The translations under genes were made by a program, and so were the position numbers. From Phycisphaerales bacterium (GTDB lineage Bacteria; Planctomycetota; Phycisphaerae; Phycisphaerales; UBA1924), in contig JADLCM010000002.1 in assembly GCA_020847175.1 (NCBI GenBank), positions 1 through 64,000 on the forward strand: 64,000 nucleotides of DNA, given 5' to 3'. Under the pieces are notes generated by a model. The model was not told the origin of the DNA. It saw only the letters and a list, made by a program, of their open reading frames with translations, and did not search any database. This document shows positions 1 to 64,000 of this stretch, piece by piece (the stretch's first letter is position 1; each line of letters starts with the position of its first letter).

Positions 1-453
1 CTGAACCGGCTCGTGCACGGCACGCACGCCATCGTGGCGCACTCCATGGGTTCGGTCATCGGCGTCAACGTGTTCCTGATCCTCTCGGGGCTGCTGGCGG
101 GCTTGCCCGAGCGACGCCTGACGCGGGTTTCGGGCGTGGCGTCGGTCGCCCTGCTGCTCATGGTCACGGACCTGTTCGCGGCGGGCGTTCTCAAGGGGGT
201 GCTCCGGCTGGACGGGGCACGGTCGATCGACCTGCGCGCCGTGCGGGCTGTGCTCATGCCCCTGCCGGTCTTCGGCCTGGGGCTGGCGGGGTCGCTCGGC
301 ATCATCGCCTGGCGCATCACCCGCAGCGCGTGGCACGGTGCGCCCGCGGCACCGCGAGTGCACGGGCGCGCGGCGGCCTCGGACGAGCCCGGCCGGAGAG
401 TTCAGCGGGCCGGCCCCAGGGCGGGGCATGTTCGAGCGGGGGGGGCATCATGA
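1..453 (+). CDS. Heme-copper oxidase subunit I, C-terminal fragment (NorB/cbb3-like)
   Basis: This is the last 150 codons of a gene that begins left of the window; the frame is open from base 1. The visible part starts with an H-G-T-H-A-I-V-A-H segment followed by a hydrophobic helix, and two further membrane helices follow (about residues 43-65 and 78-104). A histidine-rich helix of the form HGTHxxxAH is typical of the heme/copper-ligand helix of nitric oxide reductase NorB and cbb3-like oxidases, so the protein is probably an inner-membrane terminal oxidase or NO reductase. The last 45 residues are Arg/Pro/Gly-rich and unlike the family. The stop codon overlaps the pdxH start as ATGA, which suggests co-transcription. 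Family assignment rests on one motif and the helix pattern; cNOR versus oxidase cannot be decided here. Confidence 0.5.
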   Translation: MNRLVHGTHAIVAHSMGSVIGVNVFLILSGLLAGLPERRLTRVSGVASVALLLMVTDLFAAGVLKGVLRLDGARSIDLRAVRAVLMPLPVFGLGLAGSLGIIAWRITRSAWHGAPAAPRVHGRAAASDEPGRRVQRAGPRAGHVRAGGAS

Positions 454-1073
454 GCGGCTCGAAACCCCGCCGGGCACGTGCGGTGTCCGTCCGAGGGGGC
501 AAGACCGACCTGGCAGCCCTGGAATCTCCAGCCGAGGTAATTGCGCGCTGGGCGGAGGATGCAGCAACCGACGAGTCGCCCTTGCCGCGTGGCGCCATGA
601 CGCTCGTGACGGTTGACGGCTCGGGGCAGCCTTCGGCGCGAGTGGTGATCTGCCAGCACCTTGACGCGGCGACGGGAGAGGTCAGCTTTCTGACCCGCGC
701 GGGAACGCGCAAGACCCGGGATATCGCAGCCTGTTCGCGCGGGGCCGCGCTGTTCTACTGGCCGAAGGCGGGGCGGCAGGTGCGGCTTGAAGGCGTCGTG
801 GCAGCGCTCGACGCCGGCCAGACCGACGCCCTGGTGCTGGGTCTGCCGTTGTTGCACAAGCTGGGCGCCCGGCGGATGCGCCCACGTGCCCAGCCGCAGG
901 CGGCGGCGGGCACGCCGCTCGGAGGGGAAGCGCCTCCGCTGGTGGGCGGGTGCGTCGGGTACTGCCTCCGCGCGACCTCGATCGAGCTCTGGGAGTCTCG
1001 ACCGCTCGGGGGGCACGTGGCGCGGCGATGGGTGCGCGCGGGCGACACGGCGCGATGGGAGGTCGTGACATGA
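450..1073 (+). CDS. pdxH: Pyridoxamine 5'-phosphate oxidase family protein
   Basis: A 207-residue protein close to the usual PdxH length (E. coli 218). Known family role: FMN-dependent oxidation of pyridoxamine/pyridoxine phosphate to pyridoxal phosphate in the cytoplasm. Visible family features are A-R-V-V at 63-66 (FMN-binding strand), a T-R-K-T-R stretch near 86-90, and LFYWPKAGRQVRLEG at 101-115, the best conserved block of the family. The C-terminal signature is altered: where E. coli has R-L-H-D-R the sequence reads G-G-H-V-A, so the histidine aligns but the substrate-phosphate arginine does not, and the terminal R-L-x-P is absent. The ATG at 450 was chosen over longer in-frame starts because homology begins after it and it overlaps the preceding stop (ATGA). 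Its own stop overlaps panE in the same way. A PdxH-like oxidase with another substrate is possible. Confidence 0.8.
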   Translation: MSGSKPRRARAVSVRGGKTDLAALESPAEVIARWAEDAATDESPLPRGAMTLVTVDGSGQPSARVVICQHLDAATGEVSFLTRAGTRKTRDIAACSRGAALFYWPKAGRQVRLEGVVAALDAGQTDALVLGLPLLHKLGARRMRPRAQPQAAAGTPLGGEAPPLVGGCVGYCLRATSIELWESRPLGGHVARRWVRAGDTARWEVVT

Positions 1074-2077
1074 AGCACGAGGGCACACGCGACGGGCGGC
1101 CGCGCATCGCCGTGATCGGCGCCGGGGCAATGGGCGTCAGCCTCGCGGGTGTGCTCGCCAAGGGTGCGAGCGTTACGCTCGTGGTGCGTGACCGGGTGCT
1201 TGCCGAGTCCATCAGGCGGCGCGGGGTGGCGGTGCGAGGACTGTTCGAGGCGAACGCCGCGCCGCACGTGGTGCCGTCGATCGGTGCGCTCGGCGAGGCG
1301 GGGCCGTTCGAGGCGGTCTTCGTCGCGACCAAGACGACCGTGATCGATCAGGTGGCCGAAGCGCTTGCGCCGGTGCTCCCGCGCGTGTCGGAGGGGGGGC
1401 AGCCCTGCACGGTGGTGAGTTTTCAGAACGGCATTGAGCCGGGCCGCGAACTCCGAGATCGGATGTCCTGGCCCCAGGTCGTTCGGATGGTCATCAACTA
1501 TGGAGCCCGGCTCGAAGCTCCCGGGATCGCCCGGATCACCCAGCATGCCCCGCCCCACGCCATCGGCGGGCCCGATGCCCTGCTGCTCGATGCGTCGAAT
1601 CGCCTGGCCCTTCTCTTCTCGCGGTGCGGCCTGCCCTGCGAAGCAGCGCCGGACATCGAGCCACGAGTCTGGGCGAAGGGCATCCTGAACGCGTCAATGA
1701 ACTCTGTCGCCGCGCTCACCGACTCGACCGTGGGGGAGGTGCTCGATTCGCCCGCGCGCCTCATCGTCGCGCGGCTGCTTGACGAAGGGCTGGCGGTGGC
1801 CCGGGCGGAAGGGCATGATCCCGGACCCGACGCCCTGCTGAAGATCTGGGCGGTTCTGGACGCGGCCCGATCTCATACGCCCAGCATGGTGGAGGACATC
1901 CGGCTGGGCCGGCCCACCGAGGTAGGGCAGCTGAACCGGCAGGTCATCGAGCACGCCCGACGCACCGGCGTGCCCGTGCCATCGCACGAGTTGGTCGCGG
2001 CGCTGATCGAGGCGTTTGACTGGCGGGTGTTTCATCGGACCGGCCATGAGCCGCCGCAGCGCACGTCGCGCGAATGA
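1070..2077 (+). CDS. panE: 2-dehydropantoate 2-reductase (ApbA/PanE family)
   Basis: A 335-residue NADPH-dependent ketopantoate reductase, the step that makes pantoate for vitamin B5 and coenzyme A. The N-terminal Rossmann fold carries the nucleotide loop GAGAMG at 17-22. The C-terminal helical domain contains W-A-K-G-I-L-N with the expected catalytic lysine at 203, the N-S-V-A-A-L continuation, and S-M-x-x-D-I-x-x-G-R-P-T-E with the conserved glutamate at about 284. Length fits the family (about 300-340). The ATG at 1070 overlaps the pdxH stop; the longer in-frame extension to 950 lies inside pdxH and has no homology. Its position directly behind pdxH suggests a small cofactor-biosynthesis operon. 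Confidence 0.88.
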   Translation: MKHEGTRDGRPRIAVIGAGAMGVSLAGVLAKGASVTLVVRDRVLAESIRRRGVAVRGLFEANAAPHVVPSIGALGEAGPFEAVFVATKTTVIDQVAEALAPVLPRVSEGGQPCTVVSFQNGIEPGRELRDRMSWPQVVRMVINYGARLEAPGIARITQHAPPHAIGGPDALLLDASNRLALLFSRCGLPCEAAPDIEPRVWAKGILNASMNSVAALTDSTVGEVLDSPARLIVARLLDEGLAVARAEGHDPGPDALLKIWAVLDAARSHTPSMVEDIRLGRPTEVGQLNRQVIEHARRTGVPVPSHELVAALIEAFDWRVFHRTGHEPPQRTSRE

Positions 2078-2244
2078 CTGGGGACGCGGAAACAAGCGGC
2101 GCGGCGCAGGCGGCCGAGCGTGAGCGAGGCGAGGAACCAGATCGAGCGCGCCCGGGAAATCCGCCTGGCAGGCAGCTGGCCAGCCCGACCGCGCTGGACG
2201 CACGTTTGCACTCGGTACACAGGAATCGGCAAGCCGATGGACCC

Positions 2245-3438
2245 TCAGACGAGCCGCCACTCATTCCCCGGGGCCACCCGCATCATGAACTGGTCAAAAA
2301 GCGGCACGGTGAAAGACGTATCGCCGTGGCTCGGGCTCCAGATCATGCCCTTTTCGATGAGCGAAGCCCTGGTCGGGCCCAGCGACTGCACGGTCCGATC
2401 CAGCACAAAGGCGATGTCTCCTGAGCGGTGCGGCCCAGGCCCGAGATCCGCCATGGCGCGAAGGTATCTCTTCTCAAGGGGCGTCAGCCGATCAAACCGC
2501 ACGCGAAAGAAACTCATGTCCAGCGCCGCGATCACCAGTACCGAGGCGCGATCCACGTCGTCGGGCGTGATCGGAGACGCCGGAGCGACATCCCACACAT
2601 GCTTCCCCCACTCCTGAAGAAAATACGGATACCCGTGCGTTTCTGCGATGATGCGCTCAACTGCCCCCGGCAGAAACTCCACTCCCTCGTGCTTCGCAGG
2701 TTTGACGATCGCATCCCGCGAGGCCGCCGGAGACAACGGACCGATCTCGGGAAAGTCAAACAGGCGCTCAGAGTACGACTTGGCCCGCCCCATCCGGCCC
2801 CGAAGCTGCGGCAGGCCCGCGCCGACCAGCGTGATCGGCAGCGACAGCTGCGCCGAGCGATGAAGCGCCGTGATCAGGGAGGCAAGCTCGTCCTCTTCGA
2901 CGTACTGCAGTTCGTCGATGAACAGCACGAGCGCCGTCCCAGCCGCGTGCGCCGCCAACGCCACGACTTCAAAGAGGGCCTGGAGGTCATGCTCCAAATC
3001 GCCATTGTCGGCAAGGCCGGGCTCGGGCTCGCAGTCGAGCGCAACTTCGATGTCTTTGTATCGGAGTTTCAGTGCCTGGACGAATCCCGCGAGGGCGCGC
3101 AGCGAACGCCTGGCAAAGTCCGCGGCCCGTTCGACCCTTGAGAGATTGAGAAGCGCCAGGCGCAGCCGGGGAGCCAGCATCGCGGGCAGTGAGCGCCCCT
3201 CTGGCGCTTCCGTGCCGACGGTCTCGAACCCGGCCGCCTTCGCATCCGCTTCCATCCGCGCGAGCAGCACCGTCTTGCCCACGCCGCGCAACCCCACCAT
3301 CAGCATGCTCTTGGCCGAGCGCCCCAGGCGAACGCGCGCGAGCGCCACGCGCGCCGATTCGAGAAGGTGGTCGCGCCCCGCGAGTTCAGGCGGTTCCGCG
3401 CCAGCACCTGGCGCATAAGGATTGCGAATCGGGTCCAT
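2245..3438 (-). CDS. Orc1/STAND-like AAA+ ATPase with C-terminal winged-helix region
   Basis: A 397-residue ATPase. Walker A is GLRGVGKT at 49-56 and Walker B is VLFIDELQ at 171-178, a combination typical of the archaeal-ATPase/Orc1-like AAA+ group. After the ATPase core come T-H-G-Y-P-Y-F-L-Q-E (sensor-2 region) and a C-terminal stretch from about 318 (L-T-P-L-E-K-R-Y-L-R-A-M) that looks like a winged helix. The gene stands alone, convergent with panE and sharing no transcript with pntB. It has no Shine-Dalgarno: the ATG at 3438 follows a -10 hexamer by five bases, so the mRNA is probably leaderless. Three 9-bp repeats overlap its promoter, and autoregulation through the winged helix would be a natural reading. 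The function of this family is unknown; a role in defence or DNA transactions is only a guess. Confidence 0.75.
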   Translation of the reverse strand: MDPIRNPYAPGAGAEPPELAGRDHLLESARVALARVRLGRSAKSMLMVGLRGVGKTVLLARMEADAKAAGFETVGTEAPEGRSLPAMLAPRLRLALLNLSRVERAADFARRSLRALAGFVQALKLRYKDIEVALDCEPEPGLADNGDLEHDLQALFEVVALAAHAAGTALVLFIDELQYVEEDELASLITALHRSAQLSLPITLVGAGLPQLRGRMGRAKSYSERLFDFPEIGPLSPAASRDAIVKPAKHEGVEFLPGAVERIIAETHGYPYFLQEWGKHVWDVAPASPITPDDVDRASVLVIAALDMSFFRVRFDRLTPLEKRYLRAMADLGPGPHRSGDIAFVLDRTVQSLGPTRASLIEKGMIWSPSHGDTSFTVPLFDQFMMRVAPGNEWRLV

Positions 3439-3443
3439 CCCAA

Positions 3444-3472
3444 AGCATACTCAAGTTATCGAAGTTAGTCAA
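3444..3472 (-). promoter_or_regulatory. Sigma70-type promoter of the AAA+ ATPase gene, leaderless
   Basis: On the minus strand TTGACT (3472-3467) and TATGCT (3449-3444) are separated by exactly 17 bp, a near-consensus promoter. The -10 ends five bases before the ATG at 3438, so transcription should begin at or within a base of the start codon. The local sequence is clearly less GC-rich than the genes around it. Confidence 0.65.
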
Positions 3473-3507
3473 GTTTTCTGAGACAGATAAACTCTCCAAC
3501 TTCGATA
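3449..3507 (-). promoter_or_regulatory. Operator-like array: three 9-bp tandem repeats plus a distal inverted half-site
   Basis: Read on the minus strand, AACTTGACT, AACTTCGAT and AACTTGAGT follow each other without a gap at 3475-3449, covering the -35 box and the whole spacer. A further copy in inverted orientation lies upstream (AACTTCGATA on the plus strand at 3498-3507), forming a perfect 10-bp inverted repeat with 3457-3466. A protein bound here would occlude RNA polymerase, so repression, probably by the ATPase itself, is the simplest model. Confidence 0.55.
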
Positions 3508-3558
3508 CATTTCTTCGCTTCCGCACCGCGCCCCCAATGCCGGCGCGCCGCGATACCC

Positions 3559-4962
3559 CTACCCGCCGCCGCGCAGCCCCCCGAGCATCGCGTCCACGTT
3601 CTTCTTCGCGTCGCCGAAGAGCATGCGGGTGTTCTCGCGGTAGAACAGGGGGTTGTCCACCCCGGCGTATCCCGTCGCCATGCCGCGCTTCATCACGATG
3701 ACGGTCTTTGCCTTCCACACTTCCAGCACCGGCATGCCGGCGATGGGGCTGGAGGGGTCGTCCTGGGCGGCGGGGTTCACGATGTCGTTGGCGCCGATGA
3801 CGAGCACCAGATCGGTCTCGGGGAAGTCCTCGTTGATCTCCGACATTTCGAGCACGATGCCGTAGGGCACGCTCGCCTCGGCGAGCAGGACATTCATGTG
3901 CCCGGGGAGCCGCCCGGCGACGGGGTGGATCGCGAAGCGGACCTTCGTGCCGCGCTCGGTGAGGAGGCGGACGGCTTCGGCGAGTGCGTGCTGGGCCCGG
4001 GCGACCGCCATGCCGTACCCGGGAACGATGACCACAGACCGGGCGTCGTCGAGCAGGGCGACGGCCTGGGACACATCCACCGAGCGCACTTCGCCCGCAG
4101 GCTGCGCCCCGGCCGGCGGCCCGGCAGACTCACCCCCGAACCCGCCGAAGATCACGCTCAGGAATGAGCGGTTCATCCCCTTGCACATGATGTACGAGAG
4201 GATCGCGCCGCTGGAGCCCACCAGCGCGCCGGTGATGATGAGGAGGTCGTTGTCGAGCATGAAGCCCGCGGCAGCGGCGGCCCAGCCCGAATAGCTGTTG
4301 AGCATCGACACAACCACGGGCATGTCCGCACCCCCGATGCTCCAGACGAGGTGGACGCCGAGAATCCCGGAGACCGCGGTCGCGAGCAGGAGGGGCCAGA
4401 GCGCGAGGTGCGCCGGCGCGCCGAGAAACCACCCGAGCCCGGCCCCGAGGCCCAGGCCCATGAGGATGTTGAGGATGTGCCGCCCCGGCAGCAGGAGGGG
4501 CCGGCCCGAGAGCAGGCCCTGGAGCTTCAGGAACGCGATGACGGAGCCCGTGAAGGTGAGCGAGCCGATGCAGACGCCGAGGTAGACCTCGACGAGGTGA
4601 ACGGTGACTTCGGCGGTGCGCGGGGTGTCGGAGGCATGGGCGAGGTAGGTTGCGAGCCCGACGAAGACCGCCGCGAGCCCGACGAACGAATGCAGAATGG
4701 CGACCAGCTGGGGCATGGCGGTCATGGCGACGCGCCGGGCCAGAAGCACGCCGATGACGACGGCAGGAATGATCGCCCCTGCGAGCACCCAGTGACCCGA
4801 GAAGCCCGAGTCGAGGGCCGTGGCCCCCAGCGCGATAAGCATGCCGAGCACGCCCAGAAGGTTGCCTCGCCGGGCGGTGCGCTGGTGCGAGAGGCCGGAG
4901 AGGCTCAGGATGAAGAGCACCCCGGCGGTCAGGTAGGCGACGCGGACAGCGGCGTCAGTCAT
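3559..4962 (-). CDS. pntB: NAD(P) transhydrogenase subunit beta
   Basis: A 467-residue inner-membrane protein, the usual PntB length. The first 270 residues hold about eight to nine membrane helices that form the proton channel with PntA. The C-terminal soluble domain III binds NADP(H): it has the [11 protein letters not shown] nucleotide loop, the [11 protein letters not shown] stretch and the [11 protein letters not shown] signature, all diagnostic. The enzyme couples proton entry to hydride transfer from NADH to NADP+. The ATG at 4962 was preferred over an in-frame TTG four codons upstream, because GAGGA lies five bases before it. It follows pntA by 40 bp on the same strand. Confidence 0.95.
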
Positions 4963-5002
4963 GGGAGTCCTCAATGGGTCGGCGGAGCAGCCGGGTGCAG
5001 GT

Positions 5003-6565
5003 TCAGTTGCGGAACATCGCGAGCATGCGGTTGGTCACCCAGAACCCGCCCGCGATGTTGATCGTGGCGATGAAGACCGCGGCTGCGCCGAGCACCAGCG
5101 GAGCGCTGATGGGCCCCCCGGAGAGCGACGCCATGCCGCCGATCAGGATGATCCCGCTGATGGCGTTGGTCACGCTCATGAGCGGTGTGTGGAGCGCCGG
5201 GGTCACATTCCACACCACCTGCCACCCGACGAAGCAGGCGAGCACAAACACGGTGAAGTGCGTGATGAAGTTCTCCGGGGCCCAGGCGCCGATGGCGACG
5301 AGCGCGGCCCCGGCAAGCAGACCGGCGACCGCGGGCCAGAGGGATCGCTTCTTGACGGGGGCGGGCTTGGCGGGCCCGGGCAGCGGGGCCGCGGTCTCGG
5401 GGCGCTTCGTCGGCGTCGTGACCGCCGGCTGCGCCGGCGGGTGCTTCGGGGGCCAGAGCACGTCGCCGCCGCGCATCACGAGCGCGCCCCGCACCACGTC
5501 GTCCTCCTGGTTGAGAGCGAACGACGAGGCCCCGCCGAGGTCTTCAAGAAAGTGGGCCAGGTTCGCGCCGTAGAGGCGGCTGGCCAGCGCGCCGAGGCGG
5601 CCGGGCAGGTCGGTGTAGCCGATGATCGTCACACCCTTGTGGCGCACGGCCTCACCGGGCCGGGTGAGCGCGCAGTTGCCGCCCTGTTCCGCGGCGAGAT
5701 CGACGATGACCGACCCGGGCTTCATGCTCTCCACCGCCCCCGCCGTGATGAGTCTGGGGGCGGGGCGGCCCGGGATGAGGGCGGTCGTGATGATGATGTC
5801 GCTCTTGAGGGCCTGGCGTGCGAAGAGGTCCTGCTCGGCCTTGAGAAACGCATCGGACATCTGCTTCGCGTAGCCCCCCGTGCCCGCGCCTTCTTCTTTG
5901 AAGTCCAGGGGCACGAACTCCGCGCCCATGCTCTTCACCTGCTCGGCGACCTCGGGGCGCGTGTCGAACGCGCTGACGACGGCCCCGAGCGCGCGCGCCG
6001 CTCCGACCGCGGCCAGCCCGGCAACCCCCGCCCCGACGACGAAGACCCGTGCCGGATCGATCGTGCCCGCGGCGGTGATCTGGCCCGCGAAGAGCGCCGG
6101 GTAGGCGGCGGCGGCCTCGATCACGGCGCGATTGCCGGCGAGATTGGCCATTGCGGAGAGGGCGTCGAGTTTCTGGGCCCGGGTGATGCGGGGCACGCAG
6201 TCCATCGCCAGCACGTTGGCCTTGCGGAGTGCAAGGCGGTCGAGCAGCGCCTTGTTCTGAGCCGGCCAGATGAAGGAGATCAGCGTGCCGCCCTCGCGGA
6301 GGAGATCAGCCTCGTGCCCGCCGCCGGGGAGGTCCTGGGGGGGACGGACCTTGAGCACGATGTCGCACGCCCACACGTCCGAACGGGTCGGGGCGATGGC
6401 GGCCCCGGCCTCGGCGTAGGCGCTGTCACCGGAGCCTGAGGCTTCGCCCGCACCCGTCTCGATCAGCACCTCGAAGCCGAGCTGGCGCAGGCGAATGACG
6501 GTCTCGGGCGTGCCCGCGACCCGGCGTTCTTCGGGGTGGACTTCTCTTGGGATGCCGATGCGCAT
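5003..6565 (-). CDS. pntA: NAD(P) transhydrogenase subunit alpha
   Basis: A 520-residue protein, close to E. coli PntA (510). The N-terminal part starts with the family hallmark M-R-I-G-I-P-R-E and forms NAD(H)-binding domain I, with the [11 protein letters not shown] nucleotide loop and the S-A-F-D-T-R-P-E-V strand. After a Pro/Ala/Lys-rich linker near residue 390 come four membrane helices, so this is the undivided E. coli-type alpha subunit, not the split alpha1/alpha2 form. The reading frame stays open far upstream to 8842, but that part runs antisense over transporter genes and has no homology; the start is the ATG at 6565. Confidence 0.95.
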
Positions 6566-6739
6566 GGCGCTCTCCGGCCCCCCGGGGACGGGGGGAAGGG
6601 ATGATATGGTGCGCGGCGGCAGGCCCTCGATGCCGCACGGCATGGTTCCTACGATGGTGGCTGACCCCGCGCCCCGGAGCGCGGACGCGCCCCGGCTCGG
6701 AAGCCGGGAAGGCGGGCGGGGCGCCAAACGAGGGTGGGC

Positions 6740-7735
6740 ATGACCATCGCTGCGGCTCCCCGGAGCCATAAGTCGTTGCTCGACAGGGGGAACGATGCTC
6801 CCGTCGGATATTTCTTCTTCGGGGCCAACCGGCGGAGCGGCACGACATGGCTCACCACCATGCTCAACAGCCACCCCGAAGTGATGATCAAGAACGAGGG
6901 ATGGTTCCTCAACGATCACAAGTGCTCGATCGAGCAGTGGCTTGACGAGAAGGTCTTTCGGACATGGGCCGAACGCCCCGAGCCCAAGGGCGGCTGGCTG
7001 CGCGACATCCCGGTGGAGGACGCGATCACGGTGGTCACCCGGGCGATGATGGAAGCCTTGATGCGCGAGGCTGCCGCTCGGACCCCGTGGAAGAGCATCA
7101 ACAAGCTGAAGATGGTGGGGGACAAGACCACCACGTACTTCTGCACCAAGGTCGAGACGCTGCACCGGCTCTTTCCCGAGGCGCGGTTCATCCACATGGC
7201 CCGCGATGGGCGAGACGTCATCGTCAGCGACATGTTTCTCAAGTTCCGCTACAAGGACTTCAAGATCCCCGGCCAGGACCCTGCGGTTGCCGAGGCGGCG
7301 TACCGCTGCCACGTGCTGAAAGAGGGTGAGCAGGTGCCGCTGCTCACGCCCGCCGCGGTCGCGCACCTCGGTGGCACGTGGGCCGAGTCCATCGCCGGGG
7401 GAGCACGGGCCCGCGAGCTCTTCGGGGCGCGCTTCCTGGAGGTGCGCTACGAAGACCTGCTCGCGGATCCCTGGGGAGTGCGCGCCGTGTTTGAGTTCCT
7501 GGGCGTCGCCGCCGATGACGCCACGCTCAAGCCCTGTATCGAGCGCAACACCTTCGAGAAGCAGAGCGGCGGGCGGAAGCCCGGGGAAGGCGACCCCACG
7601 CACCCCAGCCGCAAGGGCATCGCCGGAGACTGGCGCAACCATTTCACGCCCGAGACGGTCGAGGCGTTCAAGCAGGTCGCGGGGTCGTGCCTGATCGACC
7701 TCGGCTATGAACAGGACGAAGCCTGGTCGCTGTAG
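6740..7735 (+). CDS. Sulfotransferase family protein
   Basis: A 331-residue PAPS-dependent sulfotransferase. The 5'-phosphosulfate loop is R-R-S-G-T-T-W at 31-37, and the 3'-phosphate motif is [10 protein letters not shown] at 154-163. A typical C-terminal [12 protein letters not shown] segment follows, which in the family contacts the cofactor. No signal peptide is visible, so it should act in the cytoplasm, adding sulfate to a carbohydrate or lipid acceptor. The ATG at 6740 is preferred over the GTG at 6734 because GAGGG sits five bases before it. It is the first gene of a run that continues into the ABC exporter 24 bp downstream, so its substrate is probably the exported glycan or a precursor. 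Confidence 0.82.
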
Positions 7736-7759
7736 GGCGAGCCGAGGAGGGGAAGCCGC

Positions 7760-8641
7760 GTGAGCAGTGCGAGCGCCATGTCGAGCGAACTGCGCGTCCT
7801 CCGCGCCCGGGGCGAACCCCTGTGGCGGCACGCCGATCCGCGCCGGATGCTCGCCGGGCTGTGGTCGTACCGGGGCCTGATCTGGCAGATGACGCGGCGC
7901 GATGTGCAGGCTCGCCACCGGGGATCGCACCTCGGCGGGCTGTGGACGCTGCTCACGCCCATGCTCCTGCTGGGTGTCTACACGCTGGTTTTCAGCACGA
8001 TCCTGCGGGTGAGGTTCGAGCGGAGCGCAAGCGCCGGGGTCGGCACCTACGCGGTCACGCTGTTCACGAGCATGATGGTCTACGCCATGTTCGCCGAGCC
8101 TCTCTCCCGCGCGCCGATGCTCGTGGCGGCGCGTCCCAACTTCGTGAAGAAGATGGTGTTTCCGCTCGAGATTCTCCCGGTCTGCGCCCTGCTCGGGGCG
8201 ATGGGTGTCTCTCTCGCGGCCCTGGCCGTGACGCTTGGGGTACATTTGGTGATGGGCGGGGGGGCGACCCCCTGGATGCTCGCCTTCCCGGCGGTGCTGG
8301 TTCCGCTCGTGCTCGTGTCGCTGGGGGCGGGCTGGATCCTCGCCACGCTCGGCGTCTTCGTGCAGGACCTGCAGCAACTGAGCGCCGTCATCATGCAGCG
8401 GGTGCTTTTCTTCCTCACCCCGATCTTCTACCCGCCCGAGAACGTCCCCGAGCAGTTCCGCTGGATGCTCCACATCAACCCCATGTCCGCCGTGGTCGAG
8501 GGCGGCCGGCGCACGCTGCTCTGGGGCGAGGCCCCGGACTGGACGGCCCTCGGCATCTGGAGCGCGATCGGCGCGGGCATGTGCATCGGCGGCTACGCCT
8601 GTTTCATGAAAGCCCGGCGCGGCTTCGCGGACGTGATGTGA
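7760..8641 (+). CDS. wzm: ABC-2 type polysaccharide export permease (Wzm/TagG-like)
   Basis: A 293-residue inner-membrane protein with about six helices and the layout of polysaccharide exporters: an N-terminal cytosolic segment with [14 protein letters not shown], then [13 protein letters not shown], and later [12 protein letters not shown], a family hallmark before the fifth helix. The predicted role is to move a lipid-linked polysaccharide across the inner membrane. The start is a GTG at 7760 with a strong GAGGAGGGG about eight bases upstream. The cognate ATPase begins 20 bp downstream. Confidence 0.9.
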
Positions 8642-8660
8642 CCCGGGAGCAGCCCACCTC

Positions 8661-10172
8661 GTGACCATCGTGCAACCCCAACCCGCGCTGCCCGCGCCCG
8701 GCGCCCCGGCGGATGTCCGCGTGCCCGCGCCTGGACCGGCGGGCAACGCCGCGCCGGGCCAGGGTGCGCCCGGGCCGGTGAGAATGCCCGGAGATGAGGC
8801 GATCCCGTCGGACGTGGTGATCGAGTGCCGCGACCTCGGCAAGTGCTACCACATCTACGACAAGCCGTCGCACCGTCTCATGCAGGCGTTCTGGCGCGGG
8901 CGAACCTGGCACCGCGATTTCTGGGCGCTGCGGGGCGTGGACCTCCACGTACGCCGGGGCGAGGCCATCGGCATCGTGGGGCGAAACGGCAGCGGCAAGA
9001 GCACCCTCATGCAGATGCTCGCGGGCGTCCTCTCGCCGACCACCGGCGAAGCGCGCGTGCGAGGGCGCGTCTCGGCCCTTCTCGAACTCGGCTCCGGGTT
9101 CAACCCGGATTTCACCGGGCGCGAGAACACGTACCTGTACGGCAGCATCCTCGGGCTCTCGCGAAGCGCGGTGGACGCCCGCATGGAGGAGATCGAGGAG
9201 TTCGCCGACATCGGCCCCTTCATGGACCAGCCGCTGCGGACCTACTCCAGCGGCATGAAGATGCGCGTCGCCTTCGCGGTGCAGGTGCAGCTCGAACCCG
9301 AGATTCTCATCATCGACGAGGCCCTGAGCGTCGGGGACAATCTCTTCCAGAAGCGCTGCCGCCAGAGGCTGAACACGCTGCGCGACAAGGGCGTGACCCT
9401 GCTCTTCGTGAGCCACCAGGACGAGCTCGTGCGCACGCTCACCACGCGCTGCCTGCTCCTGCACCAGGGGCGCGCCCGCGCCGTCGGCCCTCCCGCCGAC
9501 GTGCTGCTCGAATACCGGCGTCTGCTGCACGATGAAGAAAAGCGTTGGGGTGCGAACCGGGCGGCGGAGTTCCAGGCGCGGGCCGACCGTGTGCCGGGAG
9601 CATCCGCGGGCGCGCCCGCCGGGGGTGCCGGCGCCCCCGCCGCTGCGGCCCCGGACGCCAAGAGTTTCGGCGACCGCGAGGCGTGGATTGAGCGCGTCGA
9701 GATCTGCGACGAGGCGGGCAAACGGGCCGGGCACTTCTTGGTGGGCGAGGCGATGCGCCTTCGGGTCCGGGCCCGCGTGAACCCCGGGCACCACGGCGCG
9801 ATGACCAACCTCAACATCGCGCTGCGTCTGCGCAACAAGGAAGGCGTCAAGGTCTACTCGTGGGGCACGCTCAACCAGGACATCGCGATCTGGGCGGGTC
9901 GGCGAGCGGGTGATGTGCTCTGGGAGCGCACCTTCGCACCCGGCGAAGCGATTGACGTGGAGTTCGCCTGCGACTGCCGGGTTGGGCCGGGGTTCTACGA
10001 AGTGCAGGCGATGGTCGCGCACGAGCGCGATCGGTTCTACGGCGACGAGCACATCCTGCACTGGCGCGACGAGGCGGCATTCTTCACGGTGAACTCACCC
10101 AAGGATGAGTACTATTTCGGGGGCGTCGTCGATCTCCAGATGCGCGCCGCGATCGGCGGGGGCGCACCATGA
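8661..10172 (+). CDS. wzt: Polysaccharide ABC transporter ATPase with C-terminal carbohydrate-recognition domain (Wzt-like)
   Basis: A 503-residue protein. A Pro/Ala/Gly-rich leader of about 45 residues precedes the ATPase, which has Walker [10 protein letters not shown] (about 107-115), signature Y-S-S-G-M-K-M-R starting at 195 and Walker [10 protein letters not shown] near 214. After another Ala/Gly-rich linker, residues 335-500 match the Wzt C-terminal beta-sandwich (I-E-R-V-E-I-C-D-E ... F-T-V). In E. coli O8/O9a that domain recognises the capped non-reducing end of the polymer. Its presence implies that the glycan is chain-terminated before export. The start GTG at 8661 follows a weak Shine-Dalgarno. 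The stop overlaps the next start as ATGA. Confidence 0.9.
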
Positions 10173-13100
10173 CCCGGGCCCTGCCTTCCATCGACGCCTC
10201 CCGCCCCGTGGACTACGGCTCGCTCTACGCCGACTACTGGGCCCGCCCCGACCGCTGGGGCAAGCACTCCTTCGCCGACCCGGAGCCCCTGGCCGAGCAG
10301 ATTCTCACCACCTGCGGCGGGGGGCGCATCCTCGATGTCGGCTGCGGCATGGGGCTCCTGGCCCGCACGCTTCTGCGCAAGGGTGTGGACGCCCGGGGTG
10401 TCGATGTGGCTCCCGCGCCCGTCGAAGAGGCCAACCGCCTCGCCCCGGGCCGGTTCCAGGTCGCCAGCATCCTCGACCTTCCCTTCGACGACGGGTCATT
10501 TGACACCGTCGTCTCCACAGACTGCCTCGAACACATCCGCGAAGAGGATGTCCCGCGCGCGCTCGCCGAACTGGCCCGGGTCACGCGGCACGGTGCGTTC
10601 GTCCGCCTCGCCGTGACGCCCGACCGCGATCGCACCTGGCACCTGACCATCCGCGACCGGGCATGGTGGGAGGGGGCATTCTTCCGGGCCGGGTTCGCGC
10701 GGCACCCGCTCGGGGCCAAGGTCGTGCCTTTCGAGGCGCTCGACGATGAAGGCTGGCAGGTCACGCTCGTCCTGCTGAAGCACACCGGAGCGCCCGGCGC
10801 CGACTATCTCACCTCGCCCGGTCGCGAGGCCGACGCCGCGTTCGCCCGCGCCGCCCGGGCCGCAACGTTTATCCGCCCCGGCGATGTGGTGCTCGACGCG
10901 GCGCCTGGCGCGGGGGCGGGGCCGATTGTCGCGGCACTGTCGACCAGCGCGGAGCGGGTCATCGCGCACGCCGGGGCCGCCGCCGAAGCCTGCGAGGAGC
11001 GCGCCGCGCGGTACGCGCTCCCCATCGAATGGCGTTCGACGCCGGGCTCACCGGCGGAGTTTGACCTGTCGGGCGTCGGTCCCTCGTCGGTCGGGTGCCT
11101 GCTCGCGCTGGAGGGTCTCGACGCCATTCGAGACCCGCGGCGTGCCGCTGATGAGATCCTGCGTGTCCTGGTGCCGGGCGGACGGGCCATTCTCGCGGCG
11201 CCCGCCGGAGAGAGCGACCGCTGGCGCGAAGCCTTGGACGGATTGATCGAGGAGCGCCGCTTCGCGCAGTCGCTCGGGGCAGAAGCCCCGAACCCACGCG
11301 CAAGAGCCTTGAAGCCGCTGGAGGCAGGCGCACCCGCCGAAGGTGACTGGTGGCTCGCGGTGCTCTGCCGCGACGTGGTGGGGGCTTCGCGCGAGGGGTA
11401 CGTCGAACGGAGCTTCCCTGACTATTCCTCCAACCCCGCGTTTCACGTCGGGAACTACGCCCGCGACCACGACAACCCCTGGTTGCTGCGCGCCATGATC
11501 TCGATGGGCATGCGCAGCCCGAATCGGTCGCTCATCGCCCACACGGCGCGGCGCGTGCTCGATCATGCTCGGTCCGGGTCTCCCGATGAGGGCGCGGCGC
11601 TCTGCGTGCTTGCCTATCGCCTGCTGGAGCGGGACGCGATGGACCCCGCCGAGGCCGAGCCGATGCTCGCGCGCCTCGATCGGTTCGTGGCGGAGTGCGA
11701 CCCGTCGCCGCATGGGCGTCGCTGGCGCATCAGCAACCAGTACGCCCGCGCGAGCCTGCTGATGGCCCTGGGGCGCGCCCCGGAGGCACGCGAGGCCTTT
11801 GACGCCTGCGCCGGGATGGACGTGCTGGAGTTCAGCCCGCTCCTGGCCAGCAAGACCATCGACGCCCGCTTCCTCTCCGGGCTCATCAGCGCGGCGGGGG
11901 GCGACCACGCCCGGGCCCGCGAGGCGTGGCGTCTGGGGCTCGAAGAACTGCGGCGCGTGCTCGCCGGAGACTGGACCAACATCTGGGGCTCCCCGGCCCG
12001 GCCCATGCCCTTCGGCCTGCCCGACGTGGGCCTGATGGTCGATGTGGCCAGCCGCTGCGCGTTCGGCCTCCTCTGGCTCGACGAGTGGCATCGGCGCCCC
12101 GGCCTTGCCTGGAGCTGGACGCTCAAGCAGACCGTGGGCGACTATCGACGCTGGATCGCACGCCTCGAAGAGACCCGCGACTGGCTCGACCGCGAGCGAG
12201 GCAGGTTCCGGCGCCTCGCCCACGAACGCGAGGCGGCGGGAGAGACCCTGCGGGCCCGGCTTGAACAGTCACATCAGAGCGCCCAGGCCCAGCGCGCCGA
12301 TTTCGAGGCTCGCGCGGCGGCCCTCCGCGAGAAACTCGAAGCCTCCTTTGCCGCCCGCAAGGAGCTGGATCAGGCGCTCAGGGACGCTCAAGAAGCCCAA
12401 CGCCGACGGACCACGGAGTCTCAAGAGTCGCGGGCCGCCCTGGAAGCCCGCATCACCGAACTCCGCGATCGGCTTGACGTTTCGTTCGAGGCGCGCAAGG
12501 CCGGAGACGCCCTGCTCGACGAGTCGCGCACAAACGCGGCGCGGCTCCGCGAGGCGCTCCAGGCCCAGCGCGAGGCCGCGGCTCACCAGGCCGAGTCGGT
12601 TCGCGAGGCATTCGCCCGCCAGGCCGAGTCCACCCGTGAAGCATCCGCCCGCCAGGTCGAGTCCGCCCGCGAGGCGGCGCGTCAGGCGCTGGCCCGGCGC
12701 GACGAGCTCCGGGGAATGCTCGACGCCAGCGCTGAACGGCGGGCGAGGGCGGAGGCCCGCGCAGCGGCGCTCGTGCAGACGATTGAAGAGTTGCGAGCGC
12801 ACATCGCCGAGCTGGTCAGGGCGCGGGAATGGCAGGCGGGCCAGGCCCGGGAACGCGCGGCGGCGATGGAGGCTGCCCAGGGCCGCCTCGCCGAAGCACG
12901 CGCGCGCGAAGCAGAGCTCCGCGCGTGGGCGACCAAGCAGCATGCCACGATCGCGGCGCAGGTCGAGCGGCGCCAAGGCCTCGAAACCCGGATCGCAGCC
13001 CTCGTCCGGGCACTGGACGCCGCCCGCGAAGCGCACGCGGAGTCGGAGCGCCGCGGCGAGACAGCCCGGGCCCGAATGGAAAGAGACCTTGGCACGCTGC

Positions 13101-13336
13101 GGCAGTGGGCCGCCGATCTGCTCCGCGCCAAGGAGAGTCTGGCCCGGCAGGTTGAACGTCAGCAGGCGCGCCTGGCGCAGCAGGCCGCTACCATCGCCGA
13201 GGAGCGGGCCCGCGCAAAGAATCTGGAGGCCGAAGTAGTCCGGCTGCGGGCCGAGGCGCCTGCTCCGAAACCATCCCGGACCCGGCGCTCGCGTGCCTCC
13301 CGGGGTGCACCACCAGAGGGGAATACCGGTCGATGA
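10169..13336 (+). CDS. Giant methyltransferase with long coiled coil; possible WbdD-like glycan chain terminator
   Basis: A 1055-residue protein. Residues 1-205 are a class I SAM methyltransferase with L-D-V-G-C-G-M-G at 55-62 and a D-T-V-V-S-T-D-C-L-E-H motif. Residues about 235-420 look like a second, degenerate methyltransferase fold (V-V-L-D-A-A-P-G-A-G-A-G-P at 240-252). Residues about 430-660 are alpha-helical and TPR-like. From about 662 to 1030 the sequence is an almost unbroken Arg/Glu/Ala/Gln-rich coiled coil. No signal peptide or membrane helix is seen. Start and stop overlap both neighbours as ATGA, so it belongs with the exporter and the glycosyltransferase. By analogy with E. 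coli WbdD (methyltransferase/kinase plus coiled coil) it may cap the polymer and set its length. The methyltransferase domain is sure; the ruler role is inference. Confidence 0.7.
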   Translation: MTRALPSIDASRPVDYGSLYADYWARPDRWGKHSFADPEPLAEQILTTCGGGRILDVGCGMGLLARTLLRKGVDARGVDVAPAPVEEANRLAPGRFQVASILDLPFDDGSFDTVVSTDCLEHIREEDVPRALAELARVTRHGAFVRLAVTPDRDRTWHLTIRDRAWWEGAFFRAGFARHPLGAKVVPFEALDDEGWQVTLVLLKHTGAPGADYLTSPGREADAAFARAARAATFIRPGDVVLDAAPGAGAGPIVAALSTSAERVIAHAGAAAEACEERAARYALPIEWRSTPGSPAEFDLSGVGPSSVGCLLALEGLDAIRDPRRAADEILRVLVPGGRAILAAPAGESDRWREALDGLIEERRFAQSLGAEAPNPRARALKPLEAGAPAEGDWWLAVLCRDVVGASREGYVERSFPDYSSNPAFHVGNYARDHDNPWLLRAMISMGMRSPNRSLIAHTARRVLDHARSGSPDEGAALCVLAYRLLERDAMDPAEAEPMLARLDRFVAECDPSPHGRRWRISNQYARASLLMALGRAPEAREAFDACAGMDVLEFSPLLASKTIDARFLSGLISAAGGDHARAREAWRLGLEELRRVLAGDWTNIWGSPARPMPFGLPDVGLMVDVASRCAFGLLWLDEWHRRPGLAWSWTLKQTVGDYRRWIARLEETRDWLDRERGRFRRLAHEREAAGETLRARLEQSHQSAQAQRADFEARAAALREKLEASFAARKELDQALRDAQEAQRRRTTESQESRAALEARITELRDRLDVSFEARKAGDALLDESRTNAARLREALQAQREAAAHQAESVREAFARQAESTREASARQVESAREAARQALARRDELRGMLDASAERRARAEARAAALVQTIEELRAHIAELVRAREWQAGQARERAAAMEAAQGRLAEARAREAELRAWATKQHATIAAQVERRQGLETRIAALVRALDAAREAHAESERRGETARARMERDLGTLRQWAADLLRAKESLARQVERQQARLAQQAATIAEERARAKNLEAEVVRLRAEAPAPKPSRTRRSRASRGAPPEGNTGR

Positions 13337-16221
13337 GCGATCCGCGGAAGCCAGACTTCGACTCGCCCCCTGGCGCGCCGGGACGCCCCCGCTTCGGCTA
13401 TGCGCCCCGCGCCGGGCAGGGGCCTTCCTCCGGTGAACTCCCTCCCGAAGTCAGCATCGTCACGCCTTTTCACGACGACCTTGAGGAGTTCTTCGAGACC
13501 GAGGCGTGCGTGCTCGGGCAGTCGCTCCAGTCATTCGAGTGGATCATCGTCAACGACGCCTCGACGAATCCGCGATCGCTCGAGATTCTGGACCAGTTCC
13601 GTGGAGGCCGGCGCGATCCGCGGTTCCGGGTCGTCGATCAATCCGCGAACGCGGGCCCCGGGGCCGCCCGAAACCGGGGCGTGCGCGAGGCCCGGGCCGA
13701 GTTCATCTTCCAGCTCGACTCCGACGACCTCATCGAGCCCACGACGCTGGAGAAGTGCCTGATCTTCCTGCGGACGCATCCGCGAAGCGCGTTCGTCAAG
13801 GGGTACAGCGTCGCCTTCGGCGCCAAGCGGCACTCCTACGAGAAGGGGTTTCATTGCCGGGCCGAGTTCCTCACGCGCAACTGCGCGACCATCACCACGA
13901 TGATCCGGCGCGAGGCGTTCCTGGCCATCGGCGGCTTTGACGAGTCCATCCGCGCGGGCATGGAGGACTGGGATCTCTGGCTCCGCTTCGCCGACGCCGG
14001 GTTCTGGGGCGAGACGATTCCCGAATACTTCGACTGGTACCGTCGCCGCGCCTCGCACGCCGACCAGTGGCAGGACTGGGACGATGGCCAGCGCCAGGCG
14101 CAGTTCGCGGCCCGCATCGCGGCGAGATACGCCGGGCTGCGCGCCAAGGGGTTCCCCCGAACGCGAGAGACGGTCACCCGTCCCTGCCAGCCCGTGCGCC
14201 GCGATGTCCCGTGGCGCAACCCGCTCGCGAAGTCCGGACGCCGGGTGCTCATGATCCTGCCTTGGATGCGCATGGGAGGCGCGGACAAGTTCAATCTCGA
14301 TCTCGTCGGTCAGCTCCGCGCCCGCGGATGGGGCGTGACCATCGCGGCGACGACCGGCACCCAGAACTCGTGGATCCAGCGTTTCGCGGCGCTGACGCCG
14401 GACATCTTCGTGCTGCCCGCGCTGGCGAGTGAGCACGATCTGCTTCCCGTCCTGCGCGGGCTGATCGACAGCCGCGACCCGGATGTCGTCATGCTCTCGA
14501 ACTCCGAGGCTGCGTACGCCGAACTGCCGGCCCTTCGCGGTCTCTGCCCGGGGCGCGCGTGGGTGGACTACAACCACATGGAAGAGGAGGACTGGCGCTT
14601 CGGCGGGCACCCCCGCGCGGGCGTCAGCGCTTCGGGCCATCTCGACCTCAGCATCACCGCCTCGGAGCATCTCCGTTCGTGGATGGTCGCCCGAGGTGCA
14701 GACCCGGCTCGCACCGAGGTCTGCACGATCAACGTCGATGCCGACGAGTGGAAGCCCGACCCGGATGCCTGCGCCCGCGTGCGCGAGCGCCTGGGCCTCG
14801 ATTCTGCCGAGCCCGTCATTCTGTACGCCGGGCGCCTCTGCGCCCAGAAGCAGCCCGAGGTCTTCGCCCGCACCATGGGCCTTCTCGCCGGCGCCGGCGA
14901 GCGCTTCACGGCGCTGGTCGCCGGTGACGGCGAAGATCGCCCCCTGCTGGAACGCCGCCTTCGCGAGGTGGGCGCTGCCGGGAAGGTCCGCATGCTCGGC
15001 GAGTGTTCCGGCGAGCAGATGCGCGAACTGATGGCCGCCTCCGACATCTTCTTTCTCCCCTCGCGCTGGGAAGGCATCGCCCTGGTTCTTTACGAGGCGA
15101 TGAGCGCGGGGGCCGTCGTCGTGGGCGCTGACGTGGGCGGACAGAAGGAACTTGTCACGCCGGATTGCGGCGTTCTCCTCCCCAAGGCCGCACCGGGACG
15201 CGAAGCCGAGGATGAACCCCCTGCGTACGCCCGAGCGCTCGCGGCGCTCCTCCGGGCCCCCAAGATGCGTCTGGCGATGCGGGCGGCGGCCCGCACCCGC
15301 GTCGAGTCCCACTTCAGGCTCTCGGCGATGGGCGACCGGATGGATGCCCTGCTTCAACGCGCGGTCGAGTTGAACCGCACCGACCCTCGGGCCCGGGTGG
15401 ACGCCCTTCTCGCCTTTGACTTCGCCGATCGCTCCGCCGAAGCGCGGCGTCTCGCCCGCGCCGCGGACCGTCTCTGGCAGGAGAACAAGCGCCTTCGCCA
15501 GCTTGCTGCGCCGCCGACCGGCCCGGTTATTGCGGAGCCCAAGCCGGGTGGCGCGCTCCATGGTTCAACGCTGCCGCACCAGCGGGCGCCCAGGCCCGCC
15601 GCCTCGGGCGGACGCAGCGTTGCGGCTGACAGCCCCGCCCACGAGGGGTCGGCACACAACGGGGTCCACGCGGCGCGGCACGGGACCCCCGGCCCGCAGG
15701 CGGTCGGCGTGAACGGAGTTCATCACACCAATGGCGCGGCGGGCGCCGCGGCGCGCAGGCCGCCCGCGTTGGGCGCGACAAGCTCGGGTGCGGGGGGGCA
15801 TGCCCGCGGCGCGAGCCGCGGGGAACCAAGGCGGCGCCGACTTGACACCCAAACCGTCAAGCCCAAGGAGATCGCCTCCGTCGATCCAGACCACGGCGCG
15901 CGCCTGCATCTTGCAGCCATCGAGTCTTCCCGCGCTTGGCGACTGGTGCAGCGCCTGAAGCACAACCCGGCGTATGGGCTTGTCGCGCGGCTCCGCTGGG
16001 GGCCGGGGTGGCGCACCAGGGCCAAGTCCGGAACGCCGTCCCAGCGGTTGAGGCGCATTCTCAACTCCCGCTCGTACCGGCTCATCGCGTGGGTGAAGCG
16101 GAGGAGGCTCTATCGTCTGGTCCGCCCCGGCGATAGACACTCACGTCGAATTGTCGAGGTCAAGGTCAGCCCGACCCCCCCGATCGCGGTGTCCGCGCGG
16201 AGTGAGCAGGTCTCATCGTAG
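13333..16221 (+). CDS. Bifunctional glycosyltransferase, GT2 plus GT4 domains
   Basis: A 962-residue protein. Residues about 38-280 form a GT2 (GT-A) domain with V-S-I-V-T-P-F-H, V-N-D-A-S-T-N and the metal-binding D-S-D-D at 129-132, followed by E-D-W-D-L-W-L-R. Residues about 300-690 form a GT4 (GT-B) domain with M-G-G-A-D-K-F-N near 312, Y-A-G-R-L-C-A-Q-K-Q-P and P-S-R-W-E-G-I-A-L-V-L-Y-E-A-M near 575-590. A low-complexity Gly/His/Pro/Ala-rich linker of about 100 residues follows, then a basic helical tail containing two similar S-R-A-W-R-L-V / S-R-S-Y-R-L-I segments. No membrane helix is predicted. Two active sites in one chain suggest polymerisation of a two-sugar repeat or stepwise addition. 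It is the last gene of the glycan cassette. Confidence 0.85.
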   Translation: MSDPRKPDFDSPPGAPGRPRFGYAPRAGQGPSSGELPPEVSIVTPFHDDLEEFFETEACVLGQSLQSFEWIIVNDASTNPRSLEILDQFRGGRRDPRFRVVDQSANAGPGAARNRGVREARAEFIFQLDSDDLIEPTTLEKCLIFLRTHPRSAFVKGYSVAFGAKRHSYEKGFHCRAEFLTRNCATITTMIRREAFLAIGGFDESIRAGMEDWDLWLRFADAGFWGETIPEYFDWYRRRASHADQWQDWDDGQRQAQFAARIAARYAGLRAKGFPRTRETVTRPCQPVRRDVPWRNPLAKSGRRVLMILPWMRMGGADKFNLDLVGQLRARGWGVTIAATTGTQNSWIQRFAALTPDIFVLPALASEHDLLPVLRGLIDSRDPDVVMLSNSEAAYAELPALRGLCPGRAWVDYNHMEEEDWRFGGHPRAGVSASGHLDLSITASEHLRSWMVARGADPARTEVCTINVDADEWKPDPDACARVRERLGLDSAEPVILYAGRLCAQKQPEVFARTMGLLAGAGERFTALVAGDGEDRPLLERRLREVGAAGKVRMLGECSGEQMRELMAASDIFFLPSRWEGIALVLYEAMSAGAVVVGADVGGQKELVTPDCGVLLPKAAPGREAEDEPPAYARALAALLRAPKMRLAMRAAARTRVESHFRLSAMGDRMDALLQRAVELNRTDPRARVDALLAFDFADRSAEARRLARAADRLWQENKRLRQLAAPPTGPVIAEPKPGGALHGSTLPHQRAPRPAASGGRSVAADSPAHEGSAHNGVHAARHGTPGPQAVGVNGVHHTNGAAGAAARRPPALGATSSGAGGHARGASRGEPRRRRLDTQTVKPKEIASVDPDHGARLHLAAIESSRAWRLVQRLKHNPAYGLVARLRWGPGWRTRAKSGTPSQRLRRILNSRSYRLIAWVKRRRLYRLVRPGDRHSRRIVEVKVSPTPPIAVSARSEQVSS

Positions 16222-16390
16222 AGACGTGATCGAAAGAGCCCCGAACCCGGGGGACTCGGCGTGCGGCCCGTGTCCGTACCCGATGCGTGTCTCGTTCGGA
16301 TGCGGTCTGTCGCCCGGCGCGCGGGTGCAATACAGTCGCTCCGTACGCGATTATCAGGAGGTCCGGGCGCTCGCGCCCCAGGAGGTTTCC
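16222..16390 (+). promoter_or_regulatory. Probable promoter region of the serine hydrolase gene
   Basis: This 169-bp gap separates the glycan cassette from the next gene. It contains GCAATACAGT near 16327 with a TACAGT hexamer that could serve as a -10, but no convincing -35. AGGAGG (16380-16385) five bases before the ATG at 16391 is a strong ribosome-binding site. Confidence 0.25.
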
Positions 16391-17857
16391 ATGAAGCCCG
16401 CGTCTGTGATCGCCGCCTTCGGCCTCGCCGTGTCGATCGGGTCGCCTCTGCTTGCGCAGGGGACCGCGCCCGCGCCGGCGCAGCAGGCGGCGGGCGAGCC
16501 GCTCGATGCAGCCCACCGGTTCATCGAGGCCGAGATTCGGGCCAAGCGAATCGTGGGGGCGGTGGTCTTCGCCCAGTCGCGCGACGAATCGGCCTGGACG
16601 AGCCTCGCGCTCGGTCTCGCGCAGCAGGGCACCGGGGCCGGCGCCGTGCCGATGCGCACCGACCACCTCTTCCATATCGCCTCCATGACCAAGCCCGTGA
16701 CGGCCACGGTAGTGATGATCTTGGTGGAGCGAGGCACGCTCGACCTCGATACCCCGGTCTCGGCCTACCTCGACGAGTTCAAGGACGCGAAGCTGCCGGA
16801 CGGCACGCCGTGCGAAGCCCCGACGCTGCGCCAGTTGCTCTCGCACACGGGCGGGGCCCCGGGCAACAACGACCGCAACTCGCTCTTCCGTGAAGACACG
16901 ATGGACCGGAACGCGAGCTTGGAGGCGAACATCGAGGCCCTCGCGTCCAAGGGGCTCTCCGCGGCGCCGGGCACCAAGTACGCCTACTCGGGCCTCGGAT
17001 TCTCGATCGCGGCGCGGGTCGCGGAGAAGGCCTCGGGCAAGGAGTTCGAGTCCCTGTGCCGCGAGCTGCTCTTCGCCCCCCTGGGGATGGACCACACAGC
17101 CTTCCGGCCATCGAGCGACGCGTTCAGCGCCAAGGCGAAGGGCTATCGCAAGACCGCGCAGAACGAGTGGCGCGAGCTGATCGAGGTGAAGCCTCCGGCC
17201 CCCGGGGCATACATCAACGCTGGCGGCGGGCTGTATTCAACGGGCGAGGACATGCTCAAGTTCTTCCGCCTGCACGCCCTCGGCGGCGAGGTCGATGGCA
17301 AGCGGCTGCTGAGCGAGAGTTCCATCAAGGCGATGCATACGCGACAGAGCGATTTCGCGACGTACGGTCTGGGCTTCCAGCTCGCACCCGACACCGAGAC
17401 GGGGGCCGTCTCGCGCTTCGTGCATCACGGCGGCGCGCTGGGCACCCTCGCCATCGTGGACTCCGAGACCGGGCTCGCCGGCATCGTGCTTACGCAGACT
17501 CCCGCGGCGCAATCGCGGGCCTTTCTGCGCGCCGTGCAGGAGCGCATCTTCGCGGGCTACGGCGTGACCCTGCCCAGCGAAGAAGAAACTGAGGGCGTGG
17601 TGGAAGGAGCCGCCGACCCGCGCATGGTTGTGCAGGGCGACCTCTCCGGCCAGGGCAAGGGCCTTGCAGAGGCGCTTCGGCAGATGGACAAGGATGCCGA
17701 CGGCCGGGTGTCGAGATCGGAATGGACCCGGCGACCGGAAGCCTTCGACCTGATCGACGGGGACAAGGATGGCTTCCTGACCGGCGAAGAAGTGAAGGCC
17801 ATGGCGGAGCGGCTCGGCGGCGGACGCCCCAACCGGCGCCCACCCGGGGGCGGATAA
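16391..17857 (+). CDS. Secreted serine hydrolase (beta-lactamase/class C family) with C-terminal EF-hand pair
   Basis: A 488-residue protein. An N-terminal signal peptide ends near A22-Q23. The beta-lactamase/D-Ala-D-Ala carboxypeptidase-like domain has the nucleophile motif SMTK at 98-101, Y-S-G at 199-201 (the YxN position, with Gly replacing Asn) and H-H-G-G in place of KTG. This pattern is common in family S12 esterases and peptidases of unknown substrate. The C-terminus carries two calcium-binding EF-hand loops, D-K-D-A-D-G-R-V-S at 433 and D-G-D-K-D-G-F-L-T at 456, then a Gly/Pro/Arg tail. It probably acts in the periplasm or at the cell surface, with calcium affecting stability or attachment. 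The ATG at 16391 is preferred over longer frames because of AGGAGG upstream and the signal peptide after it. Confidence 0.85.
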   Translation: MKPASVIAAFGLAVSIGSPLLAQGTAPAPAQQAAGEPLDAAHRFIEAEIRAKRIVGAVVFAQSRDESAWTSLALGLAQQGTGAGAVPMRTDHLFHIASMTKPVTATVVMILVERGTLDLDTPVSAYLDEFKDAKLPDGTPCEAPTLRQLLSHTGGAPGNNDRNSLFREDTMDRNASLEANIEALASKGLSAAPGTKYAYSGLGFSIAARVAEKASGKEFESLCRELLFAPLGMDHTAFRPSSDAFSAKAKGYRKTAQNEWRELIEVKPPAPGAYINAGGGLYSTGEDMLKFFRLHALGGEVDGKRLLSESSIKAMHTRQSDFATYGLGFQLAPDTETGAVSRFVHHGGALGTLAIVDSETGLAGIVLTQTPAAQSRAFLRAVQERIFAGYGVTLPSEEETEGVVEGAADPRMVVQGDLSGQGKGLAEALRQMDKDADGRVSRSEWTRRPEAFDLIDGDKDGFLTGEEVKAMAERLGGGRPNRRPPGGG

Positions 17858-18169
17858 GCACCCAGTCCGAAAGGTGACGCTCGGCCGCCTGCATCTGCCG
17901 CCCACGGCGCGCAGGAGTTCGGGCGTTGACTCCCATCGAGTTCGCCGCCCCTGCGCCGGTGCTTCGGCGCAGGGGCCGGGTTCAACGCCCGGAGACAGTG
18001 CGGGCCCGGCCGTATGCCGCGTGAGCGGCGCGGGGCAGTCGGGCGCATCGCCGCGCCCGGCGAACTCCTGAACGTGCCCACCTTCGGTGGCCGTGGTGAA
18101 TGTCTCACCATCGGCCCGGCACGAGCGGTCGCGTGATGGGCAACGACGACATTGCTCAGGCCGCCACGG
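17858..18169. other. 312-bp intergenic stretch with a strong hairpin
   Basis: No gene is supported here. It separates two convergent genes and contains the perfect hairpin at 17948-17975 and a smaller CCACC-TTC-GGTGG hairpin near 18078-18090. Both could end transcription from either side. Confidence 0.5.
17948..17975. terminator. GC-rich hairpin between convergent genes
   Basis: CCCCTGCGCC (17948-17957) pairs perfectly with GGCGCAGGGG (17966-17975) around an 8-base loop. There is no run of T on either side, so it is a strong RNA hairpin but not a textbook intrinsic terminator. Its position 90 bp after the serine hydrolase and between convergent genes supports a terminator or mRNA-stabilising role. 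Confidence 0.45.
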
Positions 18170-18934
18170 TCATTCGGGGCGTCGGCGGCGGCGCGGCGAA
18201 CTCACGACGGCCGCCAAGACCATTGCCGGCAGCGTTGCCGGGCCCGGGACGGAAACCGTGAAGCTGCCGCTGTCGCTGAATGGTCCCATGGCATCTGTCA
18301 CGAAGACCAGGGTGCTGAACGTGCCGTTGATGCGCACGGAGCCGTACGCGGAACGGTCGCCGGTCGTCGGCGGCGTGCTCGTGGGTGGTGTGGCATCGGT
18401 TGTAAACGGCATGTGGTCGTACACCAGCGCGCTGCTGTAGGCCGGTCCGCCAAAGGCCGGGTCAACTCCGTCGCCGTCCGGACCGTTGTTTCCATTGAGA
18501 AGAGTGAGGCTTGTGAAGCCCGGCGTCGGCAAGAAACTGGCCCCCATCCAGTCCCAGTTGGCGAAATGGAACACCGGGCCGGTGACAGGCGCACTGAACG
18601 TCAGGGTCACCAAGTTACCCGCGAAGGACAGATAAGTGAAGCCAATCCGATCCGTTGCGGGGGAAGTGGGGCTGAACACGCTGGACGAACTGTACTGGGG
18701 TGATGAACCACTAATCGTTGAATCACCGAGGCCGCTTCCGATCGCGTTGAACGAGAACACAGGAGCTCCCGAGATGCTCCCCGTGACCGTGATTCCGCCC
18801 AGCAATCCTGAAAACGCGCCCACTCCAGAGCTGCCCGGAGTGACGGACGCCAGATCGAGAAACACATCAGCATGAACCGTTGCGATTGGAATACCGGCGG
18901 ATGCAAACGCGGCGATCAATGCAGCAGTCTTCAT
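18170..18934 (-). CDS. Secreted protein with PEP-CTERM-like C-terminal sorting signal
   Basis: A 254-residue protein of unknown function. It begins with a signal peptide (M-K-T-A-A-L-I-A-A-F-A-S-A-G) ending near H-A-D. The middle is Ser/Thr/Gly/Pro-rich and beta-type with few charged residues, as in choice-of-anchor exported proteins. The C-terminus reads V-P-G-P-A-T, then a hydrophobic helix of about a dozen residues and an Arg cluster (S-P-R-R-R-R-R), the three parts of a PEP-CTERM signal processed by exosortase, here with VPGP instead of VPEP. The start ATG at 18934 has GGGGAGAGAGA upstream. Base composition is less GC-rich than in its neighbours. No exosortase gene lies in the window. Confidence 0.7.
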   Translation of the reverse strand: MKTAALIAAFASAGIPIATVHADVFLDLASVTPGSSGVGAFSGLLGGITVTGSISGAPVFSFNAIGSGLGDSTISGSSPQYSSSSVFSPTSPATDRIGFTYLSFAGNLVTLTFSAPVTGPVFHFANWDWMGASFLPTPGFTSLTLLNGNNGPDGDGVDPAFGGPAYSSALVYDHMPFTTDATPPTSTPPTTGDRSAYGSVRINGTFSTLVFVTDAMGPFSDSGSFTVSVPGPATLPAMVLAAVVSSPRRRRRPE

Positions 18935-19719
18935 GCTTCTCTCTCCCCAAGCTCGCATGCCCATCGGGTGGGGTAATCGCATTCCGCCATCCGGGCAAAC
19001 ATGATATGCGGATGAATATACCAGCAAATCGTCCCCGACGCAAGGGGAATACGCGTCACCGAGGTGGAGGAGTGACCGTCCAGCCCCGCAAACCAATCAT
19101 AATGCGAACGGTGTTTTCACGTCCACTCGCGCGTGCGGTTAAGGTCAGGTAGCCCCTCGCAGCCGACAAGCCCACAGGCGTGCTGTGCGATGGTCATTGA
19201 ACTCGTTCATTCGGTCCGCGGTTACTCTCAGCCAGAGGTGGGGATCAGACGGGAAGCCGCCCTCTTCGGTTCTCGGTGTCGTTCCACCAAAGCGCCCGCG
19301 CGCAGCTCGGGCGGGGAGAGTGGGCAGGTTCGGCCTTGCACCGAGTTTCGACCGGTGGATCGATCTCGGGACCTGTCGAATCGCCGTCCGGAGCGGCCGT
19401 CGGCCGTGCCAGGCAATATTACATCGGCGCGTCACTGCGAAGCCGTTACCGCGTATCTCGACGCCGACAACCACGCGCCCTCCCACTTCCAACGGACAGC
19501 GTGTAGGCGACATCTCATGTCGGTCATGAGATTCGGCATACATCCTGCTGGCTCTGCGTGCGTGAGAGTGGTTTGCAACCAGAGACGAGATGACTTTGTC
19601 ACTCTGGTCGGAGCACCCGTTGACGGGATCATGCGCTGACGGGCCCCCAAGTCCTGTTCGCGGGGGACAAGGCGCCCGAGATGGTTGAGAACCGGCATCT
19701 TGAAATCCGGCGCGCCGGT
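18935..19719. other. 785-bp stretch without a recognisable gene
   Basis: This is the longest gene-free stretch in the window and is visibly less GC-rich than the rest. Several frames stay open, but none gives a protein with recognisable composition, start signal or motifs. It contains a perfect hairpin at 19512-19532 and another imperfect one near 19576-19607 (CCAGAG ... CTCTGG). It could hold the promoter of the PEP-CTERM gene, a decayed gene or a structured RNA. Confidence 0.4.
19512..19532. repeat. Perfect 8-bp inverted repeat (hairpin) in the gene-free stretch
   Basis: ATCTCATG (19512-19519) pairs with CATGAGAT (19525-19532) around the 5-base loop TCGGT. It could be an operator palindrome or an RNA hairpin; nothing nearby decides which. 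Confidence 0.4.
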
Positions 19720-20625
19720 TCAGGGGGGCAGGACCTGAATCTGGATGGTCACGACGGCGTCGGGCTTTGCGGGGTCGAGGGCATCGAGGGCGGGGCCCTT
19801 GGCGCGCCAGCGGTAGAGGGCGGAGACCCACGGCTCGTCGACATTGACATTGCCCGAGGAGCGGACGACTTCGACGTACCTGACCGCGCCGTCGCGCCCG
19901 AATGAGAGGTTGAAGACGGGCTTGATGCGGGCGGAGAGGAGTTCGGCCGGGATCGAGAGGTGCGCGGGGACGCGGGTTTCGATTTCGAGCCCCTGGGCCG
20001 CGGCGGTCTGGCCGGGCTTCCAGGAGATGGGGTCGGTCTTGGCGGCGGCTTCGGATTCGGAGTTGGAATTGCCGGGTTGAGGCTCGGCGGGGCTCGTCGC
20101 GCTTTCGGAGGACAGGGGCGCTGCGGGCGCGCCCGGAGGGTCGGCGGGCGGGGCGGCCGGGGGCGCGGGCGGCGCCTCGGCGAGACTCTTGAGGATGGGA
20201 AGCAGGCGCTCAGCGGCGTCGGCGAGCCAGCGCGAGGGGGGCGGCGCCGCCGGAGAGATCGCTTCGGAGGGGCGCGGCGAGGGCGGCTGGGGCGCAGCGT
20301 CGGGGGCCGGGGGCGTCGGGGCGGGCGGCGCGGATGCAGATTCGGCGGCGCTGAGAGTTCCGGCGGGGCTCGCGAGGGCGAGCAGGGGCTGCTCGGTGAT
20401 GGACCGGCGCGCGTCGTGGGGCGTGGGGCGCTGGAACCCGAGCCAGGTCATCGTGACGTGCTCGGATTCGCGAACGCCGAGCCGGACGGGGGGCTCGGCG
20501 GGAGGGGATGGGGATTCGGGAAGGGCCGCGCGGGGCGGCGCCGGGGGGCGCGGAGCGCCCATGACGACCAGCGCGTGAATCGCAAGGCTGGCGCACGCGG
20601 CGAGGATGAGGCGCGGGTCGCGCAT
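19720..20625 (-). CDS. TonB-like energy transducer protein
   Basis: A 301-residue protein with TonB architecture: a short cytoplasmic start, one membrane helix (about 7-24), a long Pro/Ala/Ser/Glu-rich periplasmic spacer (about 25-205) and a C-terminal domain (about 215-301) with K-P-V-F-N-L-S-F-G-R-D-G-A-V-R-Y-V-E-V-V-R-S-S-G and a following W-R-A-K, the strand-helix-strand pattern of TonB/TolA C-terminal domains. Known family role: passing proton-motive energy from ExbB/ExbD to outer-membrane partners. It lies 40 bp behind frr, so it probably shares the pyrH-frr transcript. ExbB and ExbD genes lie about 4 kb away in a divergent operon and are the likely partners. Sequence similarity outside the C-terminal domain is only compositional. 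Confidence 0.72.
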   Translation of the reverse strand: MRDPRLILAACASLAIHALVVMGAPRPPAPPRAALPESPSPPAEPPVRLGVRESEHVTMTWLGFQRPTPHDARRSITEQPLLALASPAGTLSAAESASAPPAPTPPAPDAAPQPPSPRPSEAISPAAPPPSRWLADAAERLLPILKSLAEAPPAPPAAPPADPPGAPAAPLSSESATSPAEPQPGNSNSESEAAAKTDPISWKPGQTAAAQGLEIETRVPAHLSIPAELLSARIKPVFNLSFGRDGAVRYVEVVRSSGNVNVDEPWVSALYRWRAKGPALDALDPAKPDAVVTIQIQVLPP

Positions 20626-20665
20626 GACGGCAGAGGGCGGCGAGGCGGCCCGTTCGCGGCGCGGG

Positions 20666-21238
20666 TCAGACCTCTTCGATTTCCTTGGTCTTGTGGGCGA
20701 TCAGGTCGTCGATCTTCGTCTCGTACTTCTTGAGGAGCGACTGGATCTCCTCCTTGAGGCGATCGATCTCGTCTTCGGGATAATGGGTGCCGGGCTGCTT
20801 GCCGAGCGTGTCGGCGTGCTTGTTGGCATCGCGCCGGGCGTTGCGGACGATGACCTTCTGCGCTTCGCCGGCCTTCTTCGCGTGAGTGACGAGCTGGAGG
20901 CGCCGGTCGCGCGAGAGGGCGGGCACGTTGATGCGGATCTGCTTGGCCTCGACGATGGGGTTGAAGCCGAGGCCGGCGCCTTCGAGGGCCTGCTTGATGG
21001 CGCCGATCGATCCCGCGTCAAAGGGCTTGATAAGGAGCTGGGTGGGCTCGGGGACGCTGATCGCGGCGAGGGACTTGAGTTCGGTCATGGAGCCGTAGTA
21101 ATCGACCTTGACGTAATCGACGAGGGCGGTCGAGGCGCGCCCGGTGCGCAGGCCGCGGAGTTCGTGTTGAAGGTGCTCAACGGCCTTTTCCATGTGTTCT
21201 TCGGTCTCGAGGAGGATCGTGTCAGGATCGGTGGACAT
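20666..21238 (-). CDS. frr: Ribosome recycling factor
   Basis: A 190-residue RRF (usual length about 185). With EF-G it splits the post-termination ribosome. The conserved opening H-L-Q-H-E-L-R-G-L-R-T-G-R-A-S, then the V-D-Y-Y-G ... V-P-E-P stretch, the R-D-A-N-K block and the final helix E-I-D-D-L-I-A-H-K-T-K-E-I-E are all present, so domains I and II are complete. The ATG at 21238 matches the family N-terminus; a longer frame starting ten codons earlier adds only unrelated residues. It follows pyrH by 66 bp, as in many bacteria. Confidence 0.97.
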   Translation of the reverse strand: MSTDPDTILLETEEHMEKAVEHLQHELRGLRTGRASTALVDYVKVDYYGSMTELKSLAAISVPEPTQLLIKPFDAGSIGAIKQALEGAGLGFNPIVEAKQIRINVPALSRDRRLQLVTHAKKAGEAQKVIVRNARRDANKHADTLGKQPGTHYPEDEIDRLKEEIQSLLKKYETKIDDLIAHKTKEIEEV

Positions 21239-21304
21239 GGCTGGCCCCTGGAATGGACAACGGTGCACGTCATGGTACGGGATCGGGAGGCGGGTTTCCG
21301 GCGG

Positions 21305-22060
21305 TCATGCGTGAACGTAGGTGCCGATGGGCTCGCCCTGGACGACGCGCCGGATGTTGCCGGACTTCTTGAAGTCGAAGACGAGGATGGGGATGTGGTT
21401 CTCCTGGCAGAGCGCCAGGGCGGCGGTGTCCATGACCTTGAGGTTGCGGCTGATGGTCTCGGCGAAGGTGATGTGCTCGAACCGCGTGGCGGCGGGCTGC
21501 GACTTCGGGTCGGCGGTGTAAATGCCGTCCACCTTGGTGGCCTTGAGGAGCACGTCGCACTCCAGTTCGGTCGCGCGCAGGGCGGCGCAGGTGTCGGTGG
21601 TGAAGAAGGGGTTGCCGGTGCCCGCGGCGAGAATGACGACGCGGCCCTTTTCAAGGTGCCGGATGGCGCGCCCGCGGATGAAGGGCTCGGCGACGGAGCG
21701 GATCTCGAGGGCGGACATGGCGCGGCTGTCCACGCCGATCTTGACGAGGCGTTCGCGCAGCGCAAGCGCGTTGATGACGGTGCCGAGCATGCCCATGTAG
21801 TCGGCGGTGGCCTGGGGAATCTGGCCCGTGCCGGCGAGCGCGGCGCCGCGGATGATGTTGCCGCCCCCGACCACGACGGCCAACTGGATGCCGACGGCGT
21901 GGGCGCTCTTGATTTCTTCGGCGATGGCCCGGAGTTCCGCGGGGTCGATTCCGAAGCCGTCCGGGGTGCAGAAGGCCTCGCCGCTGATCTTGAGGAGCAC
22001 CCGTTTGAAGGTCCTGGGCCGGGCGGGGGGAGCGGAGGCGGCGGGCTGGGCACTGGGCAT
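21305..22060 (-). CDS. pyrH: UMP kinase
   Basis: A 251-residue amino-acid-kinase-fold enzyme phosphorylating UMP to UDP, the bacterial-type hexameric kinase. Landmarks are L-L-K-I-S-G-E-A-F near 22-30, V-V-V-G-G-G-N-I-I-R-G, the D-Y-M-G-M-L-G-T-V-I-N-A segment that binds UMP, and L-L-K-A-T-K-V-D-G-I-Y. The first 17 residues (Ala/Pro-rich) are an extra N-terminal tail. GGAG lies upstream of the ATG. The usual upstream partners rpsB and tsf are not here; instead a divergent VWA gene starts 250 bp away. Confidence 0.96.
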   Translation of the reverse strand: MPSAQPAASAPPARPRTFKRVLLKISGEAFCTPDGFGIDPAELRAIAEEIKSAHAVGIQLAVVVGGGNIIRGAALAGTGQIPQATADYMGMLGTVINALALRERLVKIGVDSRAMSALEIRSVAEPFIRGRAIRHLEKGRVVILAAGTGNPFFTTDTCAALRATELECDVLLKATKVDGIYTADPKSQPAATRFEHITFAETISRNLKVMDTAALALCQENHIPILVFDFKKSGNIRRVVQGEPIGTYVHA

Positions 22061-22310
22061 GTGGGTTCTCCGCAGGGATTGAACGGAGTGGGGGGGCGGG
22101 AATCAAGGGGCGGGGCGAACCGAAGGCTTCGGGGTGCGAATGGGGAGAGGGCGGGAACCCGCCGCAACTCCATGCGTCGCAACGGATAGACTGGCGAAGA
22201 CCGGCCTCGTGGGGCCGGGTGTCGCGGTGCGCCCGCGAGGGTCGGGCGCGGCGTGCTTCGCGAACGAGGGGCGTTGTGTTCGCCCGTGGCGATTCGCCGA
22301 TGGATGAACC

Positions 22311-23306
22311 ATGAAGACACGCCCCGATGAAGAGTTCGGCGCCCGGGCCTCGGGGGGCGGGCAGGCGACAGCTGAGCCCGCACCGGTGGACATCACGGAG
22401 CGCGTGCTGCGCCTGTGCCGCAACGCGGCGGTGGTGGGCATCACGGTGTCGCTCGCGGTGCACCTGATCGGGTGGATCATCTCGATGATGGTGGGGATCT
22501 CGCTGCCGGGCAAGGCCGCGGCGGTGGAGCCGGTTCAGGGCATCGAGTTCGCGGTGATGATGGACGCGGAGTTGAAGGAGATTGAGGATGCGGCGCTGAC
22601 GCAGCTCGACCCGAGCGTGCCGGAGGTGGCGCTTGAGAACGTCGTGAGCGACGAGCTGCTGGATGCGCCGGCGGTGTCGGATGAGACGGGCGCGGTGATC
22701 GACGAGGCCGACCTCGGCGACATCGCGGGCGGGGGCGACATCGGGTCGGGCCCGGGCATCGGCGAAGGATCGGGGGGTTCCGGGGGCGGGGCGTCGCTCT
22801 TCGGGGTGGAGGCGTCGGGGCGCCGGTTCGCGTTCATCATCGACGTGTCGGGCTCGATGGCGTACGAGGGGAAGATCGAAGCGCTGCGGGCGCAGTTGGC
22901 GTCGAGCCTCGAGGGGCTGGTCGAGAACGCCGAGTTCTGCGTGATGCTCTTCAGCAACGGGGCGTTTCCGCTCGGCGGGCGCGCGGGGTGGATTGAGGCC
23001 AACCCGCGCGAGAAGGCGCGGGCGCGGCAGTCGATCAGCGCGCTCACGCCCTCGGGGGGGACGTTCCCGGAGGAGGCGTTTGTCGAGGTGTTCAAGCTGA
23101 AGCCCGCGCCGGATGCAATCTACTTTCTGACCGACGGCGAGTTTGACCCGGCGGTGGTCACGACGGTGAACTCGATCAACAAGTCGCCGACGATCCCGAT
23201 TCACTGCATCAGTTTCGTCAACCCGGTGGCCGGGGCCGCGATGAAGCAGATCGCCCAGGCCTCCGGCGGAACGTACACCCATGTGCCGGGGCCGGGACGC
23301 CCGTGA
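22311..23306 (+). CDS. Membrane-anchored VWA-domain protein
   Basis: A 331-residue protein. One membrane helix lies at about 40-66 (V-V-G-I-T-V-S-L-A-V-H-L-I-G-W-I-I-S), then an acidic segment, a Gly/Ser/Ile-rich linker (about 145-163) and a von Willebrand factor A domain to the end. The metal site motif D-V-S-G-S is at 178-182, followed by the second loop around T-P-S-G-G-T and the Y-F-L-T-D-G-E-F-D strand, so the MIDAS is intact. The helix position puts the VWA domain outside the cytoplasm. It is the first gene of a run whose members overlap each other and include ExbB and two ExbD proteins, so it probably belongs to a proton-driven envelope complex. The ligand is unknown. Its stop overlaps the next gene as GTGA. 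Confidence 0.75.
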   Translation: MKTRPDEEFGARASGGGQATAEPAPVDITERVLRLCRNAAVVGITVSLAVHLIGWIISMMVGISLPGKAAAVEPVQGIEFAVMMDAELKEIEDAALTQLDPSVPEVALENVVSDELLDAPAVSDETGAVIDEADLGDIAGGGDIGSGPGIGEGSGGSGGGASLFGVEASGRRFAFIIDVSGSMAYEGKIEALRAQLASSLEGLVENAEFCVMLFSNGAFPLGGRAGWIEANPREKARARQSISALTPSGGTFPEEAFVEVFKLKPAPDAIYFLTDGEFDPAVVTTVNSINKSPTIPIHCISFVNPVAGAAMKQIAQASGGTYTHVPGPGRP

Positions 23307-24424
23307 TCGCCAGACTCGCGATGCTCGTGCTGACGTGCGCCGCCTCGGCGCAGGTGACCCTGCGCGGGAGCGCCGCCCCGGAGCCCGGCACCGTGGAGGA
23401 CGTGTCGCTCGACGGGGTTGCGCTGGTGAGCGCGGACGGGCGCACGCACTCGGTGCTCGGATGGGCGACGGTGGAGCGCGTTGACGGCCCCCTGGCGGAG
23501 AAGGCGGCGGAGTTCCGGCCCGCCGCCGAGAAGGCGTGGAGGGCCCGGGAACGACTGGTGCGGGGCGACGCGGTGGCGGCGGAGCCGATCTTTGAAGAAC
23601 TCTTCACGGTGTACGAGGGTCGGCGCGGGCCGACCGCGGCGGGGGTGGCTGAGGGTTTGCTGCGGTGCCGCCTGAGGCGAGGGGTCCATGTCGGGGCGGT
23701 CGGGCCGTGGCTGGCGCTGCTGCGCGCGGGGGGGAGCGGCGAGCCTGGCGTGCCCGGGGCGCAGCCGGTGATCGACGAGCGGAGTTCGCTGGCGCCGGCG
23801 CTGCCGCCCATGTGGCTTTCGGGGGCGGCGGTCGAGGCGTTTGCGCGAGCGCCCGCACCACCGGGCGCGACGAACGACCAAGCGGCGCTGCTGCTGGCGT
23901 GGTACCAGTACGCAGCGGCGATGGAGATGGGGCTGCCCGTGCAGGCCCGGCCCCAGGCGCCCGCGGGTGATGCGACGGTGCAGTTCGTCTCGCGGATCGT
24001 GCTGGCGCGGGCGGGCACGCCGGAGGAGCGACTGGCGAGCCGGCGGTTTCTGGGCGAAGAAATGAAGCGCGCGGGCGACACGTGGCGCGAAGCGTGGTGC
24101 CGCGCCGCGATCGGGCGGTCGCTGATCCGAGAGGACGATGCTGGGGCGCGGGAACTCGGGGTGATCGAGTTGCTGCACCTGCCCGCGCGGTTCGGGCGTG
24201 AGCAGCCGTATCTCGCGGGGCTGTGCATGGCGGAGGCGTCGGTGACGCTGGCGGGGCTTGGCCGGGCCGACGAGGCGCGGCGGCTGGGGCAGGACCTGGC
24301 GTCAAAGTACCCGGGGCATCCGGCGCTGGCGTGGGAGCGGCTTCGGACGATGGTGGCGGGCCCGGCGGCGGCGCCCGCCGCGCCGGGCGCGCCCCGGGAG
24401 GCGGAATCGCTGCCGCCGGGTTAG
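23303..24424 (+). CDS. Secreted protein of unknown function, helical
   Basis: A 373-residue protein that I do not recognise. A short signal peptide (M-I-A-R-L-A-M-L-V-L-T-C-A-A-S-A-Q) opens it. A small beta-rich part follows (V-E-D-V-S-L-D-G-V-A-L-V-S), then an Ala/Arg/Leu-rich helical body with repeat-like E-A-R-R-L-G-Q-D-L segments near the C-terminus, resembling TPR or Sel1-type solenoids without a clear consensus. The GTG start overlaps the previous stop. Place in the operon and predicted export suggest a periplasmic partner of the VWA/ExbBD proteins. Confidence 0.6.
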   Translation: MIARLAMLVLTCAASAQVTLRGSAAPEPGTVEDVSLDGVALVSADGRTHSVLGWATVERVDGPLAEKAAEFRPAAEKAWRARERLVRGDAVAAEPIFEELFTVYEGRRGPTAAGVAEGLLRCRLRRGVHVGAVGPWLALLRAGGSGEPGVPGAQPVIDERSSLAPALPPMWLSGAAVEAFARAPAPPGATNDQAALLLAWYQYAAAMEMGLPVQARPQAPAGDATVQFVSRIVLARAGTPEERLASRRFLGEEMKRAGDTWREAWCRAAIGRSLIREDDAGARELGVIELLHLPARFGREQPYLAGLCMAEASVTLAGLGRADEARRLGQDLASKYPGHPALAWERLRTMVAGPAAAPAAPGAPREAESLPPG

Positions 24425-24484
24425 GCTCGCGGCTGGAGAAGCGTCGCCCGCGGTCTGCGCGGGCCCAGGCAGAAAGGCACGCAC

Positions 24485-25249
24485 GTGGACATGCTCGCAC
24501 GAGGACTGATGCTGGCGCAGGCGGGTGAGGAGACAGCGACGAAATCGCTGTTCGATTACATCCGATCGGGTGGCCCGATCGGCTACCTGATCATCTTTCT
24601 GTCGTTCGTGGCGCTGGGGCTGTTCATCGCGCAGTTGGTGGTGCTGCGCCGGGCCCGGCTCGCCCCCGACAGCGTGGTGAGAGAACTGCAAGGGCACCTG
24701 GAGCGTCACGATGTGCAGGGGGCGCTGGCGTTCTGCCGCCTGCCGGACGCGGCGTGCTTTCTGACGCGGCTGTTCGGCGGCGCGATCCTGCGGTGCCAGC
24801 GATCGGCGTTCGGGTTTCTCGAACTCAAGTCGGCGCTCGAGGAAGCGGGGCAGCGCGAGACGGCGCGACTCTACCGGGCGACCGACGGCATCGGCCTCAT
24901 CGCGGCGGTGGCGCCGATGCTGGGGCTGCTGGGCACGGTGGTGGGCATGGTCGGGGCGTTCGACACGATCAGTTCGACCGAGGGCGTCGCGAAGCCGGGG
25001 CAACTGGCGGGGGACATCTCGGTCGCGCTCATCACGACGGTGGAGGGCCTGTGCGTGGCGATTCCGGCCACGATGGCGTTCTCGTGGCTTCGGAACCGGA
25101 TCGACGGGGTGGTCGCGGAGGTGGGCGAGGTGATCGAAGCGATGGCGTCGCTGATCGAGGGATCGAAGGGGCAGGGGGCACAGGCCGGGGGGGGGACGCC
25201 CCGGCCTCGGCCGCAGCCCGCCCCGGCGCGCGAGGCAAGCCGGGCATGA
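24485..25249 (+). CDS. exbB: MotA/TolQ/ExbB proton channel family protein
   Basis: A 254-residue membrane protein. Helices lie at about 32-55, 136-158 and 177-202; the second contains G-L-L-G-T-V-V-G-M-V-G-A-F, the family signature, and the third starts with the I-S-V-A-L-I-T-T-V-E-G-L region lining the channel. The long cytoplasmic loop between helices 1 and 2 is typical. With ExbD it forms the proton-driven stator. The GTG at 24485 fits AAAGG at seven bases' spacing better than the ATG six bases later. The C-terminal tail is Pro/Gly/Arg-rich. The stop overlaps the first exbD as ATGA. Confidence 0.92.
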   Translation: MDMLARGLMLAQAGEETATKSLFDYIRSGGPIGYLIIFLSFVALGLFIAQLVVLRRARLAPDSVVRELQGHLERHDVQGALAFCRLPDAACFLTRLFGGAILRCQRSAFGFLELKSALEEAGQRETARLYRATDGIGLIAAVAPMLGLLGTVVGMVGAFDTISSTEGVAKPGQLAGDISVALITTVEGLCVAIPATMAFSWLRNRIDGVVAEVGEVIEAMASLIEGSKGQGAQAGGGTPRPRPQPAPAREASRA

Positions 25250-25677
25250 ACCTGACCCGTCCACGATCGAACGTGCGGGCGATGGATCTCACGCCGATGA
25301 TCGACGTGGTGCTCCAGTTGCTGATCTTCTTCATGTTCACGTCGCAGTTCGCGCAGTTGACGCGAACCTCGGTGAACCTGCCGGAACAGGCGGGGGACAA
25401 GGACGGTGGCCGATCAGCGCCCACCATCACGATCGACATCGGCGCCGAGGGCCGGATGCTCATCGAGAGCCGCATGGTCGAGATGGCTGAGGTGGAGCGG
25501 ATCGTGCGGGCGGAGATCGATCACGCCGGGGGAGACGCGGCGCGCGTGACGGTGCTGCTGCGGAGCGATCGCGACCTGCCCGCGCTGTTCGTGAACGGGC
25601 TGGCGCTGCGGCTGAGCGCGCTGGGCGTGCGCGGGTGGCGGCTGGGGACGAGCGCCCCGGCGGGTGGCGGGTCATGA
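25246..25677 (+). CDS. exbD: Biopolymer transport protein ExbD/TolR family (first copy)
   Basis: A 143-residue protein with a short cytoplasmic N-terminus, one membrane helix and a periplasmic domain. The channel aspartate is D20 in the motif T-P-M-I-D-V-V-L-Q-L-L-I-F-F-M, as expected of ExbD/TolR. The periplasmic part has R-S-D-R-D-L-P-A-L-F-V, close to the usual D-x-x-x-x-Y/F strand. It overlaps exbB upstream and the second exbD downstream (both ATGA). Two ExbD proteins next to one ExbB suggest a heteromeric rotor core. Confidence 0.9.
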   Translation: MNLTRPRSNVRAMDLTPMIDVVLQLLIFFMFTSQFAQLTRTSVNLPEQAGDKDGGRSAPTITIDIGAEGRMLIESRMVEMAEVERIVRAEIDHAGGDAARVTVLLRSDRDLPALFVNGLALRLSALGVRGWRLGTSAPAGGGS

Positions 25678-26087
25678 ACCTCGCCCGCGGGCGGGGCGCC
25701 CGGCACACGTACGACCTGCCGCTCACGTCGCTGATCGACGTGGTGTTTCTGCTGCTGGTGTATTTTCTGCTCACGCTCTCGCTCAACCAGCGAGAATCAG
25801 ACCTTGCGTCGGCGCTGCAGCAGGACAAGCAGGGGGCGGGGAAGGCCGCGGACCTGACGCCGCAGATCGTGCGGGTGGAACTGGTTGACGGGAAGGCGGT
25901 GTACCGTCTGGGGGAGCGGGTGTTCGGGTCGCAGCGTGATCTGCGGGCTGTGCTGGAGGCGCTGCCGAAGGAGGGAGGCGTGTTTGTTCGCGGGAGCAAT
26001 CTCGCGCCGGTGTCCGCGGTGGCGGGTGCGCTGCAGGCGTGCAAGGACGCGGGGTTTACCAAGGTGACGTATGTGCCCACGAAGTGA
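25674..26087 (+). CDS. exbD: Biopolymer transport protein ExbD/TolR family (second copy)
   Basis: A 137-residue ExbD/TolR protein different from its neighbour. The membrane helix carries the channel aspartate D22 in L-T-S-L-I-D-V-V-F-L-L-L-V-Y-F-L. The periplasmic domain ends in A-L-Q-A-C-K-D-A-G-F-T-K-V-T-Y-V-P, matching the family's final strand. It begins within the previous stop codon, and its own 3' end overlaps the start of the next gene by 17 bp, so all are surely co-translated. Confidence 0.9.
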   Translation: MNLARGRGARHTYDLPLTSLIDVVFLLLVYFLLTLSLNQRESDLASALQQDKQGAGKAADLTPQIVRVELVDGKAVYRLGERVFGSQRDLRAVLEALPKEGGVFVRGSNLAPVSAVAGALQACKDAGFTKVTYVPTK

Positions 26088-28827
26088 GCAGCGACTCCCG
26101 CGGGGCGGCACGGGTCGGCGCGCCCGGGCGGCGCTGCTGTGGGCGTGGTGCGCGGCGTGCGGCGCGGCGGGCCAGCCCGCGGCGGGCGACGCGCCCGACG
26201 AACGGCTGCTGACGGCGGAGGACGTCGTCGAGCGATACATGCGCGGGCTGGGGCTGACCGACCTGGTGGTGACGCAACTGCGCGACCGGCTGGCGCGGGC
26301 GAGCGCGGAGGAGAAGCTGCCCCTGGCGGAGCGGCTCGGCGAGATCCTGGCGCAGCGCCTGCACGATGCGCCCGACGGGGCGGCCCGGCGCGCGGTGGAG
26401 ACGCTCGCCGAAGACCTGCTGCGCGAGGTGCCGACGGCACAGAGTTATGACCTGCGGCTGAACCTCGCCAAGGCACGCTACCTGCGGGCCGAGGAGATCG
26501 CCGAGCGGGCGCGGCTGCTGCTGGCGACCGACGACGAAACGGCGGAGGCGGTGCGCATCCTCGGCACCTCGCGCGAAGTGTTCGCGCAGGTGGGGGCGGC
26601 GGCGCACCGGGGCGTCGAGACCCGGGAGCGGCTCGAGCGGCGCGGGGGCGACAATGCGCAGCAGATCGAGGCCGAACTGGCGACCCTGCGGCGCCAGCGG
26701 TCGCTCGCGATGTATTACGCGGGCTGGAGCGGGTATTACCTGGCGGAGCTGACCGGGCAGGCGCGGCTCGCGGCGGAGGCGCAGGGCGCGTTCGCGTACC
26801 TGCTCAACGCCCCCGGAGAGCGGATGCCCACGGTGGACGGACTCCCGTCGTCGCTGCTGCAGTATGAGCACATGGCGCGCGCGGGCGTGGGGGTGGCGAT
26901 GGCGGCGTCGCTGCAGGGGGATGACGCGACGGCCCTCCGGTGGCTCGATGCGCTGCGGCAGAGCGGCGAGGTGCCCCCCGCCGTGCGGGAGCAGTTGTTC
27001 TCGCGGCGCATGATCGTGTTGGCGCGGGCGAAGCGATGGGCGGACGTGGAGTGGTCGATCCACCGGCGGGGGCGCGACGGCACGACCCGGGCCGAGGATG
27101 GGCCGCTCACCGTCGTCGAGGCGCGCCTGCTCGCGGTGCTGGCGCTCACGGGGCTCCAGACGCCATCGGGCAACCGGGAGCGAGACGCGATCGTGCAGTC
27201 GCTGGCGCAGCAGGCGCTGGGTGAACTTGTGCGCCGGGGCGAGGTCGGGCACGTGCTGAGCCTGGTGCGCCGGTTTGACGCCGCGGTGATCGGCGAGGAC
27301 GGGTTCATTGTCCGGTACGTCGCGGCGCTGGGGTTGTACGAAGATGCGCGGGCGGCGCACGGCGCGGCGGGCGGACGCGACACCGAGCCGACGAGCGACG
27401 CGGTCGCGGGCACACGCTACCGGGAGGCGGCGCTCGCGATGCGGAAGGCCGTCGAGGCCTCGGATGCGGGGTCGTTCAAGGCGGAGGCGTCGAAGGCGCA
27501 GGTCTTCGAGGGACTGTCGCTGTTCTACTCCCGGTCGTTCGAGAAGGCCGCCGAGGCGCTGCAGCGCGTGTTCGCATCCGATGCGGAGGCTGGGCTGCGC
27601 GAGGAGGCGCTGTGGTTTGCGATCGCGGCGCTGGACCGGGCCGCCGAGGAGAAGCCCTCGATTGAGGCGCGGCGCGATGAGTTCTGCGCCCTGTTCCTGC
27701 AGTCGTTCCCGGGGTCTGAGCGGGCGGCGCGGCTGCTGATCCGGCGCGGATCGAGCGAGATGGGAGACCCGCAGGAGGCGGCGCGGGTGCTGCTCGCGGT
27801 GCAGCCTACTTCCGCGCTCTACCGGGCGGCGCGCGGGCACGCGGCAACGCTCCTGTACCGCATCTTCCGGTCGTCCCGGGCCGAGCAGCGCGACTTCGCG
27901 GCGGTGCAGTTCGTCGAGGTCGCGGGCGAGGTCGTGGAGCTGGAGCGCGCCGCGGCGCTGGAGGCGGACGCGGAGCACATGGTCGCGATTTCGCGCTCCA
28001 TCGTGCTGCGGCTGCGGCAGATCGCCGACGCCCTGCTCGCGACGAGCGCCCCGGACTACGCGCGGGCGGAGCGGACCATCGAGATGGTGAGAGAGACGGC
28101 CTCGGCCGCGGGGATTGACACGTCGGAGTTCGCAGCGGAGCTTGCGTACCGGTCGCTGCAGGTGGGGCTCGGGCGGCAGGACCGGGCGGCGATCGAACGG
28201 GCCCTCGAAGCCCTGCGGACTGATGCCTCGGGAAAGTACGCCGAGGCGGCCGACAATCTCATGTACCGCGAGGCGCTCCGGGCGTTCAGCGCGAACCCGC
28301 ACGACGAGGCGCTGGCGCGCGACCTGCTGCGATTCGGGCTGCGCATCGCGGACACCGGCGGGCGTCGCCCGGGGGCCACGCACGACCCTGGGGTGCAGAC
28401 CGTCTTCAACCGGGTCGCCGAGGCGGCGACGTTTCTGTGGCAGGAGCACGACGACACGCTCGCCCGGGACATCGCGGTCCGGCTTGACAAGGAACTGCTG
28501 GACGCGGGCGTGCGGGCGAGCGCGCTCCTGCGCCGGTACGCCTTCAACACGGAGGCGTCGGGCGACCTCGAGGCGGCCCTGGAGTGCTGGCGTCAGCTGC
28601 TCGCGGGGCTCGGAGAGGGCACGCCGGAGTGGTTCGAGGCTCGCTACCACTCGGCGCGGGTGCTGGGGCTCACCGACCCGCAGCGCGCGCTGAGCGTGCT
28701 CGACCAGCACGCGACCCTGAACCCCGACTACGGGCCCGAGCCGTGGGGGGCGCAGCTGCGGGCGCTCCACGCCGAGATGCGCGAGCGGGCCGCGTCGGCC
28801 CCGCCGGCGCCGGAGGGGGCGCCGTGA
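26071..28827 (+). CDS. Large secreted alpha-solenoid (TPR-like) protein
   Basis: A 918-residue protein with no family that I can name. It opens with a basic segment and a hydrophobic core (A-A-L-L-W-A-W-C-A-A-C-G-A-A-G) that should act as signal peptide or anchor. The rest is almost entirely Ala/Leu/Arg/Glu-rich helix pairs with TPR-like phrasing (for example Y-Y-A-G-W-S-G-Y-Y-L-A-E-L, G-L-S-L-F-Y-S-R-S-F-E-K-A-A-E-A-L and the final L-E-A-A-L-E-C-W-R-Q-L-L), implying a long curved scaffold of more than a dozen repeats. The ATG at 26071 overlaps the second exbD by 17 bp; the stop overlaps the next start as GTGA. Its position suggests a periplasmic scaffold for the ExbBD motor. Confidence 0.6.
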   Translation: MCPRSEQRLPRGGTGRRARAALLWAWCAACGAAGQPAAGDAPDERLLTAEDVVERYMRGLGLTDLVVTQLRDRLARASAEEKLPLAERLGEILAQRLHDAPDGAARRAVETLAEDLLREVPTAQSYDLRLNLAKARYLRAEEIAERARLLLATDDETAEAVRILGTSREVFAQVGAAAHRGVETRERLERRGGDNAQQIEAELATLRRQRSLAMYYAGWSGYYLAELTGQARLAAEAQGAFAYLLNAPGERMPTVDGLPSSLLQYEHMARAGVGVAMAASLQGDDATALRWLDALRQSGEVPPAVREQLFSRRMIVLARAKRWADVEWSIHRRGRDGTTRAEDGPLTVVEARLLAVLALTGLQTPSGNRERDAIVQSLAQQALGELVRRGEVGHVLSLVRRFDAAVIGEDGFIVRYVAALGLYEDARAAHGAAGGRDTEPTSDAVAGTRYREAALAMRKAVEASDAGSFKAEASKAQVFEGLSLFYSRSFEKAAEALQRVFASDAEAGLREEALWFAIAALDRAAEEKPSIEARRDEFCALFLQSFPGSERAARLLIRRGSSEMGDPQEAARVLLAVQPTSALYRAARGHAATLLYRIFRSSRAEQRDFAAVQFVEVAGEVVELERAAALEADAEHMVAISRSIVLRLRQIADALLATSAPDYARAERTIEMVRETASAAGIDTSEFAAELAYRSLQVGLGRQDRAAIERALEALRTDASGKYAEAADNLMYREALRAFSANPHDEALARDLLRFGLRIADTGGRRPGATHDPGVQTVFNRVAEAATFLWQEHDDTLARDIAVRLDKELLDAGVRASALLRRYAFNTEASGDLEAALECWRQLLAGLGEGTPEWFEARYHSARVLGLTDPQRALSVLDQHATLNPDYGPEPWGAQLRALHAEMRERAASAPPAPEGAP

Positions 28828-31800
28828 CCACGAACACGTCCAGCCCGACGGGGATGTTCCTCGGGATCGAGGCGGCGGCGGGAGGCCCGTTCGCGCTCCT
28901 CGGGATCGCGCCGGGGGCGTGCACCGACCGCGCCGTGCTCGCGGCGCTCCAGGCCCAGCTTGACCGGGTGGACGGGCACATCCAGGCGGAGACGCCGCAG
29001 GCTGATGAAGTGCGCCTCGCGCTCCATGCGGCGGCGGCGCAGCTGCTTGACCCGAGCGTGCGCCAGTTGATGGTCGCGCGTTGGAGCGCTGCGGAGCCGG
29101 CGCCGGCGAACCGGTCCGGGCCGGGGGCACATCCGACGTGGCAGGGCGACTCGACGGGCAGGAGAGTCGAGGGCACGGCCCGGGCTTCGGAGGGAGGGTC
29201 GGTCGATGGGGCGGCCGGGCGCACACCGCCCGGAGCGCTGCTCGCCATCGAGCAGGACATGATCCGGCTGATTGCCCGGAACGGCGGCTGGGGGCCCCGG
29301 ACGCTTCGCGAGGTGGCGCTTTTCGCGCACGCGCGCGGCTTCGATGTGGCGCAGGTGCCCGAGGCCATCCGCGTCATCACGGCGCGCCGGCGCGCCGGGG
29401 GGAGCGGGGGCGGGGCCCCGGCGCGCTTCGCGTCCCCGGCGGGGCATGACGCGCCGAGTGGTGCGGTGAGGGAGGCCGGCTTCACGGGGCCGAGGACAAG
29501 CGGGGTCCGGCGTCGAAGCGCGGCGGCTGCGCCGATGGCGACCGCGGGGACTGCCCCCGAACCGGCGACCGGCCGGGGACTCATCCCGGACGGAGAGGGC
29601 ACGGATGAGCACGCGCCCGACCCGGTCAGGCGCATCGCGGTGTGGACCGGATTGGTCGTGTTCTGCGTGCTGAGCGCGACGGGAATCCTCCTCGCGGTGC
29701 TCCCCCTCCTCAAGGACGATCCGGGGAGCGCGAGTCCCGGTGCCGCGGGGACGCCGACGATCACGGTGCCCGGCCGACCGGAGACGGCGAGCGGGCCGGG
29801 ACGCACGCTCAAGCCGGTGGACCCCGCGCCCGAGCCCGCGACGCCCGCAGACCGCCCGATGACGGCAGCCGAGGCGCTGGCGCTGGTGCGGACGAGCACA
29901 GAGGGGCTGGCGATTGACCCGGAGCAGGCGGCGACGGACTTTGAGCGGGCCGTGCTGCGGCTGGGCGAAGTGTGGTGCGACCTGCCGCGCGATCAGCGGG
30001 TGGCGGGCGTGGACCAGATCGTGGAGTACGTGTACCGGGCCTCGGCGTGGGCCGACATTGCTTCGAGCGGCGTAGAGACCATCGCGGGCCCGAGCATGCG
30101 GCTGCGGCTGGCGGGGAAGGGACTCGCGCCGGACGAAGTGTGGCCCGCGATCTGGTCTGTGGGCGTGCTGACGCGCCTGAGCCGGGAGCGTGACCTGACG
30201 AGCGGGGCCGTCTCGGTGATCGACGCGTCGCTGACCGGCGCGCTGGGAGGCGGGCGGGCGGCGCTCAACCAGACCTTTGATGCCGGGGCGCTGGCGGCGC
30301 TGGCGGAAGCGACTCGCCTGCTCGCGTCGCCCGGCGATGAGTCGTCGCCGACAAATCCGCGTGAGCTGCTGGACTCGTGGCGCCGGTGGATTCGCGCGAT
30401 CGATGCCGTGGCGGGGACCGACCCGTCGGTGCGCAATCGGCTTCTGCTCTCGGGCCTCGATGCGATCCTGCGCGAAGGCCCGGCGCCGGAGACCCACCGC
30501 CCGACGTTTGACGCGGGGGCGGCGGTGGCGGGGGCGGTGGACTGGAGCGACGCCGTCGCGGCCCGCCCCTGGCTGATCTTCGCGTTTTCGGCGCCCTCGA
30601 TTTCGACGCCGGACCTGTTCATCGTGACCAGCGCGATCGTGCGCCAGGGCAAGACCGAAGGGGTGGATACGTCGATGGTGCTGCCCGCGAGCGCCGGGGA
30701 CCAGGATCGGCAGATGCTCCGCGAGCGGTACGCGCGCTTGTGGGGCGACGTGAGCGAGGAGCGCGAGGATGAACTGGCCGACCTGTGGCGCGAAGCGCTG
30801 GGACGCCTGGAGGCGGGCCGGCGCTCGGACACCACGCCCGCGGAGTTCCTGGCCAGCGCCGTGCGGCTGGCGCGTCTCAACCTCGCGGCAGAGCAGCGCT
30901 GGTACGGGCGGTTCGAGGATGCGGGCAACCTGCTGGGCGACCTCTCCGGGCCCGTGGATGCCGAGTTCTCGGGGACGAGCGAGGTCTCCCGTCCGCTCGA
31001 CCCGGGGGCGGACACGTCGTGGGCGGTGGACTATCTCTCGACCAACAACGCGGAACTGCGCATCCAGAAGATCAGCGAGGTCGGCTCGCGCGGCAGGTAC
31101 AGCCAGATGACCGCCGAAGTGCTGGTCTTCGAGGCGACCCGCTCGCAGCGCGATCGGGTGCGGCAGGCGGCGTACGACGCGGTCTTCCGCGAGACCGACC
31201 AGCCCACGGTGGTCAACGCCCTGCTCGAGCAGCTCCCGGACATTCCCGGCTCGCGGCGCAACACGGCGCTGGTGGGGCGGGCGGCGCTGCTGGGCTCGCT
31301 CTCGCCGGATGATGATCGGTGGCGGCTGCGGGCGCGACGTGCGCTGGTGGAGCGACTCACCCAGATGCTCGCGTCGACGGGTGAGTTTGCGATCGTCGAC
31401 CGGCTCGGGGAGATCATGTCGGAGACGTACGCGGCGCGGACCAGCATCACGGCCCCGACGGCGGCCTCGCGCGCCGGACTGCCCCGGGCCGAGTTCAGCG
31501 CGGCCCTGCTTCGCCAGAGTTGGCGCCGGCGCGCGGAGGGGGCGCTGGCCAACCCGTCGCTCGGGTTTTCGCTCGGTGAGATCGAGCGCCGGCGCACGGC
31601 GCGGCTGGCCCTGGCCGAAGGCCCGGTGCAGCTCTTTGCGACGGAGCAGTTCGCGGTGCTCGACCTGATGGCCTTCGTGCTCGCGAGCGAACGCCCGGAC
31701 CTCGTGCCGGCGATCCGGGCCGCGATCGAGGAGTGCGCCGGGCGCCGACGACTGGCCGAGCACATCCTTGAGCAGATCAGCGCAACCGAGCTCGCCATGT

Positions 31801-31841
31801 CGGTGCTGTGGGATCTGCGGTTGTCGGGAGGCACGCCATGA
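28824..31841 (+). CDS. Large single-pass membrane protein with J-domain-like N-terminus
   Basis: A 1005-residue protein starting with GTG at 28824 inside the previous stop. Residues about 22-82 (P-F-A-L-L-G-I-A-P-G ... Q-L-L-D-P-S-V-R) have the phrasing of the degenerate J-like domain seen on planctomycete membrane proteins; the HPD motif is absent, with G-H-I at its place. A disordered Ala/Gly/Arg/Pro-rich stretch follows, and a membrane helix lies at about 271-296 (T-G-L-V-V-F-C-V-L-S-A-T-G-I-L-L). The remaining 700 residues are helical and probably periplasmic, after a Pro/Thr-rich linker. It has no recognised domain there. As part of the ExbBD run it could link a cytoplasmic partner to the periplasmic scaffold. 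Confidence 0.6.
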   Translation: MTTNTSSPTGMFLGIEAAAGGPFALLGIAPGACTDRAVLAALQAQLDRVDGHIQAETPQADEVRLALHAAAAQLLDPSVRQLMVARWSAAEPAPANRSGPGAHPTWQGDSTGRRVEGTARASEGGSVDGAAGRTPPGALLAIEQDMIRLIARNGGWGPRTLREVALFAHARGFDVAQVPEAIRVITARRRAGGSGGGAPARFASPAGHDAPSGAVREAGFTGPRTSGVRRRSAAAAPMATAGTAPEPATGRGLIPDGEGTDEHAPDPVRRIAVWTGLVVFCVLSATGILLAVLPLLKDDPGSASPGAAGTPTITVPGRPETASGPGRTLKPVDPAPEPATPADRPMTAAEALALVRTSTEGLAIDPEQAATDFERAVLRLGEVWCDLPRDQRVAGVDQIVEYVYRASAWADIASSGVETIAGPSMRLRLAGKGLAPDEVWPAIWSVGVLTRLSRERDLTSGAVSVIDASLTGALGGGRAALNQTFDAGALAALAEATRLLASPGDESSPTNPRELLDSWRRWIRAIDAVAGTDPSVRNRLLLSGLDAILREGPAPETHRPTFDAGAAVAGAVDWSDAVAARPWLIFAFSAPSISTPDLFIVTSAIVRQGKTEGVDTSMVLPASAGDQDRQMLRERYARLWGDVSEEREDELADLWREALGRLEAGRRSDTTPAEFLASAVRLARLNLAAEQRWYGRFEDAGNLLGDLSGPVDAEFSGTSEVSRPLDPGADTSWAVDYLSTNNAELRIQKISEVGSRGRYSQMTAEVLVFEATRSQRDRVRQAAYDAVFRETDQPTVVNALLEQLPDIPGSRRNTALVGRAALLGSLSPDDDRWRLRARRALVERLTQMLASTGEFAIVDRLGEIMSETYAARTSITAPTAASRAGLPRAEFSAALLRQSWRRRAEGALANPSLGFSLGEIERRRTARLALAEGPVQLFATEQFAVLDLMAFVLASERPDLVPAIRAAIEECAGRRRLAEHILEQISATELAMSVLWDLRLSGGTP

Positions 31842-32899
31842 CCAAGCGAAGCCTTGCCTGGGTCTGTGCTGTTGCGGCGTGCGCGGCGGTCGGGATGACT
31901 GCTGCGGTGCAACCTGCGCTCCAGCCCGAGGTGAGCGGGCCGGCGCCGGAGACAGCGCCGCCGGAGGTGGAGCCGAGCCTGCCGGAGGAACTGTCGAACC
32001 TGCGCGTGCCCGAACTCGGCGCGCGGCTGGCGGGGCTGGACCCGGCGTCGCCCGAGGCGTACTTCGCGCTGGCCGAGGATGTCGCCGCGGTGGGGTATGA
32101 GCCGGCGCACGTCGAACTCGCGAAGACGCTGTTCGTCCTGGCGTACTCCCTGGACCGGCAGCGTGTGCCCGCGACGTGGATTTCACCGAGCGCGTGCGTG
32201 GCCCTCGCGCATCTCTCGCGGCTCGACCGGGAGCGCCGCTGGCTGCTTTCGCTGGCGCGTGCGCTCGACCGGCGCTATGCCCCGCCCGATTGGAACACCG
32301 CCGACCCCGTGCGGGTCTCCGACGAAACGGCCTACGCGGCGTGCACCGCGGTGTCGCTGGTGCGCGCGGGCGAGGGCCGCAAGGCGCGCGATCTGCTCGC
32401 GCGCCCCGAGGTGAGGGCCCTGCTCGACGCCTACGAGAGCCTGCTCCACCCGGCGGGCCTGCCCGGGGAGGCGCAGCGCATCGTCCGCGAAGCCGAGCGC
32501 TGGCCCTGCCCGGAGTGCTCCAACCAGCGCATCGTGCGCAAGGCGGGCACCAACCCGCCCGCGTACAACATCTGCCCGTGGTGCCTGGGCAACCCGGGCA
32601 TGAAGCTCACCCAGGCGGAACTGATCGGCCAGCTGCGGTTCGAGTCTCGCCTGCTCGCGGGGGTGCACCGCTCGTGGTCGGCACAGATTTCTGCCGACGG
32701 GGGCCTCCCCCTCCGCGATGCCGACCCGGGGGAACTCGCGACGACGCTGGGCATCGACGCTGAGCGGGTGCTGTGGCGCGAGGGCCGCTGGGTGGGGGAC
32801 GGCGTGCCCAAGCCACCGGCGCGAGAGCCCCCCACGCCCTCGCCGAAGCCCGCCGAGGCGCCCGCCCCGGGCGCGGGGTCGACCGTGAGCGGCAGTTGA
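31838..32899 (+). CDS. Secreted protein with a four-cysteine zinc-ribbon-like motif
   Basis: A 353-residue protein not assigned to a family. A signal peptide (V-C-A-V-A-A-C-A-A-V-G-M-T-A-A-V) is followed by an acidic Pro-rich linker and a helical domain. Two CxxC pairs, C-P-E-C at 224-227 and C-P-W-C at 246-249, could bind zinc or form disulphides after export. The C-terminus is Pro/Ala-rich. The start overlaps the previous stop as ATGA; this is the last gene of the run. The cysteine pairs are worth noting because extracytoplasmic zinc ribbons are uncommon. Confidence 0.6.
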   Translation: MTKRSLAWVCAVAACAAVGMTAAVQPALQPEVSGPAPETAPPEVEPSLPEELSNLRVPELGARLAGLDPASPEAYFALAEDVAAVGYEPAHVELAKTLFVLAYSLDRQRVPATWISPSACVALAHLSRLDRERRWLLSLARALDRRYAPPDWNTADPVRVSDETAYAACTAVSLVRAGEGRKARDLLARPEVRALLDAYESLLHPAGLPGEAQRIVREAERWPCPECSNQRIVRKAGTNPPAYNICPWCLGNPGMKLTQAELIGQLRFESRLLAGVHRSWSAQISADGGLPLRDADPGELATTLGIDAERVLWREGRWVGDGVPKPPAREPPTPSPKPAEAPAPGAGSTVSGS

Positions 32900-32968
32900 G
32901 CGGGGCGACCTACCGTTGCGCCCGCACGGCCGGGAGGGCGAATCGGTCCGGCGCAAGGAGGCACGACG

Positions 32969-33391
32969 ATGGCAGACCCCGCAGGCACGAACCACGCTTC
33001 TTCCGCGAATGCTCCCGGGGCCGCGCAGGGGGCGCCGGAGGCCAAGCCGCGCGTGAGTTTCGATGAGTTTGCCCGGCTCGACCTGCGGGTGGCGCGGGTG
33101 ATTTCGGCGGTTGACCACCCGAGCGCCGACCGGCTGTTCAAACTGCAGGTCGATGACGGGAGCGGAGAGCCGCGCCAGATCTGCGCGGGAATCAAGGGGC
33201 ACTACCGGGCGGAAGACCTGGTCGGCAGGCTGATCGTCATCGTCGCCAACCTTGAGCCGCGCAAGATCAGGGGTGAGGAGTCTCGGGGGATGCTCCTGGC
33301 GGCGAGCAGCGGTCCCAAGGAGGCCGCAGACCGCAAGGTTATCGTGCTCTCTCCCGCGGGAGATGCGCTGCCGGGCTCGATTGTGAGTTGA
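32969..33391 (+). CDS. tRNA-binding domain protein (MetRS C-terminal/CsaA-like)
   Basis: A 140-residue protein with an OB-fold tRNA-binding domain. Clear family marks are F-A-R-L-D-L-R-V-A-R-V, H-P-S-A-D-R-L-F-K-L-Q-V-D, the Q-I-C-A-G-I segment, V-A-N-L-E-P-R-K-I-R-G-E-E-S-R-G-M-L-L-A-A and a final P-G. This matches the separate C-terminal dimerisation domain of methionyl-tRNA synthetase and related EMAP-II/CsaA proteins. The first 25 residues are disordered (Ala/Asn/Gly). CAAGGAGG upstream of the ATG supports this start. No metG gene is in the window, so whether it serves MetRS in trans or acts as a chaperone is open. Confidence 0.9.
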   Translation: MADPAGTNHASSANAPGAAQGAPEAKPRVSFDEFARLDLRVARVISAVDHPSADRLFKLQVDDGSGEPRQICAGIKGHYRAEDLVGRLIVIVANLEPRKIRGEESRGMLLAASSGPKEAADRKVIVLSPAGDALPGSIVS

Positions 33392-33438
33392 GAGCGGGAT
33401 TGGGGCGGTGAACAAGTGGGACAATGAAGCGGTGAAGA

Positions 33439-33453
33439 AGTGCGGGAGTGCGG
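33439..33453. repeat. Intergenic repeat AGTGCGGGAGTGCGG, copy 1
   Basis: This exact 15-mer recurs at 54075-54089, also in a gap between genes. Both copies sit in purine-rich surroundings with GTGAAG and GCGGxAG phrases. It is between the convergent tRNA-binding and MFS genes. Confidence 0.45.
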
Positions 33454-33502
33454 AAGGGGCGGAGGAGAGCAGGTCAGGGGAGAGCGTCGGGTGCGGCGCG
33501 AC

Positions 33503-34819
33503 CTATTCACCGACGCTCTTGGCTGGGGGCGCGGCTTCGGCGGGGCGGGCTGTGCGCGCGGCCATGCCGGGCGTGGCCCTTGCCAGGCGGACGAAGCCGA
33601 TGCCGCCCGCGAGACAGAGCGCGAAGCACACGGCGAAGGCGACCCAGGCGAGGTCCGGGTTGGCGCCGGTGGTGGCCTCGTAGAGCCCGACGCCGAGAAA
33701 AGGCGCCGCGAGGCCGCGCATGCCGTTGAGCGTTTGATGCACGCCCATGTACTCGGTTTCTCGCCCGCGCGGGGCGAAGTCGAGGTGCCCGAGGTTCCAG
33801 GCGAGCACGCCCCCTCCGAAGCCGACGCCGGAGAGCATGGCGGAGGCGTACATGAGGGGCAGATTGCGGAGCGCGATCGCGAGCACCGTGAGCGCTGCGG
33901 CCACGATGAAGACCCAGGCGTGGATTGACCGGAATCGGATGACGTGGACGCGGTCGAGGAGCCTGGCCCAGAGCGGGATGGTGAGGGGCATCATGAAGAG
34001 GGGCAGGGAGTTGGAGACCAGGATGCCGCCCAGGTAGCCGAGGTGGAAAATGTCGCGGCAGGCGATGAGGGTGATGGGGGCGAGCATGAGGTTGCCGAGC
34101 CCGAGCAGCGTGAGGCAGCGCATGAACCGGGCGTACGAGGGATCGGCACGGAGCACGCGGTAGACGCCCAGGGGGTTGAAGGACGGGGCGTCGCGGCCGT
34201 CGCGGGCGAGTTCGGCGCGCCGGAGAGCAGCGTGCCCGCGGACTCGGATGCGTGACCACGAGAGCACGCCCACCAGGGCGAGGGCGCACCCGACGGGGAA
34301 GAAGTATCGATACGCGGACTCGTCGCGGTCCATCGCCCAGCCGAGGCCGAGGCCGAGCAAGGCGAGCGTGCCGGTCTGCACCATCGCCAGCCGTCCGGTG
34401 ACGCGGGCCCGAACGGCGGGCGCGTAGTTGCACCCCCACACGGTCGAGCGCACCGTGACGAACCCGGACCAGACCACCCGGGCGGAGAGCACGGCCGCGA
34501 CGATCATCCAGAGGCCGACGGACGACCTGGGCGCCGCGGCAATGAGGGCCACGAGGGCGATCATCATGAGCTGGAGCGTGTTGACGAAGCGAACCTTGTC
34601 GGCCCCCAGGCTGAGCCGCACCCAGGCGAAGCCGATGATGTTCGCGGCGGAGGTGGAGGCGGTGACAATCGCGACGACGAGATTGAGGAGCCCGGGCGTG
34701 ACGATGCCCTTGTAGGCATTCTTGAGGACGACGCCGATCACGCCGGAATCAACGACGACGAGGAGGACGGGAAGAAAGGCCGCGGCCTGGAGCTCCAGGG
34801 TGTAGTTGCGCCGGGCCAT
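33503..34819 (-). CDS. MFS-type transporter
   Basis: A 438-residue integral membrane protein with about eleven to twelve hydrophobic helices and a cytoplasmic loop near the middle (R-R-A-E-L-A-R-D-G-R-D-A-P-S-F), the layout of the major facilitator superfamily. The closest look-alikes are MFS proteins annotated only as hypothetical transporters in Planctomycetota. No substrate can be read from the sequence. The ATG at 34819 was chosen because hydrophobic sequence begins soon after; there is no good Shine-Dalgarno and an upstream start in the same frame cannot be excluded. Confidence 0.75.
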   Translation of the reverse strand: MARRNYTLELQAAAFLPVLLVVVDSGVIGVVLKNAYKGIVTPGLLNLVVAIVTASTSAANIIGFAWVRLSLGADKVRFVNTLQLMMIALVALIAAAPRSSVGLWMIVAAVLSARVVWSGFVTVRSTVWGCNYAPAVRARVTGRLAMVQTGTLALLGLGLGWAMDRDESAYRYFFPVGCALALVGVLSWSRIRVRGHAALRRAELARDGRDAPSFNPLGVYRVLRADPSYARFMRCLTLLGLGNLMLAPITLIACRDIFHLGYLGGILVSNSLPLFMMPLTIPLWARLLDRVHVIRFRSIHAWVFIVAAALTVLAIALRNLPLMYASAMLSGVGFGGGVLAWNLGHLDFAPRGRETEYMGVHQTLNGMRGLAAPFLGVGLYEATTGANPDLAWVAFAVCFALCLAGGIGFVRLARATPGMAARTARPAEAAPPAKSVGE

Positions 34820-34995
34820 GACGGGCAGCCGAGCGGGGGAGAAGGGGCCGGTAAGGATGGAGATCAGCCGGCCCCCGGTCGTGCCGGGGCCGGAGTGTGT
34901 GGGGGGCACGGGGGAAGCGTCTGCACGCCGGACGGCAAAGGCAACCAAGGGGGAGGGTGCTCGCGGGGGGCTCCTCGGATGCGCCGCAGAAACGA

Positions 34996-35024
34996 CGGGA
35001 GGCGAGCCGATGGCCCGCCTCCCG
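34996..35024 (-). terminator. Intrinsic terminator of the subtilase gene
   Basis: CGGGAGGCG (34996-35004) pairs perfectly with CGCCTCCCG (35016-35024). In the minus direction the hairpin lies 35 bases after the subtilase stop and is followed by TCGTTTCTG, a short T-rich tail. It also shields the divergent promoter region of the MFS gene. Confidence 0.6.
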
Positions 35025-35059
35025 CTGTGTGCGTCAGGATGTCAGTCTGGAGCCGTCGA

Positions 35060-36979
35060 TCAGTTGGTGACGGTCACGGTGCGCCGGGCGGTCCAGGCGG
35101 AATCGCCGACGGAGTTGGAGGCGCGGACGCGGTAGCGGAACTTGCCGGCGCCGGGGTTGTCGATGTACTCGCCGGTGTTGGCGGGCACGTTGTCGATGAT
35201 GGTGGTGTTGGTCCAGACCGTGCCGACTTTCTGCTGGCGCTCGATCTGGAACTCGTCCTCGTTATTGGACGTGTCTGTCCAGCGGATGCGTGCCTGGCCT
35301 CCGCCGAGGTTCTTGGTGGTGCCCACGAGCGGGGCGGACGGGGCGGTGCCGCCGCCGCCGCTGATCGTGATGTTGATGGTGGCGACCGTCGTGAGCGTGC
35401 CGGAGTCGGTCACCGAGGCCGTGATGGTGTGGGTGCCGGGCACGAGCGTGTTTCGGACGATGCTGGTGCCGCTGCCGAGGGCGCCGTTGAGGTTCGAAGT
35501 CCACACGCAGGTACTGGAAAGGTCACCATCCTGTGCGTCATTGGACGAGTTCGTGAAGGTGATGTCGGTGCCGTAGGTGAAGGAGGCGCCATCGGAGGGG
35601 CTGGTGATGGTGACGGAGGGGGGCGTGTTATTGACCGGCTGCAGGGCGGCCTGCAGGTTGACGACGCCGCCGGTCTGGCAGCGACCGGAGAGGGCGCTGA
35701 TGGGGCGGGTGGTGGTCATCAGGCGGTTCTTCACCGCGGACCACGTCCAGGTCGGGTTCTGGGCATACACCATGGCGGCCACACCGGCGACGTGCGGGCT
35801 GGCCATGCTGGTGCCGTCGTAGTAGGCGTAGCTGTTGCCGAGCACGGTGGAGAGCACGTCAACGCCGGGGGCGCCCATGTCACAGTTGGTCGCGCCGTAG
35901 TTGGAGAACGACGCGAGGCCGTCACGGTTGGTGGTGGCGGCGACGGAGATGATGTTGCTGGCGTTGTACGACGCCGGGTAGAACCCGCCGGAGTCGATAT
36001 TGGCGCCGCTGTTGCCGGCGGCGCACACGAAGATGTGCCCGACGCTCTGGGAGGCGTTGATCGCGTTGAGGAGGCTGGCGCTGTAGCCGCCGCCGCCCCA
36101 CGAGTTGTTGGAGACCTTGACGCCCTTGTTGGTGCAATACTGTACGGCGAGCACGGCGTCGCTGGTGCTTCCGCCGCTGGGCCCGAGGAAGCGGAGCGGC
36201 ATGATGCGGCAGCGCCAGTTGACGCCGGTGATGCCCACCCCGTTGTTGCCCTCGGCGCCGATGGTGCCGGCGGTGTGGGTGCCGTGGCCTTCGGAGTCCG
36301 TCGGGTTGCTGTCGTTGGAGTAGAAGTCCCAGCCGCGGATGTCATCGACGTAGCCGTTGCCGTCATCGTCGATGCCGTTGCCGGCGGTCTCGCCGGGGTT
36401 GGTCCAGATATTTGCGTCGAGGTCGGGGTGCGTGTAGAGCGTGCCGGTGTCGATCACTGCCACCACGAAATCCTGGTTGCCCGTGAACGAATCCCACCCG
36501 GCGGGCGCGTCGATGTCGGCATCAGATGTGCCGCTGATGCCCTGGATGTTCTGGCCGGTGTTGTGAAGGCCCCAGAGGCTGCCGAAGCTCGGGTCGTTGG
36601 GGTTCACGGTCGGGTGGTGCACGAAGTCGTACTCGGCGTACTCAACGCCGGGCAGCGTGCCCAGGATCGCGACGGCCTGTTCAACGGGAATGTCCACCGC
36701 GATGTGGGCCAGCCCGGGAACGATCTCGAACGTGCGGATGAGGTGCCCGCTCACCAGGCCCAACGTGCGTTCGCGGTCGGCGGGGGTCACCCCTTCGGCG
36801 AACTTCACCAGGGCGACGCCCGGCAGGTACTCCAGGGTCGAATCCTGCTCCAGAGCAGCCTTGGCGGCGCGGAACATCGCTTCCGCCTCGGGCGTCGGAC
36901 GGACAACATCATCACCGAACGCGATGCCGCAGCACGCGGCCAAGGCGATCGCGCCTCCCCTGATCCCAAACGCTTTCAT
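35060..36979 (-). CDS. Secreted subtilisin-like serine peptidase (family S8) with Ig and FN3 domains
   Basis: A 639-residue exported protease. Signal peptide about 1-22, then a propeptide/inhibitor domain of roughly 100 residues (Y-L-P-G-V-A-L-V-K-F ... V-E-Y-A-E-Y-D) as in fervidolysin-like subtilases. The catalytic domain has all three residues: D177 (V-I-D-T-G), H232 (H-G-T-H) and S391 (G-T-S-M-A-S-P), with oxyanion N323. An acidic insert D-D-D-G-N-G-Y-V-D-D near 204-213 looks like a calcium loop. The C-terminus carries an Ig-like domain and a fibronectin III-like domain. GGGAGGTGG lies just before the ATG. It should act outside the cell or in the envelope. Confidence 0.95.
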   Translation of the reverse strand: MKAFGIRGGAIALAACCGIAFGDDVVRPTPEAEAMFRAAKAALEQDSTLEYLPGVALVKFAEGVTPADRERTLGLVSGHLIRTFEIVPGLAHIAVDIPVEQAVAILGTLPGVEYAEYDFVHHPTVNPNDPSFGSLWGLHNTGQNIQGISGTSDADIDAPAGWDSFTGNQDFVVAVIDTGTLYTHPDLDANIWTNPGETAGNGIDDDGNGYVDDIRGWDFYSNDSNPTDSEGHGTHTAGTIGAEGNNGVGITGVNWRCRIMPLRFLGPSGGSTSDAVLAVQYCTNKGVKVSNNSWGGGGYSASLLNAINASQSVGHIFVCAAGNSGANIDSGGFYPASYNASNIISVAATTNRDGLASFSNYGATNCDMGAPGVDVLSTVLGNSYAYYDGTSMASPHVAGVAAMVYAQNPTWTWSAVKNRLMTTTRPISALSGRCQTGGVVNLQAALQPVNNTPPSVTITSPSDGASFTYGTDITFTNSSNDAQDGDLSSTCVWTSNLNGALGSGTSIVRNTLVPGTHTITASVTDSGTLTTVATINITISGGGGTAPSAPLVGTTKNLGGGQARIRWTDTSNNEDEFQIERQQKVGTVWTNTTIIDNVPANTGEYIDNPGAGKFRYRVRASNSVGDSAWTARRTVTVTN

Positions 36980-37276
36980 TTCCACCTCCCGCAAGTCCTT
37001 GGCGTGGCGGCGGGCGCTCCCTCGCATCCCGACCCCCGACCCCCGCGACCGGACACCCCCGATGGGGGCGAAATGGCCGATCTGGGAGTCTACCACAAGG
37101 TGGGGATTCGCCCAACCCACTTCGGAGGGTGCAGAAATCCGGGCGGCAAGTTCTTGACTGGGGATTTCCCTGGTTGCGAGAGGTGCATCCTCATGCCGCG
37201 TTGGGGGACGCTGCCGGTGCGAGGTTCAATCCGGTGGATGGGGACTGACTGCCGCGAGTTCAAAGCGGGGTATGGG
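36980..37276. other. 297-bp gap holding the subtilase promoter
   Basis: No gene is seen. The half next to the subtilase carries its probable promoter (37087-37115) and a 5' untranslated region of about 100 bases. The half next to yggS has no clear terminator. Confidence 0.5.
37087..37115 (-). promoter_or_regulatory. Probable sigma70-type promoter of the subtilase gene
   Basis: On the minus strand TTGGGC (37115-37110) and TAGACT (37092-37087) are spaced by 17 bp. The -10 is 107 bp before the start codon. This is the only well-spaced pair in the gap. Confidence 0.4.
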
Positions 37277-38077
37277 TCAGGCAGGGGGAAGGGGGATGGC
37301 GGGCTCCCCGAAGATGGCGGAACCGACGCGGACGATGTTTGCGCCTTCTTCGATGGCGATTTCGTAGTCGCCGCTCATGCCCATGCTCAGCAGGTTGCAC
37401 GCGCCCTCGCCGATGCCGAACTTCCGGAACTCTTCGAAGATATCACGGCACCGGGCGAAGGCGGGGCGGGCCTCTTCGGGGTTCGGGCTCGCCGGGGCCA
37501 TGGTCATCACGCCTCGGACCTTGACGTTGATCATGGTGTCGATCTGCTCGGCGAGGGGGAGGGCGGCGGGCACGGGGCAGCCGAACTTGCTCGCCTCGCC
37601 GGAGCAGTTGACCTGCACGAGCACTTCAACCATGTGATCGCGTTTGAGCGCGATCTGCTGTATTTCTTCGGCGAGGCGGAGCGAGTCAACGGAATGGATG
37701 AGGCGCACGGAGTCGGCGATCTTCTTGACCTTGTTGCGCTGGAGGTGCCCGATCATGTGCCAGCGGATGGGGCTTTCACCATCGCGCGGGGCGAGCAGGG
37801 CATCGGCGCCGTGGGCGCGCCGGGTGGAGGAAAGGACGCGCAGGCGGTCCATGTATTCTGCGAGTATGGCCTGGCGCTGGGTGAGCTGCTGCACCTGGTT
37901 CTCGCCGAAGTCGCGGTGCCCCAGATCGACGAGTGCTTTGATGAGGTCGGGCTCGGCGTACTTGCTGACGGCGACGAGGATGATGTCATCCGGGCCGCGC
38001 CCGGAGCGCGCCGAGGCCCGGGAGATGCGATGCCGGACTTCGTGGTAGCGTTCGGCGAGGGTGGAAAGTGCGTTCAT
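37277..38077 (-). CDS. yggS: YggS/PROSC family pyridoxal-phosphate homeostasis protein
   Basis: A 266-residue PLP-binding protein (family about 230) with the fold-type III barrel. The PLP lysine lies in V-A-V-S-K-Y-A-E-P-D-L-I-K-A-L, followed by H-R-D-F-G-E-N-Q-V-Q and W-H-M-I-G-H-L-Q-R-N-K, both diagnostic, and L-S-M-G-M-S-G-D-Y-E-I-A-I-E near the end with G-S-A-I-F-G. These proteins buffer PLP and keep B6 vitamers in balance. An extra 20-residue insert sits between L-R-V-L and the W-H-M-I block. The ATG at 38077 has GGAGG seven bases upstream. Confidence 0.93.
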   Translation of the reverse strand: MNALSTLAERYHEVRHRISRASARSGRGPDDIILVAVSKYAEPDLIKALVDLGHRDFGENQVQQLTQRQAILAEYMDRLRVLSSTRRAHGADALLAPRDGESPIRWHMIGHLQRNKVKKIADSVRLIHSVDSLRLAEEIQQIALKRDHMVEVLVQVNCSGEASKFGCPVPAALPLAEQIDTMINVKVRGVMTMAPASPNPEEARPAFARCRDIFEEFRKFGIGEGACNLLSMGMSGDYEIAIEEGANIVRVGSAIFGEPAIPLPPA

Positions 38078-38125
38078 GAAGCCTCCTGCACGCCGGGGCG
38101 CGGACTCCGTCCGCGCTGCGGCGCT

Positions 38126-38131
38126 AGCATA
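38126..38131 (-). promoter_or_regulatory. Possible -10 element for yggS
   Basis: TATGCT (38131-38126, minus) in the context GCGGGTATGCTAGCG resembles the other -10 hexamers seen in this window. No good -35 precedes it. It lies 48 bp before the yggS start. Confidence 0.3.
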
Positions 38132-38217
38132 CCCGCGCCGCGGCGGTCGGGAGCGTTGCGCCGACGAGTGCATGGCGGCGCGGCGGGCCATGCACGCACG
38201 CCCGGAGGAGATACGCC

Positions 38218-38706
38218 ATGAGCGGAACTGTGCCGGCCCCACGCGACACCATCATCGGCGCGGGTGAACTCGCGCCCGACTTCACCCTGAAGGACCAGGA
38301 CAGGCAGGATTGGCGATTGAGCGACGCCCTGCGCTCGGGCGACGTGGTGCTCTGCTTCTATCCGCTGGACTTCACGAGCACCTGCGGAACGGAGAACGAG
38401 TGCATCACGCGCGAGATGTCGCGCTGGGCGCGGCAGGGCACCCAGATGGTGGGGATCAGTTGCGACAGTTTCGCGGCGCACAAGGCGTGGGCAGACCAGG
38501 CGGGCTTCAAGCACAGGCTGCTGGCAGACATGCACAGGCAGGTCTGCCGGGCGTACGGGCTGTACTGGCCCGAACTCAACGTGAGCAAACGGGGCACCGT
38601 GGTGATCGGGCAGAGCGCCGCGGGCGTGGGGCGGGTCAAGTGGAGCCAGGGGCGCGAACCCGGGCACGCCATGAGCATGGATGAGGTGCTGACCTACGTG
38701 TCATAG
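38218..38706 (+). CDS. Peroxiredoxin (AhpC/TSA, BCP/AhpE-like)
   Basis: A 162-residue thiol peroxidase. The peroxidatic site is Y-P-L-D-F-T-S-T-C-G-T-E-N-E-C, containing the P-x-x-x-T-x-x-C motif and a second cysteine five residues later, as in BCP-type enzymes that form an intramolecular disulphide. G-I-S-C-D-S follows where most relatives have G-I-S-x-D-S. It should reduce hydrogen or organic peroxides in the cytoplasm. GGAGGAG is well placed before the ATG. It is transcribed away from yggS. Confidence 0.93.
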   Translation: MSGTVPAPRDTIIGAGELAPDFTLKDQDRQDWRLSDALRSGDVVLCFYPLDFTSTCGTENECITREMSRWARQGTQMVGISCDSFAAHKAWADQAGFKHRLLADMHRQVCRAYGLYWPELNVSKRGTVVIGQSAAGVGRVKWSQGREPGHAMSMDEVLTYVS

Positions 38707-38757
38707 ACGTACGGGGCGGGGCCGAACCCGGGGCGCTCCGGGGCGGTATGCACGAGC

Positions 38758-39564
38758 ATGACCTACATCCACGGTACTGAGGCGGCGGAGCAGAGCCGGT
38801 TGGCCGCGCTCAATGACTGGATGAACGATGCGTATCTTCGCGAGGCGGCGATCGCGCCCGGTGAACGGGTAGTGGATTTCGGGTGCGGGCTCGGGCACCT
38901 CGCGTGCCGGTTTGCGCTTTGCGCCCGGGCGCCGGGACGCGTCGTGGCATTTGACTCCAGCGCTGAGCAGCTGGCCGGGGCGCGACGGGCTGCGGGCGCG
39001 AGTCGCCCATGCCCCGAGTTTCGTGAGGGCGACGTGCTCGACCCGCCCCTCAAGGACGAGGAGTGGGGGACATTTGACGTGGCGCACGCGCGGTTTGTGC
39101 TCGAGCACGTGCGCGACCCGCTCGCGGTGGTGCGGCAGATGGTGCGGACGCTGCGTCCGGGCGGGCGCCTCGTGCTCGCGGACGACGACCACGCGATGCT
39201 CACGCTGAATCCGGGGTGTCCCGAGTTTTCGACGCTGTGGGTCGCGTACATGCGCACGTACGAGTTGATCGGGGCCGACCCGCTGGTGGGTCGTCGCCTG
39301 CCGACCCTGCTCGCGGAGGCGGGCGCGACGCCGGAACGAACGGCGCTGGTCGATTTCGGTTCGTGCGCCGGAAGCCCGACGTTTTCGGTCGCGGTGTCAA
39401 ACCTCGCCGGCGTGATCGACACGGCGCGCGATCGCATGATTGAAAGCGGCCTGGTCTCCGCGGAGGCCTACGGCCGAGCCATGAGCGCTCTGCGCGCGTG
39501 GGCGACCCTGCCCGACGCGACGATCTGGTACGCGATCTCGTTCGCGCAGGGACGCGTGCCGTGA
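38758..39564 (+). CDS. Class I SAM-dependent methyltransferase
   Basis: A 268-residue protein with the SAM-binding motif V-V-D-F-G-C-G-L-G-H-L-A, acidic loop V-V-A-F-D-S-S, G-D-V-L-D-P-P, and A-H-A-R-F-V-L-E-H-V-R-D-P with L-R-P-G-G-R-L-V-L-A-D-D-D, typical of UbiE/type 11 enzymes. The substrate cannot be told. There is no Shine-Dalgarno; TATGCA lies five bases before the ATG, so the message may be leaderless. It stands between the peroxiredoxin (51 bp away) and a convergent S9 peptidase. Confidence 0.85.
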   Translation: MTYIHGTEAAEQSRLAALNDWMNDAYLREAAIAPGERVVDFGCGLGHLACRFALCARAPGRVVAFDSSAEQLAGARRAAGASRPCPEFREGDVLDPPLKDEEWGTFDVAHARFVLEHVRDPLAVVRQMVRTLRPGGRLVLADDDHAMLTLNPGCPEFSTLWVAYMRTYELIGADPLVGRRLPTLLAEAGATPERTALVDFGSCAGSPTFSVAVSNLAGVIDTARDRMIESGLVSAEAYGRAMSALRAWATLPDATIWYAISFAQGRVP

Positions 39565-39583
39565 GGGCATCGGCGCGCCCGGC

Positions 39584-42103
39584 TCACTCCCACCTCGGTT
39601 CGACCCCCATCAGGGCGCGCACGAAGAAGTCCTGGCGCCTGCGGGCGGCGTAGGGTGACTCTCCGGCTCCGTGGCCGGCCCCGGGCACGACGATGAGTTC
39701 AAAATCCTTGTCGGCCTTGATGAGCGCATTGACAACCTGCATGGTTGAAGCCGGATCGACGTTCTGATCGAGTTCGCCGACGGTGAGCAGGAGCCTGCCG
39801 CGCAGGTTGGGCGCGAGCGTGACGTTCGATTGCCTGGCGTAGTGGGGGCCGACGGGCCACCCCATCCACATCTCGTTCCACCAGATCTTGTCCATGCGGT
39901 TGTCGTGGCAGCCGCAGTCGGCGGCGGCGGCCTTGTAGAACTCGGGGTGGGTGAGCAGGGCGGCGAGGGCGTTCTGCCCTCCGGCGCTGCCTCCGTAGAT
40001 TCCCACGCGGGTGAGGTCCATCTGCGGGCAGACGCCGTCCTGGGCGGCCTTCATCCAGGCGATGCGATCGGGAAGTCCGGCGTCCACGAGGTTCTTCCAG
40101 CAGACATCGTGGAAGGACTTGCTGCGCCAGTTGGTGCCCATGCCGTCGATGCGGACGACGATGAAGCCGAGTTCGACGAGGTCGGTGAGGCCGTAGCGCA
40201 CGGTGAAGGACTTGGGCACGTGCGCATCGTGCGGCCCGGCGTAGATGTTTTCGATCACGGGGTAGGTCTTGGCGGGGTCGAAGTTCGAGGGGCGGAAGAT
40301 GAGGCCGCAGATGTCGGTGGCTCCGTCTCGCCCCTTGGCGGTGAACCGTTCGGGAGGCGTGAAGCCCGTGCGCGTGAAGAGGTCGAGGGAGGGCGCGCCG
40401 AGCACGGCGATGGGGCGCCCGTCGTCGGCGCGACGGAGCACGGCCTGGGGCGGGAGTTCGGTGGTCGAGAACGAGTCGATGAAGGACCGCTTGTCCGGGG
40501 AGAACTCGACCTCGTGCGTGCCGGAGGCATCACGCGTGAGCACGACGAAGCCGGAGCCGTCGAAGTTGACGCGGCAGAAGTGGATGTAGTAGGGCTCGCC
40601 GGAGGGGTCGAGCCCGCATGCGCTGAACCAGACCTGGCGCCTGGCCTCGTCCACCCACTCGACCCGGCGCACGACAAAGTCGCCCGATGTGATTTGGTTT
40701 TTGAGCCGCCCGGCACGCTCGTCGTACAGGTAGAGGTGATTCCATCCGTCGCGTTCGGACATCCAGATGAGTTCGCCCGTGGCGTGAACTCGGTGAAGGA
40801 AGGTCTTGTTGGTGTAATCGAAGAACGTGGGACATGCCTCGTCCACGATGGCGCGGGCGGCGCCGGAGGCCGCCTCGACGTGAAGGACGCGCATGACCTG
40901 GTGGCCGCGCTGGTTGTAGAGGAAGGTGAACCCGGAGCCGTCGTTGTCCCACTCGAAGCGGTCGAGGCTCCAGGGCGTCGGGAAAAGCGCATCGTCGATG
41001 GGGATGCGGCTGGCGGAGGCGAGATCGACGAGCACGGGCATCACGGCGTCGATCTCATCACCCGGCTTCGGGTAGTTGAACTGGAGCGTGCGGGGCTGCA
41101 CCTGATCGGGCGGGGAGGACTCGACGAGTGTGACAATGTGCTCAGGAGCGGGCCTGGCGGCGAGGAAGAGGGCGTGCCGACCGTTCGGGGAGAGAAGCAG
41201 GGGGCCGGAGGCGCGGTAGCCGCCGGGAAGTCCGAGATCGACGGGCGAGAAGTCGGCGCTTCCGGCGGGGGCGATCTGGAGGCCGCCGTCGCGAAGCACG
41301 GCGCGGGGGACTTCCGGCGGTTGGGAGGGCTGCCCGAGCTGCGGTTCGGGCGGAGCCTCGGACTCGCGGCGCTGGGCACCGGGAAGGGGGGCATCTGCGA
41401 GCACGATGGCCGCGATGTCTTCAGCGCCCTCGCAGCGCCCGACGACGGAGCCGTCGGGCCGGTCGAACCGCCAGGCGTGCCCGCTGTAGGTGTGCTGACG
41501 CTTGACCTCTCCGGGCGCGATTGTTCCGTATGACCGAGCGCCGCCTCCCGGGTTCAGCCAGAACGCTTCGACCGGCTGCGATCCAAGGTTGACGAACAGC
41601 AGTTCGGTGGAGCGCCCTTGCGGATCGGGAGGCGCTGCGCCGACGAGCAGGGGTGCGGCCTCGGGCCACGGGTGAGCCTCGACACGCAGCGGCGAGAACG
41701 TGATGCGCCAGGCCTTGTCGGAGCCCGCGAGAATCGCCCATGCACCCGTCTCGTCCGCTTCGAGCCGTTGAATGGCCGGGGCCCCGCCGGGCGAGGCGAC
41801 GCCCCGAGCCCGAAAGGCTTCGGCGAGCGCGGGGGCGTCGAAGAGGTCTGCGACCTGCCCGGAGTTGACATCGACACGCACCCAACGGCGCGAGCCGTCG
41901 GACGCGACGGACTGGCACCAGAGCGCGGCGCCCCCGCCCAGCCACCTCGGCTCGACGCGGAGCGAAGCAAGCAGTCGCTGCGCGGCGGGGTTGTCCTGCG
42001 CTGCGCGCTCGTAGTCGGCGCGCGATCCCTGCGCGAGGGCGGGTGTGACGAGGCGCACACAGAGCGTCAGCGCCGCGGCGAGTGCGGAAAGACCCGGTCT
42101 CAT
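39584..42103 (-). CDS. Secreted S9 family prolyl oligopeptidase/dipeptidyl peptidase IV-like
   Basis: An 839-residue exported peptidase. Signal peptide to about residue 24 (T-P-A-L-A-Q), then a beta-propeller with a DPP IV-type N-terminal region (for example [14 protein letters not shown] and [14 protein letters not shown]), and a C-terminal alpha/beta hydrolase domain. The nucleophile is S706 in G-G-S-A-G-G; the acid is in G-E-L-D-Q-N-V-D-P and the histidine in G-A-G-H-G-A-G. It should cleave short peptides, probably after proline or alanine, in the periplasm. The ATG at 42103 has GGGAGGGA upstream and precedes the signal peptide; a longer open frame upstream overlaps gpmI and is not used. 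Confidence 0.92.
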
Positions 42104-42196
42104 GCCATCCCTCCCGGCTGAACATCCCAGAGGCGCACCATACCATGAGGCGCCTCGGTCGCGCCGCAGCGGAGCCCGCCCGGCGCAGGAGCGAAC

Positions 42197-43840
42197 ATGA
42201 CGACCCGCCCCCTCGTTCTCATCATCCGCGACGGCTGGGGCCTGAACCCCAACCCGGAGCATGACTCGTTCAACGCCGTCAGGCTTGCCCGTACGCCGGT
42301 GGCGGACCGCCTCATGCGCGAGTACCCGTGGACGCTCATCAAGACCAGCGGCGAGGATGTGGGCCTGCCGGAGGGCACGATGGGCAACTCCGAGGTGGGG
42401 CACCAGAACATCGGGGCCGGTCGCATCGTGGACCAGGAGAGCGTGGCGATCACCAAGGCCTGCCGCGCCGGGCTGCAGAGCAACGGCCCGATCATGGAGG
42501 CGATCCACGGGGCGAAGTCGCGCGCCGGGAGCCTGCACCTGTTCTGCATCGCCAGCGATGCGGGGGTGCACGGGCAGCTCGACCATCTTTTCGCGTGCGT
42601 GCGGGCGGCCCGGGGCGCAGGGCTCGCGCGCGTCGAGGTGCATCTCTTCATGGACGGGCGAGACACGGGGCCCTTCACCGGCAAGGGGTACATCGCGCGC
42701 GTGGAGGCCGAGCTTGCCCGGATCGGCGCGGGGCGCATCGCCACGCTCTGCGGGCGGTACTACGCCATGGACCGCGACTTCAGGTGGGAGCGGGTGCGCC
42801 AGGCGTATGACCTGCTCACGGGGCGCGGCGACGCCCCGGCGTTCGCCAGCGCCGCTGAGGCGATCGAGGACTACTACGGCACACCGACCGGGCCTTCACA
42901 GGCGGGCGATGAGTTCGTCACGCCGCGGCGCATCGGGGCCGCGGCGCCGGTGCGATCGGGTGACAGCGTGGTCTTCGTGAACTACCGGGGTGATCGGCCC
43001 CGCGAGTTGTCGGCGGCGTTCGTGTTCCCCGATGCCGCGTGGGCCAAGGTCAAGCCGAGCCCGGAGAGCGGCAGGGCCGGGTTCGACCGCGGATCGCGGC
43101 TGGACCTCGCCTACGTCACGATGACGGCATACTGGGAGGAGCTGGCCCCCTACGTGAAGGTTGCGTTTCCGAAGCCTCCAAGGATGGAATCCATCGCGGG
43201 CGCGTGGTGGTCGGGCCTCGGCCTGCGCCAGTATCGGTGTGCGGAGACAGAGAAGTTCCCGCACGTCACGTTCTTCTTCAACGACTACCGAGACGAGCCG
43301 TTCGAGGGCGAGCGCCGCGAGATCATCCAGAGCCCGAAGGTGCCCACCTACGACCTTCAGCCCGAAATGAGCGCGCGGGGTGTGGCCGACGCAGTGCTCC
43401 GGCGGCTGCGCGCTTCGGACTGCGAAGAGGCGATCGTGGTGAACTTCGCCAACGCCGACATGGTCGGGCACACGGGCTCGCTGCCGGCGGCCATCAAGGC
43501 GTGTGAGGCCGTGGATGCCCTGGTGGGTGAACTCGTGGACGCGACGCTGGGACGAGGGGGCCACGCGATCGTCACGGCCGACCACGGCAACAGCGAGCAG
43601 ATGTTTGACCCGGCCACGAACGCCCCGCACACCGCGCACACCACGTATGACGTGCCGTTGATCGTGGCGGGAGACTTGGCCAAACGTCGAAGCCTGCGGG
43701 GCGACATCGACCCCTCCGGGTGGTTCCGGCCCGAGGTGAGGGCGCAGCGCGGGCGCCTGGCGGACATTGCACCGACCGCGCTGGAGATCATGGGATTGGC
43801 GCAGCCGGGGGCGATGACCGGCGCTTCGCTGCTGAAGTAG
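42197..43840 (+). CDS. gpmI: 2,3-bisphosphoglycerate-independent phosphoglycerate mutase
   Basis: A 547-residue alkaline-phosphatase-superfamily enzyme (usual length 510-550) interconverting 3- and 2-phosphoglycerate in glycolysis. D12 in I-R-D-G-W-G and the phospho-serine S65 in G-N-S-E-V-G-H mark the manganese site; the second domain has H-L-F-M-D-G-R-D-T-G-P and G-R-Y-Y-A-M-D-R-D; the C-terminal metal ligands are in N-F-A-N-A-D-M-V-G-H-T-G and T-A-D-H-G-N-S-E. The residue before the first aspartate is Arg, where most relatives have Leu or Met. CAGGAG lies before the ATG. Confidence 0.96.
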   Translation: MTTRPLVLIIRDGWGLNPNPEHDSFNAVRLARTPVADRLMREYPWTLIKTSGEDVGLPEGTMGNSEVGHQNIGAGRIVDQESVAITKACRAGLQSNGPIMEAIHGAKSRAGSLHLFCIASDAGVHGQLDHLFACVRAARGAGLARVEVHLFMDGRDTGPFTGKGYIARVEAELARIGAGRIATLCGRYYAMDRDFRWERVRQAYDLLTGRGDAPAFASAAEAIEDYYGTPTGPSQAGDEFVTPRRIGAAAPVRSGDSVVFVNYRGDRPRELSAAFVFPDAAWAKVKPSPESGRAGFDRGSRLDLAYVTMTAYWEELAPYVKVAFPKPPRMESIAGAWWSGLGLRQYRCAETEKFPHVTFFFNDYRDEPFEGERREIIQSPKVPTYDLQPEMSARGVADAVLRRLRASDCEEAIVVNFANADMVGHTGSLPAAIKACEAVDALVGELVDATLGRGGHAIVTADHGNSEQMFDPATNAPHTAHTTYDVPLIVAGDLAKRRSLRGDIDPSGWFRPEVRAQRGRLADIAPTALEIMGLAQPGAMTGASLLK

Positions 43841-43917
43841 GCCCAGCGTCAGCACACGGGGGGCATTCGGCAGGTGTCCTCGCCCGACGCCGCGAGCGCA
43901 CTGGGGTTCACCCGCTC

Positions 43918-43923
43918 TACGCT
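43918..43923 (+). promoter_or_regulatory. Possible -10 element placing rdgB on a leaderless message
   Basis: TACGCT at 43918-43923 is followed by five bases and the ATG at 43929, the same geometry as for the AAA+ ATPase gene. No -35 is evident and rdgB has no Shine-Dalgarno. Confidence 0.3.
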
Positions 43924-43928
43924 TGGCG

Positions 43929-44630
43929 ATGCCCCCGCATGATGCTTCCGCCGCCCGCGTCGTGATCGCCACCTCGAATCCGCACAAGGTGGATGAACTG
44001 CGGCGGCTGTTCGCGGGCGTGCGGGCGACGTTGCTTTCTCTCTCCGAAGCGGGCGAGGAGCGCCGGGTGTCGCCGCATGAACCGGAAGAGTCGGGCGGCA
44101 CGTTCGAGGCCAACGCGACCATCAAGGCGATCTCGTACGCGGCGCAGCTCGGGCTTCCCTGCCTCGCGGACGACTCGGGGCTTGAGGTTGACGCCCTCGG
44201 GGGCAGGCCGGGCGTGATCTCCAGCCATTACTGCACCGACGGGCGCGAGGCCGGCCTGACCCGCGTGCAGCGCGATGCGCTCAACAACGCACGGGTGCTT
44301 CGGGAGCTCCAGGGCGTGCCCGTTGACGCCCGCAGCGCCCGGTTCGTGTGCGTCATGGTGCTCGCGGCGCCGGGGCCCGGCGGCGGTGAGGGGCCCCGCG
44401 TCATCGGCAGCGCGCGGGGCACCTGCGAGGGGCGCATCGGGCTCCCCGATGATCCGCGGGCGCACGTGCCCCGGGGCGACGGCGGTTTCGGATACGACCC
44501 GCTGTTCCTGGTGGGGCCGGACTTTCTGCGCACCGGGGCAGAACTCACGCCTGACGAGAAGAACGCGTGCAGCCACCGGGGCGCGGCGGCCCGCGCGATG
44601 GCGAGGACGCTCGGCGCATGGGTCGGCTGA
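43929..44630 (+). CDS. rdgB: XTP/dITP diphosphatase (RdgB/HAM1 family)
   Basis: A 233-residue house-cleaning pyrophosphatase that removes inosine and xanthosine triphosphates. Family blocks are A-T-S-N-P-H-K-V-D-E-L-R, F-E-A-N-A-T-I-K-A, L-A-D-D-S-G-L-E-V-D-A-L-G-G-R-P-G-V and the G-G-F-G-Y-D-P-L-F active-site loop, ending in S-H-R-G-A-A-A-R-A. An insert G-P-G-G-G-E-G-P near the middle makes it longer than E. coli RdgB (197). The ATG at 43929 is preferred to the TTG two codons earlier. Convergent with the dockerin nuclease gene, 26 bp apart. Confidence 0.93.
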   Translation: MPPHDASAARVVIATSNPHKVDELRRLFAGVRATLLSLSEAGEERRVSPHEPEESGGTFEANATIKAISYAAQLGLPCLADDSGLEVDALGGRPGVISSHYCTDGREAGLTRVQRDALNNARVLRELQGVPVDARSARFVCVMVLAAPGPGGGEGPRVIGSARGTCEGRIGLPDDPRAHVPRGDGGFGYDPLFLVGPDFLRTGAELTPDEKNACSHRGAAARAMARTLGAWVG

Positions 44631-44656
44631 GGGTCGGGGGCGGCGTGCAGGCGGCG

Positions 44657-46222
44657 TCAACACCCGACGGTGAAGATGTCAAGGAAGTAGAAGAAGTCCG
44701 CGGCGTCCACGGCACCATCGGGCACGCCATAGGCCGGGTCGTTGGGGTCGGCGCTGCCGGAGAGGTCGGCCACGGCGAGATTGCCCGCGGCGAACTGGTC
44801 GAGGAAGTAGAAGAAGTCGGAGGAATCGGCAGCGCCGTCGGGAACGCCGTAGGCCGGGTCGTTGGGGTCGGCACTGCCCGAGAGGTCGGCGGGGCACGAG
44901 TCGTCGACCACTTCGCCCGTGAGTGAAACGAGGATGGTGGGGCTCTCGGGGGCGTTGGTGGTGATGATGAGCGTGCCGGAACGCACGCCGGGGCTCGACG
45001 TGTCCATGGTGATCGCGTGCGTGTTGGCGCCGCCGCCGGCGCTTTCAAAGAAGAGCCCGCCCGGGGCGGCGAAGCCCGACGGCGCGGAGAAGGAGTAGGA
45101 GAGATCGGCGATTCCGGGGGCCGTCCACAGGGCATCGTTCGCGCTGTTGAGCACATTGAGATCGAGCGAGGCAAGATCGCCCACGCTCACCGAACCGAAG
45201 TCGAGCACGAGGTCGGCCTGGGCCTTGGGGGGGACGAAGCAGTCGAGCACGACGGGCAGGTGGCCCGCGCCGTTGGCGCAGTTGACCACGGCCTGGGCAA
45301 TCGCGGCGCCGACCATGGTGTTGCCCGTGATGCGCATCGCCTGGTCGAACGTCGTGCCGTCGTTGCCCCAAGCGCGGTACGAGTGGTTCGGGTCGTTCCA
45401 GGTGATGGTGCTGTAGGCGGTGGCGGGATCGCCCACGTACTCAAAGGCATCGGCGTCGACGAGCGAGTCACTCAGCAGCAGCTGGTCGTGCCGGTCGTCC
45501 ATCCCGCCTGAGCCGACGGGGTCCTGCGTGTGCAGGAATCGGAACGCCGAGTTCTGGTTCCACGAGCCCGGCGAATGGATGGGGTCGTTGAAGACCTGGA
45601 GCAGGGCCTGGTAGGCCGCCTCGCTCGACGTGCGGATGTTGAAGTCGCCCCCGATGATGAACGACCGACCGGCGGGCAGAGTGAGGGCGTCATCGCGGAT
45701 GCGCTGGCATTCGACGAGTCTGCGGGCGCTGTCGTCGCCCCCGGTGCCCGCCTTGAGGTGGACGGAGTAGAGCGAGACGGTCGCCCCTTCGCCCGTGTAG
45801 CCCGCGAGCCGCATGTCGTACCGCATCGTGTGGCGGGGCGGCGCGGGCGGGCTGCCGCCGGCGCTGATGATGGACTGCGCGACGAACACGACCCTTGAAG
45901 TGCGATAGAAGAACGCGCTGTCGGTGTCGGGGCCATCCACGAACGAGGCGGCGGCCCAGTCTCCCGGCGAACCGGGGGCGGAGTTCAGGAGGAGCAGAAA
46001 GTCGTTGACCGCCGCCTGGCTCAGAAACTCCTGGCCGAGGAGCACATCCGGGGCGAGCGAGCGGCCCTCAAAGACGCCGTAGACGGCGGTGCGGATGTCG
46101 CTGCCCCGTCCGCCCCCGTAGAAGCTGATGTTCCAGGTCGCGACGCGGAGCTGGGCGTTTGCGCCTCCGGCAAGTGCGGCGAGCACGATCGCCGCGCGGG
46201 CGGCGGAGCGGTGAATGAGCAT
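44657..46222 (-). CDS. Secreted endonuclease/exonuclease/phosphatase-family protein with dockerin-type C-terminus
   Basis: A 521-residue exported protein. Signal peptide to about A23 (G-G-A-N-A-Q). The next 310 residues are an EEP-fold domain: L-R-V-A-T-W-N-I-S near 25, Y-S-V-H-L-K-A-G, and I-I-G-G-D-F-N-I-R, the classic metal- and phosphate-binding marks of DNase I/phosphodiesterases. An Ig-like domain follows (D-F-G-S-V-S-V-G-D-L-A-S-L-D-L), and the last 80 residues are two near-identical 40-residue repeats with C-P-A-D-L-S-G-S-A-D-P-N-D-P-A-Y-G and D-F-F-Y-F-L-D, ending in Gly-Cys. This matches the dockerin-like terminus typical of Phycisphaerae, probably for surface attachment. GGGGAGAG precedes the ATG. 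Confidence 0.85.
   Translation of the reverse strand: MLIHRSAARAAIVLAALAGGANAQLRVATWNISFYGGGRGSDIRTAVYGVFEGRSLAPDVLLGQEFLSQAAVNDFLLLLNSAPGSPGDWAAASFVDGPDTDSAFFYRTSRVVFVAQSIISAGGSPPAPPRHTMRYDMRLAGYTGEGATVSLYSVHLKAGTGGDDSARRLVECQRIRDDALTLPAGRSFIIGGDFNIRTSSEAAYQALLQVFNDPIHSPGSWNQNSAFRFLHTQDPVGSGGMDDRHDQLLLSDSLVDADAFEYVGDPATAYSTITWNDPNHSYRAWGNDGTTFDQAMRITGNTMVGAAIAQAVVNCANGAGHLPVVLDCFVPPKAQADLVLDFGSVSVGDLASLDLNVLNSANDALWTAPGIADLSYSFSAPSGFAAPGGLFFESAGGGANTHAITMDTSSPGVRSGTLIITTNAPESPTILVSLTGEVVDDSCPADLSGSADPNDPAYGVPDGAADSSDFFYFLDQFAAGNLAVADLSGSADPNDPAYGVPDGAVDAADFFYFLDIFTVGC
44681..44899 (-). repeat. Two 120-bp tandem repeats encoding the dockerin-type modules
   Basis: AGGAAGTAGAAGAAGTC occurs at 44682 and 44802, and the following bases stay closely similar through GGCCGGGTCGTTGGGGTCGG in both copies. 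The period is 120 bp, or 40 residues. High identity at DNA level suggests recent duplication or gene conversion. Confidence 0.8.
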
Positions 46223-46249
46223 GGACTCTCCCCGGTGTGTGGCCGGGCC

Positions 46250-46255
46250 ATCATA
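46250..46255 (-). promoter_or_regulatory. Possible -10 element of the dockerin nuclease gene
   Basis: TATGAT (46255-46250, minus) lies 27 bp before the start codon. No -35 match is present at the right distance. Confidence 0.33.
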
Positions 46256-46286
46256 CGCCGGAGCGCCCCGGCCCGAGCGCGCAAAG

Positions 46287-46302
46287 CCCCGCAAAAACGG
46301 GG
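46287..46302 (-). terminator. Small hairpin after the DUF1501 gene
   Basis: CCCCG (46287-46291) pairs with CGGGG (46298-46302) around CAAAAA. In the minus direction it is followed by CTTTGCG, only weakly T-rich. It lies 40 bp after the DUF1501 stop. Confidence 0.3.
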
Positions 46303-46341
46303 TGGCGGCAGGCCCGAGAACGCGGGTGAAGCCGGGCGGCG

Positions 46342-47655
46342 TCAGGCCTTCTTGATGACCCGCAAGGGGCTGAACGTGCCCTTGAGCACGACCTTGGGGT
46401 CAGCTTGGAGCCAATCCCTGGTGATGCCGGCGTAGACCGAGCGGAAGTCGATGCCGAACTTCAGGTCGCCGTCGTCGAGATTCTTGAGGCTGGGGTGTTC
46501 GCCGTGGATGCCGGCGCGCACCATCGGCCCGGCGAGGAACATCGGCGCGGCGGTGCCGTGGTCGGTGCCGCCGCTGGCGTTCTGGGCGACGCGCCGGCCG
46601 AACTCGCTGAAGGACATGGTGAGGACGCGGGTGTCGTTCTCCTGGGCCTTGAGGTCGCGATAGAAGGCCCGCATGGCCTCGGCGTAGGTCTGGAGGAGGC
46701 GGGCATGGTTGCCCTGGGCGCCGCCCTGCCCGGCGTGGGTGTCAAACCCGCCGTGCGAGACGTAGTAGACGCGGGTCTTGAGCCCGGCGCGGATCATGCT
46801 CGCGACCATGGAGAGCTGCTGCGCAAGTTCCGAGCGCGGGTACTCGACCAGCGGGCGAGTGGCGACGGCCTTGCGGATCAGGTCGCTGCTCACCTGGGCG
46901 TCGAGCGCCGTGCGGAGGAGGAAGTCGGCGTTGCTCCCCTCCGAGGCATCCTGCCCGCCGCCCCGCCCGGTGAGGGCCTCGTAGGGTGCCGCGAGCGACT
47001 CGTGGACGTCCTCGCCGGTCCAGCGGAAGAGCTCGGGTGTCTCAAATGCGATGGGCTTGCTCTTGACGCCTTCGAGCGCGAGCGGCGCGGTGCGCATGAG
47101 GGCGATGCCCGGCATGGAGTTGGCGTCTGGAGCGGGGCCGTCCGGCGTGCCGCTCTCGCCCTTGCCGTACCCGCAGCACTGGTGATCGATGTAGCGTCCG
47201 AGCCAGCCTTCGCCGGTGGCATCGGTGTCGGCGGTGTGCCAGATGTCCATGGAGACGAAGTGCGAACGGTTGGGGTTGGGGTAGCCGACCCCCTGCACGA
47301 CCCCGAGCAACCCCTCGTCGTACATCTCTTTGAGCCCCGCGAGGGAGGGGTGGAGGCCCAGGCCCTGATCCGCGTCAAGCTTGAGCGCCGCGTTCTCGGC
47401 GATGCCGATCCCGGCGCGCACGCGGTAGTAGGTCGCGTCGCCGAAGGGCACGACGGTGTTCAGCCCGTCGTTGCCGCCCGAGAGCTGCACGACCACAAGC
47501 ACCCGGTTGTCATCGACACCGGGCGTGCCGGGCTGGGCCATCGCGAAGGCGGAGCGCTGCAGGAATGAGGGCACCGCGAGCGAGGCCGAGGCCAGCACCA
47601 TGCCGCGCCCGAGAAACGCCCGCCGGGTGAATGCCTGGGGATCGTACTGTGCCAT
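46342..47655 (-). CDS. DUF1501 domain protein with Tat signal
   Basis: A 437-residue exported protein of the DUF1501 family (related to the alkaline-phosphatase/sulfatase fold). It starts with a twin-arginine signal, T-R-R-A-F-L-G-R-G at 10-18 followed by a hydrophobic stretch, so it leaves the cell folded. Family marks include V-V-V-Q-L-S-G-G-N-D-G-L-N-T-V-V-P and T-M-S-E-F-G-R-R-V-A-Q-N, with F-D-T-H-A in between and G-T-D-H-G-T-A-A-P near the end. The function is unknown; these genes are abundant in Planctomycetota and almost always follow a DUF1800 gene, as here (95 bp upstream). GGAG lies before the ATG. Confidence 0.93.
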   Translation of the reverse strand: MAQYDPQAFTRRAFLGRGMVLASASLAVPSFLQRSAFAMAQPGTPGVDDNRVLVVVQLSGGNDGLNTVVPFGDATYYRVRAGIGIAENAALKLDADQGLGLHPSLAGLKEMYDEGLLGVVQGVGYPNPNRSHFVSMDIWHTADTDATGEGWLGRYIDHQCCGYGKGESGTPDGPAPDANSMPGIALMRTAPLALEGVKSKPIAFETPELFRWTGEDVHESLAAPYEALTGRGGGQDASEGSNADFLLRTALDAQVSSDLIRKAVATRPLVEYPRSELAQQLSMVASMIRAGLKTRVYYVSHGGFDTHAGQGGAQGNHARLLQTYAEAMRAFYRDLKAQENDTRVLTMSFSEFGRRVAQNASGGTDHGTAAPMFLAGPMVRAGIHGEHPSLKNLDDGDLKFGIDFRSVYAGITRDWLQADPKVVLKGTFSPLRVIKKA

Positions 47656-47750
47656 GGCTGAACTCCTGCGCTTCCGTCGAATCCATCAAGGTTGCCGGCG
47701 ATCTCACACCGCGTGCGGCGTGCCGCCCTTGCGTCTTCCCGGGGCCGCTC

Positions 47751-49280
47751 CTAGCACAACTGGTATTCCGGCATCGCGGTGACGAGCACGAGCAGCCCCG
47801 TGATCACGTCGCCGGTCAGGCGCCCTCCGGCCTCGCGGACAAAGGCGAGCAGCGCATCGCGGGCGGAATCGGGGGCGCGCCCGAGCGCGAAACGCAGGAG
47901 GTAGTCGATGACGCGGGTGGGATCGCTCGCGCCGGAGGGGTCGCCCGCGGCGAGCTCGCCGAGGATCGGCTCGGCGTCGAACTTCTGGGTGTTGAGGGAG
48001 CGGTCAAACCCGCGGGGCATGCGGCCCGTGAGCATGTAGGTGAGGATGTTCTGGCGGATGTAGAGGGTGGAGGTGTTGATCCACGATCTGCCGCCGTCCC
48101 AGCCCTTGACGCTGGGGGGGAAGAAGAGGCTCTGGCCCATGAGGTCCATCGCATCGGAGAGGACGGAGAGATCGCGGGTCGGGGTGAGGAGGCTGCGCGC
48201 GGCGCCGACGACGAGCTCGGCCGGGCTCTTGATGAGTTCACCGACGATGGAGGGGTGGTGAAAGTGCGCTGACATGAAAAGCCTGCGCAGCGCGGGCTTG
48301 AGTTCGTAGTTGGACGACTGAAGTGTCCCGGCGAGCTGGCTGATGGCCGACCGCGCCTCCGGCGAAGCGCCATCCAGCGTCAGGGCGACGTCGCCCACGA
48401 AGAACCGATAGAGCTTGGTCGCGATGAACCCGGCGCAGGCCTTGCGCCCGAGAATCGCGTCGCAGAAATCCTCGCCGTTCATCCGTCCCGAGCGGCCCAG
48501 GATGTTCTTGCTGCCCTTGTCGTGGTTGCGATCCTCGAACACGAACTCGTTGTCGGCAAAGGTGTACCCGGTCAGCGCCCGCGCGCCCTCCTTGATGTCC
48601 TGCTCCTCGTAGTTTCCTTCGCCGAGGGAGAAGAGCTCCATCAGTTCGCGCGCGAGGTTCTCGTTGGGCCGGCGCACGCTCGAGCGGTCGTTGTCGAGAT
48701 ACCTGAGCATCGCCGGATCGCGGATGATGCCGCGGAGCAGGTCGCCGAAGTTGCCGAGGGCGTGCCGGCGGAACATCTCATTCTGGGCGAACATGTCGAA
48801 CGAGTCTTCGATCTTGCGATAGCTGGCCGCGAAGTGCCCGTGCCAGAAGAGCGTCATCTTTTCTTCAAGCGGGCGGGGAGACTCGATCATGCGTCCGAGC
48901 CACCACTTCTGCATCTCGCGGATCTGCTCGCGGTCCTGGCGCTCGCGCCGCTGGCGTTCGAGCCTGAAGCGGGCGACGGCGTCCTCGTCCTGGCTCTGCT
49001 GGGCGCGCCGGTAGGCCAGCCGCTCCTCCTCCGTCGCCGGGCGCATGATGTCGCGATCAAAGGTCGGGGCGGCGTCCTCGAGTTTCACCCCCTCAGGGTT
49101 CAGCAGATAGTCCACCGAGCGCTCCAACCCCCATTCCACGAGGGTCTGCACCTGGCGGGGCGTGCCGCCGAACCCGGCGCGCCAGAGAAGGTGTCGCGCC
49201 TGGTCGAAGCCGAACTCGCCGTCGGGCAGCCTGTCGAGCCCGGGGGCGACCGGGCGGGTGATGGGAGCGCTGTGCGTCAT
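47751..49280 (-). CDS. DUF1800 domain protein
   Basis: A 509-residue protein of the DUF1800 family. It has the typical opening H-L-L-W-R-A-G-F-G-G-T-P, the M-T-L-F-W-H-G-H-F-A block, N-E-N-L-A-R-E-L-M-E-L-F-S-L-G-E-G-N-Y and the G-W-D-G-G-R-S-W-I-N segment. No signal peptide is visible at the chosen start. It is the usual upstream partner of DUF1501 and the two are probably one transcript; their joint function is unknown. The ATG at 49280 has GGAGG at good spacing; the longer open frame has none. Confidence 0.93.
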   Translation of the reverse strand: MTHSAPITRPVAPGLDRLPDGEFGFDQARHLLWRAGFGGTPRQVQTLVEWGLERSVDYLLNPEGVKLEDAAPTFDRDIMRPATEEERLAYRRAQQSQDEDAVARFRLERQRRERQDREQIREMQKWWLGRMIESPRPLEEKMTLFWHGHFAASYRKIEDSFDMFAQNEMFRRHALGNFGDLLRGIIRDPAMLRYLDNDRSSVRRPNENLARELMELFSLGEGNYEEQDIKEGARALTGYTFADNEFVFEDRNHDKGSKNILGRSGRMNGEDFCDAILGRKACAGFIATKLYRFFVGDVALTLDGASPEARSAISQLAGTLQSSNYELKPALRRLFMSAHFHHPSIVGELIKSPAELVVGAARSLLTPTRDLSVLSDAMDLMGQSLFFPPSVKGWDGGRSWINTSTLYIRQNILTYMLTGRMPRGFDRSLNTQKFDAEPILGELAAGDPSGASDPTRVIDYLLRFALGRAPDSARDALLAFVREAGGRLTGDVITGLLVLVTAMPEYQLC

Positions 49281-49484
49281 GGTCCGCCTCCGATGCGCGA
49301 TCGAAGCATGAACAGCCGCCGTCAGCAGGACATCGGCCTCGGGAGCCCAACGCGGCCAATCGTCACCCATTGCCGGTCGGCCCATCTTCGCATGCCTGAG
49401 ATTGTTTGGGAAGTCTCGCGCAGCATTTGACTCGCCGCGCCTGCGCAACTCCGTACGATCCGGCCAGGGGGCTGGAGGTCACCC

Positions 49485-50327
49485 ATGCTGCGACTGGCGG
49501 CCGTCTGCATCTGGTGCGTCCTGGGCGGGTGCGCCATGGAAACGCGGTATTTCCTCCAGGAGAACTCCGAGTTTCCGACCCCGGCGGGCGTGCAGGACGT
49601 GTGGTTTCGGAGCGAGGGGGGGCGGCATCTCCACGGGTGGTTCATCCCGGCCAGATCGCTCGCCGAGGGCCGGGTGGTGCAGGCGCCGTGCGTCATCCTC
49701 TGCCACGGGCAGCAACGCACCATCGACTACTACGCCCCGCGGATGAGTCCGATCACTGTCGAGGCGGACGTGTCGCTCTTTGCGTTCTCGTACAGAGGAT
49801 ACGGACGTTCTGATCCGGAATCATCCGTGACGCGCCGTGAGACGCTGGAGGACGCCGAGGCTGCGCTGGACGCGGTGCTCTCGCATCCCGGAGTTGATCG
49901 CGCCCGGGTCGGGGTGATCGGGTATTCGCTGGGGGGGCCGGCGGCCCTCGGGTTGGCGTCGCGGCGTGGGGAGGTTTCGTGTGCCGCCGTGGGTGGCACG
50001 TTTTCCACCGCGCGGGCGATCCTGGAGGACCAAGGCAAGGGCTGGGCGTACTTCCTGATCGGGCCCGAGCTCGACCCGGAGGCATCGGCAAAGCGCCTCG
50101 GAGGCAAGCCGCTGATGGTGTTCCACGCGGGCAATGACAGCGTGATCGCGCCCTATCACGCGCTGCGGATCGCAGCGGCGGCGCTGCGTGCGGGCTCCCC
50201 CACCGAGCTGCACATCGAACCGGGCGTCGATCACATGGACCTGCTCGACGAGCCGACGGCGCTCAAGGACGAGATGGTTCGATTCCTGCGCCGGTGGGCG
50301 TTTCCCGATGAGGCGGGCGATCAGTGA
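49485..50327 (+). CDS. Lipoprotein alpha/beta hydrolase
   Basis: A 280-residue predicted lipoprotein: a short hydrophobic signal with lipobox V-L-G-G-C, lipidated cysteine at 16. The hydrolase fold has the oxyanion region V-I-L-C-H-G-Q-Q, nucleophile S148 in I-G-Y-S-L-G-G, acid in H-A-G-N-D-S-V-I-A-P and histidine in G-V-D-H-M-D-L. It resembles bem46/YfhR-type serine hydrolases with unknown substrate. GGAGG precedes the ATG. TTGACT at 49427 with TACGAT at 49454 could be its promoter but the spacing (21 bp) is poor. Its last 7 bp overlap the convergent gene. Confidence 0.85.
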   Translation: MLRLAAVCIWCVLGGCAMETRYFLQENSEFPTPAGVQDVWFRSEGGRHLHGWFIPARSLAEGRVVQAPCVILCHGQQRTIDYYAPRMSPITVEADVSLFAFSYRGYGRSDPESSVTRRETLEDAEAALDAVLSHPGVDRARVGVIGYSLGGPAALGLASRRGEVSCAAVGGTFSTARAILEDQGKGWAYFLIGPELDPEASAKRLGGKPLMVFHAGNDSVIAPYHALRIAAAALRAGSPTELHIEPGVDHMDLLDEPTALKDEMVRFLRRWAFPDEAGDQ

Positions 50328-51508
50328 GCGGGCGGCGTGGACGGGCCCTGCGGCTGCGGGCCGGCCTCGGGCTGGGGTTGCTCGCCGCTCTCGCCGGCTC
50401 CTTCGCCGGTTGACGCGTCAGGCTCCGGCTCTTCGAGTTCGGCCTTGGGGATGATGCTGAGGCACTTGATGTGGTAGACGAGCGTGGCGCCGCGCGGAAC
50501 GCCGATCTCGGGCATGCCTTCCGGGAACCCGCTGGCGGCGGGGATGATGAGCGTGCGGTTGGTTCCGACGGTGGACTGAGCGCCGCCGACGCGCCAGCCG
50601 CGGATGGTCGATGCGCCGGGGTGAATCCACTGGGCGGAGACGCCCAGCGAATCCGACGAGCCGATGAAGTCGAAGTTTTCGAGCACCCACGCCTCGTACG
50701 CCCACTCGATCGCATCGCCGGGTTCGACCGGAGTGCCCTCGGGGTGCGCCCACTCGATGATGACGATGCCGTCGGGGCGACGGTCGATCCGGACGCCGTG
50801 CTCGAAGCGCTCGAAGACGATGCCCGCGTCCGAGGTGGCGCCCCACACGATGGCGCCGGTCGCGTCGAAGCCCCGGTCGAGCACGGTCAGGGTGGTGCCG
50901 TCGGCGCGGATCTCGCTGGTCATTTCGATAGCGCCGCTCACGCGCGTGGGGTAGGGATGGCGCGTCTTGGCGACGAAGCCCGCTGCGGTGCCGGCGACAT
51001 CGAGGTCGGCGGTGGCGATCAGCATCGAGGGGTCGAGGCGCGGGAAATCCTCTGGGCTCGCCCAGAAACCCGCGAGCATGAACTTCGATTTGGGAGAGAG
51101 CGAGAACTCGTAGGTGCGGATACGCACCGCGCCGTCAACCTCAAAGACCTGCACGATGCTCTGGCGGTACGGCCGGTCGAGGGAGTCTTCGCGGGCGAGC
51201 TCGAGGTAGAGGCAGTCGGGCGTCCGGGGCACGTTGACGGGAACCACCTGCATCACAACTCGAACCGCCGGGCCGGCCTCCTCGCGGCGGATGGGATCGA
51301 ACGCCTGCGCCAGGGGAACGGTCGAGCGCCAAGACCCGACAAAGCGCTCCGCGACGGCCTTGATCGCCGGCGAGGACCATTCTGAGCGGGCGAGCGTTCG
51401 TGACGCGTCGGCAGGCTGCGTGTTCACCGTCTCGTTCTGGGCGAGGGCGCCGGAGGTCACGAGCAGAGCCGCACCGAAGCACGCAGCCAACATGGCGGAT
51501 CGGGTCAT
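50321..51508 (-). CDS. Secreted fusion of a CpcT/CpeT-like domain and an FKBP-type isomerase domain
   Basis: A 395-residue exported protein with a signal peptide ending near L-A-Q. Residues about 45-235 follow the CpcT/CpeT pattern: F-V-G-S-W-R-S, L-Y-L-E-L-A-R-E-D-S-L-D-R-P-Y-R-Q-S, then D-R-G-F-D-A-T-G-A-I-V-W-G. Residues about 251-352 match an FKBP: G-T-P-V-E-P-G-D-A-I-E-W, I-R-G-W-R-V-G-G-A, V-G-T-N-R-T-L-I-I-P and G-V-P-R-G-A-T-L-V-Y. Several FKBP pocket residues differ, so isomerase activity is uncertain. The tail is Glu/Pro/Gly-rich. In cyanobacteria CpeT-type proteins attach bilins; none is expected here. The assignment is by pattern, not alignment. Confidence 0.65.
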   Translation of the reverse strand: MTRSAMLAACFGAALLVTSGALAQNETVNTQPADASRTLARSEWSSPAIKAVAERFVGSWRSTVPLAQAFDPIRREEAGPAVRVVMQVVPVNVPRTPDCLYLELAREDSLDRPYRQSIVQVFEVDGAVRIRTYEFSLSPKSKFMLAGFWASPEDFPRLDPSMLIATADLDVAGTAAGFVAKTRHPYPTRVSGAIEMTSEIRADGTTLTVLDRGFDATGAIVWGATSDAGIVFERFEHGVRIDRRPDGIVIIEWAHPEGTPVEPGDAIEWAYEAWVLENFDFIGSSDSLGVSAQWIHPGASTIRGWRVGGAQSTVGTNRTLIIPAASGFPEGMPEIGVPRGATLVYHIKCLSIIPKAELEEPEPDASTGEGAGESGEQPQPEAGPQPQGPSTPPAH

Positions 51509-51643
51509 GTCAACATTCTCCCTGATTCAGGTGGAGCGACATCGGAAGGCGCCCCGGGAACACTATCGGCGCACGCGCGGCGCGGCTGCGGGACGATCCG
51601 CCCCAACCCCCCAAACACTCGACTCCGAAAGTCCGCTGGGGCC

Positions 51644-51681
51644 GCTGGGCCGTTCGGGTGATGATCCCGTGCCGGCCCAGC
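51644..51681. repeat. 9-bp inverted repeat between mdh and the CpeT-FKBP gene
   Basis: GCTGGGCCG (51644-51652) and CGGCCCAGC (51673-51681) form a perfect inverted repeat with a 20-base spacer. It lies just past the mdh stop, but T-rich sequence is on the wrong side for a minus-strand terminator. An operator for the next gene is possible. Confidence 0.35.
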
Positions 51682-51714
51682 AAAAACATCGGTCCGAAAC
51701 TCGTCCGGCGGGGA

Positions 51715-52683
51715 TCACCCCAAGTCGGGGAAGAGCTTGCGGACGGTCGAGACGAGGTCCTTGACGTGGCTGACGGACTCCTGCATCAGCTTCTTCTCGT
51801 CGGGAGTGAGGTTGAAAGTCACGATGCGTTCGACTCCCTTGGAACCAAGCAGGGCGGGAACGCCGACGAAGTAGCCTTTGCCCTTCTGGCCGGGGGCCAC
51901 GTCGAACTCGTTCTCGCAGTAGGCAGCGGTGGGGATGATGCGCTTCTTGTCCTTGATGATCGCTTCGACCATCTGGATGGTGCCGCTGGCGGGGGCATAG
52001 AAGGCGCTGGTGCCCATGAGCTTGACGATCTCGCCGCCCCCGACCTTGGCCCGCTCGACCAGGGCGTTGATCTTGTCGCCGGGGAGAAGGTCGGTGAGCG
52101 GGATGCCGTGGATGCTGGTGAGTCGAGGGAGAGGGACCATGTCGTCGCCGTGACCCCCGAGGAGCAAAGCCGAGATGTCCTCGACGGAGATGCCGAGCTC
52201 CATCGCGATGAACTCGCGGAAGCGGGCGACATCGAGGGCGCCGGCCTGGCCCATGATGCGGTGGGTTGGAAAGCCCGTGGTCTTCCACGCGGTATAGACC
52301 ATCGCATCGAGCGGGTTGCTGACGACGATGACGATGGACTCGGGGGCGAACTCGCGGATCTTTTCGCAGACGCTCTTGACGATGCCGACGTTGATCTGGA
52401 TCAGGTCATCGCGACTCTGGCCGGGTTTGCGGGGGACGCCGGCGGTGACGACCACGACGTCGGATCCGGCGATGTCCCGATAATCGCTGGTGCCGGTGAC
52501 GCGGGCATCGAAGCGTTCGATGGGGGCGCAGCAGGCGAGGTCGAGGGCCTTGCCCTGGGCGACGCCCACCCGGTCGGGGATGTCGAGCAGGACGATGTCG
52601 CCGAGTTCTTTCGCGGCGGCCCAGTGGGCGCAGGTTGCTCCGACGTTGCCTGCTCCGATGATGCTGATTTTCGCGCGGCGCAT
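51715..52683 (-). CDS. mdh: Malate dehydrogenase (LDH-like type)
   Basis: A 322-residue NAD-dependent enzyme of the citric acid cycle, of the LDH-like MDH type common in bacteria other than Enterobacteria. The nucleotide loop is G-A-G-N-V-G at 10-15. In the active-site loop A-G-V-P-R-K-P-G-Q-S-R, R85 stands where lactate dehydrogenases have Gln, which fixes malate/oxaloacetate specificity; R91, D151, R154 and catalytic H178 (G-G-H-G-D-D-M) are all present. GGAAGAG lies before the ATG. A TATTCT hexamer near 52770 might be its -10. Confidence 0.95.
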   Translation of the reverse strand: MRRAKISIIGAGNVGATCAHWAAAKELGDIVLLDIPDRVGVAQGKALDLACCAPIERFDARVTGTSDYRDIAGSDVVVVTAGVPRKPGQSRDDLIQINVGIVKSVCEKIREFAPESIVIVVSNPLDAMVYTAWKTTGFPTHRIMGQAGALDVARFREFIAMELGISVEDISALLLGGHGDDMVPLPRLTSIHGIPLTDLLPGDKINALVERAKVGGGEIVKLMGTSAFYAPASGTIQMVEAIIKDKKRIIPTAAYCENEFDVAPGQKGKGYFVGVPALLGSKGVERIVTFNLTPDEKKLMQESVSHVKDLVSTVRKLFPDLG

Positions 52684-53028
52684 GAGACTCTTCCTTGAAC
52701 GCGGGGGGCGGGCCCGTGCGAGAACGCCGAGTTCGTGGCGCGGGCCGGGTGGTCCCCGGCGCGGACAAGAATAGGCTTGGGGGGTTGGGGAATGTGAAGG
52801 GTGACGGGAACCGGAGCGGCGTGCGTCTCTATAAAGGGCCGGGGCCGGCGCAGGGCCCGGCGGTCCGCAGGAGGCGATCTTGGCCCGGCGCCCGGTGTTC
52901 TCTCATCGACCCGCGGCGTGAGAGCGCGAGGGGCTTCGGGCGGGCCAGGCGCGGAATGCGAACGGGTGTGCGCGCGGGTGGTCAGAGTGAGGGTGGATCG
53001 GGCGAAGCCCGGGAAGAAAGGCGGCGGC
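52684..53028. other. 345-bp divergent promoter region between mdh and the Bat operon
   Basis: No gene is supported, although the moxR frame stays open to 52801. For moxR a TATAAA hexamer at 52830-52835, in unusually AT-rich local context, could be a -10, giving a leader of about 190 bases; no -35 is clear. AAGAAAGG lies before the moxR ATG. Confidence 0.4.
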
Positions 53029-54042
53029 ATGGCAGCGGTAGAGACGGGCGCAGCGCGGGGAGCCTCGGCGGAACTTTCTCGCCAGGTGCAGGAGCACAGC
53101 GCCCTGGTGCAGTCAATCGTCCGCTCGGTTGAGCAGGTGGTGGTCGGGCAGCGGTACATGGTGGAGCGCCTGCTGATCGGGCTGCTGACCGGCGGGCACG
53201 TGCTGCTTGAGGGTGTGCCGGGCCTGGCGAAGACGCTGACCGTGAGCACCCTCGCGCGCACGATCGAGGCGAAGTTCAGCCGCATCCAGTTCACGCCGGA
53301 CCTTCTGCCGGCGGACCTGGTGGGGACGCTGATCTACAACCCGCGCGAGGGGACCTTCACGCCGCGCAAGGGCCCGGTGTTCGCGAACATCGTGCTGGCG
53401 GACGAGATCAACCGTGCGCCCGCGAAGGTGCAGAGCGCGCTCCTGGAGTGCATGCAGGAGCGGCACGTGACGATCGGGGACACGACCTACCCGATGGAGC
53501 AGCCCTTCCTGGTGCTGGCGACGCAGAACCCGATCGAGCAGGAGGGGACGTATCAGTTGCCCGAGGCCCAGGTGGACCGCTTCATGCTGAAGTTGAGCGT
53601 CGGGTATCCGACGCGCGACGAGGAGCGTTCGATCGTGGACCGGATGGCGACGAGCAAGCCGAACCTCGGGGTGGAGGCGATCGTGAAGCCGGAGCAGGTG
53701 GAACAGGCGCGCCGGCTCGTCGACCAGGTGTATCTCGACCCCAAGATCCGCGACTACATCGTGGATGTCGTGCACGCCACCCGCGAACCCGAGAAGGTGG
53801 GGCTGGACCTGCGGCGCCTGATCGAGTTCGGCGCCTCGCCTCGAGCGAGCATCGCCCTGGCCATGGCGGCCCGGGCCCACGCCTTCCTGATGAGCCGGGC
53901 CTATGTCATGCCCTCGGACGTGAAGGCGATCGGTGCGGACGTGATGCGCCACAGGGTGATCCTCAGCTATGAAGCCCTGGCGGAGAACATCACCACGGAC
54001 CAGATCGTGAAGCGCGTGTTTGACCAGGTGCCGGTGCCGTGA
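53029..54042 (+). CDS. moxR: MoxR-family AAA+ ATPase
   Basis: A 337-residue AAA+ chaperone-type ATPase. Walker A is G-V-P-G-L-A-K-T at 62-69, Walker B is I-V-L-A-D-E-I-N-R-A-P near 121-131, and the family stretch L-L-E-C-M-Q-E-R-H-V-T with A-T-Q-N-P-I-E-Q-E-G-T-Y-Q-L-P-E-A-Q is complete. MoxR proteins work with VWA proteins to mature or assemble targets; here the VWA partners follow directly. The ATG at 53029 matches the family start and has AGAAAGG before it. First gene of the Bat operon. Confidence 0.95.
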   Translation: MAAVETGAARGASAELSRQVQEHSALVQSIVRSVEQVVVGQRYMVERLLIGLLTGGHVLLEGVPGLAKTLTVSTLARTIEAKFSRIQFTPDLLPADLVGTLIYNPREGTFTPRKGPVFANIVLADEINRAPAKVQSALLECMQERHVTIGDTTYPMEQPFLVLATQNPIEQEGTYQLPEAQVDRFMLKLSVGYPTRDEERSIVDRMATSKPNLGVEAIVKPEQVEQARRLVDQVYLDPKIRDYIVDVVHATREPEKVGLDLRRLIEFGASPRASIALAMAARAHAFLMSRAYVMPSDVKAIGADVMRHRVILSYEALAENITTDQIVKRVFDQVPVP

Positions 54043-54074
54043 GGTGGGGATGGGGAGGGGGGAAGCAGTGCAAC

Positions 54075-54089
54075 AGTGCGGGAGTGCGG
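54075..54089. repeat. Intergenic repeat AGTGCGGGAGTGCGG, copy 2
   Basis: Exact second copy of the 15-mer at 33439-33453, in the 92-bp gap between moxR and the DUF58 gene. A partial copy (AGTGCGGCAGAG) follows at 54099-54110. The surrounding gap is purine-rich with GTGCAACAGTGC and GTGAAGG phrases similar to copy 1. Confidence 0.45.
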
Positions 54090-54134
54090 CAGAGGAGCAG
54101 TGCGGCAGAGAGGAAATGAAGCCGTGAAGGGCGC

Positions 54135-55034
54135 ATGACTCAGATTCTGACCGAAGACCTGATGCGCGAGGTGAAGCGCCTGAAGTTCAGGACGCAGCGC
54201 CGCGTCACCGACCTGTTTGCGGGCAACTACCAGTCCGCGTTCAAGGGCGCGGGCATCGAGTTCGCCGAGGTGCGCGAGTATGAACCCGGCGATGATGTGC
54301 GCTCGATTGACTGGAACGTCACGGCCCGATCCGGGCGCACGTTCGTCAAGCGCTTTGTCGAGGAGCGTCAGCTCACGGTCATGCTCGGCGTCGACGTGAG
54401 CGCCTCGGGCCTCTTCGGCACGCGCGGCTGCCTCAAGATCGACCTCGCCCGCGAGGTGGCTGCGGTGCTCGCCTGCGCCGCCGCGCGCGGGCGCGACCGG
54501 GTGGGGTTGCTGCGCTTCGGGGCGGGGGCCGAGGAGTTCATCCCGCCTTCGACGGGGCGCAACCACCTGCTGCATATCTACCGCGAGTTGCTGCGCGAGC
54601 CGGCGCTCGCGGGGGGCACCGACATCCCGGACGCGGCGGGCCTGATCGGCGGGCTGCTCCGGCGGCGGGCCCTCGTGTTTCTCGTCTCCGACTTCCTGGC
54701 GCCGATCGAGGGCGATGAGGGGTGGGAGCGGGCGGTCAAGCTGCTCAACCGGCGGCACGAGGTGATCGCGGTCCGGGTGCGCGACCCTTTCGAGTCTGAC
54801 CTGCCGCGCGTGGGGCTGGTGCGGATCCGCGACGCGGAGACGGGGCGGTCGCGGGTGGTCGACTTCTCCAGGCGCGCGGCGCGGAGATACGCCGAACAGG
54901 CCAGGGCGGCGCGGGGGGCGGCGGACAAAGCCTTCGGGCGCGCCGGGGTCGGGGTCATCGACGTGTCCACCGACCGCCCGTTCGTGCCCGCGCTCATTCG
55001 GGCGTTCAATCGCCGGGTCGGGGGGCGCCGATGA
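54135..55034 (+). CDS. DUF58 domain protein
   Basis: A 299-residue protein with the DUF58 signature E-V-R-E-Y-E-P-G-D-D-V-R-S-I-D-W-N and a VWA-like fold after it (V-M-L-G-V-D-V-S-A-S). The conserved F-V-K-R-F-V-E-E-R block is present. It has no membrane helix, so it acts in the cytoplasm or on the membrane surface. DUF58 proteins are constant neighbours of MoxR and Bat proteins. The stop overlaps the next start as ATGA. AAGG lies before the ATG. Confidence 0.93.
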   Translation: MTQILTEDLMREVKRLKFRTQRRVTDLFAGNYQSAFKGAGIEFAEVREYEPGDDVRSIDWNVTARSGRTFVKRFVEERQLTVMLGVDVSASGLFGTRGCLKIDLAREVAAVLACAAARGRDRVGLLRFGAGAEEFIPPSTGRNHLLHIYRELLREPALAGGTDIPDAAGLIGGLLRRRALVFLVSDFLAPIEGDEGWERAVKLLNRRHEVIAVRVRDPFESDLPRVGLVRIRDAETGRSRVVDFSRRAARRYAEQARAARGAADKAFGRAGVGVIDVSTDRPFVPALIRAFNRRVGGRR

Positions 55035-56062
55035 ACCGGCTGCGCCGCCCGAGAGTGGTCGCCCTTGGTGCGCTCAGCGCCGCGGTGATGCTCTCGGCGT
55101 GCGCGAAGCGGCCTCGCCCCGCCGCGCCGGCGCCGGCGCAGCAGGTGGAGGTGTCGGACGCCCGGGCGCGGGCGCGGGCGTTCATTGACGTGGATCAGAT
55201 CGCGACCGACGGAGAAGTGGTGCTCACGTGGGAGATGGAGGTCGATGCCGGGCTTGCGCCGATGGCCCCGGAGGTGGGGGAGAGGCTGGGCGAGTTCACG
55301 GTGATCGGGCGCGAGGCCCCGCGCGATGTGCTCACGGCCGAAGGACGCACGCACATTGAACGGCGCTGGGTGCTGGAGCCGTTCCTGGACGGCACCTATG
55401 ACGTGCCGGGGCTGGATTTCGGGTACGCGCCGATCGAGGGGGGTGAGGGCCGGCGCCTGCGCACGGAGCCCATGCACGTGCGGGTGACGTCCGTGCTCGA
55501 GCCAGGCGAGAGCGAGATCGCGGAGACCCGGGGCGTGCTCGAGGCCCTGCCCCCCGAGCCCTTCAAGTGGCGGCTCGTGTGGGCGGCGGCGGGGGGCGCA
55601 GCGCTGTGCGGGGCACTGGTTGTCGCCATCGTGTGGACGCACCGGCGGATGAAGCGGCGCGATGTGGTCTTTCCGGCGGCGTTCGCCCGGGTGGACGCGC
55701 TGCGCGGGCAGTTGCCCGAGCGGACCGGCGCGCGGCGCGAGGTGTGGAGCGAGGTGGGCGCGCTGCTGGCGTCGTGCGCTTCGGCCAAACTTGAGCCGGG
55801 CGCCCGGCACATGAGCGCGCAGGAGATCATCTCCGCGAGTCTCGGGTGGTACGGGATGATGGACCAGGACCGGGAGCGGCTCTCGGGGTTGCTGCGCGAG
55901 ATGGACGATGTGCGCTACGCGGGAATAGAGCCGGGCGAAGAGGCGACGCGCGACATGCTCGCCCGGGCGGGCCTCGTGCTGGAGGCCATGCGCGGCGCAT
56001 CGGACCTGGTCGTGGACTTTGATCGCGCCGGGGGGCGCGGCCCGGAGCGGACGCAGGCATGA
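55031..56062 (+). CDS. Lipoprotein with one membrane helix, DUF4381/BatD-like position in the Bat operon
   Basis: A 343-residue protein. It opens with a lipoprotein-like signal (V-M-L-S-A-C, cysteine 24), a beta-rich domain (A-F-I-D-V-D-Q-I-A-T-D-G-E-V-V-L-T-W-E-M-E) resembling the Ig-like parts of BatD, a membrane helix around 190-212 (W-A-A-A-G-G-A-A-L-C-G-A-L-V-V-A-I-V-W) and a helical cytoplasmic tail with Y-G-M-M-D-Q-D-R-E. Gene order (between DUF58 and BatA) is where a DUF4381-type protein sits in other Bat operons. I cannot assign a family with confidence. Both ends overlap neighbours as ATGA. Confidence 0.6.
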   Translation: MNRLRRPRVVALGALSAAVMLSACAKRPRPAAPAPAQQVEVSDARARARAFIDVDQIATDGEVVLTWEMEVDAGLAPMAPEVGERLGEFTVIGREAPRDVLTAEGRTHIERRWVLEPFLDGTYDVPGLDFGYAPIEGGEGRRLRTEPMHVRVTSVLEPGESEIAETRGVLEALPPEPFKWRLVWAAAGGAALCGALVVAIVWTHRRMKRRDVVFPAAFARVDALRGQLPERTGARREVWSEVGALLASCASAKLEPGARHMSAQEIISASLGWYGMMDQDRERLSGLLREMDDVRYAGIEPGEEATRDMLARAGLVLEAMRGASDLVVDFDRAGGRGPERTQA

Positions 56063-57132
56063 ACCGGCACTTCGACGATCCCGAGTTCCTCTGGCTCCTG
56101 CCGCTGGCGCTCGCGCCGGCGCTGCTGGCGGCCTGGCGGGCGCGCCGGGGCGGGGCGCGGATGAGTTCGCTGGCGATGTTCACGGGCGTGCGCCCCTCGT
56201 GGCGGGTCTTCGGACGGGTGCTGGGGCCGGCGCTCCGCGTGGCGGCCCTCGCGTGCGCGATCGTCGCGCTCGCCCGCCCGCAGGAACTGCTGGGCCAGAC
56301 CCGGATCAGCACCGAGGGCATCGCGGTGATGGTGGTGATCGACCGATCGGCGAGCATGACGGCGCCGATGAGCTACAAGGGTGAGCGCACCGACCGGTTC
56401 GAGGTGGTCAAGCACGTCTTCCGAGACTTTGTGCTGGGCGACGGCAAGTCGCTCAAGGGCCGTCCCGGAGACATGGTGGGGCTGGTGGCCTTCGCCGGGT
56501 TTGCCGACACGATCTGCCCGCTGGTGCAGCAGCACGAGACGCTGGTGCGGCTTTCGGACGCCGTCAACCCGGCGCCCCCCTCCGAGCCCGAGGGCGGCAC
56601 GGCGATCGGCGATGCGCTCGCCCTGGCCGTCGCGCGGCTGGAGTCGGCGGAAGACCTCATCAACGCCATCAACGCGCGCAGCGATGAGCCCCCGAGCTTC
56701 ACCATCAAGAGCAAGGTCATCGTGCTGTTGACCGACGGGGAGAACAACCGGGGGCAGATTGATCCGCGCGATTCGGCACGCCTGGCCGCGGAGCGCGGCA
56801 TCAAGGTCTACTCGATCGGCATCGGGGGAACCGGCGGGTTCGTGTCGATCCCCGGGGCGACGCCCGGGACGTTCGCCCAGATCCCGGACACGATCGACGA
56901 GGACCTGCTGACGTACATCTCCGAAACGTCGGGGGGCCAGTATTGGAACGCCCGCACCGCCGAGGCGATCCGGGACTGCTACGCCCGGCTCGATGAACTG
57001 GAGACGACGACCATCGACCGGGTGGAGTTTGAGGAGCGCGAGGAGCGGTACCTGGCGTGGACGCTCCGGGCCATCGGCCTGCTGATCGGCGAGATTGTGC
57101 TTTCGCGCCTGGTCTTCCGGAGGGCCGCCTGA
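56059..57132 (+). CDS. batA: BatA-like VWA membrane protein
   Basis: A 357-residue inner-membrane protein: helices near 9-30 and 52-70, then a VWA domain and a last helix near 333-352. The opening H-F-D-D-P-E-F-L-W-L-L-P-L is typical of BatA/BatB. The MIDAS is intact, with D-R-S-A-S-M and the I-V-L-L-T-D-G-E-N-N strand. Bat proteins are linked to oxygen tolerance in Bacteroides and to stress in Leptospira, but the mechanism is unknown. The stop shares its last base with the next ATG (TGATG). Confidence 0.9.
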   Translation: MNRHFDDPEFLWLLPLALAPALLAAWRARRGGARMSSLAMFTGVRPSWRVFGRVLGPALRVAALACAIVALARPQELLGQTRISTEGIAVMVVIDRSASMTAPMSYKGERTDRFEVVKHVFRDFVLGDGKSLKGRPGDMVGLVAFAGFADTICPLVQQHETLVRLSDAVNPAPPSEPEGGTAIGDALALAVARLESAEDLINAINARSDEPPSFTIKSKVIVLLTDGENNRGQIDPRDSARLAAERGIKVYSIGIGGTGGFVSIPGATPGTFAQIPDTIDEDLLTYISETSGGQYWNARTAEAIRDCYARLDELETTTIDRVEFEEREERYLAWTLRAIGLLIGEIVLSRLVFRRAA

Positions 57133-58190
57133 TGCTGCACTCCGGTGTGGTGCTCCTGGCCCAGGCGACGGCGGGCGAACGGCGCTTCGCGCTGCCCGGG
57201 TGGCTCTGGATGCTCTGGCTGATTCCGGTGTGCGCGCTCGTGCTCGGCCTCGGGTGGATTCTGCGCCGGCGCGCCCGCCGGCGGCTCGCCGAGGCACGGC
57301 TGCTTCGCGTCATTGCGCCCGGCAGAGGGGCATGGATGGGGCTCCCGATGTCGGCGGGTGTGCTGCTCGCGCTGGCCGGCCTGGTGGGGGCGGCCGCACG
57401 CCCGCAGGCCGACCCGTACGAGCGCCAGGTGGACAAGGTCGGACGCGACGTGGTCTTCGTGGTGGATGTGTCGCGGTCGATGCTGGCCGACGATGTGGCC
57501 CCGAACCGGCTTGAGCGCGTGAAGATGTGGATCCGCGACACGGTGAAGGCCGTCGAGGGCGACCGGGTGGCGCTGGTGGGCTTCGCGGGGGCGAACGTCG
57601 TCAAGTGCCCCCTCACGCTCGATTACGCCTTCTTCGCGCTGGCGATGGAAGAACTCTCTCCCTCCAGCGTGGGGCGCGGCGGAACCAACATCGGCGACGC
57701 GATCCGCAAGGCCGTGAACGAGGTCTTTGACGACACGGTCGGGCGGCACAAGGACATCATCCTCTTCACCGACGGCGAGGACCACGGCAGCTACCCGGTT
57801 GAGGCCGCGGCCGCGGCGCGCGAAGCGGGGGTGCGGATCATCGCGGTGGGCGTGGGGTCGGAGGGAGAGGGGGCCACGCTCCCCGCCGATGCGAGCGGGC
57901 ACGGCCCCAAGGGCACGTTCGAGTACGAGGGCGAGGTTGTCCGGTCGCGGCTTGAGGGCTCGCAGCTCGCCCGCATCGCCACGGCCTCCAAGGGGGGCGT
58001 GTACCTGCCGGTGGGCACGGGCACCATTGACCTGCCGCAGGTCTACAAAGACCTGATCGGCGCCGCCGCGGGGAGCGAGATCAGGGCGGGCGCGGTCGTC
58101 GAGTATCGAGAGATGTTCCAGTGGTTCGTGGGTGCGGCCGTGGTGCTGCTCATGCTGGAAGGAGCCATCCGTGCGTTTCTCACGTCGTAG
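57132..58190 (+). CDS. batB: BatB-like VWA membrane protein
   Basis: A 352-residue second VWA protein. Helices lie near 24-46 and 75-92, the VWA domain has D-V-S-R-S-M and I-I-L-F-T-D-G-E-D-H, and a final helix is near 331-349. Its L-P-x-W-L-W-M-L-W-L-I-P start and the R-P-Q-A-D-P-Y-E phrase after the second helix mirror BatB. The start is fixed by the TGATG overlap with batA. Two VWA proteins side by side suggest a heteromer. Confidence 0.9.
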   Translation: MLHSGVVLLAQATAGERRFALPGWLWMLWLIPVCALVLGLGWILRRRARRRLAEARLLRVIAPGRGAWMGLPMSAGVLLALAGLVGAAARPQADPYERQVDKVGRDVVFVVDVSRSMLADDVAPNRLERVKMWIRDTVKAVEGDRVALVGFAGANVVKCPLTLDYAFFALAMEELSPSSVGRGGTNIGDAIRKAVNEVFDDTVGRHKDIILFTDGEDHGSYPVEAAAAAREAGVRIIAVGVGSEGEGATLPADASGHGPKGTFEYEGEVVRSRLEGSQLARIATASKGGVYLPVGTGTIDLPQVYKDLIGAAAGSEIRAGAVVEYREMFQWFVGAAVVLLMLEGAIRAFLTS

Positions 58191-59274
58191 CGCCGGGTCT
58201 CCGGTGATGGTGGCGCTGGTCGCGGCGCTGGCGGGCTTTCCGGCCCTGGGCGGGCCGGAGCACCGTCTGATCTCCGAGGGGAACGAGGCATTCGCGCGGG
58301 AGGAGTTCGAAGCCGCCGCGGCGCACTACCAGCAGGCGCTCGACAAGGCGCCGACGCTCTCAGAGGCCGCGTACAACCGCGCCTGCGCTCTCGTGGCCCT
58401 CGAACAGTTCGATCTCGTGCCCGACCTGCTCCGCACCGCGGACCTGTACGCGCCGACGGATGATGCGCGGGGGCGGGCACGGTACAACCTCGGCGCCGCG
58501 TTCTATCGCGCGGGCCAGGCCATGACCGCTGAAGACCCCAAGGAGGCGATCGGGCGCTTCAAGGCGGCGGCGGCGGCCTTCAAGGCTGCGGTGCGGGTGA
58601 ACGCGGAGGATGTCGAGGCGAAGAAGGCGCTGGAACTGTCCAGGCGCGCGATCAAACTCATCGAGGACCAGCTCGCGATGCCGCAGAATCTTCGCAACCT
58701 CGCCAACGACCAGCGCCAGCAGGGCGAGCAGGGCGAAGGCCAGCAGGAGGGGGAGCAGGGGGAGGGTGATGCTCCGCCTCCGCAGGAGGGCGAACAGGGA
58801 CAGCAGGGTGAGCAAGGCGAGAAGGGGCAACAGGGAGCGCAGGGGCAGGCTCCGGGCGGGCGCGGCCGCGACCGTGCCCAGGAGATGCGGGAGACCATCG
58901 AGCAGGCCCGAGATCAGGGCGTCCAGACCGATCCGCAGAATCAGCCGGGGGCGGAGCAAGACATCCGCGAAGCCGAGGAAGCAATGAAGGGCGGCAGCCC
59001 CGAGGACGCGGCCCGCGAACTGGACGAGGCGGCAGAGAAACTTGAACGCGCCCAGCAGCAGCAGCAACAGCAGAGCCAGCAGCAGGGCGACCAGCAGCGG
59101 GGTGAGAACGGCCAGGAGGGCGACGAGCCGGGCGAAGATGGTCCGGAGAGCGAGTCCGCCGTCGACCACATCATCAAGCAACTGCTGGAGAAGGAACGCG
59201 ACGAGCGCGAGCGCCGGATGCAGTACCTGAACCCCCGGCGCCCGGTGCGGGCGCGGGTTGACAAGGATTGGTGA
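58171..59274 (+). CDS. batC: BatC-like TPR protein with Gln/Gly/Glu-rich region
   Basis: A 367-residue exported protein: a signal helix (V-M-V-A-L-V-A-A-L-A-G-F), then two to three TPR motifs (about 35-160, e.g. G-N-E-A-F-A-R-E-E-F-E-A-A-A-A-H-Y) and a low-complexity part, first Q-G-E-Q-G-E-type repeats (nt 58711-58870), then a run of glutamines (59053-59099). The C-terminus is charged helix. The GTG at 58171 is chosen because GGAAGGAG sits six bases before it and a signal peptide follows; it overlaps batB by 20 bp. TPR proteins at this place are called BatC or BatE depending on the species. Confidence 0.82.
   Translation: MRFSRRSAGSPVMVALVAALAGFPALGGPEHRLISEGNEAFAREEFEAAAAHYQQALDKAPTLSEAAYNRACALVALEQFDLVPDLLRTADLYAPTDDARGRARYNLGAAFYRAGQAMTAEDPKEAIGRFKAAAAAFKAAVRVNAEDVEAKKALELSRRAIKLIEDQLAMPQNLRNLANDQRQQGEQGEGQQEGEQGEGDAPPPQEGEQGQQGEQGEKGQQGAQGQAPGGRGRDRAQEMRETIEQARDQGVQTDPQNQPGAEQDIREAEEAMKGGSPEDAARELDEAAEKLERAQQQQQQQSQQQGDQQRGENGQEGDEPGEDGPESESAVDHIIKQLLEKERDERERRMQYLNPRRPVRARVDKDW
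58711..58870 (+). repeat. Degenerate short tandem repeat encoding Gln-Gly-Glu stretches
   Basis: Units of the type CAGGGCGAGCAGGGC (and variants GGGGAGCAGGGG) recur for about 160 bp inside the BatC-like gene. A second run of CAG codons follows at 59053-59099. Such repeats are prone to slippage, so the length may vary between strains. Confidence 0.6.
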
Positions 59275-59277
59275 GCG

Positions 59278-61044
59278 ATGAGGCTTCTTGTCGTGATCGT
59301 GAGCATGCTGGCGTCGCTGGCCGGGGCGCAGCCGCGCGAAACGGTCGTGAGCGCGCAGGTCAACCCGGAGCGGTCGTACGTCGGCGGGCTGGCCCGCTAC
59401 TCCGTGGTGATCGAGGGCGAGGGCGACATCGTCAAGCCCCAGGTCTCGTTCCCGGCGGGCGTCACGCCGACGTACGCGGGCAGCCAGTTCATGCCCCCCG
59501 CCCAGATCGTCATCAACGGTCGGCGCGTGGACGGCGGGCCCGCCCGGACGGTGTACCAGTGGTCCATCGCCTTCTCGCGGGCCGGCGAGTTCATCATTCC
59601 GCCCGCCGTGGTGGTGGTGGGGGGCGAGGAGCGCGAGACGAACGCGGTGCGCGTGACCGTGGTGGAGCCCGAGCGGGCCGATGACTTCGCGCTGCGCGCG
59701 AGCCTGAGCAGTTCGGTGGCGTACGTCGGGGAGCCGATCGAACTGACGCTGCGGTGGATGCTCGGGCGCGAGCCGACGGACTACAGCATCCAGGGCTGGA
59801 TCGATGAAACCGACGCCCAGGTGCTCGCGCCCGACGGCGACGACTGGATGACGGGTCGTGCCCAGGCGGACATCCCGTTCCTCTCGGGCATCGCCAGGGC
59901 TTCGGTCTATGAAGAGGATGTGGGAGGCGAGCAGCGGACGATTGTCGAGGTGCGCCGGGTGCTGGTGCCGCTGCGCCCGGGGCCCCTGGACATCGGGCCG
60001 TTCCGGGCGGTCTTCCGCGCGCCGTCGCTCGACAACCCGTCGCGCTTTCAACGCTACTCGGTGGCCAGCGAGACGCTGACGCTGGAAGTCAAGCCCGTGC
60101 CGACCGCCGGCCGCCCGGCGAACTTTTCGGGTCTCGTGCGCCGTCGGCTCGCGGTCGCGGTCACCGCCACGCCCGCGCGGGTTCACGTGGGCGACCCGAT
60201 CACGCTGACGGTGACCATCGGCACCGATGCACCGCTGACGCAGGTTGAGGCGCCGAACCTCGCCCGTCAGCCGGGATTCACCGACGCCTTCAAGCTCGAC
60301 CCCGGGGGCTGGGAAGAAACCGGGACTCCCCGCGGCGCCCGCGCCTTCACGTCGCGCATCCGCGCGCGGTCCGACACGCTGACATCCATCCCGCCCGTCG
60401 AGGTGTGCTACTTCAACCCGGAATCCGAGACCTTCGAGGTCGCCGCAAGCAGGCCGATCGGGCTCACGGTGCAGGAAACCAAGGAGATCACGGCGGCGGA
60501 CGCGGTGATCGGCGCTCCGGAGGGTGACGATTCGGGGCGCGGCCTGCGCACCAGCCTGCAGAGCGCCGTGCCCGGGCTCATCGCCAACGAGCACGGTTCG
60601 GCGGTGCTGCGCCGCGACTCGCCGGACCCGATCTCCCACCTTGCACCGGCGACCTTGATCGGGCTGCTCGCGGGGCCCCCGGCGCTCTGCGTCGGGGCGG
60701 CGGGGCTGGCGTGGTGGCGGTCGCCCGGGCAACGGGCGTGGCGCCGGCGTGCCTTCGCGCACCGGCGCGCGCTGGGACGCATGGCCCGAGCGCGGGGGGA
60801 GCCGGGAGCGCTCAACTCCGCCCTGTGCGGGTATGTTGCGGATCGGTTCGACCGCACCGCCGCGGCCCTCACCGAGCGCGACTGCCGCGAACTGCTCGGC
60901 GAGGGCCCCCAGGTCGAGGCGTTCGAGCGCGTGCTGGCGACCTGCGACGGGGCGCGGTACGGGGGCTCGGGGAGCGTGGACGAGTCGGAGGCGCGCAAGG
61001 CCCTGGGCGATCTGCACCGGTCGCTGAAAGGAGGCCGGGCATGA
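59278..61044 (+). CDS. batD: BatD-like protein
   Basis: A 588-residue exported membrane protein. Signal peptide (L-V-V-I-V-S-M-L-A-S-L-A-G-A-Q), then several Ig-like beta domains with the BatD phrases V-S-A-Q-V-N-P-E-R-S-Y-V-G-G, P-G-P-L-D-I-G-P-F and Y-F-N-P-E-S-E, a membrane helix around 458-482 (A-T-L-I-G-L-L-A-G-P-P-A-L-C-V-G) and a cytoplasmic helical tail with R-F-D-R-T-A-A-A-L-T-E-R-D-C. It should hold the periplasmic part of the Bat complex. It begins three bases after the batC stop and overlaps batE as ATGA. Confidence 0.9.
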   Translation: MRLLVVIVSMLASLAGAQPRETVVSAQVNPERSYVGGLARYSVVIEGEGDIVKPQVSFPAGVTPTYAGSQFMPPAQIVINGRRVDGGPARTVYQWSIAFSRAGEFIIPPAVVVVGGEERETNAVRVTVVEPERADDFALRASLSSSVAYVGEPIELTLRWMLGREPTDYSIQGWIDETDAQVLAPDGDDWMTGRAQADIPFLSGIARASVYEEDVGGEQRTIVEVRRVLVPLRPGPLDIGPFRAVFRAPSLDNPSRFQRYSVASETLTLEVKPVPTAGRPANFSGLVRRRLAVAVTATPARVHVGDPITLTVTIGTDAPLTQVEAPNLARQPGFTDAFKLDPGGWEETGTPRGARAFTSRIRARSDTLTSIPPVEVCYFNPESETFEVAASRPIGLTVQETKEITAADAVIGAPEGDDSGRGLRTSLQSAVPGLIANEHGSAVLRRDSPDPISHLAPATLIGLLAGPPALCVGAAGLAWWRSPGQRAWRRRAFAHRRALGRMARARGEPGALNSALCGYVADRFDRTAAALTERDCRELLGEGPQVEAFERVLATCDGARYGGSGSVDESEARKALGDLHRSLKGGRA

Positions 61045-61871
61045 CTTCTCGCTGGTTCTTCGTCGCGCTCCTGCTGCTCGCGGGCTGCATCGCGCCCGCG
61101 CGAGGCCAGACGAGCGTGCTGGGCTCGCAGGCGAGCCCCTCCGAACTGCTGGCCGGCGCCGAGGCGAAGTTTGACCTCGCGGTGCAGCGGTTCAAGGACG
61201 AGAAGGTCATCACTCCCGCGCTCTTCCGCGAGGCGGCGATGGCTTACGACGCGATCCTGGGCGGGGGGGCCATCAATGCGCGATTGCTGCTCAACGCCGG
61301 CAACGCCTGGTTGCTCGCCGGGGATACCGGTCGGGCGGTGCTGGCCTACCGGCGCGCCGAGCGGCTCAAGCCGGTCGATGTCACCGTGCAGAAGTCGCTC
61401 GCGTACGCGCGGTCGCAGGTCGGCCTGGCGCTCGCGCCCAGCGCCGGGCACCGGCTCTCCGGCGCGATCATGGCGTGGAGGGGCTGGATCCATCGAGCGT
61501 GGATTCTCGGGGCGGCCTTCGGGGCGTACGGCCTGCTGTGGCTGATGGCGGCGGCCCGGTTTACCCCGTGGAAGCGCTGCTCGCGTCCCGGCCTGGCGTG
61601 GCTGTGCGCGGGAGTCGCCGGACTCTGCACGCTGATGCTGTGGGCGGACCGGCGGGCCTCTACGGGCCGTCGCGACGGCGTGATCGTCGCCCCGGCGGGC
61701 GCCGACGCCCGCAACGGCCCGAGCAGCGGCGTCTATGACCCCTCCTTTGACCAGCCCCTTGCGCCGGGAGTCGAAGTCACGGTGATCGAAGAACGCCTGG
61801 GCTGGGTGCGTGTGCTGCTCATCGACGGACGCGAGACGTGGGTGGAATCACGGGCGATTGAACGGGTGTGA
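61041..61871 (+). CDS. batE: BatE-like protein with TPR and SH3-type domains
   Basis: A 276-residue protein: signal with a possible lipobox (L-L-A-G-C, cysteine 16), a TPR pair (about 60-125, e.g. L-L-L-N-A-G-N-A-W-L-L-A-G-D), two membrane helices (about 148-172 and 182-205) and a C-terminal bacterial SH3-like domain (L-G-W-V-R-V-L-L-I-D-G-R-E-T-W-V). This TPR + membrane + SH3 design is that of BatE. AAAGGAGG lies before the ATG. Last gene of the operon; the 74-bp gap to the convergent methyltransferase has no clear terminator. Confidence 0.85.
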   Translation: MTSRWFFVALLLLAGCIAPARGQTSVLGSQASPSELLAGAEAKFDLAVQRFKDEKVITPALFREAAMAYDAILGGGAINARLLLNAGNAWLLAGDTGRAVLAYRRAERLKPVDVTVQKSLAYARSQVGLALAPSAGHRLSGAIMAWRGWIHRAWILGAAFGAYGLLWLMAAARFTPWKRCSRPGLAWLCAGVAGLCTLMLWADRRASTGRRDGVIVAPAGADARNGPSSGVYDPSFDQPLAPGVEVTVIEERLGWVRVLLIDGRETWVESRAIERV

Positions 61872-61944
61872 CAGATGGCGGCACCCGGGCCGCGCCCACC
61901 GCGTCTCCGGTCCCGGGCTCCGCACTCGTCGGCCGAACCGCCCT

Positions 61945-62751
61945 TCACGGCGCCAGCACCCACACGGCATAGCCCGGTTCGACGGGTGCGGTGGGCGATG
62001 AATCCTGGTCTACGACTTGGAGCACGCGCCAACCGGCCTCGCGGATCAGGCTCTGCCATTGGTCGAGGCTGTAGGTGCGGAGGGTGTAGGTCGAATCGAG
62101 GTGCCGCTCGAGGCCATCCCGGCGCACAAGCATGTGGCTCAGGACACGCTCGGCGCGGCGCCTGACCTCGGGGGCGATCGTGGGGGGGAGGAAGTTCACC
62201 ACCTGCGAGACCCGCAGGCCGGCCCGGCGGCCCGACCAGACATCTTCGCTCGGCCCCTCCAGCCCGTAGGCCGAGAGGCTGATGCCCACGGCGTAAACGC
62301 CCCCCGGCGCGAGGAGCGTGCGCATGCCCCGGAAGTGGTCGAGCATCGCCTGGTCGGAATCGAGATGCCGGATCGTGTTGATGAGGTTGAACGCCAGGTG
62401 AGCCCGCGCGCGCCCGAACACACCCGCGCAGGATGCCATGTCGCACTGCCGGATCATCCACCCCGGCGCGCTGGCCTGTTCGCGCAGGCGGGCGCGGGCG
62501 TACGCCCCCATCGCGCGGGAGCGGTCGAACCCGAGCACGCGGACTCCCTCGCGGGCGGCCAGGCGGAGCACGCGGGCCGTGCCGCACGCGGGCTCAAGCC
62601 ACGTGCTGGCGCGCGGTGCGATGCCCACGTGCCTGCGGAGGATGCGACGCAACGCGGCGGCCTCGGGCCGGGTTCCCGAGGCGTGGAGCACGTCGTAGAT
62701 CAGCGGGTCTCGGTAGAAATCAACGGTGCGCCGCACGGCGGGTGCGATCAA
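61945..62751 (-). CDS. Class I SAM-dependent methyltransferase
   Basis: A 268-residue protein. SAM motif L-E-P-A-C-G-T-A-R-V-L-R, acidic loop V-L-G-F-D-R-S, and N-L-I-N-T-I-R-H-L with L-L-A-P-G-G-V-Y-A-V-G are typical of class I methyltransferases. Cysteine follows the usual Gly-rich motif oddly as P-A-C-G-T. The start appears to be a TTG at 62751 that overlaps the stop of the upstream lipoprotein gene; GTG four codons later is an alternative. The substrate is unknown. Confidence 0.8.
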   Translation of the reverse strand: MIAPAVRRTVDFYRDPLIYDVLHASGTRPEAAALRRILRRHVGIAPRASTWLEPACGTARVLRLAAREGVRVLGFDRSRAMGAYARARLREQASAPGWMIRQCDMASCAGVFGRARAHLAFNLINTIRHLDSDQAMLDHFRGMRTLLAPGGVYAVGISLSAYGLEGPSEDVWSGRRAGLRVSQVVNFLPPTIAPEVRRRAERVLSHMLVRRDGLERHLDSTYTLRTYSLDQWQSLIREAGWRVLQVVDQDSSPTAPVEPGYAVWVLAP

Positions 62752-63623
62752 AGCCCGAGTGCCTCGGCGTACGGGCTCTTGAGGAGCTGCACCCGGAACT
62801 CACGGAGGAACTCGTCCTTGCCCGCGAGGTCTTCGGGCCAGGCAAGGTCGATGAAGTCCCAGCCTGCCTCAAGATTGCCGGCGTACATGAGGTCGAGCGC
62901 GGTGCCCCACAGGCTCGGCGGCGGATTGGTGCTGTTCCACAGATTGCTGGTGAGCACATCGACGATCTGGCGCTCGCGTTCCTGGCCGACGGGCGCGGCG
63001 CGCGCCATCAGTTCGGGCGCGAGTTCGTAGGCGCCGCTCTTGAACTTGAGCACGATGCGCGGCGCGGGCGATGCCGCGGGGCTGGCGCGCCAGCCCTCGA
63101 AGGCCCAGTCGCGGGTGATGAACTCGGGCACCTGGTCGCCGTCGAGGTCGTCGAATTGTCCGTCGTACCGGGCGTCGAGCGTGGCGATGAGGGAGGCCGG
63201 CTCGGCAAGCGAGACGACGTGGAACGCGAAGCAGCAACTCCCCCCCCCCGACCACTCGCGCACGATCAGGTCGGGCTGGCCGTCGCCCGTGACATCGGTG
63301 CACTGGCCGAACACCGGCGCGCCCGCGGGTGCATTGACGCTGCTGTCGATCGTGAACCGGCGCCCCGCGAGCGACCAGAGCAGTGCGCCGCCGTCCCGCA
63401 CCTCGATGCGCTGAGCGGACTTGCCCCCGTCGGCCCAGCGAACCTGCACGGTGTACTTGCCGAAGGCCCGCTCATCGGCGACGAGCGGGTCGCTGGGGGT
63501 GTTCGAGGCGTTCTTCTCGTTCTTGCTCTCGGAGCCTTTGGCCTTGGCGGGGTCGCTCTTTCCGCAGCCGCCGAGGACCAACGCCAAGCCCGCGACGAAG
63601 ACCATCCATGAAGTCGTGCGCAT
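62748..63623 (-). CDS. Lipoprotein with FG-GAP/VCBS-like repeats, unknown function
   Basis: A 291-residue predicted lipoprotein: signal M-R-T-T-S-W-M-V-F-V-A-G-L-A-L with lipobox V-L-G-G-C (cysteine 20), then a Lys/Ser/Asn/Glu-rich linker. The body has two calcium-loop-like repeats, D-V-T-G-D-G-Q-P-D-L-I-V and D-L-D-G-D-Q-V-P-E-F-I, as in FG-GAP/VCBS proteins. A C-C pair lies between them (S-C-C-F-A-F). The ATG at 63623 follows TATGAT by six bases, with no Shine-Dalgarno, pointing to a leaderless message. It should sit in the periplasm, membrane-bound. Confidence 0.75.
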   Translation of the reverse strand: MRTTSWMVFVAGLALVLGGCGKSDPAKAKGSESKNEKNASNTPSDPLVADERAFGKYTVQVRWADGGKSAQRIEVRDGGALLWSLAGRRFTIDSSVNAPAGAPVFGQCTDVTGDGQPDLIVREWSGGGSCCFAFHVVSLAEPASLIATLDARYDGQFDDLDGDQVPEFITRDWAFEGWRASPAASPAPRIVLKFKSGAYELAPELMARAAPVGQERERQIVDVLTSNLWNSTNPPPSLWGTALDLMYAGNLEAGWDFIDLAWPEDLAGKDEFLREFRVQLLKSPYAEALGL

Positions 63624-63629
63624 GCGGCG

Positions 63630-63635
63630 ATCATA
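63630..63635 (-). promoter_or_regulatory. -10 element of a leaderless lipoprotein message
   Basis: TATGAT (63635-63630, minus) in GGGTATGAT is followed by six bases and the ATG at 63623. Counting the last T as -7, the A of ATG is +1. No -35 is obvious; the GGGTATGAT context may be an extended -10. Confidence 0.5.
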
Positions 63636-63680
63636 CCCGAAGGCGCCGGGCGCGGGGGGCGCCACGCCCCCAAACAACAC

Positions 63681-63705
63681 AGCCGGCCCCCTTGCGGGAC
63701 CGGCT
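63681..63705 (-). terminator. Intrinsic terminator of rplU
   Basis: AGCCGG (63681-63686) pairs with CCGGCT (63700-63705), extended by three G-C pairs after one mismatch. In the minus direction the hairpin lies 32 bases after the rplU stop and is followed by GTGTTGTTTG, a T-rich tail. Confidence 0.6.
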
Positions 63706-63737
63706 GAAGTGCGAACGCGGGTTGCCCGCCACCGGGC

Positions 63738-64000
63738 TCAGGCGCTGATGCCGGTGATGCGGACCGTCGTGTAGCGCTGCCGGTGGCCGGTCTTCTTCTT
63801 GTAGGTCGTCTTGGGGCGAAACTTGTGGATGTAGATCTTCTCGCCCTTCATCAGAGGCTCAACGACCTCGCCCGTGACCTTGGCGCCGGCAACGTAAGGC
63901 GTGCCGATCTTGGCGCCCCCGCCGATCTCGCCCACAACAAGCACCTTGTCGAAGGTGACCGCGGCGCCGGGGGCGAGCGAACCGGACTCCAGCAGATCGA
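63738..64000 (-). CDS. rplU: 50S ribosomal protein L21 (bL21), C-terminal part
   Basis: The gene begins right of the window; about 86 codons are visible. The sequence A-A-V-T-F-D-K-V-L-V-V-G, then G-T-P-Y-V-A-G-A-K-V-T-G-E-V, K-I-Y-I-H-K-F-R-P-K and K-K-K-T-G-H-R-Q-R-Y-T is the bL21 C-terminal half, with the basic 23S rRNA-binding loop intact. It ends in I-T-G-I-S-A. A candidate terminator follows. In most bacteria rpmA (bL27) comes right after rplU; here it does not. Confidence 0.97.
   Translation of the reverse strand, partial: DLLESGSLAPGAAVTFDKVLVVGEIGGGAKIGTPYVAGAKVTGEVVEPLMKGEKIYIHKFRPKTTYKKKTGHRQRYTTVRITGISA

Follow-up and report, generated by a model that had tools for sequence, protein, structure and literature searches.

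A conserved eight-gene locus of Phycisphaerales encoding a candidate proton-driven force transducer of the cell envelope

Introduction

A run of eight genes in a Phycisphaerales bacterium combines the subunits of an ExbB/ExbD-type proton channel with a membrane VWA protein and four large proteins, and the question is what work such a channel would drive there. The preliminary description of this DNA proposed an undescribed proton-driven machine, in which the solenoids and the VWA protein serve as the load or track of a dedicated motor. Here, the locus was analysed in the window, i.e., the whole stretch of 64,000 nucleotides, and in related genomes. We consider it probable, at roughly 0.6, that the eight genes encode a trans-envelope force transducer powered by the proton motive force.

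Results

Gene order and conservation

The locus spans positions 22311-32899 and consists of the genes VWA, P2, exbB, exbD1, exbD2, S918, S1005, and Z353, all on one strand and predominantly overlapping. The eight open reading frames were located where they had been described, and their lengths (331, 373, 254, 143, 137, 918, 1005, and 353 aa) were checked and all match. The same is true of the junctions, which are GTGA at VWA/P2 (23303-23306) and S918/S1005 and ATGA at exbB/exbD1, exbD1/exbD2, and S1005/Z353, as well as of the 60-bp gap from P2 to exbB and the 17-bp overlap of exbD2 and S918. The Pfam search of the eight proteins returned VWA_3, MotA_ExbB, and ExbD twice. P2, S918, S1005, and Z353 (373, 918, 1005, and 353 aa) gave no match above the cut-off, in agreement with their description as proteins of no recognised family.

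Two sets of loci were used for comparison: 40 neighbourhoods of S918 relatives, and loci fetched by VWA similarity. S918 was present in 44 of 61 relatives, with one copy per genome, except for one gene split across contigs. The eight-gene order was repeated in the 40 fetched neighbourhoods; the exceptions were contig ends, a local swap in one locus (L067), and five loci lacking the exbB-exbD1-exbD2 trio. The overlap of S918 and S1005 was exactly 4 bp in 30 of the 40 junctions. Since the order recurs in these relatives and short overlaps are the rule, the cluster is not a product of chance, and the proposal of a single conserved module stands. In nearly all relatives, pyrH-frr is divergent upstream of the VWA gene. 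Beyond the taxonomic order, the full eight-gene set was found in G310 and G388, and VWA, exbB, two exbD genes, S918, and S1005 occur together in two Phycisphaerae loci, one of which also has Z353. In a 294-genome sample of the phylum, a strong exbD2 orthologue was detected in nine genomes, all of which have full-length S918; the single S918 genome without strong exbD2 (G141) is one of the loss genomes described below.

The S918 profile also gave hits across many further families; these were excluded as members and not counted because they were mostly short C-terminal TPR matches, several of them distant from any exbB. In one distant planctomycete (L258, 986-4909), two proteins of ~620 aa whose N-terminal helices resemble that of TonB are encoded close to an S918-like gene, with no adjoining exbB. 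The locus is followed at 32969-33391 (+) by a gene for a small tRNA-binding-domain protein, which stands after Z353 in 17 of 40 relatives and is probably a neighbour rather than part of the machine. Elsewhere in the window, the gene at 16202-17857 (+) encodes a serine hydrolase domain of the beta-lactamase family and, after it, EF-hand repeats. A Wzt-type ABC transporter gene at 8661-10172 (+), followed by large methyltransferase- or glycosyltransferase-like genes, probably belongs to a surface-polysaccharide export locus.

Motor subunits

The exbB gene (24485-25249, +) codes for an ExbB/TolQ-like proton-channel subunit of 254 aa (PF01618, 1.3e-26), whose nearest solved chains are TolQ (2.2e-18) and ExbB (2.4e-16). 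It is followed by exbD1 (25246-25677, +; 143 aa; PF02472, 1.7e-15) and exbD2 (25674-26087, +; 137 aa; PF02472, 4.8e-12). T151 (24935-24937) and T185 (25037-25039) of ExbB are invariant in the alignment of homologues, and so are the transmembrane (TM) aspartates D20 of ExbD1 (25303-25305) and D22 of ExbD2 (25737-25739). The alignment with E. coli ExbD covers the TM aspartate in the case of ExbD1 and is full-length in the case of ExbD2. The residues of a 5:2 proton motor, namely two channel Thr in the TolQ/ExbB subunit and a TM Asp in each ExbD, are present, and the description of one ExbB and two different ExbDs with the channel aspartate proved accurate.

The subunits scored far below the equivalog cut-offs of both standard systems: ExbB 43.6 against 206.2 bits and ExbD1 27.8 against 216 in the ExbB/ExbD models, TolQ 69.2 against 221 and TolR 45.5 and 20.9 against 127.3 in the TolQ/TolR models. 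With such scores, the ExbBD pair is not clearly a standard iron-uptake set. The TonB-receptor plug domain (PF07715) had zero matches in this 95.6% complete genome, and siderophore uptake, which the preliminary description had already considered unlikely, was dismissed because the domain is absent genome-wide. A Ton system for nutrient import, with an unusual arm and with a substrate and receptor that fall outside family models, would fit the ExbB/ExbD homology and the TonB-like anatomy of the arm (see below). Besides the missing plug domain, it is opposed by the lack of a nearby receptor gene and by the VWA domain in place of the receptor-binding C-terminal domain of TonB, and we regard it as very improbable.

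The VWA protein

The first gene (22311-23306, +) codes for a protein of 331 aa with a Pfam VWA_3 match (1.6e-13) at residues 174-323. Its close relatives by similarity come from named Phycisphaeraceae and Phycisphaerales. One TM segment was found, at residue 39, and the alignment revealed an N-in TM helix, a D-box-like strand, a variable linker rich in Gly and acidic residues, and a C-terminal VWA domain. The TM helix contains an SxxxH motif (S47, H51; 22449-22463, +), whose Ser and His are present in all 65 distinct homologues. As for the SHLS motif, its Leu and second Ser are not conserved; position 58 is mostly Ala, and position 62 is variable. The MIDAS DxSxS (D178, S180, S182; 22842-22856, +) and the residues completing it, T251 (23061-23063, +) and D275 (23133-23135, +), are likewise invariant (65/65), which confirms a membrane VWA protein with an intact metal site. 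The D-box-like strand comprises residues 77-90 (GIEFAVMMDAELKE; 22539-22580, +) and was assigned from a position-specific score and its TonB-like pattern. In E. coli TonB, the D-box lies after the membrane helix and is captured by the periplasmic dimer of ExbD; the VWA protein matches TonB in layout and D-box pattern (PMC10907165).

Two other regions of the window contain genes of related types. A Bat-like operon at 54135-58190 (+) encodes DUF58, an uncharacterised protein, a BatA-type VWA, and another VWA; it is a second VWA system, unrelated to the eight-gene locus. Directly downstream of frr in this plug-less genome, a TonB-like protein of 301 aa is encoded at 19720-20625 (-). It has no Pfam match; by eye, it shows an SxxxH-type helix, a proline-rich linker, and a TonB-like C-terminus.

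The P2, S918, S1005, and Z353 proteins

P2 (23303-24424, +; 373 aa) has a probable signal peptide, and the rest of the protein is weakly TPR-like: P2 itself has no Pfam match, and a few of its homologues match TPR families. It was found in every relative whose locus is intact. S918 (26071-28827, +; 918 aa) is predicted to be an exported, all-alpha TPR-like solenoid. Its AlphaFold2 model is all helical with high confidence (mean pLDDT of 89.1), its profile matched consensus TPR chains at 2.6e-19, and some of its homologues have Pfam TPR matches. The Foldseek matches of the model had TM scores near 0.2 and indicate no more than a long TPR solenoid.

S1005 (28824-31841, +; 1005 aa) is a predicted single-pass protein composed of a J-like domain, a small helical region, a TM helix, and a solenoid. 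The cytoplasmic degenerate J domain (28845-29087, +) was recognised by a profile match to DnaJ J domains (best E of 3.4e-4) and is missing the HPD motif. The TM helix (29622-29711, +) has an internal counterpart in 40 of 40 homologues. The periplasmic alpha-solenoid (29865-31823, +) was predicted by AlphaFold2 with moderate confidence (mean pLDDT for S1005 of 76.6), and a Foldseek search of S1005 against the PDB gave zero matches at E <= 0.001. Z353 (31838-32899, +; 353 aa) appears to be exported and carries a zinc-ribbon-like motif, CPEC...CPWC (32516-32593), identified from the sequence and alignment; the motif cysteines are absent in some distant homologues.

Loss and relocation of the motor genes

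The exbB-exbD1-exbD2 trio is missing between P2 and S918 at eight loci, five in the 40 S918 neighbourhoods and three among the loci fetched by VWA similarity. In the S918 tree of 63 loci, these eight are without a linked trio, and the others retain it or end at a contig edge. The expectation that the four unknown proteins occur only beside exbB/exbD did not hold at these 8 of 63 loci. The exbD2 profile was run genome-wide on these genomes. G013, G468, and G470 have exbD2 orthologues at other sites (143-159 bits), and their relocated exbB-exbD cassettes sit in three different settings. No orthologue, only weak paralogues, was detected in G016, G005, G020, G141, and G469, all of which are draft genomes (with no completeness figure for G469). 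According to the S918 tree, losses occurred in at least two clades and relocations in two. The motor is thus not strictly obligatory, with five genomes lacking the trio and three carrying it elsewhere.

The D-box was compared between these groups with a leave-one-out position-specific score against shuffled controls. Of the 57 homologues outside the eight trio-less loci, 54 had a D-box score higher than 95% of shuffles, as did none of the five proteins from genomes lacking the trio genome-wide (Mann-Whitney p = 2e-4, calculated on sequences that are not independent). The comparison was run before the relocations were known and the final score was picked afterwards, hence it was not blind. A D-box test by degenerate regular expression (p = 0.02) did not separate relocated from lost trios and gave way to the position-specific score once the genome-wide exbD2 search had distinguished the two. 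Among the relocated-trio loci, the D-box is clear in L143 and L155 and weak in L040. Because relocated trios retain the D-box, its decay tracks genome-wide loss of the trio and not unlinking.

Identity to the D-box consensus was 0.26 in the five loss proteins and 0.52 in the others. The values for the others and the loss proteins, respectively, were unchanged in the TM helix (0.45 and 0.47), linker (0.33 and 0.32), and VWA domain (0.56 and 0.59), and the SxxxH and MIDAS motifs were kept in all five. Judged from the aligned sequences, decay of the VWA protein after motor loss is limited to the D-box. This pattern argues for the VWA protein as the normal target of the motor, and the natural losses suggest that one segment of the arm, the D-box, exists to engage the motor. 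The retained SxxxH indicates that conservation of this motif is not tied to this motor alone.

In the five genomes, the remaining five genes of the locus persist in the absence of the trio, which points to an alternative motor or to a motor-independent role. In the latter case, the VWA protein and the solenoids would form an envelope complex for which exbB-exbD1-exbD2 is an optional energiser. Such a complex would agree with the intact VWA, P2, S918, S1005, and Z353 in the five genomes, the unlinked trio in three, and the unchanged SxxxH and MIDAS. We find it unlikely, given that a linked trio is missing at just 8 of 63 S918 loci, that the D-box decays after trio loss, and that at least four of the five loss genomes have paralogous exbB-exbD-exbD trios, which could substitute. 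The VWA protein and solenoids can perhaps persist without this motor by using a paralogous trio. A second exbB-exbD-exbD trio with no adjoining VWA gene was also observed in G000 (L129, G000:C39:67000-80000, ~5991-7707).

Discussion

Proposed mechanism

For the force transducer, we infer the following assembly and direction of force. A 5:2 motor of the TolQR type would consist of an ExbB pentamer and an ExbD1/ExbD2 pair, with the VWA protein as its TonB/TolA-like arm: the SxxxH helix would dock on the side of the pentamer, and the D-box strand would be caught by the periplasmic domains of the ExbDs. The MIDAS of the VWA head may grip a partner that is periplasmic or located at the outer membrane. 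The exported S918, P2, and Z353, together with S1005, whose solenoid would lie outside and J-like domain inside with a single pass between them, may serve as a scaffold for the motor or as the track that is pulled on. For the VWA protein, this reading departs from the earlier assignment as load or track: it fits best as the TonB-like arm of the motor itself, not as a separate load.

The most likely use would be mechanical coupling of the inner and outer membranes, a Tol-like role. TolB_N (PF04052) and FtsZ_C were not detected in ten genomes, this one included for TolB_N, while the controls matched. A survey reported that Tol-Pal is largely reduced in Planctomycetes (PMC8871954), and binary fission without FtsZ has been reported for Phycisphaerales (PMC5147048). 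The Tol-like role is drawn from the absence of TolB and FtsZ only. It is a tentative and rather doubtful extension that, in planctomycetes without FtsZ and TolB, the machine performs the outer-membrane tethering or constriction otherwise done by Tol-Pal, by means of a metal-gated VWA grip, a two-solenoid scaffold, and a portable trio. The force transducer itself would offer a candidate route for energy to the outer membrane in diderm cells in which neither TolB nor FtsZ was detected. The losses provide a natural test of its mechanism: decay of the motor-box segment alone after motor loss lends evolutionary support to TonB-type coupling of D-box and ExbD.

Comparison with known systems

The locus resembles TonB-ExbBD in its motor subunits, SxxxH docking motif, and D-box pattern. 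It differs in the VWA domain replacing the C-terminal domain of TonB, the two unlike ExbDs, the lack of a receptor, and the scores under the equivalog cut-offs. With Tol-Pal (TolQRA), it shares TolQ as the nearest solved relative of ExbB and an arm topology like that of TolA; the VWA head, the large solenoid partners, and the undetected TolB set it apart.

CglB of Myxococcus is a separate outer-membrane or surface VWA lipoprotein, whereas the VWA protein here is anchored in the inner membrane. This difference weighs against a surface-motility or adhesion engine like Agl/Glt, in which the VWA head would be an adhesin or act on one. A Glt-type outer-membrane barrel gene was not seen beside the locus, and vertical conservation in a mostly uncultured order is no argument for gliding. 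The Agl/Glt core comprises aglR, aglQ, aglS, gltC (TPR), gltD, gltE, and the TonB-like gltG (PMC3169522), so that the likeness by gene content extends to one TolQ-like and two TolR-like subunits, a TonB-like protein, and a TPR protein. The agreement in subunit count, together with a gliding role raised for vWA transducers (PMC12204202, Mol Biol Evol 2025), speaks for such an engine, which on balance we hold to be improbable. In Campylobacter, the long periplasmic TPR proteins PflA and PflB position 5:2 motors (PMC12222027). The likeness to the force transducer lies in the long TPR scaffold and is weak for the S918 model (TM of 0.24-0.27 to a scaffold entry); the locus here is without flagellar genes. 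In terms of gene content and predicted fold, Agl/Glt and PflA/PflB are analogies, not memberships.

The closest system is a vWA force transducer that was described from the PVC group in 2025, its function not given, and that is accompanied by one tolQ-like gene, two tolR-like genes, and a TPR gene (PMC12204202). The core is consequently not undescribed, contrary to the preliminary description. AF3 models place the SHLS-vWA arms on such motors, and many, but not all, members carry SHLS (PMC12204202). Judged by the sequence features described there, the locus belongs to the SHLS-vWA class: it has a TM helix with Ser and His, a motor box, a linker, a C-terminal vWA, and adjacent tolQ-like, two unlike tolR-like, and TPR genes, and the class has been reported in Planctomycetes. 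Unlike in that work, the VWA gene comes first here, and a natural-loss test of the motor box, S1005, Z353, and a fixed eight-gene set are not part of it, nor are Phycisphaerales mentioned in its main text (PMC12204202). In the literature search, no paper was found linking Phycisphaerales to ExbB, or an ExbB proton channel to VWA and TPR proteins. The new elements are an eight-gene set that includes S1005 and Z353, the conservation of this set, a mobile motor cassette, and D-box decay; the vWA force-transducer class gains a defined, deeply conserved eight-gene form.
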